DNA of 64,000 nucleotides. Origin: Mya arenaria. Its lineage: Eukaryota > Mollusca > Bivalvia > Myida > Myidae. This document shows positions 1-64,000 of this stretch, one piece after another; position 1 is the stretch's first letter; every line of letters begins with the position of its first letter. The stretch is from contig NC_069126.1 of the NCBI RefSeq assembly GCF_026914265.1, forward strand, positions 30,755,354-30,819,353, given 5' to 3'. Below the pieces are notes generated by a model. It was not told the origin of the DNA. It saw only the letters and a program-made list of their open reading frames with translations, and made no database searches. Made by a program: the position numbers and the translations under genes.

Positions 1-345
1 AGATATTTATTTCCGCTAAACTTTGCATGCTTACATTGTACCGTTAAGTTAAGTGCGTAACAAGAATGTTGTGGAGTGAACACAAAGGATCATCTGTTGT
101 TTTTCTAAACAAAATAGGGGGAATAACACAACAAGTACTAACAAAAGAGTAACGATCCTTGCTGTACATGTGTATTTTGCTTCTGGCAACATGCATACAA
201 AATTTCATTTGAATATCCTTATTATGGCCATGGTTAAAGTTTTGCATACTAACAACATAACCCCAAAGCTATGACAATATCTCAACTGTTTTTCCTTCAT
301 AAACAGACAAACTTTAATATCGCAGAAATAATGTTTTTTACATAC
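1..345 (-). other. SMUG1-like intron 2 (partial)
   Basis: Starts with donor gtatgt at 345-340 on the minus strand. I see no continuation of the glycosylase (the expected next residues resemble VPFGEV), so the next exon lies left of the window. Confidence 0.6.
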
Positions 346-3300
346 CCCATTTTGCGACATCCCATATGGTCCAGGGTTCATTCCGAGGAAGAGAAGCGTC
401 CGCTCCGAGGTACAGTATTTGGCCACAAAGTCCCGATGAGTTTGAAATGCATAAGTCAGGGGACTGTAAATAACCGTCACTGGGTAGCCATACTTGATTG
501 GCAGCATTTTCTGGCATAGCCTTTGCTCAATCTGTAAAAATTGAGCGCCGATCGGAGACAAATCGTCCTCAATTGAGAAATTAAAAATTGTCTCGATCTG
601 ATTATTATAGTCATACGTGTCAATGGTGCATTCTGGATTATCGACATCAACCATTGGGCCAAGTTTGGTAGGTGCCATAACAATCGTGTTTGGTCGAGGC
701 TTGTTTTCATCTGGCGGTTCTTTATCAATTTTACGTTTTCGTCCTCTTTTTTTCTTTGGAACCACACCTGGGGCTTCCATATTGAACTCTGACCCAGTGC
801 TTGCTGGACTAGCATTTCTAGGTATGCTAAAGTTTGACATTTCTGGGTGATACTGACCCATGTTCTCTGGCGGACAGTGTGAGGATTGCTGATTATAATG
901 CTGACTGTAATTACCCTGTGGCCCACTAAAACCCTGACTAGGATATCTCGAACTCGGCTGCTCATTTGACGTTGGCGGGTACATGTTATTCTGAGAATTA
1001 AACTCATTACCTCCCCTATTTTGGTAATAGCCATTTTCGTACCTTCCGTTACCATAGTTTCCATGGTTACCTTGAAAGTTTTTCCCTGGTGGGTTTTGAT
1101 TGTAGAAGGACTCGTTTTGATTATACTCGTTGCCATGGTAATTCGACGGGTTTAATTGTGGCTTGTCCCCACCATTTTGGCTCTGGCTCATATTTTGGTA
1201 ATTCTGCTGTTGGAAGTTGTTTCTGTATTGGTGTGCTTGGTCAAATTGCTGCCCGCTAAAATTCTCGCCGCTTGGATGATTTGGCTGGCTCCCCATTTGA
1301 GGATCACCCCTATTGAAATTTCCCCACCGGTTTCCAGCCATGTGATTATAATTATCAAAGGATTGGTTCCCATAAAGACCAGTTCTTTGACCCCCTGCAG
1401 AATAAACCTGCCTACTAAACTGTTTCCCGTAATTCTTTGAACCATACCCTTCTTTAGAATTCCCTTTCGTCCCTTCCTGAGCTTTTTTCTCTTTGGTAGT
1501 TTTATCAAGATCAATGAAAACCTTGGGCGAATCAGTCTCCCGAATTTCATCGCTTTCGCTTTTAACAGCCTCACAACCATGACCACTGTATATGTTTTCG
1601 ATATACTGCTTTGAGTGTAGAAAATCCCATTGTCCCTCATCAGGGACACTAAACTCCTGAGAGGGTTGCGTGGGGGCAACTTGGTTATTTCCATCTTTAC
1701 ACAAGACTGGTTCCTGGCTCGCGTTACTCACACTTGACTGAGAGTCGCATCTCGATGGCGGATGCATTGGTCCTGGATCTGACATGACAGAATTTTCATC
1801 ATAATCCATTGACGAATCGACACCCGGAAGATTACTCGTGAAGTTTGAGTTCTCTTCTTGAGAATGGAAGCTAGGCTCTCTGGGTAATACGCTACCAGGA
1901 CTTTGGTTTGCAGCATAACAATTGTAGGGTGGCAAGATTTCTGGCTTCTCGTTGAAGCGTTGACCTTGAACACAAGGGTATGGCTTTTGATTATCTGGTT
2001 CACTTTGGCACAACTGAGGGGGATTCATTTTGTAGTAATGATTGTCATTGTTCATTCCTTCAACTCCGTAAGATGGGAGGTAACCTTGGCTACCGACTGG
2101 TACATGCGGTCCACTATTTTCCTGAAAACCAGTCTGAGTATTCAATGGGGGCTGAGATTCCGGATAAGTTTTGTTCGTGTTGTCATTTGACATTTGAGTA
2201 TCGGAGTCAGAGTCAGTGAGATGAGAGCTCGATATCGATGCACTCATCGAGTCCTCTGTGCTTTTCAGCATACTTATGGCACCTTCAGTAGAAGACATTC
2301 TGGATCGCTTATTTTGCGCTCGCCTACTCACAAAATCCGGTAAAGACCACCGCCGTGCAACAACCTTTGAACACTTTGGTTTTGACTTTTTGCAATTCTC
2401 ACTTAAGGGAGACAACAAACATTCACTAGATTTAGCACTGACAGAGTTACCCTTCTTTACCTTCTTTGGAGAAAGTAAGGTAGGGGAGAGAACTTTGGTA
2501 TCTGAGGATGCTGAGACAGAGTTACTCCCCTTTCTGTTTGGTGAAACCAATGAGGGGGATAGTAATTCCTTGCTCCTTCGACGTTTTCTCACTTCATTTA
2601 CTTGCTGACTTAGTATCAGTAACTCATCTTTTCTACTCGTACTTCCCTTAGTAGGGGAGGTAACTTTGAATTCGCAAGATTTTGGTGAGCAAAGCTCCGG
2701 GGATTTTAAACCACCGAAATTGTCAGCTTTCGAAGTTTGGGGTATTTCAATTCTCAAAACTGGAAGACTTACATGCAGATCTTTAACTATATGTTTTTTG
2801 AATGCCTTATTACCAGAATTTTCCGCTAATTGGACATTTTCACTTGCAGTACTATCTTTTGAGTCATTGGTCTGATCAGATTCAGAACTTTTCGCCTTTT
2901 TTTCCCTATTGTCTGTTTTATTTTCCTCTATTGCACAACCCTTAGAACATTCAATGGATTTCGTTATGTTAACTAAAGCACCATTGGAGTCATTTCTCAA
3001 TTCATTCTTTTCACCTGCAGTATGTTCAACTTTAGTTTTTATCTGCTGAGATTGATCAACTGATTCAGATACACAATCATCAGCTTCCGTCAAGTCAATA
3101 TGAACACTTGAGTTTCCTAGTGATCCACTTATGGCTGAACACTGGTTTAAAGAATATGAAATGTTTGAATTCACATTAACCAATCTTGAAATTCCTGAGC
3201 TAAAAACTGGAACTGGTCTTATCGGATAATGCGCTTTTGGCCTTTCAGGCAAGAGTTTAATATTCTCTGAAGCACATTTTGTTACATTACCATTGGCGTC

Positions 3301-3932
3301 AACAGTTTCAGATTTGGGCTCTTTTTCTTCAGAGTGACTTTTTGCAGTCAATGCATCAATTGAGAATGCAGAACATGCTTTAGATGTGACTTTATCTTGT
3401 TTTTCAGTTTCACTTCTTTTATCATCTCCAAATGGATTCCAAATTTTTGCCTCTTGTTTATTTTCACATTCACCTGATGTTGAACTTTTTGCGCCTATAA
3501 CAAAAGGATAATCAGGCTTAACAAACTTGGAACTTGAAACCTGATCCTGTCTTAAGGGCTCACTAAACCTTCCTGGGACATTCAAACAAGTTCCTATTGA
3601 CCGATCATCGAAACTGCTTCTATATTGCGACACCGGCGAAACTGAACTTGTTCCTGATCGGTAAATCTGATCAAATGTCAGAGGGGAAGGATTCTGCGAA
3701 AACACAAAATTCGGGCTTAGAAGTAGATTTCTTGGCTCTTGGGGCCCAAACCCATACAGCGGTTCCAAGCCGAGCGGTGGTAAGTGCAAGTCTGAAACTG
3801 GTGACAGATATCTTGATGATGCCGGCAGGGGTCGATGAAAATGTTGACCAATGGAAAGAGGCGAGAGTGGGTCAATCAAGGGCGACCTGAAGAGGGATGG
3901 CAAATAAGCGGGCTCGGAGAAGCTTGACGCAC
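346..3932 (-). CDS. SMUG1: SMUG1-like exon 2 (3,587 nt; low-complexity region plus start of glycosylase fold)
   Basis: The acceptor reads ctatttttcag then GTGCGTCAAG at 3932. The donor is AATGGG then gtatgt at 345-340, so the exon ends in phase 0 within GMSQNG. The open frame runs through the acceptor to an ATG at 4056, but that ATG lies in intron sequence and I do not take it as the start. Repeats inside the protein include two related blocks around residues 499-545 (LLSPSLVSPNRKGSNS and VLSPTLLSPKKVKKGNS). Confidence 0.85.
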
Positions 3933-5429
3933 CTGAAAAATAGCAGATGCAATGTGTATTATATACAGATTTATTCTTGCTATTGTTTATAATGTACATA
4001 TCATACAGGGCTTTTTCTATAGTACCCACGGGTCCGACTATTGGACCCATTCCCAAAGCAAATTATAAGATATTTTCCCCAATCTTCAGAAAAAAATCCT
4101 AATAAAAAAAAAAAAAAAATATTTTTTTATTTTTTTTAGACAGTCTTTTAACCTGCACTGGTTCATTTTCACCATCCTAATAAATTATGTGATGTAAAGA
4201 TTTTTTGGTAATTGAACTCATTCAGAGATCAGTATGAAATATTATCTGTCATGATTTATTGCAATAGATATTTACACCCCAAGGATTGATAATTTTTGGG
4301 TCTTTTAAACTAATATTAAATCATTTCCTAATTCGCAGGAGGCTAGACAGCTTTTTCTGTAAAATTTCCCAATTTAGGCATTTTCACGAAGCAAAATTTC
4401 CCAAAACGTCTAGGGTCTTTTTCCCAAAATGGGCAGAAAAAGCCCTGTCATATTGGTATTCATCAAACATCAGATTGCAATATCTTATGTTAGACTAACA
4501 TATTAGGAAATAGAGAAACTTATTCGAACGAAAGCCGAGCTGATAATGTTTCTCGGCAATTTGGGGAAAAGTTGTTCAAAAGCAACAATAAATACTTTGA
4601 TTGGCGTTTTCAATCAATTTACCAAAAAAATACCCGCACCAGTAAATCAACATGTTGGTACATGTAGGATAATACGGTACCTCTGTACCTACATACCCAC
4701 GCCTTAAACTGTGGGTAAAGAAACAATTTGTTTATAATTAATCATGGCCTTATTTTCATTCTTTCTATGAATGTATATTGTCCTGGATTTTATAATTTAT
4801 AAAACAAAAGTTTTTTCTGAACAATTTCTGATTTTTTGTAAAGAAAATAGTTTGATTTACAAATAAGAAGAATATCCAGCAGATTATATATTGACTATTA
4901 AGTGAGGTTAGGACCATAACAAACTGAGTCTCAGTGTTATCAATAAGAACCAGCTGCCAGCCAAGACGGCTGGTTCAAGTGGCAACTGGGCAAGCTCAAG
5001 ATTGAAAAAATATCCAGCAAGTGGATTTTAAGTAGAATAAGTTTTGGCTGGTGGGCTACTTTACTTTTTGAGACAGTTCAACTGACACTTATTGAGAACC
5101 CTGGAGAACCTTCATAATCTTTTAACACTCTCCTCAACAGCTTCAAATATTATTCAAATAATCTGCAGAATTTTATATACATCTATAATTATTTCTAATA
5201 TATCACTTGTTCAACAGTATTATGTGCATAATATTTACTGATGTTAAAATGTACACAAAAGTTAAGAAAATAAAAAAGAACCCGGCAGTGTTGACCACTC
5301 ACCTGCAGGTCCAGTGACTGATCCAAGAGCGGGAACGTGAAGACCACCCAGCGGGAATGAGCTTCTAGTGGATGTGTGTGTTGTCCATGCAGCGTTAAAT
5401 GGTGGTGGATAGCCAGGATAATGGGACAT
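346..5429 (-). CDS. SMUG1: SMUG1-like uracil-DNA glycosylase with very long N-terminal extension (5' two coding exons; 3' part outside window)
   Basis: Two exons, 5429-5303 and 3932-346, joined by a phase-1 intron, encode 1,238 residues before the reading frame leaves the window. The last 74 residues or so match the start of the SMUG1 fold: an FLQIEQRLCQ helix, YPVTVIYSPLTYAF, HRDFVAKYC, then the catalytic-loop signature GMNPGPYGMSQNG (residues 1226-1238; the conserved Asn is 1228). SMUG1 removes uracil and oxidised pyrimidines such as 5-hydroxymethyluracil in nuclear base-excision repair. Human SMUG1 is 270 aa with about 30 residues before the fold, so the N-terminal extension here is exceptional. 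It is low-complexity: Ser/Pro-rich segments, two SUMO-interaction-like motifs (VHIDLT at 319-324, VFIDLD at 847-852), a Gln/Asn/Gly/Tyr-rich prion-like stretch (about 890-1085) and a basic KKKRGRKRK block (1102-1110). The stop and the rest of the fold lie left of base 1. Glycosylase identity is strong; one continuous product is inferred from matching exon phase. Confidence 0.85.
3933..5302 (-). other. SMUG1-like intron 1
   Basis: Donor gtgagt at 5302-5297, acceptor tttttcag at 3940-3933. AT-rich; contains a homopolymer A/T patch near 4105-4138 and no further exon that I can recognise. Confidence 0.6.
5303..5429 (-). CDS. SMUG1: SMUG1-like exon 1 (42 codons, probable start)
   Basis: ATG at 5429-5427 opens MSHYPGYPPPFNAAW and runs to GGACCTGCAG followed by the strong donor gtgagtgg at 5302. 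It ends in phase 1, as exon 2 requires, giving Gly43 across the junction. A pyrimidine-rich tttttctcgtag just upstream (about 5450) could be the acceptor of a further 5' UTR exon. The start choice rests on frame and phase only. Confidence 0.65.
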
Positions 5430-7503
5430 AGTTTATCACATGGCTGACTACGAGAAAAACAGGAAAATCGGGGAAACGTTGACGGAACATGACATCGATT
5501 TGTGTGCTTCAATGTATCTTGATGTGATCATTAATTTGAATGAGATTTGCTACATGTACTTGTACACATATGGTTCCTCATATGCTTTCTGATGCTTCTT
5601 ATCCGTCGGCGATGAAATGGCACCTGAAAGAAAATGTTCATGTTACAAGATTGTTTTTGTGTGCCTCATTTTTTTCTTTGACAAACTCAAGTCAGAATGA
5701 GATTTTTCTTGCTTTTAAACATAAATCTAAGAAAATCATTAGATGAAATGAGACTTCTTGTATTAAAACATAATAAACAAATTTAAATTAGTTTTAACCT
5801 TCAGATATTAAGTGACAATAAGATTGATCTAATTGAAACAAAAAACTTCATTGTTATTGTTTTCCACCTTGTGAATGGGAAGGGCCCTTTGAAATGTGAA
5901 TATACATGTAGCAACAAAATGCCTAAAAACTGTGAATTTATCGTAGTATATTCGAACAGCATTCAAGCATATCTGAACTAGTTTTTACTTTTACTTGTTA
6001 AGTGTTTTTTGTTGTTGTTTTTTAGTCTAGGATTGTAAATTTTGAGTACAATATTGTCAGAAAACAGTAATGCATTTTATATAGAAAATGGGGCCAAATT
6101 TCACCCCAATTTTTGGTTGAAACCCCCCACTGAACTCTAAAATAATAACTCATAAATTCCACCAATCTAAATCTAAATTTTTGACAATTTGAAGGCCATG
6201 AATTTAGAGTGGTGATCTGCTTGTTTTTTTAACTCAGTTGTGACATTATGCAATAAGTTTTATTCAAGATTGTAAAAGAATGGTCAAAGTTAGAGAGCAT
6301 ATTTTAAAGTGTGACGCGGCAAATGCCATGAATAAAACATAAAAGTTAAAATAGTTCACCTTTATCTTAAATATAAACAGTCACCACAATTAGACTTTTG
6401 GATGAACAACCCTAAATTCACAACACCATTTTTAGCCCAAATAATGTTAACAAGCCCTGCTTGATATACTGCAGATTATCATTACGAGTTAGCCACAATA
6501 ATGTGTGTTAGGGGAACTTTTGGACATTCATAACACCACATTAGTACACCAATTCATACCAATGTAAAATATATTCTTCGACTGTAACTCCATAATAACA
6601 CTGAATTGTTCAATAAAGCCACATAGCAACAAAAATCATTTAGTGGCCAATATATTTTACTAGTGACACTAGTTTTCTATGAAAAACTTATGCAGATCGG
6701 CTTCTGTCAACTTTTCATTGCTATTTTGGTTTACTGAAAATGATGTTTTCTTTTCGATTATTAGCAGGTGCGTTATCTTTCTGAACAATATTCTTTGCAC
6801 TTAGATTTGGCATTGGAAAAGACATAGTATACTATGGACGCATAGAGTCACCAAAACCACAAATATTCAAAAGACTCTGAAGCAGCTGTTTATTTGGACT
6901 ACATTATGAGTAAGCCTGAAACCCCTCAGCAAAGTTTGCAGGCTTGATCTTTTATCGACCTCCGTTTCTTTCAGCGCTGCAATTTCATTTCTCATATAAA
7001 AAAACAAGTGTTCCACACAATTAACAAGTAATGTTCACTCTCTTAAACGCAATGAACTCATACAAACATGCAAATGATTAAAGAAGGGCTTATATTTCTG
7101 CTTCACCGCATTCATTAGCAACCATTTTGGATTTTTAAAAACAAATTTATCACAACACACAGTGTATACCTTATGTCTATGCAGCAGGCAGATGATTTCT
7201 TTATGCAACAGTGTACACTTTTGTTCACATACACACGACATATTGTACGACTAGGTTGCGGATGCTGGGAAATTGTGTCATTCTTAAACAAAGGCGGACA
7301 TTTAACATGCAATTTATTTAAGAGCGGCATGCAACACATGTCTATTGTCTATGGCATTACAACACTTATGTCTTACAGATTATTACTGCACAGGGATTCA
7401 ACACGATTGCACTGAATTAAGTGTGAAAATCGAGTAGACAACACAATAGGCTTGCTGACTGACTGTCAAATGATAATGAGCTGTGCAGCCTCTTTTAATC
7501 TGA

Positions 7504-7512
7504 TCACGTGAC
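7504..7512. promoter_or_regulatory. E-box / CLEAR-like site upstream of CHMP5
   Basis: TCACGTGAC sits about 290 bp before the CHMP5 ATG. It matches the CACGTG E-box and nine of ten bases of the GTCACGTGAC CLEAR consensus bound by TFEB/MITF-class factors on endolysosomal genes. Function is inferred. Confidence 0.4.
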
Positions 7513-7710
7513 CTGGGGGAGAAGCATTTAATAGTCATTAAAAATAATCGTTTTCAAAAGCATTTTTATGTATGAATATTTCAAAAATATTTAAAAAAAT
7601 CTTCTTGCGTTAAGAATAGATTTGGTAAGTCTTATTATGTACTTTTTTTGGAACAATATTCTTATGCGATATCAATTTTAGCTGTGCATAATAGTGGATC
7701 CCGAGGGAAA

Positions 7711-7740
7711 TGACGTCATAGTCATCTGTGTTTACTTCCG
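7711..7740. promoter_or_regulatory. CHMP5 proximal promoter: full CRE plus ETS-like site
   Basis: A palindromic TGACGTCA (7711-7718) is followed 15 bp later by ACTTCCG (7734-7740, ETS-type GGAAGT on the other strand), 60-90 bp before the ATG. This pairing is common in TATA-less housekeeping promoters. Confidence 0.5.
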
Positions 7741-7799
7741 CATTGGAGTAGTAGTAATACTTTGTTTGTTTTTCGTTAATATTTTTTTAATTTACAAAA

Positions 7800-7868
7800 A
7801 TGAATCGACTCTTTGGACGGGGGAAGCCGAAAGAGCCTGCACCGAACCTTACTGACTGTGTTTCGAAT
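7800..7868 (+). CDS. CHMP5: CHMP5 exon 1
   Basis: ATG at 7800; 23 codons ending ...LTDCVSN in phase 0; donor gtaagtac. Confidence 0.97.
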
Positions 7869-10800
7869 GTAAGTACTGATTTGTAAGTTTGTGATCTAGT
7901 TAATAATTATTGAACCGAAAATCCGTCACATATTTTCGAGACTCACTAGATATTGTAATGTGTACAACTTATGCGTTTTACTTTAAGCTTTCGATGAAGA
8001 TACTATGTTGACGTATAATATGAAGCTTTGGTAATTGGATCCAAGAATATGAATTAACAAATTGTATATGGTTACCAAAACAATTCATAGCAATATTTGA
8101 TTTATTGCGAAATGGGTTGAACTGTTAACTGGTTTAAGCATGAAGCATAACAAAATTACTAGATGGTTATGTTGAAAGAATTTATAACCTAGCATGGCTG
8201 GTGCCACTTGTTTGTTTGTACAAGATGTTACTGTCAGTAAAATGACTGGTCTTGTTCGGCCCTAGTTCACCTAAATGGCCGTTAACGAGTCTTTTGACAT
8301 TTTTTTTTACTATGGCAGACTCGTGACGTCCACCATCCCAGCAAAAAGTTGCGAATGTTATAATTCAAATTTCTATAAAAATATTATTGCCGATTATTAA
8401 ACACATATTTATATATGTCATTATGCAAAAAAAAACATGTTCAGATATCATAAAACACTTAAATGTGTCGATTGTTTATCAAGTATCTGATAGGTTGTGT
8501 ACATGTTTAAAACGGTATTCATGAATACATGTATGTGAAAATAACAACTCTTATGACAAATTAAATTGTCTTGAATTATAAACATTGAATCATTCAAGTA
8601 TATCCACTAAGTTACTGCATCATAAAGCAGCCGACTATTTACACGATTCTGAACCATGACCTCTGACGTCAAGCGCGTGATCAATACAATGTAGAATTTA
8701 CTATTTATTATTGGTGGTTAAAAATAGCTATGACGTTTCATGGAATTTTCCACAGAAAACGAGGCAAGAAGGCCTTCAAAACCATGCACTTTGAACGCGT
8801 GTCTGACCTCCTGATTTTCCGAAAATGTGTAACCTAGAATTTCTCGGAAGAAATGTGTTTATCAGTCATTAGCAAAAACACGTTTATAAGATACATGTGC
8901 AACTAGTGAAATACGAATGCAAAACGGGCAGAGGAAAAATAATAAAAAGCAATTTACTGGAGCCGTCGTAATCAGTTGAAAATTTTAATAAAATAAATAT
9001 AACTTTAGCGTAGATTCTTATCTAGTGTCCGCAGAGTTTCGCGGAGTTAACCCCTCCGAGGAATGCCGAGTTCGTTATTCTTCGGTCGACTGATCACCCT
9101 CGGAGGGCCTTAAATTCAAACTCTGAGGAAAGTTGACAGTCGATAAAATCATTGTGTTGGCCGTGATAGCAAAAATTCGCGGAGGGAAACGGAAAGTGGG
9201 TCTAACTCGTTGAGTGTACTGTATTGAACAATTTTGTCATTGTTATTTAACATCGATGCATAATATTACTATATATATTCTTTCGCCCGGTGTTAAATGG
9301 TAGGGAGTTGTAGCGTTACAGGGATACATAAGAAATGTCAAAATAATAGAAACTTTATCTTTTTTCAGATTGACTCTCGAGGAGAATCAATTGACAAGAA
9401 AATTGCTCGCCTTGATGCAGAGTTAAAAAAGTACAAGGATCAAATGGCAAAGATGAGAAATGGGCCCTCGAAGGTAACAGCATATAAATTTGTCTGTTTT
9501 TAAAATGATGTGATTAATTTAAATTAATTTAAAGAATTTCTTCTTTGAAATTAAAATATAATTGTGTTTGTTCAATGAAGTGATTAATGTAAATAAATTT
9601 AAAGAATTTCTTCTTTGAAATTAAAATTGTTTTTGTTCAATTATTTATAGTTTTGATATACATCATGTTTTTGTTTACCAGTCAGGTTAAACTTATGGAC
9701 TAAGGTGTGAGCTATAGAGTTATAAGAGTGTGCAACACCATGCATTGCTTTGGTAGATTCCTTCTGCCCTCTTGGATAATTTGTACCTTTCTTAGAATTG
9801 AAAGCTTTCGATAATGATTGAAGACTATCAGCAATCTCCTTTGTTATATACAAACTTATTATAAGTTAATTATATAATTATAAATACATACAAACCTTAA
9901 ATATCTGGCAGTTAAAACCTAAAACAACTTTATTTTAAAAATATTGTTAACAGTTTTTGTCAGTTTTATAGTGTTAAGTTTTTCAAAGCTCAAATTCCGC
10001 AATACAAATGTGCCCCTAAGCACCCTGTCCCTTTACTGCAGCACCCTGCTTTTTTTTAAAAATCTGGTCAAAAACCTATTATGTACAATACATGTACCGT
10101 ATTTAAAAGATTACTTGATGGTGACTCGTTATGTTTTATTTTTGCAGAACATGGTCAAACAAAAAGCAATGAGAGTGTTAAAACAAAAGAAAATGTAAGT
10201 ATAACATGTAGCTAGAAAACATGTAAATTTGCTTTTTGTCATATTAATGTCCTGATAAAAATGTATCTTCTGTTTAAATATTATTGAAAATACAACAAAA
10301 TGCAGATAAAGGTGATCTAATGAAAAATAGTTTTTGTTCAGGGTGATTTTCAGGTTTGTTGAGAACAAATCAATATATTATGATGTTTTCAATTTGAAAA
10401 ATTCCTTTATTTTTGTATCAAAAATTTGGTTGGAAGGTCTGAGTAACTAGAAATGAAAAAAACTCTCACGTTCTTATCATCCAGAAAAAGCTATGTGCAC
10501 ACTGACTGTTCTTTCAAACAGGTATGAAAATCAGCGAGAAAATCTTTCAAACCAGTCGTTCAACATGGAACAACAGAATTTCGCCATACAGCAGATCAAA
10601 GACACAAAATCAACAGTAAGTGAGGTTTTATCTTGTAAAATTTGTATTGTTTCCTAAATATAGCCCTTTTATTTCTGACTTGAGATAGCATACAATGAGT
10701 TGACTGATTGTTCAGAACTTTGTTTAAGTTAACAACTTCATTGTTGTTAACTTTTAAACTTTAAGTATGTTTTGACGGTTTCGTATATTTTATTTAATCT

Positions 10801-13800
10801 AGTACAGCTGAAACAGTTGTCTCAAATCTTATTTTAAATATCACAGATCACAAGTGTTTTCTTCAAACTTTCAGAGTATTGTAGATTTGAAAGTAAACAA
10901 CGATTACTTTGACACTTTTGTTTACTTAAAAGAAGTTCTTAACAATCTGTCCATTGTAAGTTTAATATATAGACGTTGAATTGAATTTTGTCATGTGAGC
11001 ATGATTTGTGGTAACCAAGGTTTTATTTCTTTAACAATTTATGGTTTAAGAAATATTGAGCCGGTATTGTGTCTTTGAATTTAAGATACGACATACTAGT
11101 ACTTTCCATATCTTTTTGTGTGTTTTTTTTTTTAAATATATTTAAATAAGCAAGTTTCATTGGTGAAACACTCTTAAATTTTGGTACATGTGTATATGTT
11201 CCAATAGTAGAGCAGATTATTAGTTAAATATAAAGGATATTTAAAAATTGCTAAATGCTCATGAAAAAAGTCATTCTATGTTTATTTTTCCACAGGTTGA
11301 TGCAATGAAAGTGGGAGTTAAAGAGTTCAAGAAGGCTTACAAGCATGTCAACCTCGATCAAATAGAGGTAAGGCTATTTCCCAGTCAGGGGAAAACAAGC
11401 ATGTCAACCTTGATCAAATTGAGGTAAGGCTATTTCCCAGTCAGGGGAAAACAAGCATGTCAACCTTGATCAAATTGAGGTAAGGCTATTTCCCAGTCAG
11501 GGGCAAACAAGCATGTCAACCTTGATCCAATTGAGGTTATGCTATTTCCCAGTCAGGGGAAAACAAGCATGTCAACCTTGATCAAATTGAGGTAAGGATA
11601 TTTCCCAGTCAGGGGAAAACAAGCATGTCAACCTTAATCCAATTGAGGTAAGGCTATTTCCCAGTCAGGGGCAAACAAGCATGTCAACCTTGATCAAATT
11701 GAGGTAAGGCTATTTCCCAGTCAGGGGAAAACAAGCATGTCAACCTTGATCCAATTGAGGTAAGGATATTTCCCAGTCAGGGGAAAACAAGCATGTCAAC
11801 CTTGATCAAATTGAGGTAAGGCTATTTCCCAGTCAGGGGCAAACAAGCATGTCAACCTTGATCCAATTGAGGTTATGCTATTTCCCAGTCAGGGGAAAAC
11901 AAGCATGTCAACCTTGATCAAATTGAGGTAAGGATATTTCCCAGTCAGGGGAAAACAAGCATGTCAACCTTGATCCAATTGAGGTAAGGCTATTTCCCAG
12001 TCAGGGGAAAACAAGCATGTCAACCTTGATCAAATTGAGGTTATGCTATTTCCCAGTCAGGGGCAAACAAGCATGTCAACCTTGATCAAATTGAGGTTAT
12101 GCTATTTCCCAGTCAGGGGCGTACAAGCATGTCAACCTTGATCAAATTGAGGTAAGGCTATTTCCCAGTTAGGGGAAAACAAGCATGTCAACCTTGATCA
12201 AATTGAGGTTATGCTATTTCCCAGTCAGGGGCAAACAAGCATGTCAACCTTGATCAAATTGAGGTTATGCTATTTCCCAGTCAGGGGCGTACAAGCATGT
12301 CAACCTTGATCAAATTGAGGTTATGCTATTTCCCAGTCAGGGGCGTACAAGCATGTCAACCTTGATCAAATTGAGGTTATGCTATTTCCCAGTCAGGGGC
12401 AAACAAGCATGTCAACCTTGATCAAATTGAGGTTATGCTATTTTCCAGTCAGGGGCAAACAAGCATGTCAACCTTGATCAAATTGAGGTTATGCTATTTC
12501 CCAGTCAGGGGAAAACAAGCATGTTAACCTTGATCAGATTGAGGTTATGCTATTTTCCAGTCAGGGGCAAACAAGCATGTCAACCTTGATCAAATTGAGG
12601 TAAGGATATTTCCCAGTCAGGGGCAAACAAGCATGTCAACCTTGATCCAATTGAGGTTATGCTATTTCCCAGTCAGGGGCGTACAAGCATGTCAACCTTG
12701 ATCAAATTGAGGTTATGCTATTTTCCAGTCAGGGGCAAACAAGCATGTCAACCTTGATCAAATTGAGGTTATGCTATTTTCCAGTCAGGGGCAAACAAGC
12801 ATGTCAACCTTGATCAAATTGAGGTTATGCTATTTCCCAGTCAGGGGAAAACAAGCATGTTAACCTTGATCAGATTGAGGTTATGCTATTTTCCAGTCAG
12901 GGGCAAACAAGCATGTCAACCTTGATCAAATTGAGGTAAGGATATTTCCCAGTCAGGGACAAACAAGCATGTCAACCTTGATCAAATTGAGGTCATGCTA
13001 TTTCCCAGTCAGGGGCAAACAAGCATGTCAACCTTGATCAAATTGAGGTTATGCTATTTCCCAGTCAGGGGCAAACAAGCATGTCAACCTTGATCCAATT
13101 GAGGTAAGGCTATTTCCCAGTCAGGGAAAAACAAGCATGTCAACCTTGATCCAATTGAGGTTTTGCTATTTCCCAGTCAGGGGCAAACAAGCATGTCAAC
13201 CTTGATCCAATTGAGGTAAGGCTATTTCCCAGTCAGGGAAAAACAAGCATGTCAACCTTGATCCAATTGAGGTTTTGCTATTTCCCAGTCAGGGGCAAAC
13301 AAGCATGTCAACCTTGATCAAATTGAGGTAAGGCTATTTCCCAGTCAGGGGCAAACAAGCATGTCAACCTTGATCAAATTGAGGTAAGGATATTTCCCAG
13401 TCAGGGGCAAACAAGCATGTCAACCTTGATCAAATTGAGGTAAGGGTATTTCCCAGTCAGGGGCAAACAAGCATGTCAACCTTGATCAAATTGAGGTAAG
13501 GATATTTCCCAGTCAGGGGCAAACAAGCATGTCAACCTTGATCAAATTGAGGTTATGCTATTTCCTAGTCAGGGGCAAACAAGCATGTCAACCTTGATCA
13601 AATTGAGGTTATGCTATTTCCCAGTCAGGGGCAAACAGGCACGTCAACCTTGATCAAATTGAGGTAAGGGTATTTTCCCAGCAGGGGCGTACCTTTAGCA
13701 TGTTAACCTTGATCAAGTTGAAGTAGGAATAATTTCAAGCAGGGGCGTACCTTAAGCATGTCAACGCTGATCAGATTGCGGTTTGAATATTTCCCAGCAA

Positions 13801-16800
13801 GGGCCTACCTTGAGCATGAAAACATTGATCAGATTGAGGTAAGGATATTTCTGAAGCAGGGGCTTACCTGAAACATTTTAAATTGTACACACATCACATA
13901 CGAGTAGTAGAAACAAGGTAAGGTTGGTGATGTGTCAGAAGAAGACCATCCTCTATTTTGGTTGCTGAATCACCGGCCATTTTATGAAAATATGTAATAA
14001 TAGTTTGTTATTAGTAGTACTGATAATGATTATTAATGCAGATTCACATAAAAACAACCACGAAATACTGGGGCAGTGTTCATTTATCATCATTAAAAGT
14101 CATTTCTGAACTGAAGTCAATTTTTTTTTAAATTTTCAAAGTCAAATTTAAAGTGAATTATAAAAAAAAATTACATAAAATTATGTATTATGAATCTAAA
14201 GCAATGAAAATAAAGTATTTCAGATATTATGGAGCAATTATATCATAATATAAATGAGATACTTAAAAATATGGTTAAAGTTAGGAAATGACTTAAGATA
14301 TTTTATGAAAACCGACCCTGGGTGTATATACAAATACTGAAATTCTGACAATGATAAATAAATTGGCAATTATTTTTTTAAGAATATTTCTATCAATGTC
14401 ATGGCAATGTTATCTACAGAATCTACAAGACGAATTGGAAGACTTAACGGAAACTTCGAACGAAGTCCAGGAGATTATGGGCCGCAGTTATGGCATGCCG
14501 GAAGTAGATGATGACGAGCTGGAGGCAGAATTAGACGCTCTCGGTAAGATGGTCATCAATGTTAGATTTTGGATTTACATGCTTGAGCCATGCATTATTG
14601 TTTGGCTTTGAGAATATTAACAAGCTTGGCTGTGTGAAAAAGAGACATTTTTTAAAGGGATTCACTCATGTTTTGGGCCCTATTTTTTTATGGTAATGTA
14701 TCAGAAAACACTTATATCATAATATTACTCTTTAATACCACAATTGCAGAAAAACAATACAATTAAAGTATAAAAAAAGTCTGGTTTTAGTGGGTAGCAA
14801 ACTGAAGCCGGTACAGTCAAGAAAAAAAATATGAAAACTGACAACAAAACCGTTGCCCACATTGGCACAAGGACTTCATAAGTCAGCTGAGGAATAATTT
14901 AACCTTTAAGCACTTTCTTGAAAAGCGTTACTAATGGAATTTCAAAATCATGGACTTTAAAGACAATATTTAAGCATATATCAACATATGTTAAAGGGTT
15001 CCAGCCATCAGTTCTTAAGTTTTAACACATCCCAATTGTTTGCCACACTTTATTTTGCCAAAGCATGAGTGATTCCCTGTAAACAAGCCAAGACAATTCC
15101 ATTTTAAGGAAAAAAGAGAAAATGTTAAGAATAATGATAATAATAATAATATACCACATTTATATAGCGCTCTTTCCAAAAATGCTCAAAAGCGCTTAAC
15201 AATACATGGTTAAACAGTACAAATATAATATGAACTGAAACCATTCTGTTAAGATATTGGAATATGGGATATTTTCCATCTTGACTGTTCCAAATTACAT
15301 AATCACAGTTAATAAAGTAAGCGATTCAGTTTTCAGTTCCCATAAACCTGAACGAAGAAGTGAGTCTTTAGTTGTCGTTTGAAGCTTTCAAGAGAAGTAC
15401 AGTCTCTAACATGTGCTGGTAAAGTGTTCCATAGTTTAGGAGCAGCCGCAGAAAAGCTCCTATCCCCAAATTTAAGTTTTGTTTTTGGTGGCACAAGAGT
15501 TAGAGATTGGTTGGCTGAATGTAGATTTCTAGTCAGTTTGTAAACGTTGATCATATCATTAATGTATTGTGGAGCTTTGCCATAAAGTGATTTAAATACA
15601 TGAGTTAGTATTTTGAAATGGATTCTGTAATCCACTGGGAGCCAGTGAAGATCTTTAAGCACTAACGTGATGTGACTGAACTTTGACTTTCTGGTAATTA
15701 TCCTAGCAGCAGTGTTTTGTACAAGTTGTAGCCTGTTCAAAGATTGTTGTTGGACTTCATACAAGAGAGAATTGCAATAGTCCAATCTAGATGTTACTAA
15801 GGCATTTACGAGTGTTTTCGTAGCATCCTCGTTGATACACTGTCGAATGCGTCCTATCTGTCTCAGCTGAGCGTAAGTTGATTTGCACACAGACTTAACA
15901 TGCGATTCCATGTTCATCCGAGAGTCTAGAAAAGCACCAAGATTTCTAACGTTGATTGAGTGATAACAGATGTTCCAACATTTACTGTAAGATTTGATAC
16001 TTTTTCAGACTTATGACCAGATGATAAAACTATAAGTTCCGTCTTATCCGAATTCAGTTTCAGAATATTGTTATTCATCCAGTGCATGATTTCAGAAACA
16101 CAATTTGCTACACGATTTACCATGTCTTTGTTAGTTGATTCATCTATTGGTTCAAAACGACAAATACAATTGGGAATCATCAGCATAGAAATGTACATTT
16201 AGTCCGTGTTTTCGATAAATAGCACCAACTGGTTTTGTGTACATGACATAGAATTTAGGACCCAGGACGGAATCCTGGGGGACACTATAGGTCATGTGCA
16301 CGGGCTCGGAAAGCTCACCGTCAATACATACGGTCTGGTAGCGGTCGCTTAAATACGATTTCATCCACTCGAGTGGCTTCCCAGAAATGCCAAAATGATG
16401 TTCAAGACGTGTGAGCAATGTTTTATGGTCTATGGTATGGAACGCCGCAGATAGATCAAGCATCACTAAAATAGTAACTTTTTGTTGGTCCAGTGCTAGC
16501 AAGTTGTCGTTTTGCACTTTAAGTAAGGCAGTTTCTGTGGAATGAAATTTTCTGTATGCTGATTGATAAGGTTCATGTAGATTGTTGGATTCCAGATGTC
16601 TTTCTAAGCGAGTGTCTCCAGCTTTTTCATTGATTTTGGACAAATACGGAAGATTTGCGACTGGTCGGTAGTTTTTGAATATGTCAGGATCCAATGATTT
16701 TTTTTTCTAAAGAGGACGAATGTGCGAGAGTTTGAATGACGATGGCACTTCTCCGTCCCTCAATGAGATGTTGGTAATGTTTGTAATTATTGGAACAAGC

Positions 16801-19800
16801 TCAATGGAACATTCTTTCAATAACCATGTTGGAATTGGGTCAAGTTCACACGATTTGGTGGAAGAATTTGCAATTAGCTTAGAAATTTCATCTTCTGTTG
16901 CGGGTTCGAATTCATTAAATTTCACTTCTGAGTCTTGCATTTCAAGAGTAGTATTTTCATGATTTGTGTTATCAGCTGATGTGATATTGTTTCTGATCGT
17001 TTCAATTTTCTCAACGAAAAAGTCACTAAACTCTTGAGCTAGTTCTTTGGGCGATGTGTGAGATGGTAGCACAACTTCCGTTTTGTTTCCAAGAAGATGG
17101 AGAATACACTTTCTGTAAATGTGTCTCCCTCTAACCTAAGAAGTCATCGTAGGTTTGAGGTTTAATAGGGGAAACATTCCCTTGGCCTCTCAAAAAAAAC
17201 AACTAGTGCTCCGTTCTCTGTACTCAAAATGGTTGTCCGGTTAGCGCAGTGGTTAACACACTCCCTTCTCACCAAGGCGACCCGGGTTCGATTCCCAGCC
17301 TGGGCGCATGTGAGTTTGGTTAGTGGTCACCAAGCTGGACAAGTGGGTTTTCTCCGGGTACTGCGGTTTCCCCCACAACACAAGACCACACTCTCGCGAA
17401 ACATCGTGCCAACAAGAGTGACTTAGTATAAGCTATCATAGCTTTCTTCACAATCGTTGTTAAATATATAATGTTTAAACTAATTTGGTAAAATGTCAGC
17501 CCAGCTTGGTCAAATTGGGATTTTACATAGCTGATCATAATATGATTTCTTTAACCAATAATGCAAACATTTAGGTTTGGTGATTCAAAAATCAAATTTC
17601 AATCAGGAATGTCCCTGTCGGTGTTTTTAACTGTCTTTTATAGTTTCTGATTTCTAGCATAAATTATTCACAAACTTTTAAATGACAGGTTATTTCTAAC
17701 GAAAAGTGAAATTGTTATTTTAGTTTGACTGACAATTTATAATTGAGCTTCTACACAGGTACATGATAATTGATTGAATATGTTATATCTCTTGTGTATA
17801 AATGGCAATTACCACTGCTAAATTTCATACAGAAAAGTTAAAATCTAAGTCTTTTTTTATGATCTCGAATGACTATTGACGGGGATGGGGGTCCTGCATA
17901 GTAAAATCGAACAAATTCATATATATATTATAAAAGATTACTTTTATAAAGTGAAGAAAGTGTTGAAACAAGCATTGATTGGTCGAAAAAGTACTGTGTT
18001 TCTTTTTATATAAGTGGGGGGTAATTCACATCAAAGAAACAAACAAATTCCAATATATTAAACTATTTCTGTAAAGTGTTTTAGTGTTGAAACAAGCATG
18101 GATTAATTGAAAAACATTGAATTTTAGGCATTGAAAATGAGCCTTAGATTTCAGGGTCTGCAAGCATTTTTAATGTTTAGAAATAAGTGCCAATAAAACT
18201 AGTAAGCTGTTGTTGACCTTAAATTTGTGAAACGAAGGGATCAGTGCTAATTGATGACACTAAGCATAGGGTTTAGACAGGTTTTAAAAGGACAGGTTGC
18301 TACAAATGATGGATATTTTGCTAATGAAGAAAAGGGTATTTTGATCAGGCTATGAAGAACTTGATCATTATGAATTTGATGAAAAATGTTAGTTATTGTG
18401 TTTCATTGAAGAAATATTTGGTTTCAACTACCAGATATGGAAGTTTTCATGTATTTGTAATCTTATTATAAGATTGAATTAATCAAATAAATATTTGACA
18501 GTCTTAACAGCATTTCATTCTAGGAAGTCAGAAGGGTGCCCATACTGGTCCATGAGGGCAGAAGGATGCTAGCAAAAAATGACAGCATTCAGCACCCTTT
18601 AATAACTCTTCGGATAAAGCCCTATAGCATATTGAAACTTCATTTAGTAACTAAGTTCTTCATAAGAGCTGCATGCATTTATGTCTTTTGTTAGGACATG
18701 GATTACCTCCGTTTTATACATGATTTACCTCCCTTTTATTCATATACATTACCTCCCTTTTATACAGAACTGTTTTTATTTACAGGATTACCGGCTCTGT
18801 TTGTGGCTCACACTGGTCCGGGAGCATCATTGATATTAAACTTGTATAATACATAACCTCCCTTTCATACATACGTTACCTCCCTTTTGTATTCCCCAGG
18901 TGATGAGATCGGTCTAGATGAGGACACATCATACCTTGACGATGCCGTCACTACACCATCATTAATATTAAACTTGTATAATACATAACCTCCCTTTCAT
19001 ACATGCGTTACCTCCCTTTTGTATTCCCCAGGTGATGAGATTGGTCTAGATGAGGACACATCATACCTTGACGATGCCGTCACTACACTATCATTGATAT
19101 TAAACTTGTATTATACATAACCTCCCTTTCATACATGCGTTACCTCCCTTTTGTATTCCCCAGGTGATGAGATCGGTCTAGATGAGGACACATCATACCT
19201 TGACGATGCCGTCACTACACCATCTGTACCAACGAGCGACCCAGGTGGTGAAAGTGTCAGGGTGCGTCACAGTTTACATATTAATTAGCTCATCTCATTT
19301 GGTTTTTGGAAAAAAGTCAGTGTATGCGTGTTTTTAAAGGACCTTGGTGCTGTCCATAAATCCAAAATTCAGATATATGTGTTTTTAAGGAATGAATTGC
19401 GGGTTCAATGTTATTATTTGGGTATGAACGCAGTTAAGCTGCTTAAAGTAAGTGGAGTCCGGATGACTCTACGCATACTCTAACCAACCATTCATATCCC
19501 CGATAATGACATCAATCATGCAATTCATTACTTTTATTTACACTAATAGCTCATTATTTCTTTCAAGAATTGTTAGAAAAATCATTCATTTCATTTACGA
19601 AAAACCCTACAGTAATTCTTTCTCACCCATTCCGTAAATAGAACGACTTGACCGTAACTGGAAACAGTTTATCATATCAAGTCACAACAACAAAGGAAAT
19701 AGTTAATCACATCAAATCACTTTTAAACCTAAAATTGAAACGCAAATGACAACAATACATTAACATAGCATAAATAAACACTTTCTAAAATGTTGATTTA

Positions 19801-21303
19801 AGTTTTTCATGGCCTGCTGACACAATACAAACAAAAATGAGAATTTTAAACATTTTTCAATTTGCATATTAATATGCGATGATTTCCAATCCGAACATAT
19901 CGGAAGATATTGCGTTCATCTGACAATAGGCAGTTTATATAAGGAATGGAAGTTGAGGTGTAAATATATTGACATGAAGGTTGATCACTATGACAATGTG
20001 GACAAATATATCAAACCCCATAACTCTGCCTACAGTTTGCATGTGTAACACAAAGTTTTACCCTTTGACTGAATGAGGTTAGAAATGGGATTAATATTTG
20101 CATCTGTTTGCATAACTCATCGCGTCTGAGTTATTCAGTTAATTTTTCGTTCTCGTCCATTGAAATTAATTTCTATTGGCTAGGTTGATAATATCAGTTT
20201 CCTTTTGTGCCGAATGGGTATATTTTAAGTAGTTATTATCCAGTCTTAATGAAACTTGGTTACAGTAAATTGTCGGGCAAAGTGAATAATATGGTGGAGT
20301 TAAAAACTGAAGGATCCTTACTCCTAAGTAATACCAGAGTTTTGCCTTTTTACATTTACTTTTCATTTATAATTTGTACAGATAAAAAAAGTTTTTATCC
20401 AATCAGCACAAAACTTTGTAAAAGAGTTTTTCTAGGCATACTCATTAAATCAAGGTTATTAGTCAGATGAATGGCTCATGATTCATGTTATATTAGTCGT
20501 GGTAATCAGGACTATTTTTATTGGCTCACTGGTCACCATTTGTATTCATGACTTCATCACTCAAATAAACCTACACATGACACAGTTAAAATGGCCGCCA
20601 GGGTGAATTGACATGGGTTTAACCTATTTGGTAAAACAGGTGGTTTTATGAAAAGTTTCGTGCACTTTATGCTTAGATTACACATTTAACTTAAAAAAAG
20701 ATGCAATTTGATGAAGATATACTGTATATTAAATAGCTACATGTACCAGTAATGCCAGAATTAGCCTTAGGTCTTGAATGTGTTGTGTTTCCAATGTTCC
20801 CTCTTGATATTTAAAAGTTGACATCACTTTGCGCTAGGGGTCCAGGGGTCGCGTTAGGTCCCTTGGCAGGTTCAGGGTAGCCCCCTGGTAGGGGTCTTTA
20901 GTGGGCACCCTTGAAGCTTTTAAGCCTTAGATTGCAATTTAACATATCTGGACTATTTGTTAACTTTCAAAGAGCATTTAAATCTTTGATGAGACATGAG
21001 CTTTATGAACAAGGAAGTATCTTGGGACTATTTTTTATCAGGTTTTTTTTTACATTTTGTATTTAATACAGTACCGTTTCTTTTGGAGTTAAATTCATAT
21101 GAAATACATGTACATGAAAACAAAGGGATTTGTTTTTCCATACCATATGGGGATTGTTGATAATAAAAGCAGAAGACTTAAAAATACAATATAACTCCCA
21201 ATTATGGTCCCATTATTGTTAAAGGTACAATTATTGTTCTTTTTTATTCCAGGACAATGTTCCAGTGGATGAGTTTGGTTTGCCACAGATTCCCGCCAAA
21301 TAA
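7800..21303 (+). CDS. CHMP5: CHMP5, charged multivesicular body protein 5 (ESCRT-III), complete, 8 exons
   Basis: Exons 7800-7868, 9369-9473, 10148-10194, 10522-10615, 11296-11367, 14420-14543, 19164-19261 and 21253-21303 sum to 657 coding nt plus stop: 219 residues, the same length as human CHMP5. The product starts [20 protein letters not shown], has the basic N-terminal Snf7 helices ([37 protein letters not shown]), an acidic C-terminal half ([35 protein letters not shown]) and the family-typical end [16 protein letters not shown]5 is a late-acting ESCRT-III subunit on endosomes that binds LIP5/VTA1 and so regulates VPS4 in multivesicular body sorting. All introns are GT..AG with compatible phases. 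Odd points: 42 tandem copies of the exon-5 donor in intron 5, three copies of the exon-7 acceptor, and an in-phase candidate cassette exon in intron 4. Confidence 0.97.
7869..9368 (+). other. CHMP5 intron 1
   Basis: 1.5 kb, donor gtaagt, acceptor ttttttcag. No repeat family or extra exon recognised. A moderately GC-richer patch around 9030-9200 (cctccgaggaatgccgag, repeated cggagg words) stands out but is unexplained. Confidence 0.7.
9369..9473 (+). CDS. CHMP5: CHMP5 exon 2
   Basis: 35 codons, phase 0 at both ends, [20 protein letters not shown] and on to NGPSK; donor gtaaca. Confidence 0.97.
9474..10147 (+). other. CHMP5 intron 2 with a short tandem duplication
   Basis: A 65-70 bp segment ending tttcttctttgaaattaaaa occurs twice (about 9503-9562 and 9580-9628). 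Otherwise plain AT-rich intron, acceptor tttttgcag. Confidence 0.6.
10148..10194 (+). CDS. CHMP5: CHMP5 exon 3
   Basis: 47 nt encoding [15 protein letters not shown] plus two bases of Met; phase-2 donor gtaagtat. Confidence 0.95.
10195..10521 (+). other. CHMP5 intron 3
   Basis: 327 bp between donor gtaagtat and acceptor ctttcaaacag. AT-rich; nothing else recognised in it. Confidence 0.7.
10522..10615 (+). CDS. CHMP5: CHMP5 exon 4
   Basis: Completes Met, then [20 protein letters not shown] and on to KDTKST, phase-0 end; donor gtaagtga. Confidence 0.96.
10616..11295 (+). other. CHMP5 intron 4 (holds the candidate cassette exon)
   Basis: 680 bp, donor gtaagtga, acceptor tttccacag. The only structure recognised is the 81-nt in-phase candidate exon at 10875-10955, listed separately. 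Confidence 0.7.
10875..10955 (+). other. Candidate 81-nt cassette exon inside CHMP5 intron 4
   Basis: Between exons 4 and 5, a good polypyrimidine acceptor (gttttcttcaaactttcag) and a near-perfect donor (gtaagttt) bracket 81 nt with no stop, phase 0 at both ends. It would insert 27 residues starting [15 protein letters not shown] between KDTKST and VDAMKVG. Canonical CHMP5 has no insertion here. Whether it is used is unknown; it could be chance. Confidence 0.45.
11296..11367 (+). CDS. CHMP5: CHMP5 exon 5
   Basis: 24 codons, [20 protein letters not shown] then DQIE, phase 0; donor gtaagg at 11368. The last 27 bases and the donor are the first unit of the 56-bp array. Confidence 0.96.
11341..13692 (+). 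repeat. 56-bp minisatellite made of exon-5 end plus splice donor, 42 units
   Basis: Unit starts fall at 11341 and every 56 bp after that to 13637 with no insertion or deletion. Each unit holds 27 nt coding KHVNLDQIE in exon 5, then GTAAGG or a variant, ctatttcccag, tcagggg and a variable aaaac/caaac/cgtac. By my count the donor hexamer is GTAAGG in 20 units, GTTATG in 19, GTTTTG in 2 and GTCATG in 1. Unit 1 is the real exon. Units carrying ggcgtac before aagcatg extend the match back to the exon's ggcttac. Confidence 0.97.
13693..13875 (+). repeat. Diverged 58-60 bp relatives at the 3' edge of the 56-bp array
   Basis: Three further units with the same word order (agcatg, aaccttgatcaagttga, then caggggcgtacct) but many substitutions and slightly longer spacing. 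They look like the oldest, no longer homogenised, edge of the array. Confidence 0.8.
13876..14419 (+). other. Remainder of CHMP5 intron 5
   Basis: AT-rich. From about 14170 to 14325 it matches one half of the palindromic family seen at 42020-42262 (shared ggaaatgacttaagat). Acceptor tatctacag at 14411-14419. Confidence 0.6.
14420..14543 (+). CDS. CHMP5: CHMP5 exon 6
   Basis: [20 protein letters not shown] and on to [12 protein letters not shown], acidic helix region, phase-1 end; donor gtaaga. Confidence 0.96.
15127..17145 (-). mobile_element. 5'-truncated non-LTR retrotransposon (LINE, L2/CR1-like), antisense in CHMP5 intron 6
   Basis: Minus-strand fragments give, in order: [19 protein letters not shown] (from 17072), an RT core with [55 protein letters not shown] and the YADD box (16694-16152), and a C-terminal part with [35 protein letters not shown] (15917-15333). 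The RT is split over at least four reading frames, with a T-run (on the plus strand) near 16694, and no endonuclease domain is visible, so it is dead. The 3' tail (GAGCGCTATATAAATG, then ATT repeats, 15127-15200) is typical of L2-clade elements. Clade assignment is from memory. Confidence 0.85.
17231..17480 (+). mobile_element. tRNA-derived SINE (family S1), complete-looking
   Basis: tRNA-like head with A box TTAGCGCAGTGG and B box GGGTTCGATTCCC, then a central domain (gttttctccgggtactgcgg) and tail ending taatgtttaaac. The acceptor stem does not pair, so it is not a tRNA gene. Relatives at 38369-38624 and 48350-48601. Confidence 0.85.
18262..18650 (+). repeat. Dispersed repeat, copy 1 (CHMP5 intron 6)
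   Basis: About 390 bp shared with 22850-23240: gggttta...caggtt...ggacag at the left, aaataaatatttgacagtct in the middle, atgagggcagaa and taactcttc near the right. A left-end stub recurs at about 57357-57392. No coding capacity. Confidence 0.7.
18768..19163 (+). repeat. 132-bp tandem triplication carrying the CHMP5 exon-7 acceptor
   Basis: Acceptor ttgtattccccag followed by GTGATGAGATCGG occurs with exon starts at 18900, 19032 and 19164, exactly 132 bp apart. The first two copies keep the exon up to ACTACACCATC or its variant ACTACACTATC, then run into the repeated intron DNA and reach an in-frame TAA. Only the third copy continues into the full exon. Confidence 0.95.
19164..19261 (+). CDS. 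CHMP5: CHMP5 exon 7 (third, intact copy)
   Basis: [20 protein letters not shown] then [13 protein letters not shown]; phase 1 in, phase 0 out; donor gtgcgt at 19262. Confidence 0.93.
19262..21252 (+). other. CHMP5 intron 7
   Basis: About 2 kb with no exon or classified element. A GC-richer island at 20825-20910 (ggggtccaggggtcgcg) resembles part of a dispersed repeat but I cannot place it. Confidence 0.6.
21253..21303 (+). CDS. CHMP5: CHMP5 exon 8 and stop
   Basis: [16 protein letters not shown] then TAA at 21301-21303; acceptor tttttattccag. Confidence 0.97.
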   Translation, partial: DNVPVDEFGLPQIPAK

Positions 21304-21442
21304 TACATGGACTGATAAGCCTTAGTTGTGATAGTGTATTCTAAATGTGGGTTATATTAATATGTGAATGACAAATTAAAGTGTGCAAAAGATAGGTTAG
21401 TGGCATTAAGTGACCATTTCATTTTAAGAAACGCATGATTAA

Positions 21443-21448
21443 AATAAA
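21443..21448 (+). terminator. CHMP5 candidate poly(A) signal
   Basis: AATAAA 140 bp past the stop; an ATTAAA about 70 bp past the stop is a weaker alternative. Confidence 0.4.
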
Positions 21449-22849
21449 TTTTCTTATACACAGACAACAAAGATGTTCCTGCCACTAATTTTTTGTGTTT
21501 GACTGATGAAATGTTGTGGGAGGTTTTCGGACTGAAAAAGGGTCAGAATTTGGCCCCATCCACAGCCCCCAAAGATATTTGATATTTTTCATGAAAATTT
21601 GAATCAAAATTCAAAATCCTAAAACCAATCGGGATATAAAAGGGGGATTTGCTTTGGTTCTTTGATTGAATATTGAGAATAATTGTTTGTTTCAGTCTAT
21701 GATCTATTATATTTCACCGAGTGAGCACTAAAATTTATATTTCACTAGTTGCGTTGCCTTGAGTGAAATATTCACGGGGTGAAATATATTGCAATCTTAA
21801 ACTTTCTTACACTGAATCAAACAAATTTTCTTTTTAATATAAGCCTTAAAGTGGAATTAAAAGTCATTTAATTACACTTTTTTAGAAAAACGTGTATATT
21901 TATATGCATATATGTAACGTGTTTGGAACAGTGAAATATCTATTTTACTTCACTGATAAATCTCTATAAACAACCAAAAAGCAATTCGTCGCTACTTTCA
22001 GAATTCTAAGGGCCGAGGCTTCATCCAAAAAAAGTTGAAAAAACAAAAACTGTGATCTTTAAGTCATTGATCAAAGTCTTCAAGCTTCAATAATGGAGAG
22101 TTATATTGAAAAATCAATTGTATAATTATTGATTTGTTCATATGATGATTGATCTGGTCATACTCTCTGTGGTGTGATTGTTCGCAATACTGTTACATGT
22201 GCTAAAATCTGAGGATGTATATATATATATGTTGTACATGTATGCCATTTAATGTGTGTTTTTCTCTCTAATTGATATTACGTAAAAAGATATGTGAAAG
22301 TTCAAATTGTTGAGTTTTAGTTACATCATTTGCAAAATAATAGCTGCTTTGATGTTTGCGAGCTATGATGTATTAAAAGGGACTAGACACTAGATGATAC
22401 GATTGAAAGAAAAAAGAAAAATGTCAAAAAACAAAAGAAAAATGTCAAAAAACATAAAATTGACATTGTTGTGTAAAACGCTGAATCTTACTTACTGATG
22501 TATAACATAACGACACATGCATCTTTTGCAGATTTTGCACATTTTACAATTAGAAATTTACTGGGGTTGTCTATGATGTAAATCCCAATAAGTTTAAGAA
22601 TAGTATCGGTATATTTATCTGTACTCGTAATTAGATATAAGTTAAACTGGGAAACCATTATGCACTATTTATAAACGTGGAAACACAGATGAGACAGCAA
22701 CATGATTGTTGTGTTTATTATTTTAATTGTGTAGAATGATGTATAATCGGCCTCTAACTGGCTCGCATTGACAATTCTAGGTTTGTTTTGAGGACAAACT
22801 GAATTTGCCGATTTTGGGACCGTCTGTTGTCTAGACCCCTTAAACCTAG
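21449..22849. other. Intergenic DNA downstream of CHMP5
   Basis: AT-rich, no gene supported. A short direct repeat (gaaaaatgtcaaaaaac twice near 22418-22452) is the only structure seen. Confidence 0.5.
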
Positions 22850-23240
22850 TTGTAGGGTTTTAGCCAGGTAAAAAAAGGACATGTATGGCCGAAAAGGGAC
22901 AAGACGCTAAGGGAGAAAAGGGCACACTGTACAGTGCTATATATAATTTGAACATCATGAATTTTATCAAAAATGTTAGGAATTATGTTAAATTGAAGTA
23001 ATATTAGGTTTCAAGTGCAAAACATACCTGTATAAGTTTGTATGTATCTATAATAATTATAAGTTTTAATCAAAACAAAATAAATATTTGACAGTCTTAA
23101 GCATTTGATTCTGTGAATGCAGAAGTGTACCAATGCTGGACTCCATGAGGGCAGAAATATACTACCAAGCAGAACAGGGTGCAGCATCCTTCCATAACTC
23201 TTCAGTTAAAACCCTTCATATTGTATTAAAATAACATAAC
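22850..23240 (+). repeat. Dispersed repeat, copy 2
   Basis: Same family and orientation as 18262-18650, sharing aaataaatatttgacagtct, the atgagggcagaa block and the cataactcttc block. Confidence 0.7.
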
Positions 23241-23604
23241 GTCATAAGGATATAAGTCATGCAATGAAAACTTCAGGGAAAAACCTTATAGCCGAAAGCT
23301 TACAATGATTAGTGTTTATGCTCATGTCTCTGCCAGTAAGATTGCTGGACATATTCTGATTTAATCAATTAGAAAGCTCCAATGGTAAATGAACACAATT
23401 TTATTTGGTCATCATTTTATTTAGTGGGCTGTTCAGCAGTTCTTTCATTTACATAGGTCATTCGAAACTCCGTGGCCATTTTCCATTGATAACAACCTTG
23501 GATGTATATGGACGGTTTGCAATGTCAGATATCTTTAGATTTAACTATGCTGCAAGGAGATCGGATGTAATTTCAATTAAGCAGTTAAACTTAATGACTT
23601 TACT

Positions 23605-23779
23605 CAGCATAAAACATCGATTTTCAAACGTAAATATGATAACTGCGATCTCCACTTTTGTCAGCAGTCTTCTTTTACTGGTTTCCAGACACTCACGAAA
23701 AAAAATGGCTCATTCCAAGACAAAAATTAAATTAAAAAAAAGTTGGCAAAATGATCATTCTGTGAGAGTGCAGTTTTAA
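23605..23779 (+). mobile_element. Palindromic MITE family A, right-half fragment
   Basis: Matches the right arm of the complete copy at 43593-43951: ttgtcagcagtc, ggctcattccaagacaaa, gagtgcagttttaa. Confidence 0.75.
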
Positions 23780-23975
23780 CCATTCAATTCTATGAAGGCA
23801 GATTGGTGCCCATGTTGGCCTCCAGAAAGGAGAAGGGTTTTAGAGAAAATTATTGTACTCACCAAAATGCACAGATTGGAAAATTATATTAATGCATGTA
23901 CTCATTTTCAACATGAATGTCATTTTTCTGGTAGAATTAGTGTCATCATTATGATTTTGTTCTATCATCATTTTT

Positions 23976-25218
23976 TGTGTCGCCTGAAAAGACGACATAT
24001 AGGGGTTACTTTTGTCGGCGGTGGCGGCGGCGGTGGCGGCGGCGGTGGCGGCGTGCGCGTCCCATTTTCGCTTGTCCAGGGTATAACCTATAAACTATTA
24101 GTGGTATCAACTTGAAATTTCATGTGTAGATAGATCTAATTGAGGGCAAGTGCAGTGCACATAAACCGTAACTCTTGCTTCCATATTTTTAGAGTTATTG
24201 CCCTTTGTTATTTTTCATGCTTTAAGTTTTGTCCGGGGCATATCTTGTAGAATATAAGAGTTATCAACTTGAAACTTCATATGTAGATAGATCTCATGGA
24301 GGGCAAGTGCAGTGCACTATAACAGTAACTCTTGCTTTCTTACTTTTAAAGTTATTGCCCTTTGTTAATTTTCATGCTTAAAGTTTTGTCTGGGGCATAT
24401 CTTGAAGAATATAAGAGGTATCAACTTGAAACTTCATAGCTAGATAGATCTCATTGAGGGCAAGTGCAGTGCACAAGAACCGTAACTCTTGCTGCCATAT
24501 TTTTAGAGTTATTGCCCTTTGTTAATTTTCATGCTTAGGTTTTGTCCGTGGCATATCTCGTAAACTATAGGAGGTATCAACCTTAAACTTATTCCGTAGG
24601 TATATCTGATTGAGGGAAAGTGCAGTGCACAAAAACCGTAACTCTTGTATCTATATGTTTAGAGTTATTGCCCTTTGTTAATTTTCAAACTTAAATTTTG
24701 TCCGGGGCATTTCTCGAAAACTATAAGAGTTATCAACTTGAAACTTTATAGATAGATAGATCTTATTGAAGGGGATCGCAGTGCACAAAAACTGTATCTC
24801 TTGCTTCCATATTAGAGTTATTGCCCTTTGTTAATTTTCATGTTTAACTTTACCTTGCACACTTTTTTAGCTCCCCAGTTCGTGCTCAAGGTGAGCTATT
24901 GTGATCGGTCTTGGTCCGTCGTCCGTCCGTCAACAATTGCTTAAAGAACATTTCCTCTTAAACTACCTGGCCAAATTCAATGAAACTTGACAGGAAGCTT
25001 CCTTGGGTGTCCCTCTACAAAAATACAACAAGGGGTTACGATTGATTAACAACAACAACAACAAAATGGCCGACTTCCTGTTTTGCTTTAACGTTGTTAC
25101 CTTCAGTTCAAATGCCACCTACACTTGAAAGTTAAATGGCAATATCATTGTCTATAAATGAAAAAATGCCAATCTAACAGCTATAATGTCGACAGTAAAT
25201 AATTCGTCAGGCGACACA
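23976..25218. mobile_element. Non-autonomous TIR element with internal 157-bp repeats
   Basis: Ends are perfect 12-bp inverted repeats TGTGTCGCCTGA and TCAGGCGACACA. Inside are a GGCGGT-rich microsatellite (about 24015-24052), then five units of about 157 bp starting near 24074, 24231, 24388, 24544 and 24700, and then a different sequence (24868-25200; ttagctccccagttcg, gtccgtcgtccgtccgtc) that looks like a second element. No transposase. Confidence 0.65.
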
Positions 25219-27713
25219 TCCGACCCGCGGAGTTCTAGTGTTATTTATACAGCTTGAATAATAAAGTTATTATCATGTGTTTTTTTGTTGTTGTTATTTA
25301 TTGATTTATTTGGAGGTTCTCGCTCATGTTTTTGTAAAATGCACTTTTTTGTGTAACGAAATAAAGTGTAGCAATAAGAAGTGTTAAAAGTAAGATACTA
25401 AAATCTGGATTCATTCAGCATATTTGCTCAAATAGTCTTTGAAGAGCACAATTTGCATAAGCATTAACAACGCTAATAATCACTTAATTACAGCTTGGTT
25501 GATTGACATTATCATGTGATGGTTTCAATACATTGTTAAATGGTTAATATATATATCACCTTTGTGAAGGTCTTGGTGGCCTTGAGGTTTAGGCGTGTTG
25601 ATATTCTATTTCTTTTCTTGACTTTACCTGTGTGGGTTAGCACCCCACTAAAACCAAAATATTTTTTTTATACTATGCATACTATAACTATTTTTTCTGC
25701 AATTTTGATATCATGGAGTAAATAAATAATAAAATAAGTGTTTTCAGACACTTTACCGGGAAAATTAGTTTTTGGTACAAAACCATGAGCGGGCACCTTT
25801 AAAAGAGCTGAAGGTTTTGCACAACAATCCCCTGCAGTGCATCTCCTGCTAATTGCACTGATGTAACAGTAATGGCCAATTTTCTGTGTATTTGTTTATT
25901 GGCTCAGGGCCATTTAGGGTCCATTTCTATGATAAAACCTCCAAAACTGCACAGCAGGATACTCAGATCAGAAATCTGATTAGACAATTAAGCAATTAGA
26001 TTAAGATTAATACACAGAGATTGTGTACAATACACAGTTTAGCAATACGAAATTACTGAGCTCTAATACAACTCTAATAATCAGTTGTACCTGTTTTATT
26101 TCTAGCAACCTCACTATCACATGACAGGGCGTATCAATGATTCAATGTTAGAGAGGCGCACCTTTGGATGTGCACCCCCTTCTAAAGAAATCTTTAGAAA
26201 AGAGAACTGTCCTAAAACATTGCCAAGGGGGGTTTGGGAGTCCACCCTTACAAATCAAAATTTGGTTTAATTTCGTCTAAACTGGTGCATTTTTGTGTTA
26301 TTTGTGCATACTTTTTCTACCATAATGACATGAAATGTTCACTTGAAAAAATATCTTAGTGCGAGGGGTTTTGATCTAATGGCTAGTATCTATTCATAAT
26401 GGATCAAAATGTCTCGAGGTTAAAATTCAACAGAGATAATTATATAAAGTAAACGACACATTACCGAGACTATATGTATGTGCGTTCGTGCTCGCATGTG
26501 TGGGAGCTTGCGTGTACGCATGAGGTTGTGGATGTGAGTGGGTAAGGATATACAGTCCAACCTGTATTAAGTGACCACCTTTGGGAAAAGATCAAAATGG
26601 CTGTTTAAGACAGGTGGCCACTTAATCCAGGTTGGACCTTTCCGCCACTTAAGTTTTGTTTAAACAGGTCGATTATATATCCTATCATCCACCCACACCA
26701 CCATCAGTATCAACTATCAACAGTTCCATTATCATTAAAGAAGTCTAATTACAAGTGTAGATAAACTACGGGTTTGACTGTAGTCTGAATGTCATTTATT
26801 TTTAATAATAATGTATATTTAAGGGATTTAAAAAAAACATGGGTTTTACCTTTTATATATAGCTAAACACCCAATAATCCTGGATCATCAATAAAGTTGC
26901 ATAATGCTTTCTATATAACAGATATTTCATAAATAACCCTTTTTTGATAAGTTTAAATTTAGATGTAATGTTCCGCCCCGGCTTCCGTACATTGAAGGGA
27001 ATTAATCTCTAAACTTGTCGCTTTTGTGAACTTCCGCTCATTATTAATTTCATAATTTTATGGATTTTTGGAACATAACAACTGACCACAGTGTGAGTAA
27101 TAGTGCCTTTATTATTGGTGACATCGTTGATAACATTTAGCCAAGTGCGAACATCTCATTTCGTACATAAATAACATCAATCGACGATTGTGTGTTGACG
27201 TCAGCAATGTTTTGTTTACGATGTACTGAAGTTAAATACAACTTACATAGAACTAATTGACACTACTTTTAGATACTTATGAATAATATACGGAGAACCG
27301 CTGCTCAAATTTTCTAAAAACTATGGAGAGCCGTTAGTGTCATAAAGTACATTTATTGTATATAAACATGTTAATTCTGATCCTTATGCTGTGTTTCTTT
27401 TATGTTACAGCTTTTTACCATCACTATCAAGAATAAAGAAGTTAAACATTCTTAATATTGGTTTATCTGGCTGTAATCCACATCTGTCTGGTAGACAGCA
27501 CATGTAATGTAAAACCTCCCGTAAGAAATACAATAGAAATTGCGGCTTGACCAGGCGCTCAGCTGTTTCTAATCCAACCCAGGTTTATAGAACAATTACC
27601 ATGGATGGTATCCAAAACACTCCTACAAATTTTGAAACGCAACCGACCATCTTATACGATTGTTCTTAATTCTTTAAGTAAACACAACTTTTATAAAACG
27701 TCAAACAGATCAA
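25219..27713. other. Intergenic DNA upstream of the Mab-21-like gene
   Basis: No gene supported. At 26552-26638 is an imperfect inverted repeat (tccaacctgtattaagtg / cacttaatccaggttgga); a relative lies at about 49515-49585. A TGACGTCA CRE is at 27196-27203 and a possible 5' UTR acceptor (tatgttacag) near 27410. Confidence 0.5.
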
Positions 27714-27860
27714 TAGGCCATTGGATGGAAAACAAATTGAGGGCAATTTATATCGCTTGAATGGGTCATATGTTAAGATCTCTAGCTAAACATGGACTGT
27801 GATACACAATAAATATACTATCTTTGAGAGTTTCGTGGGTATTGGAACACATTGGGGTGA
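27714..27860 (+). pseudogene. Decayed tandem copy of the 5' end of the Mab-21-like gene
   Basis: The leader (gaatgggtcatatgttaag) and first codons (aaacATGGAC, then gggtattggaacacattgg) repeat at 27895-28000 in front of the real gene, 137 bp downstream. The upstream ATG (27792) meets a TAA after six codons, so this copy is non-coding. Confidence 0.85.
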
Positions 27861-27928
27861 TAATTTATTTACACTAGGGACAATTTGTCCCACTTGAATT
27901 GGTCATATGTTAGGATCTCCAGCTAAAC

Positions 27929-30058
27929 ATGGACGGAAATGAACAAGAAATATTGTCTTTGCGGGTGTCGCGGGTATTGGAACACATTGGAGTGACGAAG
28001 TCTATGATAAAACGCAGAAGGTCGACATGGTTAGTTCAAGAGAAACTGGATACAGTGAGAACTGCTATGATTGGTTATACATGCATCTCATATTATCTTG
28101 GGAGCCAGAGTGAGGGGACAACCACTTTGAAAATGAGGTCTGACAGAGATATGGTTATTGTAAATGAAGATTCACCAGCGATACTGGATCGTAGAGACTG
28201 GATTCCAGGAAAATCATGCCTCCTTATTGTGAAGCACCCACGATCTCCGCCTCAACATTGCAATTTGCAGAGAATTCGATCCGATGTTCCCCAAGGTAGT
28301 ACAGAAATACAAAAGCCTACTGATTTCATAGATTCTTCAGGACGAATTCTTGTCAGCAATGCGGAAAAGGATGACGAAATAAGATTGCGTTCCCTTCCTG
28401 GTGATTGCTATACTAGACAAGGTCCATCGCGGAGTCTTACGAAAGATGTCGACATTGTTGAGGCATATCGCTGTGCAAAGTTACCATCTGAGTGCAGATT
28501 CATTTTCCAAAGACCCAGGCCTGGACATTGGCCAACACCTGCATTACTTGAACAAGCAAGGAATCTTGGAATTTTCATTGTGCCTCAGGGATATCCATAT
28601 AGTGACTGTCCTAATTCTGAGTGGAGATTCTCTACGTCTCTAACAGAGAGACGTCTCATGTTTAGTCTAACAATTGTTCAAATAAAGGTTTATGTCCTTT
28701 TGAAGATGATACGCATATCTTTCTTCAAACCATTATTCGGAGATCGTTTGAGTACCTTTCATTTTAAGACTGCATTACTGTTTACAATCGAGAGCTACCC
28801 ACCCGGAGTATGGCATGAAAGAAATATTCTAAACTGCGTTTGCTATTGCCTCCAAACCCTTTATAGATGGACAAAAATCGGCTATGTCCCTCATTTTACC
28901 ATTTCAAATGTGAATCTTCTGGTTGGAAAAATCCATACACATGAACTGAAAAAGCTGTTGGAAGCTTTGGAAATGGTTATGTCAGACTATGAATATTTAA
29001 AAGCTATTGTCATGGATGATTTTGGAAAACTATATATTGAATACAGAAAACCTTCAGACCAAAGATACCTTTTGTGCGAATCGAAGAGAGACCGCATTAT
29101 TCAAATAACGTTTGAATGCATAGTTGAACACCTTTATGCTGTGCGTTCCGTTTTGACCTTTTTTATTACAATGCTATGCACGCATCCAGATGTAGAAACT
29201 GCATTGATTGACCTGTGTCCAAGAATGACAGTATTACAATGGTATATGAAACAAGGCGACTACGAAAGGCAGGCTGGGTCTACTTTGTATGAGCTACTAT
29301 GTGGAACATACGCAACAATTCATTCAGCTCATCCGGGGATGTCTGAGGAAGCGATTCCTTCAAATCATATAAGGTCATCGTACGTGGAATCAGAAGGTTC
29401 TGATCTACTGTCAGGAAGGCTTAAATATGCGGCAATGTTATACACTACTGGTCAGTACGAGGAAGCTGCGAACAAGTTGAAGAAATGCGAGGAATTGACG
29501 CAATTGAATTTTGTCTATGTATGCGATTGCAAAAAAGGAAACGTTCTTGTAACGAATACATTTAACGAAGATATTCTTCCAACGTATGACTTTGAACTCC
29601 TGAAATCATTTATTGCGTTGGATGTTATATTTTGTCGATTTGAAATAGGATGCACTCCTGGAATTTTGGTATTTGAAATGTACCGTACCTCGGCAGAGGA
29701 TTTATCACAAAGGCACCCTCAGCACGATCAGTGGATGGACATGGCAGTTATTCAGCCTAGGATGTTCCTGTATTATCTACAGTTCTTGACTTACATGCAG
29801 CTCAACCGCCCAAAAGAGAAATATAGAGCTGCTAAAAACCTATTTGACGGAGTGACAAGCTTGCACAATATTTTGTATCAGCAAGGAATGTATGCTCATG
29901 TTGAGACTGGACTAAATCTTCTTGGTCACTGCTATGAACTGGAAAACTTGGCTGATAAGGCCTGGGAATGTTATGCCACCTCTTTCAACACAGTACCGAG
30001 GAATAATGCTGCGAAGTGGCACATGATGAGACTCTTACACTCCCAAATCAGGCCTTAA
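27929..30058 (+). CDS. Intronless Mab-21 domain protein, candidate cGAS-like receptor (cGLR), 709 aa
   Basis: Residues about 40-375 form a Mab-21/cGAS-type nucleotidyltransferase. The activation loop reads YYLGSQSEGTTTLKMRSDRD (55-74), with the GS motif at 58-59 and metal-binding acids D72/D74. A third acid could be D173 or D175 in KDVDIVEAYRC. Family blocks follow: HWPTPALLEQARNLG (200-214), IVPQGYPYS, SEWRFSTSLTERRL (230-243), VYVLLKMI and YVPHFTISNVNLLVG. cGAS and cGLRs make cyclic dinucleotides on sensing nucleic acids; other Mab-21 proteins have no known enzyme activity, so catalysis here is inferred from the retained acids. The C-terminal 330 residues look helical and TPR-like (AAMLYTTGQYEEAANKLKK at about 508, AHVETGLNLLGHCYELENLA near 658). 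I see no cGAS zinc-thumb H-C-C-C cluster. Intronless structure is common for these genes in bivalves. Confidence 0.87.
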   Translation: MDGNEQEILSLRVSRVLEHIGVTKSMIKRRRSTWLVQEKLDTVRTAMIGYTCISYYLGSQSEGTTTLKMRSDRDMVIVNEDSPAILDRRDWIPGKSCLLIVKHPRSPPQHCNLQRIRSDVPQGSTEIQKPTDFIDSSGRILVSNAEKDDEIRLRSLPGDCYTRQGPSRSLTKDVDIVEAYRCAKLPSECRFIFQRPRPGHWPTPALLEQARNLGIFIVPQGYPYSDCPNSEWRFSTSLTERRLMFSLTIVQIKVYVLLKMIRISFFKPLFGDRLSTFHFKTALLFTIESYPPGVWHERNILNCVCYCLQTLYRWTKIGYVPHFTISNVNLLVGKIHTHELKKLLEALEMVMSDYEYLKAIVMDDFGKLYIEYRKPSDQRYLLCESKRDRIIQITFECIVEHLYAVRSVLTFFITMLCTHPDVETALIDLCPRMTVLQWYMKQGDYERQAGSTLYELLCGTYATIHSAHPGMSEEAIPSNHIRSSYVESEGSDLLSGRLKYAAMLYTTGQYEEAANKLKKCEELTQLNFVYVCDCKKGNVLVTNTFNEDILPTYDFELLKSFIALDVIFCRFEIGCTPGILVFEMYRTSAEDLSQRHPQHDQWMDMAVIQPRMFLYYLQFLTYMQLNRPKEKYRAAKNLFDGVTSLHNILYQQGMYAHVETGLNLLGHCYELENLADKAWECYATSFNTVPRNNAAKWHMMRLLHSQIRP

Positions 30059-30305
30059 AAAATACATTTGGTTCGGGTTACCCGACCCTACCTACGAAAT
30101 AGGCGCCGACCGTTTTTATAGTCAGTGTAAAAAAAAACTAAAATAAAAGCCTACCTACATGTACCCTACTTAATTTTGAAAAGGATGTAACCCTAACCAA
30201 ACCTTTTTTTCTTTTAGGCCTCAGGGGAAAATAATCAAATGAAAATACATGGCATTCTTGTAGCGAAACGATTTATTCGCACTACATTTTCTCAGTTATT
30301 GTTTT

Positions 30306-30382
30306 AATAAAATGTAATTTGTCAACAATTACTTGACCCTTGCTATAGAATTTTATGTACCACATTGTCCTAAAGAATAAAA
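30306..30382 (+). terminator. Candidate poly(A) signals of the Mab-21-like gene
   Basis: AATAAA words at about 30306 and 30376, 250-320 bp after the stop. Confidence 0.35.
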
Positions 30383-30764
30383 CTGACTCAGTAATCAAAT
30401 ATTGTTGTCTGTTGGTCATATCTGGGTTTCCTTCCGTCATGTACAAACACGTATAAGGCAAGTCACGGCAGGAATATGTGATAAATCATTTACTTTTACG
30501 CATAAACATCAGGAAAAAATCACACAGATTTGTTGTTGGTGCAAAAATGGTAGAAACTAATTACAATGTATAATTGGCAAAAACCTGCCAAGAAATATGT
30601 AAAAGGCCACTGAATACACAAATTATGCGCGTGCATTTATAAGCGTGAGCATCAACGTTTGCGAATGAATGCAAGAAAGTAAACCCCTTAACATGTTTTT
30701 ACTTTAAATAAAAACATAAAAAGTTGATAGTGAATTCTTTCGGAAATGTCATTTCGCCTACACG

Positions 30765-30796
<32 letters not shown>

Positions 30797-31499
30797 TGTG
30801 ATATTTTTAAAACTATGCGAATATACGCTGTTTCCGCTGTTCATCAACTTTGACGAAAACAGCTTGCATGCATTTTAACACGGCCGAAGTGAATTATAAT
30901 ATATAACTTACACGCACAAAGTAATTATTTTGTTTGTACACGCCATGATCAAAGGTCGTTGGTATTTTTTTAAATATCTTTTACCAGGTCCCAATTCCTC
31001 AAAATATCTTAAATCTCTTATTCATGTAACAAGAGTAAGCTAAGGTCACTATTTTTGTTTGGGTAAATGTTGTGTAATGTTTACACTCTTAAAGAGTTTT
31101 TGGACTTTAAAAGTAAATGTTCTAAATAAATGATACTCAGGATAAACTAGTTTTCATTTAGTGAAATAAAGATGATGTAGGAAATTTGGCCTAACGAATA
31201 AAGCTACTTAAGTGTGCTACGTTTAAAGGGGCTGTACTGCATATGGTGAAATTACGAAAAAAAGTCGAAAACTGACATAAACTTGGTATTGATCTGTACA
31301 CTGCATTAATTGAAACTTACTACCTGAAGTACCACATAGTTTACAATTGTTAGATTTGCGCAGTATTTTCGTATTTTTCCATTTAAAACGATTACTAGGT
31401 ATGTCTACCTAGTAGAATTCATTCCTAATGCATGATTGGCTAGTCGATGTAATCACGTGATATTACCAAGTCAGGTATATAGCTTGAATATTCAAACCG
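30383..31499. other. Intergenic DNA with a TG/TGCG microsatellite
   Basis: acacgtgtgtgtgtgtgt passing into tgcg repeats at 30761-30800. No gene seen. Confidence 0.6.
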
Positions 31500-31880
31500 T
31501 TTAGGGTAAGCGGCCCGCGGCATTCTGTGATCAAAATTACTCGTTTGGCAAATATCCCATAAACTGGTGGGAATAAAACCCCTCCTTTGGCCTCAAAAAT
31601 ATGTTTCAGTCACAATAGGGCGCGGGCAAACCTCTATATAACCCAAACAATAACAACATTCAGTAGTGTAGAGCTGTGGGACCACTCGAGATGTCATTCG
31701 CCGGTTCCGCGGCATTTTTGGTACAAAATGACTCCTTTGGCGAATATCCCATCAACCGATGGGAGTAAAACTCCCCCTTTGGCTTCAAAATTCTGTTTAA
31801 GTCACACTTGGGGATGTGATGGGGTCAAGCCATAATGCAGCCATTATAGGGCGCGGGCAGACCTTTATAAACTCAACAAC
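31500..31880 (+). repeat. Two tandem copies of a roughly 185-bp repeat
   Basis: Both copies contain ttggc(a/g)aatatcccat, gggagtaaaactccccctt or its variant, and the block tagggcgcgggcag/aacct. Unclassified. Confidence 0.6.
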
Positions 31881-31887
31881 AACAACG

Positions 31888-32085
31888 TTTAGGGTAAGCG
31901 GAACACACTTGCTATCAATCTAGGGGTCGCAGGTTCGATTCCCCGTCGCATCACTAAAAATACTAATCGTCTTCCGGGAGGGACGTTAAATGGGGTTCCG
32001 TGTGACGGTGCTATACACTCGTGCACGTTTAACCAGGGTTACATTCTGTCCGTGCACTATGATCCAAAAACTTAAAATGATTAAC
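31888..32085 (+). mobile_element. tRNA-derived SINE (family S2)
   Basis: B box GGTTCGATTCCCC in a tRNA-like head, then cttccgggagggacgtta, gtgtgacggtgctatacact and cgtgcacgtttaa. No paired acceptor stem. Confidence 0.7.
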
Positions 32086-32154
32086 AATCTTAACTGAGCA
32101 CTCGCCGAATGGGCAAGGCCCGAGTGAAAGTAAATATAAGCTTACACACCGCCA

Positions 32155-32240
32155 CCGGTAAGCCTTCGTAGCACAGTAGATATAACACTGAACTGCAATT
32201 TTGGCGACACCGGTTCGAACCCGGTCTCGTCATTTTGGTA
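32155..32240 (+). mobile_element. tRNA-like SINE head (family S3)
   Basis: A-box-like cgtagcacagtag and B box CCGGTTCGAACCCGG, followed directly by T-rich DNA. Not a foldable tRNA gene. Confidence 0.5.
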
Positions 32241-32349
32241 TTTTTTACAATTATAATACCAAAGAGTATTTAACATTTTATTAAGTAATTGTCCTAAGAT
32301 TCGTTTCAGATTTCGTTTTTTTTTTGTGCCAATCTGATGTTTAGTCCCT

Positions 32350-32715
32350 TAAAAGCTGCACTCTCACAAATTGAACGTTTTGACAACTTTTTTATTTTTT
32401 GTCTTGGAACGAGCCAATATATGCGGAAATGCATATAAACCAGTGATATAAGACTGCTGACAAAAAAATAGATTGCGAATTTTATATTTAAGTTCAAAAG
32501 TGTATGTTTTATGCATTTTTCTTAAACCGTTAGTAAAGGTTTTAGTCATAAAACATTTATTTTGGGAAAAGGAAATATGAAAATCTGCGATCTGATCTTT
32601 TGTCATCAGTCTGTAACATCACTGCTTTGCAGATATTTACGCAAACATTTGCTCATTCCAAGACATCTTGAAAAGGTTGTCAAAACGGTAAATCTGTTAG
32701 AGCCTGCAGCTTTAA
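32350..32715. mobile_element. Palindromic MITE family A, full-length copy
   Basis: Ends TTAAAAGCTGCACTCTCACA and CCTGCAGCTTTAA; the arms (ttgtcttggaacgagcc versus gctcattccaagacatc) are inverted copies over most of the 366 bp. No coding capacity. Confidence 0.85.
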
Positions 32716-33110
32716 GATCAGTCTTTTGGAAGAAATTGGATTGAACGAAGAAAAAGAGCGAACAGGCTTAAAAAATAAGATATCTAAAATAAAATGACTG
32801 GTAAAGTAGACATGAGCGGAGAAAGGGGGAGTGGGCCGAGATAGAGCCGGACGAGGAGTGTGTGATTAAACGGCCTGAGAAATAGCGATGTGTGAGGGAA
32901 GGGATAGGAAATATGTGAACTAAACACGTACTTGCATGCATTAAGGGTAGACGGGGTGGATACATAACAAATGGCAAAATGATTAAAAAGTGTCCATGAA
33001 CGCTCATTATTGTGGCTACGGTACGGTGGTACGGCGTCCATATGGTAAATAGATGTTGTTTTACTTTCTTACCTTCAAATTTCTTTGGGTTAAAATAACA
33101 CGGCATAAAA

Positions 33111-33195
33111 ATGACATTGGCTACGAAATTCAAGATTTTTATCGGACAGCTTGATGGAATCGTGCAAAGGTTGATAGGAAACAATAGTATATCGG
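33111..33195 (+). CDS. MRPL32: MRPL32 exon 1 (targeting peptide)
   Basis: ATG at 33111, 28 codons plus one base (TCG G), then consensus donor gtaagtat. Joins to exon 2 as Gly. About 22 bp of leader precede the ATG before ggttaaaataacacgg; no upstream exon needed. Confidence 0.75.
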
Positions 33196-36100
33196 GTAAG
33201 TATTTTCCCATGTTATATGCCATTGTAACACATACCACGTATTTTAAAAAAAGACGATTGTTTGTAGTTACCATACTATCCGGACATAAGTTTCGGATAC
33301 AAGCTTATTAATGGTTATACACTACTAATTCTTTTCCTTATTCTTTTCTAAGTAAACAGACAACACATCAGATTGAAAAAAAACAACATTTTAGTGTTTC
33401 ACAGCTATGACAGCCATACTTGTCCTTAAAGCTGCACTCACACAGATTAGTCTAAAATAATAGACGTGTTAAACGGGATTCTTCCAATCCCTTACGTCTA
33501 AACGGGAATGTGCAAAAAACGGGGGTGTTTTAAAAATATTTAAATTGTTTTAAGTGAAGTATTTTATGGTTGAAATTGATCATAAAGAGTTATACTCATA
33601 TTTCACCATGTAAGTGAAATGTTATTTTGCACTTAACAAGCATTTAATGCATTAAAACAAGTTGTTTACCTTTCTAATAAAACGAAAGTTGACTGACACA
33701 GACAACAATTATGCGAAGGGGAACAACTCGATACAATCGTAATATCTCGGCCTCCTCCGAGAAAGCTTCGAGATAGACCTCGTTATACAATCGTAACAAC
33801 TCCGCCATGGCCGAAATGTTCCGAGCGATTTAAAACTGTGCCCTAAAGCCTTGCAGGTGCCCTTCATGTATATATCGTTGAAATGAAGAAAAGCCGTCAA
33901 ACTCATAATTATAAGTAACTTAGTTGGATATTTATTTTTTTGTGTACGGAACTAATATAAAATAACATTATCTGGTAATATTTCTTGTTTTTATGATATT
34001 TTATAGATGCTATATGCTTTAACCCGGAATCCTGATCGGAACATCTACCCACTTTTGATACTAAACAATTTGTACGTGAAGGATTTGCCATATCAAATAT
34101 CTAAAAAAAATCGGCAACGTACAATTATTTGGACTATCACACAGATATACCTTTTTATCAACTTTTTTAATTTTTGTCTTGGAAAGAGCAAATTTTTGCG
34201 TCAATATCTGCAAACCAATGATAAAAGATTGCTGACAAAAGATCAATTTGCAGATTTTCATATTTCTGTTTGAAAATCAATGTTTTATCTTAAACTGTTA
34301 GCATTTCTCTAAAGAAAATACACTCACTTGGAAGTTAGTTGCTGTTAATTTTTCACGGATTCCATGTTGCATCAGGGCAGATGTAAGCAAAGCTCAACCA
34401 TGCGTTCAATAAACATGTTTGTAGCGAACGTTTGCTGTTTGGTTCCCTGCTTGCAGATTATACGCTGCTTTACAACAGGAATACAAAACAAAACGTTTGC
34501 TATCATTTTGTAACTACTCGCCTTACTGAATGCATTGCTGGTCCAGCAGAAAAAATGATTTTTTTCTTTCGAATTGCAGGTACTGTATTGAACTGAATTC
34601 AAGGAATAACAACTATAAATTATTTGCATTTCTCAAGACTTAAATGAAACAACAGCCTGAAGTAGCATTCCCAATCTTAAATATAGAGAGTGCAAACCCT
34701 AATTACCACAAAAGGGTACTTGGCATTTAGTTAAAATGTGCCATTTTTCCCTCTTCAAATTTGGTTTTGTAAAATAATACCTCATGATCTTGATACTGAA
34801 GTTTATGTGATTTATTGATTATCAAGCGGGCCCTTCTTTTCCCTATTTTTTTGTTAGCTCCCACTTTCCGCACTTTTTCTAGAAAAAAACCCACTGTCCC
34901 AAGTTTTTTGTTAAAATAGTTCAAGAAATAATTGAAAAGTTTTAATTTAATGCATTGATTTTAACAAGAAGCAATTTCTAGTTTTTTTTGTAGCATTAGT
35001 TTGATGCAGTAGGTTTCCAGTGCTGCAAGAGGGGTTCTAAAAACTTGAGTGAGTAGCGAATGTTGACAAGTCAGAGACACCAATTCCAGATTTATCTCCT
35101 CATCCTGTGACTGAATCCCTCTTGTAGCTCTTGTTTCTAAGCAAAGATAACGTAGGCGTCCGGTTAGTTTTAGGGCTGCCGGCAAGTTGGAATGTTCACT
35201 TATAAGTCCAATACCCTTCATTCAATTGACTTAATACTTCACACAGTTGTTGGCCATCACATGATGAGGTTAGATAACTCCATAATATTCTTTACACAGA
35301 ATTCGTCCGTCTTTCCTTCTGTCCGTCCTTCCTTCCGTCCGTCCTTCCTTCCGTCCGTCTTTCCGTCCGTCCGTCCGTCACCTGCGCTTTCTCAGTAACT
35401 AGCTGGTATAATTTCATGAAACTTAAAATAAATATGAACCACTATACTGGAATGATGCCCGTCCAAAAAAAATTTGATTGGTCTATTGTCCTTGGAGTTA
35501 TTGCCCTTGATTTTTAAAAAAATGCACATTCACAGCCATTTCTCAGTCACTTGCTGGCAGAATTTCATGAAACTTAAAATAAATATTAATTACTATACTG
35601 GGATGATACCTGTTCATTTTATTTTTTTTTGATTGGTCAATTGTACTTGGAGTTATTGCCCTTGATATTTTGAAAAACTCTCATTTACAGCCATTTCTCA
35701 GTAACTAGTTGGTAGAAATTCTTGAAACTTGAACCAACATACTGCGATGATGCCTGTTTATTTATATTTTGGATTGTGTAATTTCTATATGAGTTATTTG
35801 CCCTTGATTTATTAAAAGATCCATGTTTGCAGCCTTTTCTATGCAACTAGCTGGTAGAATTTCATGACACTTGGAATAAATAAGAACCAACATACTGTGA
35901 TGATGCCTGTCTATTTTTCTTCTGGATTGGTCAATTTTCCTTAGAGTTATTGCCCTTGATTTATTAAAAAATCATTGTTTCCAGCCGTTTCTCAGTAAAA
36001 CCAATGTGCTTATCTTATTTTTTCTGAGATTTTTTTTAACCTTCAAGAACAAACAAGCCATCAAGCACAAACAAGCCATCGTTGGCGGGGATATCTTTTC

Positions 36101-39100
36101 ACTGAAAATGCTTGTTGACTATGGAACTTAGGTTAAAGTTTTAGGGCAAGTTGGAATATTGATTAATAACTTCTATATCCTTTGTTCAATTGACTTAATA
36201 CTTCACACAGTTGTTCAGGACCATCACACAATGAGGTTACATAACTCCATATTATCCTAAATACAAGTTATGGCCCCTGATTGATTTAGGTTAAAGTTTT
36301 AGGGCAGGTTAAAGTTTTAGGGCCAGTTGGGATTTTCACTTAAAACTCAAATACCATTCATTCAATTGACTTAATACTTCACACAGATGTTCAGAGCCAT
36401 CACATAATGAGGTTAGATAACTCCATATTATCTTTTATACAAATTATGGCCCCTGATTGACTATGGAACTTGGGTTAAAGTTTTAGGGCAAGTTGGGATA
36501 TTGTTTAATAACTTCTATAATTTTCATTCAATTGACTTAATACTTCACAAAATTGTTCAGGACCATCACCCATTGAGGTTACATAACTCCATATCCTTAA
36601 TACAAGTTATGGCCCCTGATTGACTTGTTAAAGGTTAAAGTTTTAGGCAAGTAAAAGTTAAGGGCAAGTTGGGATTTTAATAAAAAACTTCTATATTGTT
36701 CATTAAATGCACTTAATAAAATTCAAAATATTTACGACCATCTTACAACAAGAAACATAATTCCGTTTTAAGCCTAAATACAAATTATGGCCCTTGATTT
36801 TTTTGATTTATTTATTTATTTATTTTTAATTAATTTCCTTTGAAAGGCATATTTGTACATTCTTAACCACATTTTCATAATGGGAACTCAAGTTATTTGA
36901 ATGACTTGCGTCATTGTTTGGGCGGGCTGGTAGGAGGGCAGCATCAAAGTCACCTGATGTATCGAATAATTTTAGTTAGGTTTGACATAAAGAGACCAAA
37001 CTTGGCATTATTACATCGTTATTGTATTCTAAGTCAAAGCGGCGTAGTCGAGCGCGCTGTCTTACGACAGCTCTTGTTGCTTATATAACCAATAGCTTGC
37101 TCCTGGCTTAATGTTCTTACCTTCAGTTCAAATGTTACCTATACTTGAAAGTTAAATGGCAATATCATATATATCATGCCTCAAACATAAATGACGCAAC
37201 GCCATAGGCCCATATTTTTCCATATTGGGTCACCAAATTCATATCGTACCAAAATGGCAGCTATTTTCTGACTCTGATGAATATTTCAATGAATAAATGA
37301 AAATTTAAACATTTAAACAGGTTGTGGACGTGATATATATATTACGGGGTTAGTATTTGACCTGATATGGGTTATGCAGGGCACAGGAAACCATATTCAG
37401 CTTCAAGCTTCGCTCTCATCTGATATGGTTTCCTTTGCCCCGTTTATCCCATATTGGGTCACCTACCAACCACCCTAACTTACATTACGGTTTTGGCATA
37501 GAAAGCCTAACTGAAGAAAGGCTCTACAAACAATCGTCAGATGAACTTACTCAATTTTTTTCACAACTGGTTGGCAAGTAATATTTAACATGCCCTCTAT
37601 TTTTAATTTAAAATATAAAAAAATTTGAGCAAGCCAGGAAATCATTATTCCTGTGCAGGGTTTGTGTTTATATTGAACATTTAAAAAAACAGCTACAAGA
37701 ACTTGTAAACTTGTGTAAAAAAAACCTGTGTAAATTTTACCTATTCTTCTGAAGCATTTTATTTCAACATTTTATTTCTTTTGCCTAGGTCTGCCAGCAT
37801 TATGTATGCTGGACAACCCAAGCTCACGTGCAAGTCCTAGGGACATCTTGGCCGATATAATGGATCCACTCATGAAGGCTATCGTCCCGAGAAACCGACG
37901 ATCGATAGAGAGGCGACGTACACGCAGAAACATGCTCCCGGAAATGGCGAACACCCGTCCTAAGAAAAATATCATCGTTTGTCTGGAGTGTGGAAGCCAA
38001 CATGAATCGCAGACACTCTGTGGTATGAATTTAGATCAGTAATGTTTGTGCATTTTGATATACATTCTTTTTAAAAATCTGATTGGTTCTATAGGCGAAT
38101 AAGTAATTTTATTATTATACAAAGGCAGATTAAGTGATTCTATTATTATATATTCATGATTTTTGTTGATATTACTAGAGTTATGGACCTTTTATTTTAC
38201 ATTCACTGTGGCTTGCAAGAGTTGTGGCCCTTGACATAGTCAACACATCAAAAGAAATTTTACTCCTTTCTTCCCTACTCATGAAATATACCTTTTGGTG
38301 CTCAGTCTGTGAAATACATTCCAATCTTGCACAGAAAATCCCAATCATGTTGTATACATGTATCTTGTTAAAACATTATATATTTAACAACGATTTTGAA
38401 GAAAGCTATGATAGCTTGTACTAAGTCACTCTCATTGGCACGATGATTTGAGAGAGTGTGGTCTTGTGTTGTGGGGGAAACCGGAGTACCCGGAGAAAAC
38501 CAACTTGTCCGGCTTGGTGACCATTAACCAAACTCACATGCACCCAGCCTGGCAGGCCGGAACTCAAACCTGGGTCACCTTGTTGAGAACAAGTGGGCAA
38601 ACCACTGTGCTAACCAGACAACCAAATGTATCTTGTTTGGTTTGATAACCAGCTAGATCCCTTAAGAATTATTTTTTGTTGCACTGATCATGGCCCTCTA
38701 GTTTAACTGTTTTGTTAAAGGGACATTTTCATGGTTTGTGAAATGCACTTTTTTATGGATTTTTATTCTGCAATTTTGGTAAAGAGTAAAATATTTGATA
38801 ACATAAGAAGTAATGTAATGTTCTTATGATCTGTTATAATCGAAAATTGATTTATTAGGTCTGAAATTGGCAACAATTGATTGTTTTTGGTCATTATGCA
38901 TCAGTCAATTGTAACCACGGCCCCCTCAGGTCCGGGGAATAGCGGGGACTTTGACTTTCGGTCCAGCCAACCCTGGCTAAAATCCCCGCCCTGCGGGGAC
39001 GAACAGATGGTAATATCCCCGCCAAATGCCCTCGCACCCCAGGGACCCTAGGTAAGGCCCATTCCCCGCTATATTTAAAGTGAAGACAAAATCACCGCAT

Positions 39101-39609
39101 GCACCCGGCACTGCGGGGCCACCTGAAAGGTAAAAACACAGCCCATTTCCCCGGCCATCCCCGTTATACCCCCGGACTTGGGGGGGGGGGCATGTTTACA
39201 ATTGACTGGTGCATTATCTATTCAACCATACTATCGATAATCAGTTTGACTTAAGTAACCAATTTTTAAAATTTGGCACCAGTTACCAACACTTAATAAA
39301 AGTGTCTTCATATGCATTTATTTACCAGAAAAAATATTGTTACTTGAATAGAGGGAGTACCTTTAATGTGTTGTTGTTTTTTCAGGTAACTGTTACAATA
39401 AAGTGAGAGAAGCAACGAAAGAGCTACAAATGAAGTTGCGAGGTGATCGGTCTATGAAGAAAAATGTCAAAGAAGTGGCATTCTTGTTTAAAAATGAGGA
39501 TACAGATGACATTCCAAAATACAAGGGACGCTACCTTGTTGAGGTTCAAAAAGACAGACCAGAGTGGTTTCCCTTGCAGTTGATGAAAAAATATAAAGGG
39601 GAAAACTAG
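33111..39609 (+). CDS. MRPL32: MRPL32, mitochondrial large-subunit ribosomal protein bL32m, complete, 3 exons
   Basis: Exons 33111-33195, 37789-38022 and 39386-39609 give 180 residues (human 188) with phase-1 introns at both junctions. The N-terminus MTLATKFKIFIGQLDGIVQR is basic and lacks acids up to residue 14, fitting a mitochondrial targeting peptide. The core VPRNRRSIERRRTRR matches the bL32 RNA-binding start. The zinc ribbon CLECGSQHESQTLCGNC has both CxxC pairs, the second completed across the exon 2/3 junction. The C-terminus RYLVEVQKDRPEWFPLQL matches the family's RPSWF end. bL32m is a structural protein of the mitoribosomal large subunit. Exon 1 is assigned by position, phase and character, not by strong similarity; exons 2 and 3 are secure. 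Confidence 0.92.
33196..35299 (+). other. MRPL32 intron 1, 5' part
   Basis: Contains a 26-bp stub of MITE family A (33425-33450, ccttaaagctgcactcacac) and a half copy of the same family (34135-34305, ttgtcttggaaagagcaaat). No other gene; open frames here are repeat-derived. Confidence 0.6.
35300..36000 (+). repeat. Pyrimidine-rich (TCCG/TTCC) tract plus about five 150-bp tandem units
   Basis: gtccgtccttccttccgtcc at 35305-35380 is followed by units anchored by agccatttctcagtaact-type words near 35381, 35533, 35690, 35830 and 35983, each with ttattgcccttgatt between them. Unclassified repeat, diverged between units. Confidence 0.7.
36040..36800 (+). repeat. About four diverged 170-bp tandem units
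   Basis: Each has ttaaagttttagggcaagtt, cttaatacttcacacagttg and caaattatggcccctgattg words; an extra unit part lies at 35165-35300. A fragment at 37109-37167 also matches 25089-25154 (ttaccttcagttcaaatg), linking this cluster with the 23976-25218 composite. Confidence 0.65.
36801..37788 (+). other. MRPL32 intron 1, 3' part
   Basis: No exon seen. Contains gcccatatttttccatattg and ctgatatggtttcctttgcc, parts of an inverted repeat around 37210-37460. A tRNA-like snippet at 37031-37075 (gcggcgtagtcgagcgcg) is too partial to call. Confidence 0.5.
37789..38022 (+). CDS. MRPL32: MRPL32 exon 2
   Basis: Acceptor ttttgcctag; codes LPALCMLDNPSSRASPRDIL and on to VCLECGSQHESQTLC; ends phase 1, donor gtatga. 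Confidence 0.93.
38369..38624 (-). mobile_element. SINE family S1, inverted copy in MRPL32 intron 2
   Basis: Reverse complement of the 17231 copy: tail first (aaacattatatatttaacaa), core ccggagtacccggagaaaac, then the tRNA-like head with the B box reading CAAACCTGGG and A box ending at about 38624. Confidence 0.85.
38896..39214. mobile_element. TIR element family B in MRPL32 intron 2
   Basis: Inverted ends ATGCATCAGTCAATTGTAA and TTTACAATTGACTGGTGCAT around a GC-rich core (ccccgccctgcggggac) ending in a run of about 12 G. Second, partial copy at 44286-44400. No coding capacity. Confidence 0.8.
39386..39609 (+). CDS. MRPL32: MRPL32 exon 3 and stop
   Basis: Acceptor gttttttcag; GNCYNKVREATKELQMKLRG and on to KKYKGEN, stop TAG 39607-39609. 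An AATAAA lies at 39929-39934. Confidence 0.94.
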
Positions 39610-40230
39610 ATTAGATTGTTATGGAGTTTGACTAAGTAGTTACTAAATTGGAATAATAATACTACAATTATACTGTATATTACTATAATAATACTGTATA
39701 TTACTATTTCAGTCTTTGAAAAGTTAATGCTTTAATTTTTAAGAAATTTTATTGATATTTGAGAGAAACAAATAATTACCATCTAAGAACAAATGTGTTG
39801 AATCCACCATGTTAAAGAATCTACATGAACACACATATGAAATTATGACTTATGTCTTAAAAAAATGAACAAATACAAACCATTTCCAATGATATAGAAC
39901 TTGCTTATATTTCATATCATCATATGTGAATAAATGTTTACAATCAATTGTCTTTTCTCCAGAGTTATAATTTTTATGAAGTCAAATGATGTAGAACGTT
40001 TGTTCAAATTTGATACGAGAAAAATGTTAGAAAACAGATTGAAAATGTTATGTTCGAAGGCTTTTATATATCAAGATCAATGGTGATCAATAATGCTCGT
40101 GTACTTTTCGCCTGTCTTATATAAGGACCTTAAAGTTTAAAGGCACTCGTTCATGTTTTTTTGGTCAGACATGGACAAAAAAAAAATAGTTTGAAATGCC
40201 AAGAAAATAGTTAGGATAAGTTAGTAATAA

Positions 40231-41641
40231 TGAAAATGCTTGATATAATGATAAATTTAAATCACAAATTGTGAAATTGGAAGAAAATGCTTGATTTAAT
40301 GATAAATTTAAATCACAAATTGTGAAATTGGAGGAAAATGCTTGATTTAATGATAAATTTAAATCACAAATTGTGAAATTGGAAGAAAATGCTTGATTTA
40401 ATGATAAATTTAAATCACAAATTGTGAAATTGGAGGAAAATGCTTGATTTAATGATAAATTTAAATCACAAATTGTGAAATTGGAGGAAAATGCTTGATT
40501 TAATGATAAATTTAAATCACAAATTGTGAAATTGGAGGAAAATGCTTGATTTAATGATAAATTTAAATCACAAATTGTGAAATTGGAGGAAAATGCTTGA
40601 TTTGATGATAAAACAAAAATCACAAATTGTGGAATTGGAGGAAAATGCTTGATTTGATGATAAAACAAAAATCACAAATTGTGAAATTGGAAGAAAATGC
40701 TTGATTTAATGATAAATTTAAATCACAAATTGTGAAATTGGAGGAAAATGCTTGATTTAATGATAAATTTAAATCACAAATTGTGAAATTGGAGGAAAAT
40801 GCTTGATTTAATGATAAATTTAAATCACAAATTGTGAAATTGGAAGAAAATGCTTGATTTAATGATAAATTTAAATCACAAATTGTGAAATTGGAGGAAA
40901 ATGCTTGATTTAATGATAAATTTAAATCACAAATTGTGAAATTGGAGGAAAATGCTTGATTTAATGATAAATTTAAATCACAAATTGTGAAATTGGAGGA
41001 AAATGCTTGATTTAATGATAAATTTAAATCACAAATTGTGAAATTGGAGGAAAATGCTTGATTTGATGATAAAACAAAAATCACAAATTGTGGAATTGGA
41101 GGAAAATGCTTGATTTGATGATAAAACAAAAATCACAAATTGTGAAATTGGAAGAAAATGCTTGATTTAATGATAAATTTAAATCACAAATTGTGAAATT
41201 GGAGGAAAATGCTTGATTTAATGATAAATTTAAATCACAAATTGTGAAATTGGAGGAAAATGCTTGATTTAATGATAATTTAAATCACAAATTGTGAAAT
41301 TGGAGGAAAATGCTTGATTTAATGATAAAACAAAAATCACAAATTGTGAAATTGGAGGAAAATGCTTGATTTAATGATAAAACAAAAATCACAAATTGTG
41401 AAATTGGAAGAAAATGCTTGATTTAATGATAAATTTAAATCACAAATTGTGAAATTGGAGGAAAATGCTTGATTTAATGATAAATTTAAATCACAAATTG
41501 TGAAATTGGAGGAAAATGCTTGATTTAATGATAAATTTAAATCACAAATTGTGAAATTGGAGGAAAATGCTTGATTTAATGATAAATTTAAATCACAAAT
41601 TGTGAAATTGGAGGAAAATGCTTGATTTAATGATAAAACAT
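40231..41641. repeat. 51-bp minisatellite, about 27 units
   Basis: Unit aatgcttgatttaatgat... ttgtgaaattggagg; most units are 51 bp, a 52-bp variant has aaaacaaaaatcac in place of aaatttaaatcac. Each unit carries the 13-bp palindrome TCACAAATTGTGA. A block of nine units (461 bp) is itself repeated (variant units at about 40600 and 41061). Because 51 is a multiple of three, the minus strand shows a 17-residue repeat frame (SNFTICDLNLSLNQAFS), which I treat as a by-product. Confidence 0.95.
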
Positions 41642-41708
41642 CAAGTATTGTGTTAATTATTATGAAGAAATCTTGCAGAAAATGCTGTATTTTTTTAAAT
41701 ATGCTCGG

Positions 41709-41949
41709 TGAATTACGTTTGATCAAAAATCGATGTTTTATGCATTTTTTTTTATGTTTTTGTAACGCTTTTAGCCATAAATCATTAATTTTCAAACGTA
41801 AATATAAAAAAATATTGATCACATCTTTTGTCAGCAGTCCTATCAATTGTTTTCAGATATACAAATGTATACGCAAAATGGCTCGTTCCAAGACAAAAAA
41901 ATTAAAACAAAGTTGTCAAAACATTTTATCTGTGAAAGTGCAGCTTTAA
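41709..41949 (+). mobile_element. MITE family A, right-arm copy abutting the 51-bp array
   Basis: gccataaatcattaatttt, tttgtcagcagtcctat, gctcgttccaagacaaaa, ending gtgaaagtgcagctttaa. Confidence 0.8.
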
Positions 41950-42019
41950 TGGACAATTTTAAACAATGGAAAGCCTATTTCTTAAAATATCCATAGTCAA
42001 ATTAGAAGAAATGTATTTT

Positions 42020-42262
42020 ATAACCGAAAATGAAAATGTATTTCAGAAATTATTAAGTTTTTTGTATCATAAAACCAATGAGATATTTAACTTTAGTTAG
42101 TAAATGACTTAAGATGCTTTTTGATTACCAGTCCCGGCCTGGTATTGATAAAACATATTAAGTCATTTGCTTACTAAAGTCATCGTTCTTAGTTACGTAT
42201 CTCACCTGTCATTGGATATAATATCTTAATAATGTCTGAAATACTTTATTGTCATTGATTTT
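42020..42262. mobile_element. Palindromic MITE family C, full copy
   Basis: The left arm (gtatttcagaaattattaag, agtaaatgacttaagatg) is the inverse of the right arm (cttactaaagtc, tctgaaatactttattgtca); centre gtcccggcctggtattg. Half copies at 14170-14325 and 42741-42790; a related full element at 45057-45320 with ends agccgtattcataaaac and ttgtgattactggccc. Confidence 0.75.
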
Positions 42263-42351
42263 ATAGAATATGCAAAGGTTTATTCTAAAATCACTTATAC
42301 TTTTGATTTGACTATGCACATTTAAGAAATCGACTTAAGTTTATTTAACCG

Positions 42352-42740
42352 TCTCCGTGGCCTAGTGGTTAAGGCGTCCGCATATGGAGCGGGAGGTCGT
42401 GGGTTCGATCCCTTACCACGTCATACCGAAAGTTTTGTGCAAGTAGCTCCCTTGCCTGGCGCTCGGCATTTAAAGTGTAGTGCTTGGAAAAGTGGTGTTC
42501 TTAGTACTGGTTTAACCCAGGAAAGTTGTACCCCGTGTATCGGTGTTTTACATCGAGCACGTAAAAGAACCAAGGGGTCTCTTCGAAAAAGAGCTAGGGT
42601 ATCGCAACCGGACTTCCTTATATCCCACCACTGTCCGACTCTTCGGCGTGCTGTCCCTTCAGCAAAACAAAGGACCCTTTGGAAATGAGTGCTTGCACTT
42701 TCACTGGTTATCCTTGACCACAAGGTCTAAGAAATACATA
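42352..42740 (+). mobile_element. tRNA-derived SINE (family S4)
   Basis: A box TGGCCTAGTGGTTAAGG and B box GGGTTCGATCCC, body ctggcgctcggcatttaaag, gtaaaagaaccaaggggtct, ending near ggttatccttgaccacaagg. The acceptor ends do not pair, so not a tRNA gene. Confidence 0.75.
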
Positions 42741-43592
42741 CATATATGACTTAAATATTTTATGAGGACCGGCCTACAGGAAAACAAATAAGACAAGAGT
42801 CCATGCTCTGTAGGTTATTGACTTAAGTGCTTTACTAACATGTAATAAAAGTCAATCACTGTTTGGTTGATTTACCGAGCATTTCTTTCACCTGCGTCGA
42901 AAATAGCGCTGGGTTTAGAAATAGCATGGAAATATGCGTCGATGTTTTCTTTGTCAAACTCCGCGTTCTATTGACAGTTGGCCATAAATGTCATTGATTT
43001 TGGTTGTTACAATAAAAAACGAATATTTTTATATTTCTTCATTGTTCTATTTTTTATTTTCCCTTTCAATAAATTGTATTTATTTGATTGTAGTTCATTC
43101 GCTCCTCTATATTTATATGCGTGACGTTGTTAAAACTGAATTAGTCACGGTATAAATATTACTGGTTGGTTTTTACGTTACGTATTAAGTGCGTTTTTTT
43201 CTCATTCATGTCGAACGTCGAATCAGTAATCCGCTACGGAGAAAGTAGTGTTTAGGTTATAATTTGTTGTTTTAAAGTCACGCAAGTTCATTTAACAAAA
43301 TATATAAAAAATACACGTATACGAGGAAATCGGATGAAGTTTCAAAATAATACAAAAATCACATTCGAAATAGACCAGATTTTACCCATGGAAGTAAATA
43401 AATGTTTTGTTTAGCAATTACAGTCAGGGATCGAAATGATATATTTTTAGATGTATTTGGTACTAGTGAATACAGTTTATGTAGTGTTTCCGTTCTAAAA
43501 ATAGAACTGGGTTTCCGTATGGAAAGACTCATTGTGTAGCTTTTTTTCTTTTATTTCTCTTCTTTAGCACGAATTATGTTATCAAATGTACA

Positions 43593-43951
43593 TTAAAGCT
43601 GCACTCTCACAGATTTACCATTTTTACAACTTTTTTTATTTTTTGTCTTGGAAAGAGCAAATTTTTGCGTAAATATCTGCAAACCATTGATATAAGATTA
43701 CTGACAAAATTTCAGATTTTCATATTTCCGTTCGAAAATTAATGTTTTATGGCCTAAACCGTTACTAACGATTTAAGAAAAATGCATAAAAGATCAATTT
43801 TTGAACTGAAATATAAAAACCTTCGATCTAAGTTTTTGTCAGCACTCTTATTTAACTGGATTCCATGGATTTTCGCAAAAATTGGCTCGTTCCAAGACAA
43901 AAAATAAAAAAAAGTTGTCAAAATGTTCAATCTGTGGGAGTGCAGCTTTAA
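43593..43951. mobile_element. Palindromic MITE family A, best full-length copy
   Basis: 359 bp from TTAAAGCTGCACTCTCACAG to TGTGGGAGTGCAGCTTTAA, almost wholly an inverted repeat. TTAA at both ends could be a target duplication. Confidence 0.9.
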
Positions 43952-44285
43952 TAAACAATACCGGTTTTTATTTTGCAAAAAAATAATATATTTGTCAATA
44001 TTTTATAATTTAGCTATGTTTCACTATATATATCGCAATGTGCAATACTTCCAGTTAAAAGAAAGATAAGTATTTCTTATAATATTGTACCAACTAGCCT
44101 TCCAAACATTTAATAAAGAACTTAAATGTTCATAAGCTGGACATTGAAGTAATAAATATTAAACATATAAGACACTTTTGGAATACAATTCCAAATATAA
44201 AGGTCAGAAATGAAATGAAAATCTAAAATAAAAGATAAACAAAGAGTTGAGGCTTGAAGCATGGTTCGGCTCCGGGATCATTCAC

Positions 44286-44400
44286 TCGCACTGCGGGGCC
44301 ACCTGGAAGGTAAAAACACGGCGCATTTCCCCCGCTTTCTCCTGTATACCCCCGGACCTGGTGGGGGGGGGGGGGCGTGGTTACAATTGACTGGTGCATT
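44286..44400. mobile_element. TIR element family B, right-end fragment
   Basis: gcactgcggggccacctg, a G run of 14, then ttacaattgactggtgcatt, matching 39105-39214. Confidence 0.75.
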
Positions 44401-44790
44401 AACCGCTGGTCCACTGGAACATTTTGTAACACTATCAAACACACTTTATAATTGCATTTGACCTTGCCAACATTGCAACATTAACATGTTTACATTATTA
44501 TTTGACAGGAGGATTGAACCACAGGCGTCTGAATCATTGTTTGTCTTTAAAATGTTGATTAAAATCGTGTTGGGTACATATAATGAGATGAACAACACAT
44601 CTGAAGATATTTAGTGCCTTTGATATACAAAAAAGAAACGATGATTCAGATGCCCGTGGATTAAACTTGCTTTTAAACAAAATATTTTTTGTCGACACTG
44701 CGCGAAAGTTAAAAGTAATTGAAAAGGCCTAATGCAACCAGTAATTTGTTGTTCGTTGTTTTGTATTCGAGAATATAATAAAATGCATTT

Positions 44791-45030
44791 TTGCATTTCG
44801 GAGCAGACAACAAATGTAATTTTAGTGCATTTCGGAGCAAACAACACATGTAATATAAGTGCATTTCGGAGCAGACAACACATGTAATATTAGTGCATTT
44901 CGGAGCAGACAACACATGTAATATTAGTGCATTTCGGAGCAGACAACAAATGTAATATTAGTGCATTTCGGAGCAGACAACACAAGTAATATTAGTGCAT
45001 TTCGGAGCAGACAACACATGTACTTTTAGT
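44791..45030. repeat. 34-bp minisatellite, about 7 units
   Basis: Unit gtgcatttcggagcagacaa then cacatgtaatatta. Short open frames over it are by-products. Confidence 0.9.
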
Positions 45031-45056
45031 GCATTTCAAAACCACAGAGAAAAGCC

Positions 45057-45320
45057 CAGGAGCCGTATTCATAAAACTTCTTTAAGTCATTGCTTGACTT
45101 ATGTCGTTTTCCTACGTTTCACAAAATCATATTTAAAGAAAAGCATAGGTGCTTTTCTTATAAAAGAATGTATATTCAATAAAATAAACAATAATGATAA
45201 AGTGTTTTTTTTAAAAGATATAATCAAATTATGATATCATATGGTTATTGAGAAACTTAACGTAAGAAAATAACTTAAGTTAGGAAATGACTCCAGATGT
45301 TTTGTGATTACTGGCCCAGT
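45057..45320. mobile_element. TIR element related to MITE family C
   Basis: Ends agccgtattcataaaac and gttttgtgattactggccc are inverted relatives; flanking ttaagtca / tgactcca words agree. Confidence 0.6.
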
Positions 45321-45409
45321 AGCATAGTGAATTAAACCGTGTTTTAACATGGCCCTTAAATGTTTATTTAGTCTGATGTTTTAAAGCCTGGTTTTAAATG
45401 GGGCGGGGT

Positions 45410-45535
45410 GCTGCTGAAAAGGGGCAGGGTGTGCAGAAAGTGAACAGGGTGCTGCAGAAAAGGGGCAGGGTGCTGCAGAAAAGGGGCAGGGTGCTGCAGA
45501 AAAGGGGCAGGGTGCTGCAGAAAAGGGAAAGGGCG
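45410..45535. repeat. 21-bp minisatellite, about 6 units
   Basis: Unit ggggcagggtgctgcagaaa. The minus strand reads a seven-residue PFLQHPA repeat, not taken as a gene. Confidence 0.9.
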
Positions 45536-47429
45536 GTCATGGTCGAAAGCGCACATTTATGCGGACTGTAAAGAACGTAAATTATGTAATAAATTTGACA
45601 AAACTTGTTAGAAATGAGATTAATTGAAGTAGCTGTAAGTTGCAACTGCCAAGTTTATCAGGGTGTGTATGGATTTATAACCATATGCGAAATATTTGAT
45701 TATATAATGTATTCGGTACATAAGTAGAAGTAGTTCGTTTTTCTTTTAAATAATAGTATTAATGAATTTTAGTGTTTTAACGTGTGCTTTGTATATCTAA
45801 GTTTAAATTGATTGTCAGTGAAGTGTATAATTGCATAAAGGAATTAAGATCCCCTTGCGTAAAGTCATTAAACTACTAAATTAAAATTACTACGCGATCT
45901 ACTTGCAGCGTAGTTAAATGTAACTAGTTCTGACATTGTAAACCGTTCATATATATCCGAGGTTGTTTTCGATGCAAAATTGCCTAGGAGTTTCGAATGA
46001 ACAAAATGTGTTTAAAGCACACTACATACACTGTTCATCATGTTTACAAAAATTCTCTCATAATTTCATTTTCGCAGTTTTAACTATTCGTCGATTAATC
46101 ACTTTGTGTCGATTTTAGCTTTAGCTCTGACAGAAGATTGATTTGAGCCTCAATAACTGATCACATGCGAAAACTTCAAACATAAACCATTTGCGAAATC
46201 CCAAACGTTGGACGCAATTAAATTTTATAGCACTTACGTGTGTTTTAAACAATTAATCATTTTCTTACATTAGTTGTTTTTACTATAAATATTTATGTCT
46301 ATTTTGAAGGTATCTGATGTTCCAAATATGCTTTTCGATTTATCGTGCCATATACCACAATGTTAAAAGAATTGATATGACTATATTATATTAGAATTGC
46401 AAGTATGTACCAGTTTATCCAACTAATTGAATGAAAAAAAACCGTAAGCATACTGAGGAGTCTATACATGTAGAATTATAAATCAAGCGCATTTATGTTA
46501 AGAAATTGATATACATTTGTATAATATAAAAATCATCGTTTATATATTTTTAAGTTATTTTACAGTTGTAAATAATCTCCAAAATGTTTCTTTTCTTCTT
46601 CTTCTATTAATTATACGTTAAACTCACAGTTTTATTTTGATATGATTTTTTTTCTACCTTCTTGTATGTCCTTAAATTTAACTTATATATTTCTTTCTTT
46701 TTTCCTTGTATTGTGCCAGGCATCGCTGTTGCCATACTGACTATGTTTTTATATATACTTATACGTATTGTATTTCGACAGAAATTTATTACATGTTTAC
46801 GACAATAAAAAAATTCTCTCTGCTGTCTCTTGTCTGTTATTTTTATCCAGTTCACGTTATCCAAAATGTTGATTGACTGGCTAATATTTATCCAATAGTT
46901 ATTATTTACCAATCAAATCATTTAAATATGCTAGCCAGCTAAAAGATTTCATTTGAAAATCTTAGCAAGGTGGCTGATGTGTTAACAAAATAACCGAAAC
47001 ACAAAGGCCTTGTTTTTTTCTTGGACATTTTCATACGGCGTGGGGTAGCATCGCGAAGGCACTTATAGGATTCCATTTAATTAATATAGATATATGAATA
47101 AAATAAACAACACAAACACGTTAAGTTTAATATCTTTAACGTTTTGGCGTAACGCCTTTATCAGTAGATATAAACAAACAATATAAAGTCATTTGTAATT
47201 TGTAATAGGCTATTGTATCACTTAATGAAACACTATTCGTAATACATCATAGATGAAATTATTGCAGTTCATATTTTTCAATTCTTTACTTCAACATAGT
47301 TCGGACGTGAAATGACCTATTTTGCAACCATTCAAGACCATTAAGTAATTGTTTTCGGTGTAAATTTTACATAATAATTTTCTACTCGTGTAACCCTTTT
47401 AAATGATACAAAAAATAAAATCGGAGCGC
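45536..47429. other. AT-rich intergenic DNA
   Basis: No gene, RNA or named repeat supported in about 1.9 kb. Confidence 0.5.
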
Positions 47430-47815
47430 CAGTAGTGGTGGGCCGATTATTGGCGGTAGTCGATTTATCGTCGCCGCTCGACGTCGACGTTCTGCGACGA
47501 TGTTTTGCCGGTATCGATTCATCAAAAATGTTTGTTTTTGAATGTTTTGTTGGCAATTTAACATAAACATTCTTGTTGTTTGTTGGAAAAGTTAAAAGTT
47601 TCATACCACATAAATATTTCACTTCTTTAAATTTTATCATTTATTCTGAAGTCGTGCAAGTAGAGTAATTTTATTTATCAGTACCTACTAACTAGATGCC
47701 GAATGACATAAAGTGTCTCATTTTAAATTTTTGGATAATTATCGATTAATCCGATTAATAAGTCGGTCTGTCTGTCCGATTAATCGATAATGAAAAGCCA
47801 GCCGATAGTCACAAA
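47430..47815. mobile_element. Possible hAT-like MITE remnant
   Basis: The left part reads agtagtggtgggccgattat, close to hAT-type ends, and the right part has ccgattaatcgataatg; the ends are only roughly inverted. Low certainty. Confidence 0.3.
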
Positions 47816-47829
47816 GCATTCTAAAATCA

Positions 47830-48095
47830 CATATTATTTTATCCGCGGATACCTTAAAATCAACATTTTACTGGGAGTTGTAAGTTAAAAAAATAATTAC
47901 ACATAATTTTACCGCGGATACCTTAAAATCAACATCTTACTGGGCGTTGTAAGTCAAAAAAAAAATAATTACACATAATTTTACCGCGGATACCTTAAAA
48001 TCAACATCTTACTGGGCGTTGTAAGTAAAAAAAAAAATAATTACACATAATTTTACAGCGGATACCTTAAAATCAACATCTTACTGGGCGTTGTT
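47830..48095. repeat. 69-72 bp tandem repeat, 4 units
   Basis: Units anchored at ccgcggataccttaaaatca (47843, 47912, 47984) and a ccagcgg-type variant (48056), with ttactgggcgttgtaagt; length differences come from A runs. Confidence 0.9.
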
Positions 48096-48349
48096 TTCTA
48101 AAAAATTAATTTCTGGAATGAAGTTTTTAGATTTCGAAATCGTGTTGTTTTTGTCTTTGAGGATTGAAAAATGCGGTTTTGATACGCAACGTTTCAATCA
48201 TTAACTCGTGATATTTACAATGCATTCACATGCGGGGTTTTTTTCTATCATGTCTTTATTATTTTATCGTTGCAATGTTTAAAGTGACACTCTTATTTAA
48301 AAACAATACATACACATTATAACAAAACACATTTTGAGTGATGAACCTT

Positions 48350-48601
48350 TAACTAAGTCACTCTCGTTGGCACGATGTTCCGCGAGAGTGTTGTCTTGCG
48401 TTTTAGGGGAAACCGGAGTACCCGGAGAAAACCCACTTGTCCGGCTTGGTAGTGGTCACCAAGCTAGACAAGTGGGTTTTCTCCGGGTATTCCGGTTTCC
48501 CCCACAACACAAGACCACAATCTCGCGCAACATCGATGGGTGACTTAGTATAAGCTTCATAGCTTTCTTCACAATCGTTGTAAATCATATAATGTTTAAA
48601 C
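48350..48601. mobile_element. Two SINE family S1 bodies joined head-to-head (long inverted repeat)
   Basis: Left arm, minus orientation (gtcactctcgttggcacg, ccggagtacccggagaaaac), meets a right arm, plus orientation (gttttctccgggtattccgg, tgacttagtataagctt), at about 48450. Both lack the tRNA-like head. The arms are about 97 bp each and largely complementary. Confidence 0.85.
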
Positions 48602-50480
48602 TAAATCTTTAACTACCTACTAAATAAAGCATTTATGGAAAATATTAATTACTGTTAACAAGATTATAACCCTGTATTTAATAGCTAAATATCCACAAAT
48701 ATTAAATGACTGGTGAATATTTACAGTGATCAACTATCGTCTCATGAGGTAGATCTATCGTTTCCTGCACCTTTCAAATTCAACAAGGTTTCCCTCAAGA
48801 ACCATTGTATTCGATTATTCTTCATCCTTTTTGGAAATTAAAAAAATAATGTTTTAATTGTGGTTCAGGGGCGGATCCAGGATTCGACGTTAGAGGGGGC
48901 TTACCGTCATGACTTGCGCCACCCCCTAAGAAACTAAATTCAGGGGCAGGGGAGCTTGATGGTCCTCCACCACAAAAATGTTAATATTTTCTAGCCCGAA
49001 ATGGTGTATTTTGGGCGCATATTATCCCCCCCCCGTATCCGCTAGTGGGTATAACTTATTTGGGAGTAAGAGTGCATCTTTAATACCTTTACTAATTGAT
49101 AAAAACAACACGTCAATGTAAACACCTGAGACAAACACAGTTGCCGAAAAGTTAACTAATATATTTCATTATAGTTTAGTCATATGTATACTAAAAGTAG
49201 CATTAACATGTAATGAAATTACAGCCCTTACAAAATGGTGCCGTAAAACATTCGTATTTCCATGATATAATTGATTTCATAATAAAAGAAATGTAATGGA
49301 ATAACAGCCCTATCAAAATTAGGCCGTAAACCCTTCTTATTTCCATGATGTAATTGATTACATAATTACCACCAAGCTTAAAGTTTTCACAACTTTTCAC
49401 ATACTTTACCGAAATGGACGAACTATAAAGTTATGATTTCATGAAAGACGGAAGTTTAACAGTATCCAACGTCATATGTATTCAACCATTAAGTTCAAAT
49501 CACCTGAATCCCCTACCAATAGTGGCCACCTGTCTTAAGCAGCCAATGTTACCTTTTCCCAATGGTGGCCACTTAAAACAGATGATTCTGGTTATAGTGT
49601 GTTAGTAGAATGTTCCCTGTAGTAAGTTTTGCTTTTAGTTTGATCAATAATAACGGTAGCGTTTTTTGGTTAACTTGAGCCAGATAAGCGTCATCTGGTT
49701 CGTTAGGTTTTGGGTCTTCCAAAAAAAAAACATGTTTCAAAAATAAAAAATAACGAAAAAAACTGCAATCACGAATCAAGGCATTGAAGGTTCTGAAGTT
49801 GCGAGTGTCAAAAAACAACAACCTTGCAACGTATTATCTCGAAGTGGTTGAAGTAAGGATTATAAAATGTATTTATCTTTAATGTGTTTGTATGTTGTGT
49901 TTTCTTTTGCCTCGTAGGTAGGTTTAGAAACTTGAATCTGACGGTAAACTTGGTATGGCCTCACTTGCGCCAAAATTGTTCATGTTGGGTATTGTGATCG
50001 TTCGTCATCCGTAGTTTGTCGTCGTCAACATCTGCTCTAATCATCTTCATTAGATACATGGCTAATTTCAACCCCAAAACCCGTCACATAAATGGTCGCT
50101 GTAATGTCATCTACGGAACGCTTTCAAAAAATAAAATCCACTCAGAACCCCGGTCATAATGAAGTTCCAAAGCAAACAACCTCAAATAACTATATTCGTA
50201 AACTGTTAACTCGAATTTTATAGTTCCAAAAATGGCGTGCATTAAAATGTTTCAATAAAAATGAAAGCTGAAAGCCAGATACCTCAGGCTCGATTTTGTA
50301 TTTCATTTACAGAACAAATATTAAGGTGGCCGTCTACCAAGGTTGCTCAAATCAGTACGATTAGTCAACAACATCGAAAAAGACAGCATAAATCTTAGAT
50401 GTATGGCATCCTGTTGGTTCGTTTTGGCTCAATTGAGGGTATTGTATTAGGGAATCCATACAATAGTTGAAACAATCCAG
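48602..50480. other. Intergenic DNA
   Basis: No gene supported. Contains a short repeat relative at 49515-49585 (agtggccacctgtcttaa, like 26566-26640) and two copies of a roughly 90-bp segment around 49211-49290 and 49293-49370 (gtaatggaataacagcccta-type words). Confidence 0.5.
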
Positions 50481-50500
50481 TGCCATCACTGTCAAAACTG

Positions 50501-50548
50501 TGACGTCACAGTCACATCGTTTACATCATTGTCAAATCTGTGACGTCA
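50501..50548. promoter_or_regulatory. Two full CRE palindromes 40 bp apart
   Basis: TGACGTCA at 50501-50508 and 50541-50548, each preceded by gtcaaa(a/t)ctg, so they sit in a 40-bp duplication. Binding by CREB/ATF factors is inferred. Confidence 0.45.
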
Positions 50549-50635
50549 TTGTTTAGATTACCTTTCCATGGCGATTCCTAAACACATAATAATACAACTA
50601 TGCAAATGTATATATATATATATATATGTATATAC

Positions 50636-51172
50636 ATTGCCGTAGCCAGACTTAAAAAAACACCGAGGCAGAACGGTCTTGGGGGTCCGGGGGCATGCCC
50701 CCCCCCCCCCCCCCCCAGGATTTTTTTTCTTGCAAGAAGCGATTTCCTGCATTCTGTTACATAAGAATATAATATTTCAACATTTTTAGTGCTATAACTA
50801 TTGATACAGTTGAAGTTAATTCTACACGGTTTACATAATTTTAGACAAAACAAATGTGCATTTAGAAGAAATTTACTGTCACAATCATATGAGGCTTTGT
50901 TACCAATACCATAAACCTACTTCTAAACGTCTCACGTATCGTCACTTTACATAATCAATAAGTAAACATTTAACGGTATGGTACCGTAGTTTGTAGAGTT
51001 TATTCTATTATATCTAATATTCAGTTGTTGTTTTTTCAAATATAGACATTCCACCTCAATGGTTGTGTAAATTGTGCAAATGAAGAAAGTCGAAAAGAGT
51101 TATACAGCCTATAGAAATTGTCATATGCCAAAAAAAAAACACCTCGGTGTGCCTCAGTGTAGTTACGGCACT
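50636..51172. mobile_element. Non-autonomous TIR element (family E)
   Basis: Ends ATTGCCGTAGCCAGACT and AGTGTAGTTACGGCACT are imperfect inverted repeats, with an inner pair acaccgaggca / gcctcagtg, flanked by TATA. Includes gggggtccgggggcatgc followed by a run of about 20 C. No coding capacity. Confidence 0.7.
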
Positions 51173-51227
51173 GATATATATATGACACATTTATAAACAT
51201 AATCATAATTATATATGTTTCCTGTTT

Positions 51228-51798
51228 CTGTGTCGTATTGCGTCTCTGTGACATAATGCGTCTCTGTGACGAAATGCGTCTCTGTGACGTAATGTGTCTC
51301 TGTGACGTAATGCGTCTCCGTGAAGTTTGTGTCTCTGTGACGTTGTGTGTCTCTGTGACGTTCTGTGTCTGTGACGTTGTGTGTCTCTGTGACGTTATGT
51401 ATCTCTGTGACGTTATTTGTCTCGTGACAACATGCGTCTCTGTGACGTTATGTATCTCTGTGACGTTATGTATCTCTGTGACGTTATGTATCTCTGTGAC
51501 GTTATGTGTCTCGGTGACGTTATTTGTCTCTGTGACGTTATGTGTCTCTTTGACGTTATGTATCTCTGTGACGTTATTTGTCTCTGTGACGTTATTTGTC
51601 TCTGTAACGTTATGCGTCTCTGTGACGTTATGCGTCTCTGTGACGTTATGTATCTATGTGACGTTATGCGTCTCTGTGACGTTATGTAACTATGTGACGT
51701 TATGCGTCTCTGTGACGTTATGTATCTATGTGACGTTATGTATCTCTGTGACATCATACGTCTCTGTGACATCATGCTTCTCTGTGACGTTAATTGTC
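51228..51798. repeat. 18-bp TGACGT minisatellite, about 30 units
   Basis: Unit tatgtatctctgtgacgt with many point variants. Nearly every unit has TGACGT (a CRE half-site), usually TGACGTTA. Both strands stay open because the period is a multiple of three; not a gene. Confidence 0.92.
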
Positions 51799-52040
51799 TG
51801 TAAGGCCTCTAAACGGGGGCATCGTTTATTATTTTCCAACTAGACTTGTCCTTGTTATTTCCAACGTTATGTTTACTTTGACTAGTGGTCATTCTTTGCC
51901 CGATGCTCCTTCATATTTCCAACTCCGTTGAGCGTAAAAGACCCTTTGATTTCGTGATTTCATGAATGGTTATACATACAACGAGGTCAACAAAACTTTC
52001 TTTAACGTATCAAAAAAAAATACATGTTCAGTTAGCGATC

Positions 52041-52118
52041 TCGCTTGGCTCGATATTCCCGAGGCTCGAAGTATGTTGGCCGGTCCGTGGAATATCGAGC
52101 CAACGGGTTTCGACTGTA
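52041..52118. mobile_element. MITE family D, half copy
   Basis: cttggctcgatattcccgag, gccggtccgtgg, cgagccaacgggtttcgact, matching 56345-56426. Confidence 0.7.
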
Positions 52119-53999
52119 TATCTGTGTCATCTATCTATTATACTAAGTAGCTCCTGCCATAATACGAAAAACGTGACCGCATTTTGTTATTGAAAATGAT
52201 TTCGACCCTATTTACAATCCCGTAAGGTGTACATTTTCACCAAACATGGGTTTAAAATTCAACATCGCTTAACAACTATTCCCGATATGTTTCAGCGCAA
52301 TCGTTGGCTCTTAAAATCGTTCAAAGACAAAGGTATATTGTAAGGGAGTTTTGCCTATGTGACCCCAACCAACTGGCTAGGTTAATTTTCCATGGTATGC
52401 ATTTGTTTTGCTGATTGCACAATTCTAAGGGCACTGACCCCATTCATAAACAGCTAAAAACAAAAATACTGAATTCTAATGTAAATATTAGAATTTCGTT
52501 TTGTTTCGATGGACCTATTTTTCGAGAAGGGAAAATAACAAAAATAACATTTTATAAAATTTAACAATGTTTAATATTTTACGTCATCATACAATGTAAT
52601 TATAAATGCAATTACGTCAAGTAACGAAGGTCACAGTACAACAAAATAAGTTCCAATAAAATCGGGCTCTTTCAAATGGTTTTACATGAATACAACACAA
52701 TGCAATTTACATAAACGTGATTAGAATGTGCAATTTAGATAACTAAACCATTTCAACTTGACAAATACACAGAAATCGCAACAAAAATAAACATTTATCT
52801 GTAAGGCCAGTTTAAAGAATGTTTTAACGCTGAAAAAAGAAGAAAAAAAATGTAAGATTTTCACAGAAAAAAAAACTCGAAAAGAAATAGATTTTTTTTT
52901 TATAAAAAATCATTTTTAATTAAGAAATGAGTTCACTTAAATGCATTTTATTCAGAAATAAGTGTGTGCTTCGTGTGTGTTTTGTTTATTTCAAAATTTA
53001 GCGTATAACATTTAATGCGGTAAAGAATTACATGTGTTTCAAGCAATATGTTTGTGTCAGAACAGAGCGACATAAAAAGCACATATTTACGAAAAACAAG
53101 TTTACGACTAAAGACGGTCAAAACGTTACAAATTTGATTGTCCTAATTCGGCAACGAATGAGTTTATTTTTCACAGAATGCCCAAAAAATCCTCGTTACA
53201 GAAAATTATCTAAAATAAAAAAAACCCAGCTCATGATTTCCAAACGTGTTAATTCTGTGTACAATTTAAGAGCTTAACGTAATACCAATGTAATTTGATC
53301 TACTTCCATATATCAACATGCGTCATATTTATAAAGACAAAACTATGTTTTAATAAGGTACATGAAATGTAAAATGTGTGTTTTTGCATTTTATATATTA
53401 AGAGTTCATTTTAAATGCAAATCGTAATATCAATGTAATTTGTTCTACATCCATATATAACATGCGTCATAATTATGAACCAAAAAACTTATGTTTTAAT
53501 ATGTTAAATACTCTTTTTGCTCTTTTTAATAAGGGTATTTAACCATGTAAACATGGATCAGACATTTTAAGCATAGTGGAATATTTTAGTAAAAGCACGT
53601 TTTAAAAAAACAATAAAAAATGCACGAATAAAAAACAAATTAAGGCATAAAAACATATTTATAAGATTTAAAAAAGTCGATATATATGAAAATAAGATAT
53701 GCATTTGTTATTATGCTAATTAGTTAATAAAGTGAGCGTATATGAAAATTAAAACCATAGAGCACAAAAAACAACCCTTCACGAATTCCACTCAAATCCT
53801 CATAAATATAAAATATAGAACACTCAGACTCTATAATAAGCATTTAAAACGCTAAATTTAATGAAAATATGTATGTACCCAAAAGTGTATGACTAAATGG
53901 CAAAATATGATAGAACCATATCGAAATATTTTTTGGTTTTGATTAGGACCATTGATTGCTTCAACCAGCAAACAGATGGAAGCTGACACTCTGCTCTAG
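52119..53999. other. AT-rich intergenic DNA
   Basis: No gene supported. A partial direct repeat (aatgtaatttgatctacttc-type words at 53288 and 53433) is the only structure noted. Confidence 0.5.
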
Positions 54000-54145
54000 G
54001 GTGATATTCAATATTGGTCTTAATTGGATTTTAGAACGATGTAGCTAATCGGAGTGTGTGATATAAATAGCGGGCGTATACAATGAATGAAGTCGATGAT
54101 GTTTGACTATAAGATTGATTTAAGTTGCATATTGAATACCACTCC
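54000..54145. repeat. Dispersed element family G, copy 1 (downstream of Hox1)
   Basis: 146 bp from attcaatattggtcttaatt to gttgcatattgaataccac with inverted-repeat ends; the second copy is at 62845-62990, same orientation. Confidence 0.75.
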
Positions 54146-54188
54146 AGAAATATTGTATTAATTCATACATTGTAATGTTCATATTCTC

Positions 54189-54546
54189 TTAAAGCAGATG
54201 CATTCTCACACAGATTGACAGTCTTGACCATTTTTTCATTTTTTTCGTCTCAGAATCAGCTGGGCACCAATGCCTTCAATGCAATCATATAAGATAACTC
54301 ACAATAGAACAGATCTCAATTGTTTGAAAAACTTCCGAAAATTTCATTTTTCTTAAAGCGTTAGTAAAACTTTTAGCCATAAATAATCAATTTTCGAACT
54401 TAAAATTGAACAAGTTCGACCTGTTCTTTGTCAGCAGTCCAATATTACAGGTTTTCAGACATTAACGCAAAAAAATGGTTCATTCGAAGACAAAAAAATA
54501 AAAAAAAGTGTAACATAAAAACAATCTGTGAGAGAGCACGCTTTAA
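54189..54546. mobile_element. Palindromic MITE family A, diverged full copy
   Basis: TTAAAGCAGATGCATTCTCA to AGAGAGCACGCTTTAA, with internal tttgtcagcagtcc and gttcattcgaagacaaaa. Confidence 0.8.
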
Positions 54547-54885
54547 TCAATAATGGTAAGCAATATGTTACAGTAAACACTCTTTAATTTTGAATTTCAC
54601 TATGGAGTGAGCACATCTAAACATGAATGGCTTTATTTATACACATTTTTTGAGACCCTGCCTCCAGTACATGTATTTAAAAGACATTTAAAAGAAAATG
54701 AAACAATTAAGTTTTCAAGCAAAATTTATACATATTTGCCCTTAAAACAATGCGCGCCGGTATCCAATAAATAAAATAGTAACTACGCATGACTAGATAG
54801 ATACACATGTGTATGATAATGAAATACATGAGCGTTCGAAAAACAAAACAATTGCAATGCCTTATGGTTAACACTTACAGGGTGA

Positions 54886-55098
54886 TGAGTCACGTGATTT
54901 AAAGGGGTTCTCACATGGGTCACCACGGGCCACAAACGATGTAAACAAACAAGTAAGTGACGTTAATTTCTAAATAACCTTTTTGACAGAAAATATATTA
55001 AAATATTTCTCAGCCTATAAAAGACTATGCTTTATCTGCTTCTACACGTGTGGCCCGTGGTGACCCATGTGATAACCCATTTGAAGTCACGTGGTCAC
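54886..55098. mobile_element. TIR element with E-boxes in both arms (family F)
   Basis: About 45-bp inverted arms: gtcacgtgatttaaaggg, cacatgggtcaccacgggcc versus ggcccgtggtgacccatgtg, gaagtcacgtgg. Each arm carries a CACGTG (54891-54896, 55088-55093). Confidence 0.8.
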
Positions 55099-55630
55099 TA
55101 ACCCTGGCTTCTCTTGATATACCGCCGGAATGTTTCTTATATTCTTCATCGAAAACTTTTTGTTACGATTATTTCAAAACAAAACATGTCTTTCAATTCA
55201 GAGACATCCAATGTCATTGTATTTGCACAAACAAATGTGAGATTATTATTTATTTGTAAACATAACTTGTATGAATAAGAACAGAAACCAATTCCATACA
55301 GACTATAACGAATCTATTTTCAATATCAGAATATTCCAGTCCAAATCTTTCTTTTGGTTAACGTTTTGGGTCTGTTGGTATTTTGAGGTATTCTTGTATG
55401 ACAACTTTGGGTATTATGCTTTGTTCACACATTGTACTTGACAATGTATGTTCTGGTCACAATTTGTTTTCCTTCCGTCCGCTATTAGGCAGCATTTTTG
55501 ATCATTAAGCTAAATGCTCGTTAAATGTCATCTCAAAGCCCACGTGCATTGGAGCAGTATATTGCACTTTGACTATGCGCGACGATGCACACAACACCTC
55601 AACATTTTAAACGCAGTCCAATGTTATTAC

Positions 55631-55728
55631 CACGTGACCACTGACTAGGTCACGTGATCATGTTTGACTAGATACAGTACAGTCATTGGTTAGTTAACGC
55701 GTATTGACAAATGCAATTTAGTCACGTG
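55631..55728. promoter_or_regulatory. Cluster of three CACGTGA E-boxes just 3' of Hox1
   Basis: CACGTG at 55631-55636, 55651-55656 and 55723-55728, each extended to CACGTGA on the plus strand. Function unknown. Confidence 0.35.
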
Positions 55729-55778
55729 ATTTCAGCCAACAGGCCAAAACGTAAGGAATTCTACAAACAACATTATGC

Positions 55779-55784
55779 TTTATT
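55779..55784 (-). terminator. Hox1 candidate poly(A) signal
   Basis: TTTATT on the plus strand (AATAAA on the minus strand) about 40 bp past the Hox1 stop; a more distal signal is equally possible. Confidence 0.3.
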
Positions 55785-55820
55785 CAGGGTGTCCTCTTAT
55801 GGGTAGACCTCACTTCCGGT

Positions 55821-56176
55821 TTATCTCGTGTCTTGACACATTGCTAAAGAAGTCACACCAAGAGAATCGAGTCCAATTTGACAGTTTTCTCTGTTTGACG
55901 CATTAAATTGTGCTTCTCTCATCCTCTTCTTCTGCTTCATCCTCCGATTTTGAAACCAAATCTTAACTTGTGTCTCATTTAGTCCAAGCGACGCAGCAAT
56001 TTCGATGCGCCTGGCTCGTGTAAGGTACTTGTTAAAGTGAAACTCTTTCTCTAACTCTGTAAGCTGTTTGTTGGTGAAGTTGGTTCGTCCCATATTCGCA
56101 CCAGCGCCGGTCTGAGGGGTCGCTTGAGTTGTGGGGTAGCCGTACTCGGCCTGTTTGGTTACTGGGGGCACAGTAC
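55821..56176 (-). CDS. Hox1: Hox1 (labial class) homeobox gene, terminal exon
   Basis: The exon starts at acceptor ctgttttcag|GT (phase 1) and ends with TAA at 55823-55821, coding 117 full codons plus the split one. After a 26-residue linker ([12 protein letters not shown]...) comes a complete homeodomain (56099-55920): [56 protein letters not shown]. The stretch [20 protein letters not shown] is diagnostic of the labial/Hox1 class. Trp48, Phe49, Asn51 and Arg53 of helix 3 are present. Hox1 proteins are nuclear transcription factors for anterior patterning and bind DNA with Pbx/Exd and Meis/Hth. The tail after the homeodomain is short (about 30 residues). The first exon, with the expected Pbx-binding hexapeptide, is not in the window; it should lie beyond 64000, as should Hox2 and the rest of any cluster. 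Confidence 0.96.
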
Positions 56177-59100
56177 CTGAAAACAGAAAGAGCGAGCGTT
56201 AGATTTACAGTCGTTATAAATATGCAGTATATTTGTTTATGGAACAATAGTACAGTCAATCCACGATGGCTCGAACTCGTTTGGTTCGATTTCCTTGTTG
56301 GTTCAGTCTGGATGTAAAGGGCCGAATCTTTATACTGAAGGTGAAATTTCACGCTTGGTCCGAATTTGCCGAGGCTCGAGGTATTTTCGCCGGTCCCTGT
56401 GCGTTCGAGCCAACTGGGTTCGACTGCGTGAGCAAATACATGTATAGTTAACAAGTTCGTCTGTGTAAGCACATTTATATGTAATGCATCCATTAAATTG
56501 TAGTTTATCCCATTTTATTTCGTTGATTTTTGCAAAAATATTTAAATTCGGAGTTTCAATGATGTTTTAATTGTCTTTTTATGGATGTTTCATGTATGTC
56601 GGTTTTAACTGTGGTTTCATTTCATTGCCATTATGCTAATTGCTGCTGTTTTATTTCGACTTAAATAACTCTAACAAATCTTATTTATGTTGTTACACAT
56701 TTGCCTCAGAATTCGTTTTGAAAAGTTACCCATTACCATATTGACTGACAACTACTTCAATATTGTACAGACAGTTTAACAAGAAACTACATGAGCCACT
56801 GTAAAAAATGAATTTATCGGAAGTCAATACATTGAAAACAATCTCACCACAAAAATACCAATTCTCATAATTGACACATCAGAAATCGTAGGCCACCCAA
56901 TGGTTAACTAATTAACATCGCTTGTATAACATACTGTCCGAGTCATTACGTCTCAACATGATCTTAACAGTGAAGTAGATTGAAAATCACAAACTCATGC
57001 GACTCAAGACCAACAGATTGACATTTATTGAGTGAAACATTCCTTAACCAAGGTATTACACGACTTTTGTAAATGAAATGGTCTTACAGCTAGTTTTAAA
57101 ACATCGGTTATGACATTTTGTTTAGATTCCTGACATGTACATAACTATAGCTTGATTTAAAACATCAACAACCACGTAATAATAGAGCTGACGAAGATTT
57201 CAATGTTTCAAACAAAGGCAATTAATTCAGTCTGCAATATTTTTTTCACAAACATGCTATAGTATGCCAGCATTTCATTTTCTTTTTTTCCGAAGTGGCA
57301 TCGGCCAACAATGTTTACCACGAGTGCATAAAACAGAAATATTCAAATATATAATAGGGGTTTAGCCAGGTTTTTAAAAGGACAGGTTGCTTAGTTTATC
57401 CCGTATGTTTACTTTCAAAACATTCCCATTTACAACGCTAGTCGGAAAACCACCACACTATTTCCTGGTATGCACACATTCAACATCATCGACAAAAAAC
57501 TACATCCACATACTGCTCTGAAAATGCAAACAATGTTTAAACAAATCTTTCTACAAGGTGTCATTGTATTTCGTAGGTGGTACGTATGTCAAACATGCAC
57601 TAGCGACCTTTCTTGAACTCACTGACACTCGGTGTGTATGATAAGACAGAAGAATTTTCTGAATTTCTTCAGGTTTTTGAATTGCGGTGGAGGTTGCCTT
57701 TTGACACATGATGTCAGATGGTATAAAGAAATGATTCATGTAAACCACTGATCTTTTTCTTTCGGAAATACCATTTGCATTGTTGACGTTATCTACTATC
57801 AGCTTTAACGGCACCCATAATAACATTGCGTATATGAAAGCGTTTAAATTTGGCAAAATACAAGACAGGCATGCCGAGGTAGCCTGCTCAACTCTTTGTA
57901 GATCGTCAACATTGGACTCTTAACTTATTGCAATCGTCAGAATCGACCTTCGTAAAATTAATGAACCTAAAATTTGAAAAACCCTCGAATGTCATCGGAC
58001 AAAACAAAAATGCAAACACCAAATATATTTATGCTACCTTTTTCTGCTTACACTAGTTTATAAGTAGGCCTTGGTGTAAAAATAGACCGACTGAAACAAA
58101 CTCTATGAAATTACTTTTGGTGCATTCGTCAGAATCGATATACGTACTATTTATGAACAGAAAATTAGAAACAAATCCTTGATTGCCATTTGCCCATACA
58201 AAAATGGAAACACCAAGTGCGTGGTGAGACTCAGAGGGTAGTCAAATAACGGGAATGTCCGACAATGAGTTGCATCAGAACAGAACAGAACAGAACTAAG
58301 CAGAAAATAACAGAAGAAAACAGAATGGTTATTTAGCATATATAGCTCATCATTATACACACAAAACAAATACAAATATTGTATGCATGAAAGAAAAGCT
58401 TTACTGGCAAAAAATAATCATTAGCATCAATTTAGCATTTTGAGAATTGTGTATTGAATCAAGCTGTTCAAAACCGGTTAAAACCACCGACCTCGTTTTT
58501 TGTTGTCGAAAAATGTATCTGTTCTTCAACTATCGGCTCAGTAGCCACAAATTGAACAAAAAAAAAATACTTTTATTTGTGTCATTTTCTGTAGTTCCGA
58601 TTTAGGTAGACTGTTCTTATGTTTAATTATTTAAATGCATGGTCGATATCAAAGGCATATATGCTCCAAGTTGTATAAATGAGAGCTCGAAAATAAATAA
58701 AGTTCTTTAATCGAATATCGGTTCTCCAGTCAATGGTGATTGTTCGTGCAATATGTTGTGAAAAGGCCCAACATCATGTGAACATCTTCGACAACTGTGG
58801 TTTGACATTTAAGAGTAACACTTATGGCAACAATATCAAAAACGTGTTCACCCATTATTGCATAAAAGATTAAATATTCTTTTTTTTTAGAATTATACGA
58901 GAAATCCACGCTAAGGTCAACGCAATGGCTGTATCTTATTAACTAACGTAGAGATAATTGCCTTGCCAATTATACCATAGAGACAAAACGTTTCAAAAGA
59001 AAGTTTAATTTGAATTTTAATCACCCCTTTTCGACTGATGTCGAATTATTATGAGTGGAGACAGCGACTATGACAGGTTTATACCATTAATCATTACAGA

Positions 59101-59949
59101 TTTATGCAAGAAACACACATCAAAGAATTTGTGCAATGATTAAGGATTGTAAAGTATAATTTATATATTTTTAATGTCCGTAAAACAGAAATTGCTAAAC
59201 TCATCGTGGTCTTTGGTTCTTTGCTTAATGAAACAAAAATGCAAATTGTGAATGCACTAAAACAAACTATGGTAAATATACGTTAATCTTACGTTATTCA
59301 CATCTTTTAATGAGTGTGTGACGTCTCATTTTCTGATTTTTTTTTATTTAAGTTTAAATTAAAAAAAAAAATGGCAAAAAACGGCATATAAATGCTTAAG
59401 GCCATTTCAAATATAGTCATTGGCGACATACTTAATATAAACATATCCAAAAAACACAAAGTGTAAATCGTCATGTTATACGAGTGTAAAACGTGTAACT
59501 TGAATTTTATGAAAAACAGTTAAATTTCCAGTTTATAGTTATCAAAGTCCCGTGCTCAATATTGGTTTTAATGGATATAGATTTTTTTGTGACCAACAGC
59601 TTAACGGTAACGTCGGCGGCGGATTACAAATATTGTTAGTCAGTGAGTCGCATAGTCAATCCATCCAATCTCACAGAACAAAAGAAGCTTTTCTCTACCT
59701 CTTATTATTATTAAAAACATTAACCATTTTGTTGTTAATGGATGGATTAATCATTTTACAATGCCACGCAGTATTAACTATTTCTGTACAACAAAAAGAC
59801 TACTGCCTGAAGCTGCCATAACATCAAACAATGCTACTGTTTTGAACATGACTTTTTTGCATCCATGCTAGTGGCGCCCATGCTACAGATGTAACAGGAG
59901 TCTTTGTTTCATTTGGGACCAGAAGGTCATCGGTTGCTTGTTCCTTGCT
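56177..59949 (-). other. Hox1 intron (no exon seen)
   Basis: Apart from MITE family D at 56253-56426 and a small stub of the 18262 repeat at 57357-57392, nothing is recognised. I looked for a hexapeptide-coding exon on the minus strand and found none. Confidence 0.55.
56253..56426. mobile_element. MITE family D, full copy in Hox1 intron
   Basis: 174-bp palindrome: cagtcaatccacgatggctc versus gagccaactgggttcgactg. Second, half copy at 52041-52118. Confidence 0.8.
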
Positions 59950-60900
59950 TGTAAAATATATCAAGAACATCCGTATAAGAGACGGATCGCTTTTGTATTA
60001 GTCTTCAAATAACTCCGAGACTCTACACTCCTGATCTGTTTACTATAAGACCGATAGATCAAAGGTAGGTACAGTTTCTAGCAGTTTAATTGTGCTGCCT
60101 ATCTGTCTTTTGTCTTTGGATTCTTTTATCTGATTACCCGACTGTTGATCAATCATTTTTGCACCCTATCTTTCTGCAGTCGGCAAAGCCCAAGGTGCCG
60201 AGAAGTGAAAAAGCAAATTGGATTAGGTTTAAAGATTAATTGTCCGTCCAAAACAATAGTATGACATTTGTGTCTTTCGCTAATATTTTCTTCTGTAATT
60301 AGTCAACTCGTCTATCGCTCTGTCAAAACTACTATTCCAGACGGAACATGACGTTATTCTTGCAAAAAAAAAAGAGAAATATATTTCTGATTCTGATTTG
60401 AGGTATTATGTAAATACTATAGAAAATGAGTAAGGAAAAGGATATATCTTAATAATATAAAAGAAAAAGAAAAAATGGGTCCCAGTCTCAACTATTTATG
60501 TTGATTCTGGTCTTTTAAAACACCAAACCGTGTCCAGTATTTTTTCTCCACCCCAGCAGTGTATTAAAGAGTCTAAGCCTAAAGTAACAGTGTCAACAAA
60601 TGACGTATCTTTGGGAAACAACATGGCATCCACCAGTTCCGTTCAGAGGATGCCATGGACTTGTTTACTTTCCATTTTAGTCTAAAAGTGTGTTTAATTA
60701 TGAGGGGACAAGCAGTCTCCTATGACAGCCTTGTTTTAACCAATGATGGATGGACCAGAGCCATATTGCTTTGTAGCTGATGGCTTATGGATTGCAATAG
60801 AAGATTTAATGGAGATCTCGGGCGCTATTGTATTGTGCGCTTAGAACCGAGCCACTTAAAAACAGTAATAAAGTACACGTTTACCTTCCAGCGCAATTGT
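59950..60900. promoter_or_regulatory. Candidate Hox1 cis-regulatory block
   Basis: A repeat-free stretch with known-type sites: TGATGGATGG (60744-60753), identical to the Pbx/Hox1 site of the mouse Hoxb1 autoregulatory element; TGACAG (60723-60728), a Meis/Prep core, 15 bp before it; a reverse TGATTGAT Pbx/Hox-type site (ATCAATCA, 60148-60155); a TCF-type ATCAAAG near 60058; and tttaattatgagg near 60690. It is 4-5 kb on the 5' side of the Hox1 homeobox exon. Function inferred. Confidence 0.45.
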
Positions 60901-62593
60901 TTTGTTTATTTTGGTGTTAAGTAATTTTGTCAACATCTGCAGTAGTCAATTGTATATATCTAGGATAAGATATACACAATGATTTCATTGGTTGATATTA
61001 ATGTATGGCTTTAAAATGACCAATCGATAAACATCTTGGCTAACTTTTACCAAAGCGAACTAACTAATTAGTTACTGTTGATATTTGTTTTAAATGTATA
61101 ATATTTACTTGTAAGAACACTTCTTGATATTATTTATTTCCATTTTAGCCATTGAAAACGTTCCCTATATGTCTCGTGCATTCTTTTCAAAATGTTATTT
61201 TAAATATTGTTGAATTCTTTTTAAAGTGTTAAGATCGTTTGATTCATTGGATAAACCAGATGAATAATAAAATATAGATATAGATTCACTGTTCATGATT
61301 AAGATAATGATTGTTATAAGGAGACACATTGTAAAACCTTTATTAGGAAACTAAACAAAAAAACACTCTTCTTTTCGGTGATGTTAAGTAGTTTCTAAAA
61401 GTCAACATAATCATAATTATCTACCGCATCACACACACTGGTATATGACAAGTCTGTTTGTAGAATTTGACACAATAATTCTGAGAGTTCAGAATGAGAG
61501 AAATAGTTTATTCGCGGCTATTCGTATCGTTTCCATAGTTTTGATTCATTATTTTGCCAATTTTAAATGTTCCGGAATGACAACTCATGATGAATCGAGG
61601 GTACAGCAGAAATGGCACAGGGAATTGGGCGTCAGAGCCGGTAAAATTGTGTCCCCTATGCGCTATAAATCACCCTCAGTATTTGCTTTAAATTACGTGT
61701 CAATATTGCAGGGCGACTCTGAAAGTCACTTTCATTAGGCTGGAATGCGACAGGGATCACCGGTCTCGCCTTTACTGTTTGTTGCATACGCTGTGTTTAA
61801 AACTGGTTCTTAAAGGGATACGTTAACTGGGAATGTCGGAAACGATATATTTCGTTAAAGTTCAGTTATTTTACGTACAATTATTAAAAGACATTAAACA
61901 GCAGCTGACATATACTTGTTTAGATATAATTTTGTAAATCTCCCAAAAACATTCAGTTTCAAATAGCATTACGAACGCTTTTTGGCAAAATAGCCTTCCT
62001 GTCATATTTGATATATAATTACATTAGAGCTTTATTATTTTGTTGATGTTTTATCATTAAAAAGGCATTTTCTTTTGATTTCACATATTCTTCTCGATGT
62101 CTGACCATATAGAACGTAAACAAATCCCTTTAACAGCGAAAGTAAATATTTAATTATTAACAGTATAGTTCGATTACATCTTAATATAAATTTAGTTTTT
62201 GATATATAAATATTTTCATTTGCCATTTGTTTTATTTTATACCTTTTCTTAAAGTAACGACCGGTGTAAAACATAAATTACAGTTATAAATGTCTAACAA
62301 AATACCCGATATGTAAAAAAGTGATAAGCTAGTCTCTTTAATGAATTCATCATAAACTATTTATTTATATTCCTTTATGGCAACAGTCTTTTTCAAGCAT
62401 TCACAATATCAATATCTTGCACAAACAAAGATTCACCGACCAATACCACTAATATCTTGAATTACTGTCATTCAAGCAGTTGGATCGCTGGGACACATTT
62501 TCCATTTGATTAATATTTCAAGTTTCCCCTGAAGGGATAATGGAATCCACTTTATGGGCGATTACAACCCCACATTAACAAATTGTAAATAGA
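60901..62593. other. Hox1 intron or upstream DNA
   Basis: Apart from the RT-like fragment, nothing supported. Confidence 0.5.
61735..61800 (+). mobile_element. Small reverse-transcriptase fragment (LINE-like)
   Basis: Plus-strand AGMRQGSPVSPLLFVAYAV matches the conserved G-x-R-Q-G-x-P-x-S-P-L-L-F block of non-LTR reverse transcriptases. No further domain is visible on either side, so it is a tiny relic or a chance match. Confidence 0.4.
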
Positions 62594-62656
62594 TGACGTC
62601 AGTTTTGTCACGTGATAGCACGTGCAGGAACGTGTTATCACCATCCGAATCACGTG
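62594..62656. promoter_or_regulatory. CRE plus three CACGTG sites in 63 bp
   Basis: TGACGTCA 62594-62601, CACGTG at 62609-62614, 62619-62624 and 62651-62656, with a small inverted repeat (gtgatagcacg / cgtgttatcac) around the middle pair. Candidate enhancer or promoter element; function inferred. Confidence 0.4.
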
Positions 62657-62844
62657 TAAGTTTTCGCGACTTTGACTCGTAATCACTTGCAGCAGGTTTC
62701 AATATTTCAATTAAAAACTGGAAACATTTTCTTCATAGTTTTACCTCATCCAGATTTATCTAAGTGATCCAAATATGTAATTTCATCATAGACACCTGCC
62801 GTATGCATTTGAATGTAGTGTCGCATTCTACATTGTAAGTCAAG

Positions 62845-62990
62845 AGTTGTATTTAATACTGGTCTTAGTTGGATCTAAGAACAGTGTAGCTAATCGGATT
62901 GCGTGATATAAATAACGGACCTATACGATGAATGAAGTCAATGATGTATGACCATAAGATTGACTTAAGTTGTATAGTGAAGACCATCCC
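62845..62990. repeat. Dispersed element family G, copy 2 (Hox1 5' side)
   Basis: Matches 54000-54145: ggtcttagttggat, tgtagctaatcgga, gtgatataaata, tgaatgaagtcaatgatg, ttaagttg. Confidence 0.75.
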
Positions 62991-64000
62991 AGCGGCCGTT
63001 TTCAGATCTCAGATTGAAATTAAACATTATAATGAAATCTGGCTGTTTTGATTGGACTATAAGATTGATGGGCCAATGAAAACACTTAGATTTTTCTCCT
63101 AAGATTAAGATTTTGTCATATTTATTTATTGAATACGACCCCCGAAGAACTACACTATACGATGAAATTTATGTCAAAGTATTCAAGAATATGTTAAAGT
63201 GTAGACCAATATGAAAAGAGAAATTATAACCGCTGATCTATTACACCATACGTACTTTTCTAAGATGATGCAATTACAAAATAGATGTGATACCAATGAG
63301 ATTTGTTTTTGATCTGTTGCTTTACATGTATAGTGGGCGGGATAATCGATATACATCTGGGAAGTTTCAATTTCGGTTGCAAATCTATCAATGACTAGAA
63401 AATCGTGACAAAAAATGATGAACAAATATCCACAAGACAGTCTTAGACGACGATTATTTGCATATTTAAGTACAAGTTAATTTTTAATTTTTTTCATAAT
63501 TTCAAAGTCTCCATTTTTGTTTTGTTTTATAAACCAACCTCAATCTGTGACCAAAGAAAATAAACCTTTCATGTGACAGGCGTATAGTTGAAGATCACAC
63601 AAGTTTTATTTCGAATTTATGAATACATTTATATAAAGAAAAACAAAAGAAAAGGTAAATTTTGATGGGTTTTATTATGCGACAATGTCAATTCGTGTTG
63701 TCACTTCACCAGATAGCATTTTGATTGTTTGACATATTTTGCCTACATTTCCCTATAAAATGACATTTTATACGTTATAAACTATTTTGACATAATAATT
63801 TAATAGCATAATGGTGTCGTCATGTTGTCCGTATTAAGTTAGTTTTTAAGTTGTTGGTATTGTTATTATTAATTAAAATTAATTTTACATCACAAAAAAA
63901 GTTTAAATAGGACACCAGTTAAGTTTGTGTGGAAAATTGTAGGAAAAAAATAAAAATATAAAATGGTCAAAATTTAGCATGTTCAATAAAAAAGCACAGT
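62991..64000. other. Window end, Hox1 intron or upstream
   Basis: AT-rich, no exon or named repeat supported. Confidence 0.5.

Follow-up and report, generated by a model that had tools for sequence, protein, structure and literature searches.

Forty-two tandem copies of the CHMP5 exon 5 end in the clam Mya arenaria, and a triplicated acceptor in the same gene

Exon 5 of the predicted CHMP5 gene of the clam Mya arenaria ends in the first of 42 tandem 56-bp units, each of which repeats the end of the exon together with the position of its splice donor. Judged from its sequence, this array is not a product of chance, and its first unit is the real end of exon 5 with its donor. We consider it probable that the array is a minisatellite that arose from an exon border and is mainly tolerated, with exon definition picking the first donor and CHMP5 being dampened slightly at most. 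Additionally, the window, by which we mean the whole stretch of 64,000 nucleotides analysed here, holds features that go beyond the original prediction, namely a triplication of the exon 7 acceptor, older units within the repeat, a flanking direct repeat and a predicted truncation from every downstream donor.

The gene was located on the plus strand between 7800 and 21297 by tblastn with a human CHMP5 sequence as the query. With splice sites placed by eye, its model has eight exons that encode a 219-residue protein without inner stops, and all seven introns are of the GT-AG type. The exons are as follows.

7800-7868, plus strand: CHMP5 exon 1, with the ATG start.
9369-9473, plus strand: CHMP5 exon 2.
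10148-10194, plus strand: CHMP5 exon 3.
10522-10615, plus strand: CHMP5 exon 4.
11296-11367, plus strand: CHMP5 exon 5, 72 nt, with a phase-0 end; when units are counted from 11339, unit 1 takes its exon part from the final 29 nt of this exon.
14420-14543, plus strand: CHMP5 exon 6.
19164-19261, plus strand: CHMP5 exon 7, the sole one of three copies that runs on into the right reading frame.
21253-21303, plus strand: CHMP5 exon 8, with the stop.

The predicted protein matches the Pfam family Snf7 (PF03357) with E = 5e-49 and 166.7 bits (cut-off 27.3). The best three of 10 PDB matches are named CHMP5 (E from 4.2e-21 to 2e-17), the next being SNF7 at 2.7e-10, and the match to a PDB CHMP5 chain extends through the 11-residue end of the protein. 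The predicted gene is CHMP5, a member of the Snf7 family (ESCRT-III) that resembles CHMP5 more than it does other Snf7 proteins. The earlier proposal of a repeat built from a live exon end of this gene is borne out. When the whole genome was searched in six frames and all 52 candidates were scored, no second CHMP5 copy was seen; the seven matches at E <= 0.001 all lay inside CHMP5, one of them being an upstream copy of exon 7. Several other open frames were noted in the window. Two neighbouring ones of 223 and 184 residues lie on the minus strand at 15333-16706, within CHMP5 intron 6, and presumably represent part of a non-LTR reverse transcriptase (YADDSQLY). A 1285-residue frame at 205-4062, also on the minus strand, has a long low-complexity region and an end (FLGMNPGPYGMSQNGV) that we take to resemble a SMUG1-type uracil-DNA glycosylase, and a 714-residue frame at 27914-30058 presumably resembles proteins of the Mab-21/cGLR type.

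Tandem Repeats Finder placed the array at 11339-13725 with a period of 56, 42.6 copies, 93% matches and 0% indels, and its score of 3961 was the highest of the 32 rows in the window. The founder of the unit is the end of exon 5, AAG CAT GTC AAC CTC GAT CAA ATA GAG/gtaagg, where the slash marks the exon border. A unit thus comprises 27 exon and 29 intron bases, or 34 exon bases if a shared GGCTTAC is included, in agreement with the original description of a unit made of the last 27-34 nt of exon 5, the 5' splice site and 29 nt of intron. The parts of the repeat are listed here.

11334-11340, plus strand: GGCTTAC, left copy of a 7-bp direct repeat, inside exon 5.
11339-13690, plus strand: array of 42 units of 56 bp, with the donor GT at bases 30-31 of the unit; 20 units have GTAAGG and 22 are weak.
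13691-13860, plus strand: three older, diverged units (58, 58 and 59 bp), the last of which retains GAG/GTAAGG.
13861-13867, plus strand: GGCTTAC, right copy of the direct repeat, with single-copy intron beyond.

The span from 11334 to 13861 is 2527 nt, that is 42 x 56 + 175. The original prediction had set the 42 copies at 11341-13692; these are 2352 bases (42 x 56) as well, with the register offset by two. Its description of the copies as free of indels stands for units 1-41; the best alignment of unit 42 has one T inserted and another deleted, and the three units that follow it differ in length. GAG/GT, and with it AGGT, is present in all 42 units at a fixed spacing of 56 nt. The donors comprise 20 GTAAGG, 19 GTTATG, two GTTTTG and one GTCATG, exactly the split into 20 strong and 22 weaker ones that had been reported.

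The units are closely similar and still form an ordered set of 23 distinct sequences. At two silent sites (CTC versus CTT and ATA versus ATT) the copy in the exon differs from every one of the 41 units after it, and among units 2-41 a total of 15 of the 56 sites are variable. Three consecutive unit types reappear six units later (units 3/9 and 20/26), and a pair recurs at units 32/34. Variability is lower at exon-derived sites than elsewhere in the unit (4/29 versus 11/27 in units 2-41; Fisher P = 0.034, a value made optimistic by linkage among sites), which could be a hint of constraint or chance. A whole-genome DNA search with a 120-base query from the exon border returned at least 41 matches, and all those listed are at the array.

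On the plus strand of the window, GGCTTAC occurs three times, at 11334 and 13861 (both ends of the repeat) and at 48898, and the pair at the repeat ends likely marks the birthplace of the array. We envisage that the exon end and its donor were first duplicated in tandem between two GGCTTAC copies separated by about 58 bp, and that slippage or unequal exchange later expanded a 56-bp version by several units per step. At the far right the units have diverged and measure 58-59 bp, whereas the inner 42 are 56 bp and resemble one another closely, and the recurring blocks of unit types are as expected from block expansions.

The genomic background of such repeats was surveyed in 20 stretches of 10 kb (200 kb in total) from contigs 1-14, at hand-chosen positions. 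These contained 22 Tandem Repeats Finder rows, some overlapping, with a period of 10-100 and at least five copies; eight rows, in six stretches, were 1 kb or longer, and arrays of at least 1 kb with a period up to 100 were found in four of the 20 stretches. Since long arrays are common in this sample, a 2.4-kb minisatellite is ordinary in the clam genome, and the notable part is that the array starts on the donor of a coding exon. At C5:22000001-22010000 a 57-bp satellite runs throughout the sampled 10 kb (175 copies, 93% matches), and within the window a 51-bp unit is repeated 27.5 times at 40232-41637 with a higher-order period of 461 bp and 96-97% matches.

Genome-wide matches to three AGGTAAG motifs spaced by 40-70 bp numbered 4902 + 4729 = 9,631 against 1788 + 1584 for the reversed motif, many of them being several matches per array; at a spacing of 19-39 bp the numbers were 2270 + 3065 against 654 + 764. 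Separate clusters at the 40-70-bp spacing were counted by eye on C1, where, among the matches listed, AGGTAAG formed 7 up to 17.96 Mb and the reversed motif 16 up to 50.68 Mb, so that the two densities are alike. Single AGGTAAG motifs occurred 18 times in the 200 kb against 34 for the reversed motif, of which 10 came from one stretch; these counts would leave some excess of AGGTAAG triples, and we draw no conclusion on enrichment. When the flanks were read by eye, no clear exon was seen beside five of the seven listed AGGTAAG clusters, and in those five no open frame leading up to either of the first two AGGT sites exceeded 67 residues. A 66-bp array at C1:952232-954546 has units with TTTCTGTCCAGGTGCAGGTAAGT or close variants, an adjacent pair of acceptor-like and donor-like sequences, and no clear exon was seen upstream of this array. 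An array of about 32 bp per unit at L019:4268-5265 contains the acceptor-like TGCAGGTGC in its unit.

Splice sites were scored with human matrices and a U1 5' end sequence rather than with a model trained on the clam. On this scale the GTAAGG unit donors reach 10.37 bits versus 6.66-8.91 for the six other donors of CHMP5, and the U1 duplex of the unit donor has -10.1 kcal/mol versus -4.9 to -8.2 for the others. The weak unit donors score 2.27 (GTTATG and GTCATG) or -0.71 (GTTTTG). A score of at least 10.3 is found at 23 of the 3691 plus-strand GT sites in the window, and 21 of these 23 are in the array or its decayed tail. The remaining two are at 24891, elsewhere in the window, and at the following position.

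13918-13919, plus strand: strong donor-like AAG/GTAAGG in intron 5, outside the array.

Joined to exon 6, donor 1 alone of the 42 is predicted to give the 219-residue CHMP5. The predicted products are 156 residues from donor 2, 148 from each of donors 3-42, and 148 when intron 5 is retained. Splicing of a later donor to exon 6, or intron retention, would cut the protein after 148-156 residues, and nonsense-mediated decay would probably eliminate the resulting mRNA. Donor 1 is presumably the one used in the mRNA, because the strong acceptor of exon 5 (12.56) lies 72 nt before it and the exon would be recognised as a unit, and the array would consequently be removed along with intron 5. As a counterpoint, the donors of units 2 and 3 are identical to donor 1 and lie at +56 and +112 nt, giving exon sizes that exon definition should also accept. 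Strong donors are found in 10 of the first 12 units versus 10 of the other 30 (Fisher P = 0.006, with the cut at unit 12 picked after the pattern was seen and the units made dependent by block copying). Strong donors are thus not depleted near the exon, and there is no sign of selection removing close competing donors; their concentration there is the reverse of what harmful competition would leave.

The array also contains acceptor-like sequence. The exon 6 acceptor, at 4.78, is the weakest of the seven in CHMP5 (others 8.0-13.9). Array AG dinucleotides in a first position (CCCAG) score from -1.0 to 5.5, and two of 41 exceed the exon 6 acceptor; in a second position (CCCAGTCAG), 4 nt further on, they score from 3.0 to 9.6, and 22 of 41 exceed it. 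Array sequence could be spliced in, given that the weak exon 6 acceptor is outscored by these sites, and such inclusion would be mostly unproductive. In all 41 inter-unit intervals, a 39-nt open stretch that is in frame with exons 5 and 6 follows TATTTCCCAG or a variant of it. When GAG/GT itself is scored as an acceptor, units 2-42 give -0.4 to 0.9 versus 4.78-13.91 for the real CHMP5 acceptors.

A mirror case is present at exon 7 of the same gene.

18824-19219, plus strand: 132-bp unit in three copies, which include the exon 7 acceptor and 56-61 nt from the start of that exon; the exon copies start at 18900, 19032 and 19164.

Any two of the 132-bp copies have 4 mismatches in 132, and all three carry the CTCCCTTTTGTATTCCCCAG acceptor and the exon 7 start, with equal acceptor scores of 12.56 on the human matrix. 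Acceptors 1 and 2 are predicted to lead to a 199-residue product with a foreign end and acceptor 3 to the full protein. The predicted productive donor is therefore the first of 42 and the predicted productive acceptor the last of three, and each lies beside the body of the true exon. Both productive sites would be preferred if recognition ran across the exon, whereas a preference for the shortest intron would pick both wrongly. The triplication would be tolerated for the mirror reason, as its last acceptor adjoins the true exon body. Repeats of 22 bp were noted at 18696-18766, upstream of the triplication.

Repeats of this kind are already known, and the CHMP5 member is longer, lies in a mollusc and in an ESCRT-III gene, and is two-sided. 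The primary paper on the human CBS VNTR is reportedly Lievers et al. 2001. As given in a passage of PMC2630376, the name of this repeat, c.1444_1467+7(16_21), places its 31-bp unit over 24 exon and 7 intron nucleotides, and its 16-21 copies are invariably 31 bp long with substitutions among units. A passage of the review PMC5188458 sets the repeat at the border of exon 13 and intron 13 and connects more units with lower CBS activity and higher homocysteine. Like it, the CHMP5 unit contains an exon end with a 5' splice site (GAG/GT in 42 of 42 units, GTAAGG in 20) and keeps a constant length with substitutions, the exceptions being unit 42 and the three decayed units. It differs in having 42 units and three decayed ones, of 56 bp with 29 nt of intron, in another gene and another phylum, and in that 22 of the 42 donors are weakened. 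The earlier judgement that such a repeat is unusual has to be qualified, as the CBS VNTR shares its layout and long minisatellites abound in the clam genome.

The exon 7 triplication has a counterpart in CBS 844ins68, a duplicated 68-bp border of intron 7 and exon 8 where, according to a passage of PMC2630376, the distal site is strongly favoured and the mRNA is normal. An exon border is copied in both cases, once over 68 bp in 844ins68 and as three 132-bp copies in CHMP5. Romano 2002 is said, by its title, to concern 3' splice sites, whereas the citing passage of PMC2630376 says donors. Minisatellites at exon-intron borders are described for human segmental duplications, with 162 alignments and 27 intron modifications after inspection (PMC2812944, in part); they average four units of 30 bp and are linked to novel introns, compared with 42 units of 56 bp in CHMP5. 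In the transcribed polyubiquitin gene UBC, part of PMC10809524 describes dual-specific sites with AGGT once per tandem unit. AGGT is likewise present in every CHMP5 unit, but UBC units are 228 nt long, coding and in frame, whereas those of CHMP5 are 56 bp and intronic save the exon part of unit 1, and 56 bp breaks the frame, with truncated products predicted from all 41 of donors 2-42. Intron gain by tandem duplication (the Rogers model) is illustrated in part of PMC4974935 by potato RdRp, ATP2A1 and 24-bp AGGT repeats in fission yeasts. These cases share with CHMP5 the tandem copying of a stretch bearing AGGT or a border; the CHMP5 intron, unlike theirs, was presumably pre-existing and lengthened, and no new intron is shown. 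A looser parallel is the C. elegans minisatellite CeRep25B near alternative exons (PMC4039745, in part). No minisatellite at a CHMP5 border or a bivalve exon border was found among the matches listed in open-licence literature, searched by title and the start of the abstract, which is weak evidence of absence.

Other readings of the array were weighed against that of a mainly tolerated minisatellite. It is unlikely, in our estimation, that the array acts as a copy-number dial, in which U1 snRNP is drawn to 20 surplus strong donors and a fraction of the transcripts is lost to decay through later donors or out-of-frame array exons, so that more strong units would lower expression and alleles would differ. 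The truncation from every later donor would fit such a dial, as would a unit donor that is the best-scoring of the seven in CHMP5, the 22 of 41 second-position AG sites that beat the true exon 6 acceptor, and the lower activity with more units in the CBS VNTR (review PMC5188458, in part), but strong donors are not depleted beside the exon. Further, each unit could supply an in-frame mini-exon, with a TATTTCCCAG-like acceptor before the 39-nt open stretch, and each spliced-in unit would then add 13 residues. We regard this as improbable: the stretch is open and in frame in every inter-unit interval, but frame and openness are largely due to the exon origin and copying without indels, the acceptor before the 39 nt scores low, and the better AG 4 nt on shifts the frame. 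The donor of a unit and the next acceptor are 17 nt apart, too short for an intron, so that each splicing step would need to skip a unit.

Dual-specific or zero-length-exon (recursive) AG/GT sites might also strip the array stepwise, 56 nt or a multiple of it at a time. The AGGT in every unit at a fixed 56-nt spacing, and the use of AGGT in UBC as both 5' and 3' sites (PMC10809524, in part), would suit this process, but the unit length is not a multiple of three and GAG/GT scores so poorly as an acceptor that stepwise removal as in UBC is not favoured, and we hold it to be very improbable. Equally slight is the chance that the length or even the existence of the array is an artefact of assembly; repeats are a known weak spot of assemblies, but the array is a heterogeneous, ordered set of units with a total length of 2.4 kb, and the M. 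arenaria reference assembly was made from PacBio long reads, as stated in part of PMC10663159. The array is therefore most likely a tolerated minisatellite, albeit with a real chance that it dampens CHMP5 output. The association of more CBS units with lower activity means that tolerated may not mean silent here, and lower variability at exon-derived sites need not arise in a purely neutral array.

The choice among identical splice sites is a long-standing question that is often studied with constructs, and CHMP5 offers a natural series of 20 strong, identical donors spaced by multiples of 56 nt together with three equal acceptors. The outcome is readable, as on each side only the site beside the true exon body gives the normal protein, and the two-sided case could test exon against intron definition. 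Our more speculative proposal, to which we assign a low probability, is that the gene constitutes a two-sided splice test, with 42 donors of which the first alone is productive to exon 6 and three equal acceptors of which the last alone is productive. If both choices were near perfect, this would be strong in vivo evidence for exon definition over proximity; if not, unit number would be a dial that lowers CHMP5 via unproductive splicing, perhaps adding 13-residue in-frame inserts. Further, alleles may plausibly differ in length at the array, which lies in a core gene of membrane remodelling, and the clam is an animal studied for transmissible cancer.
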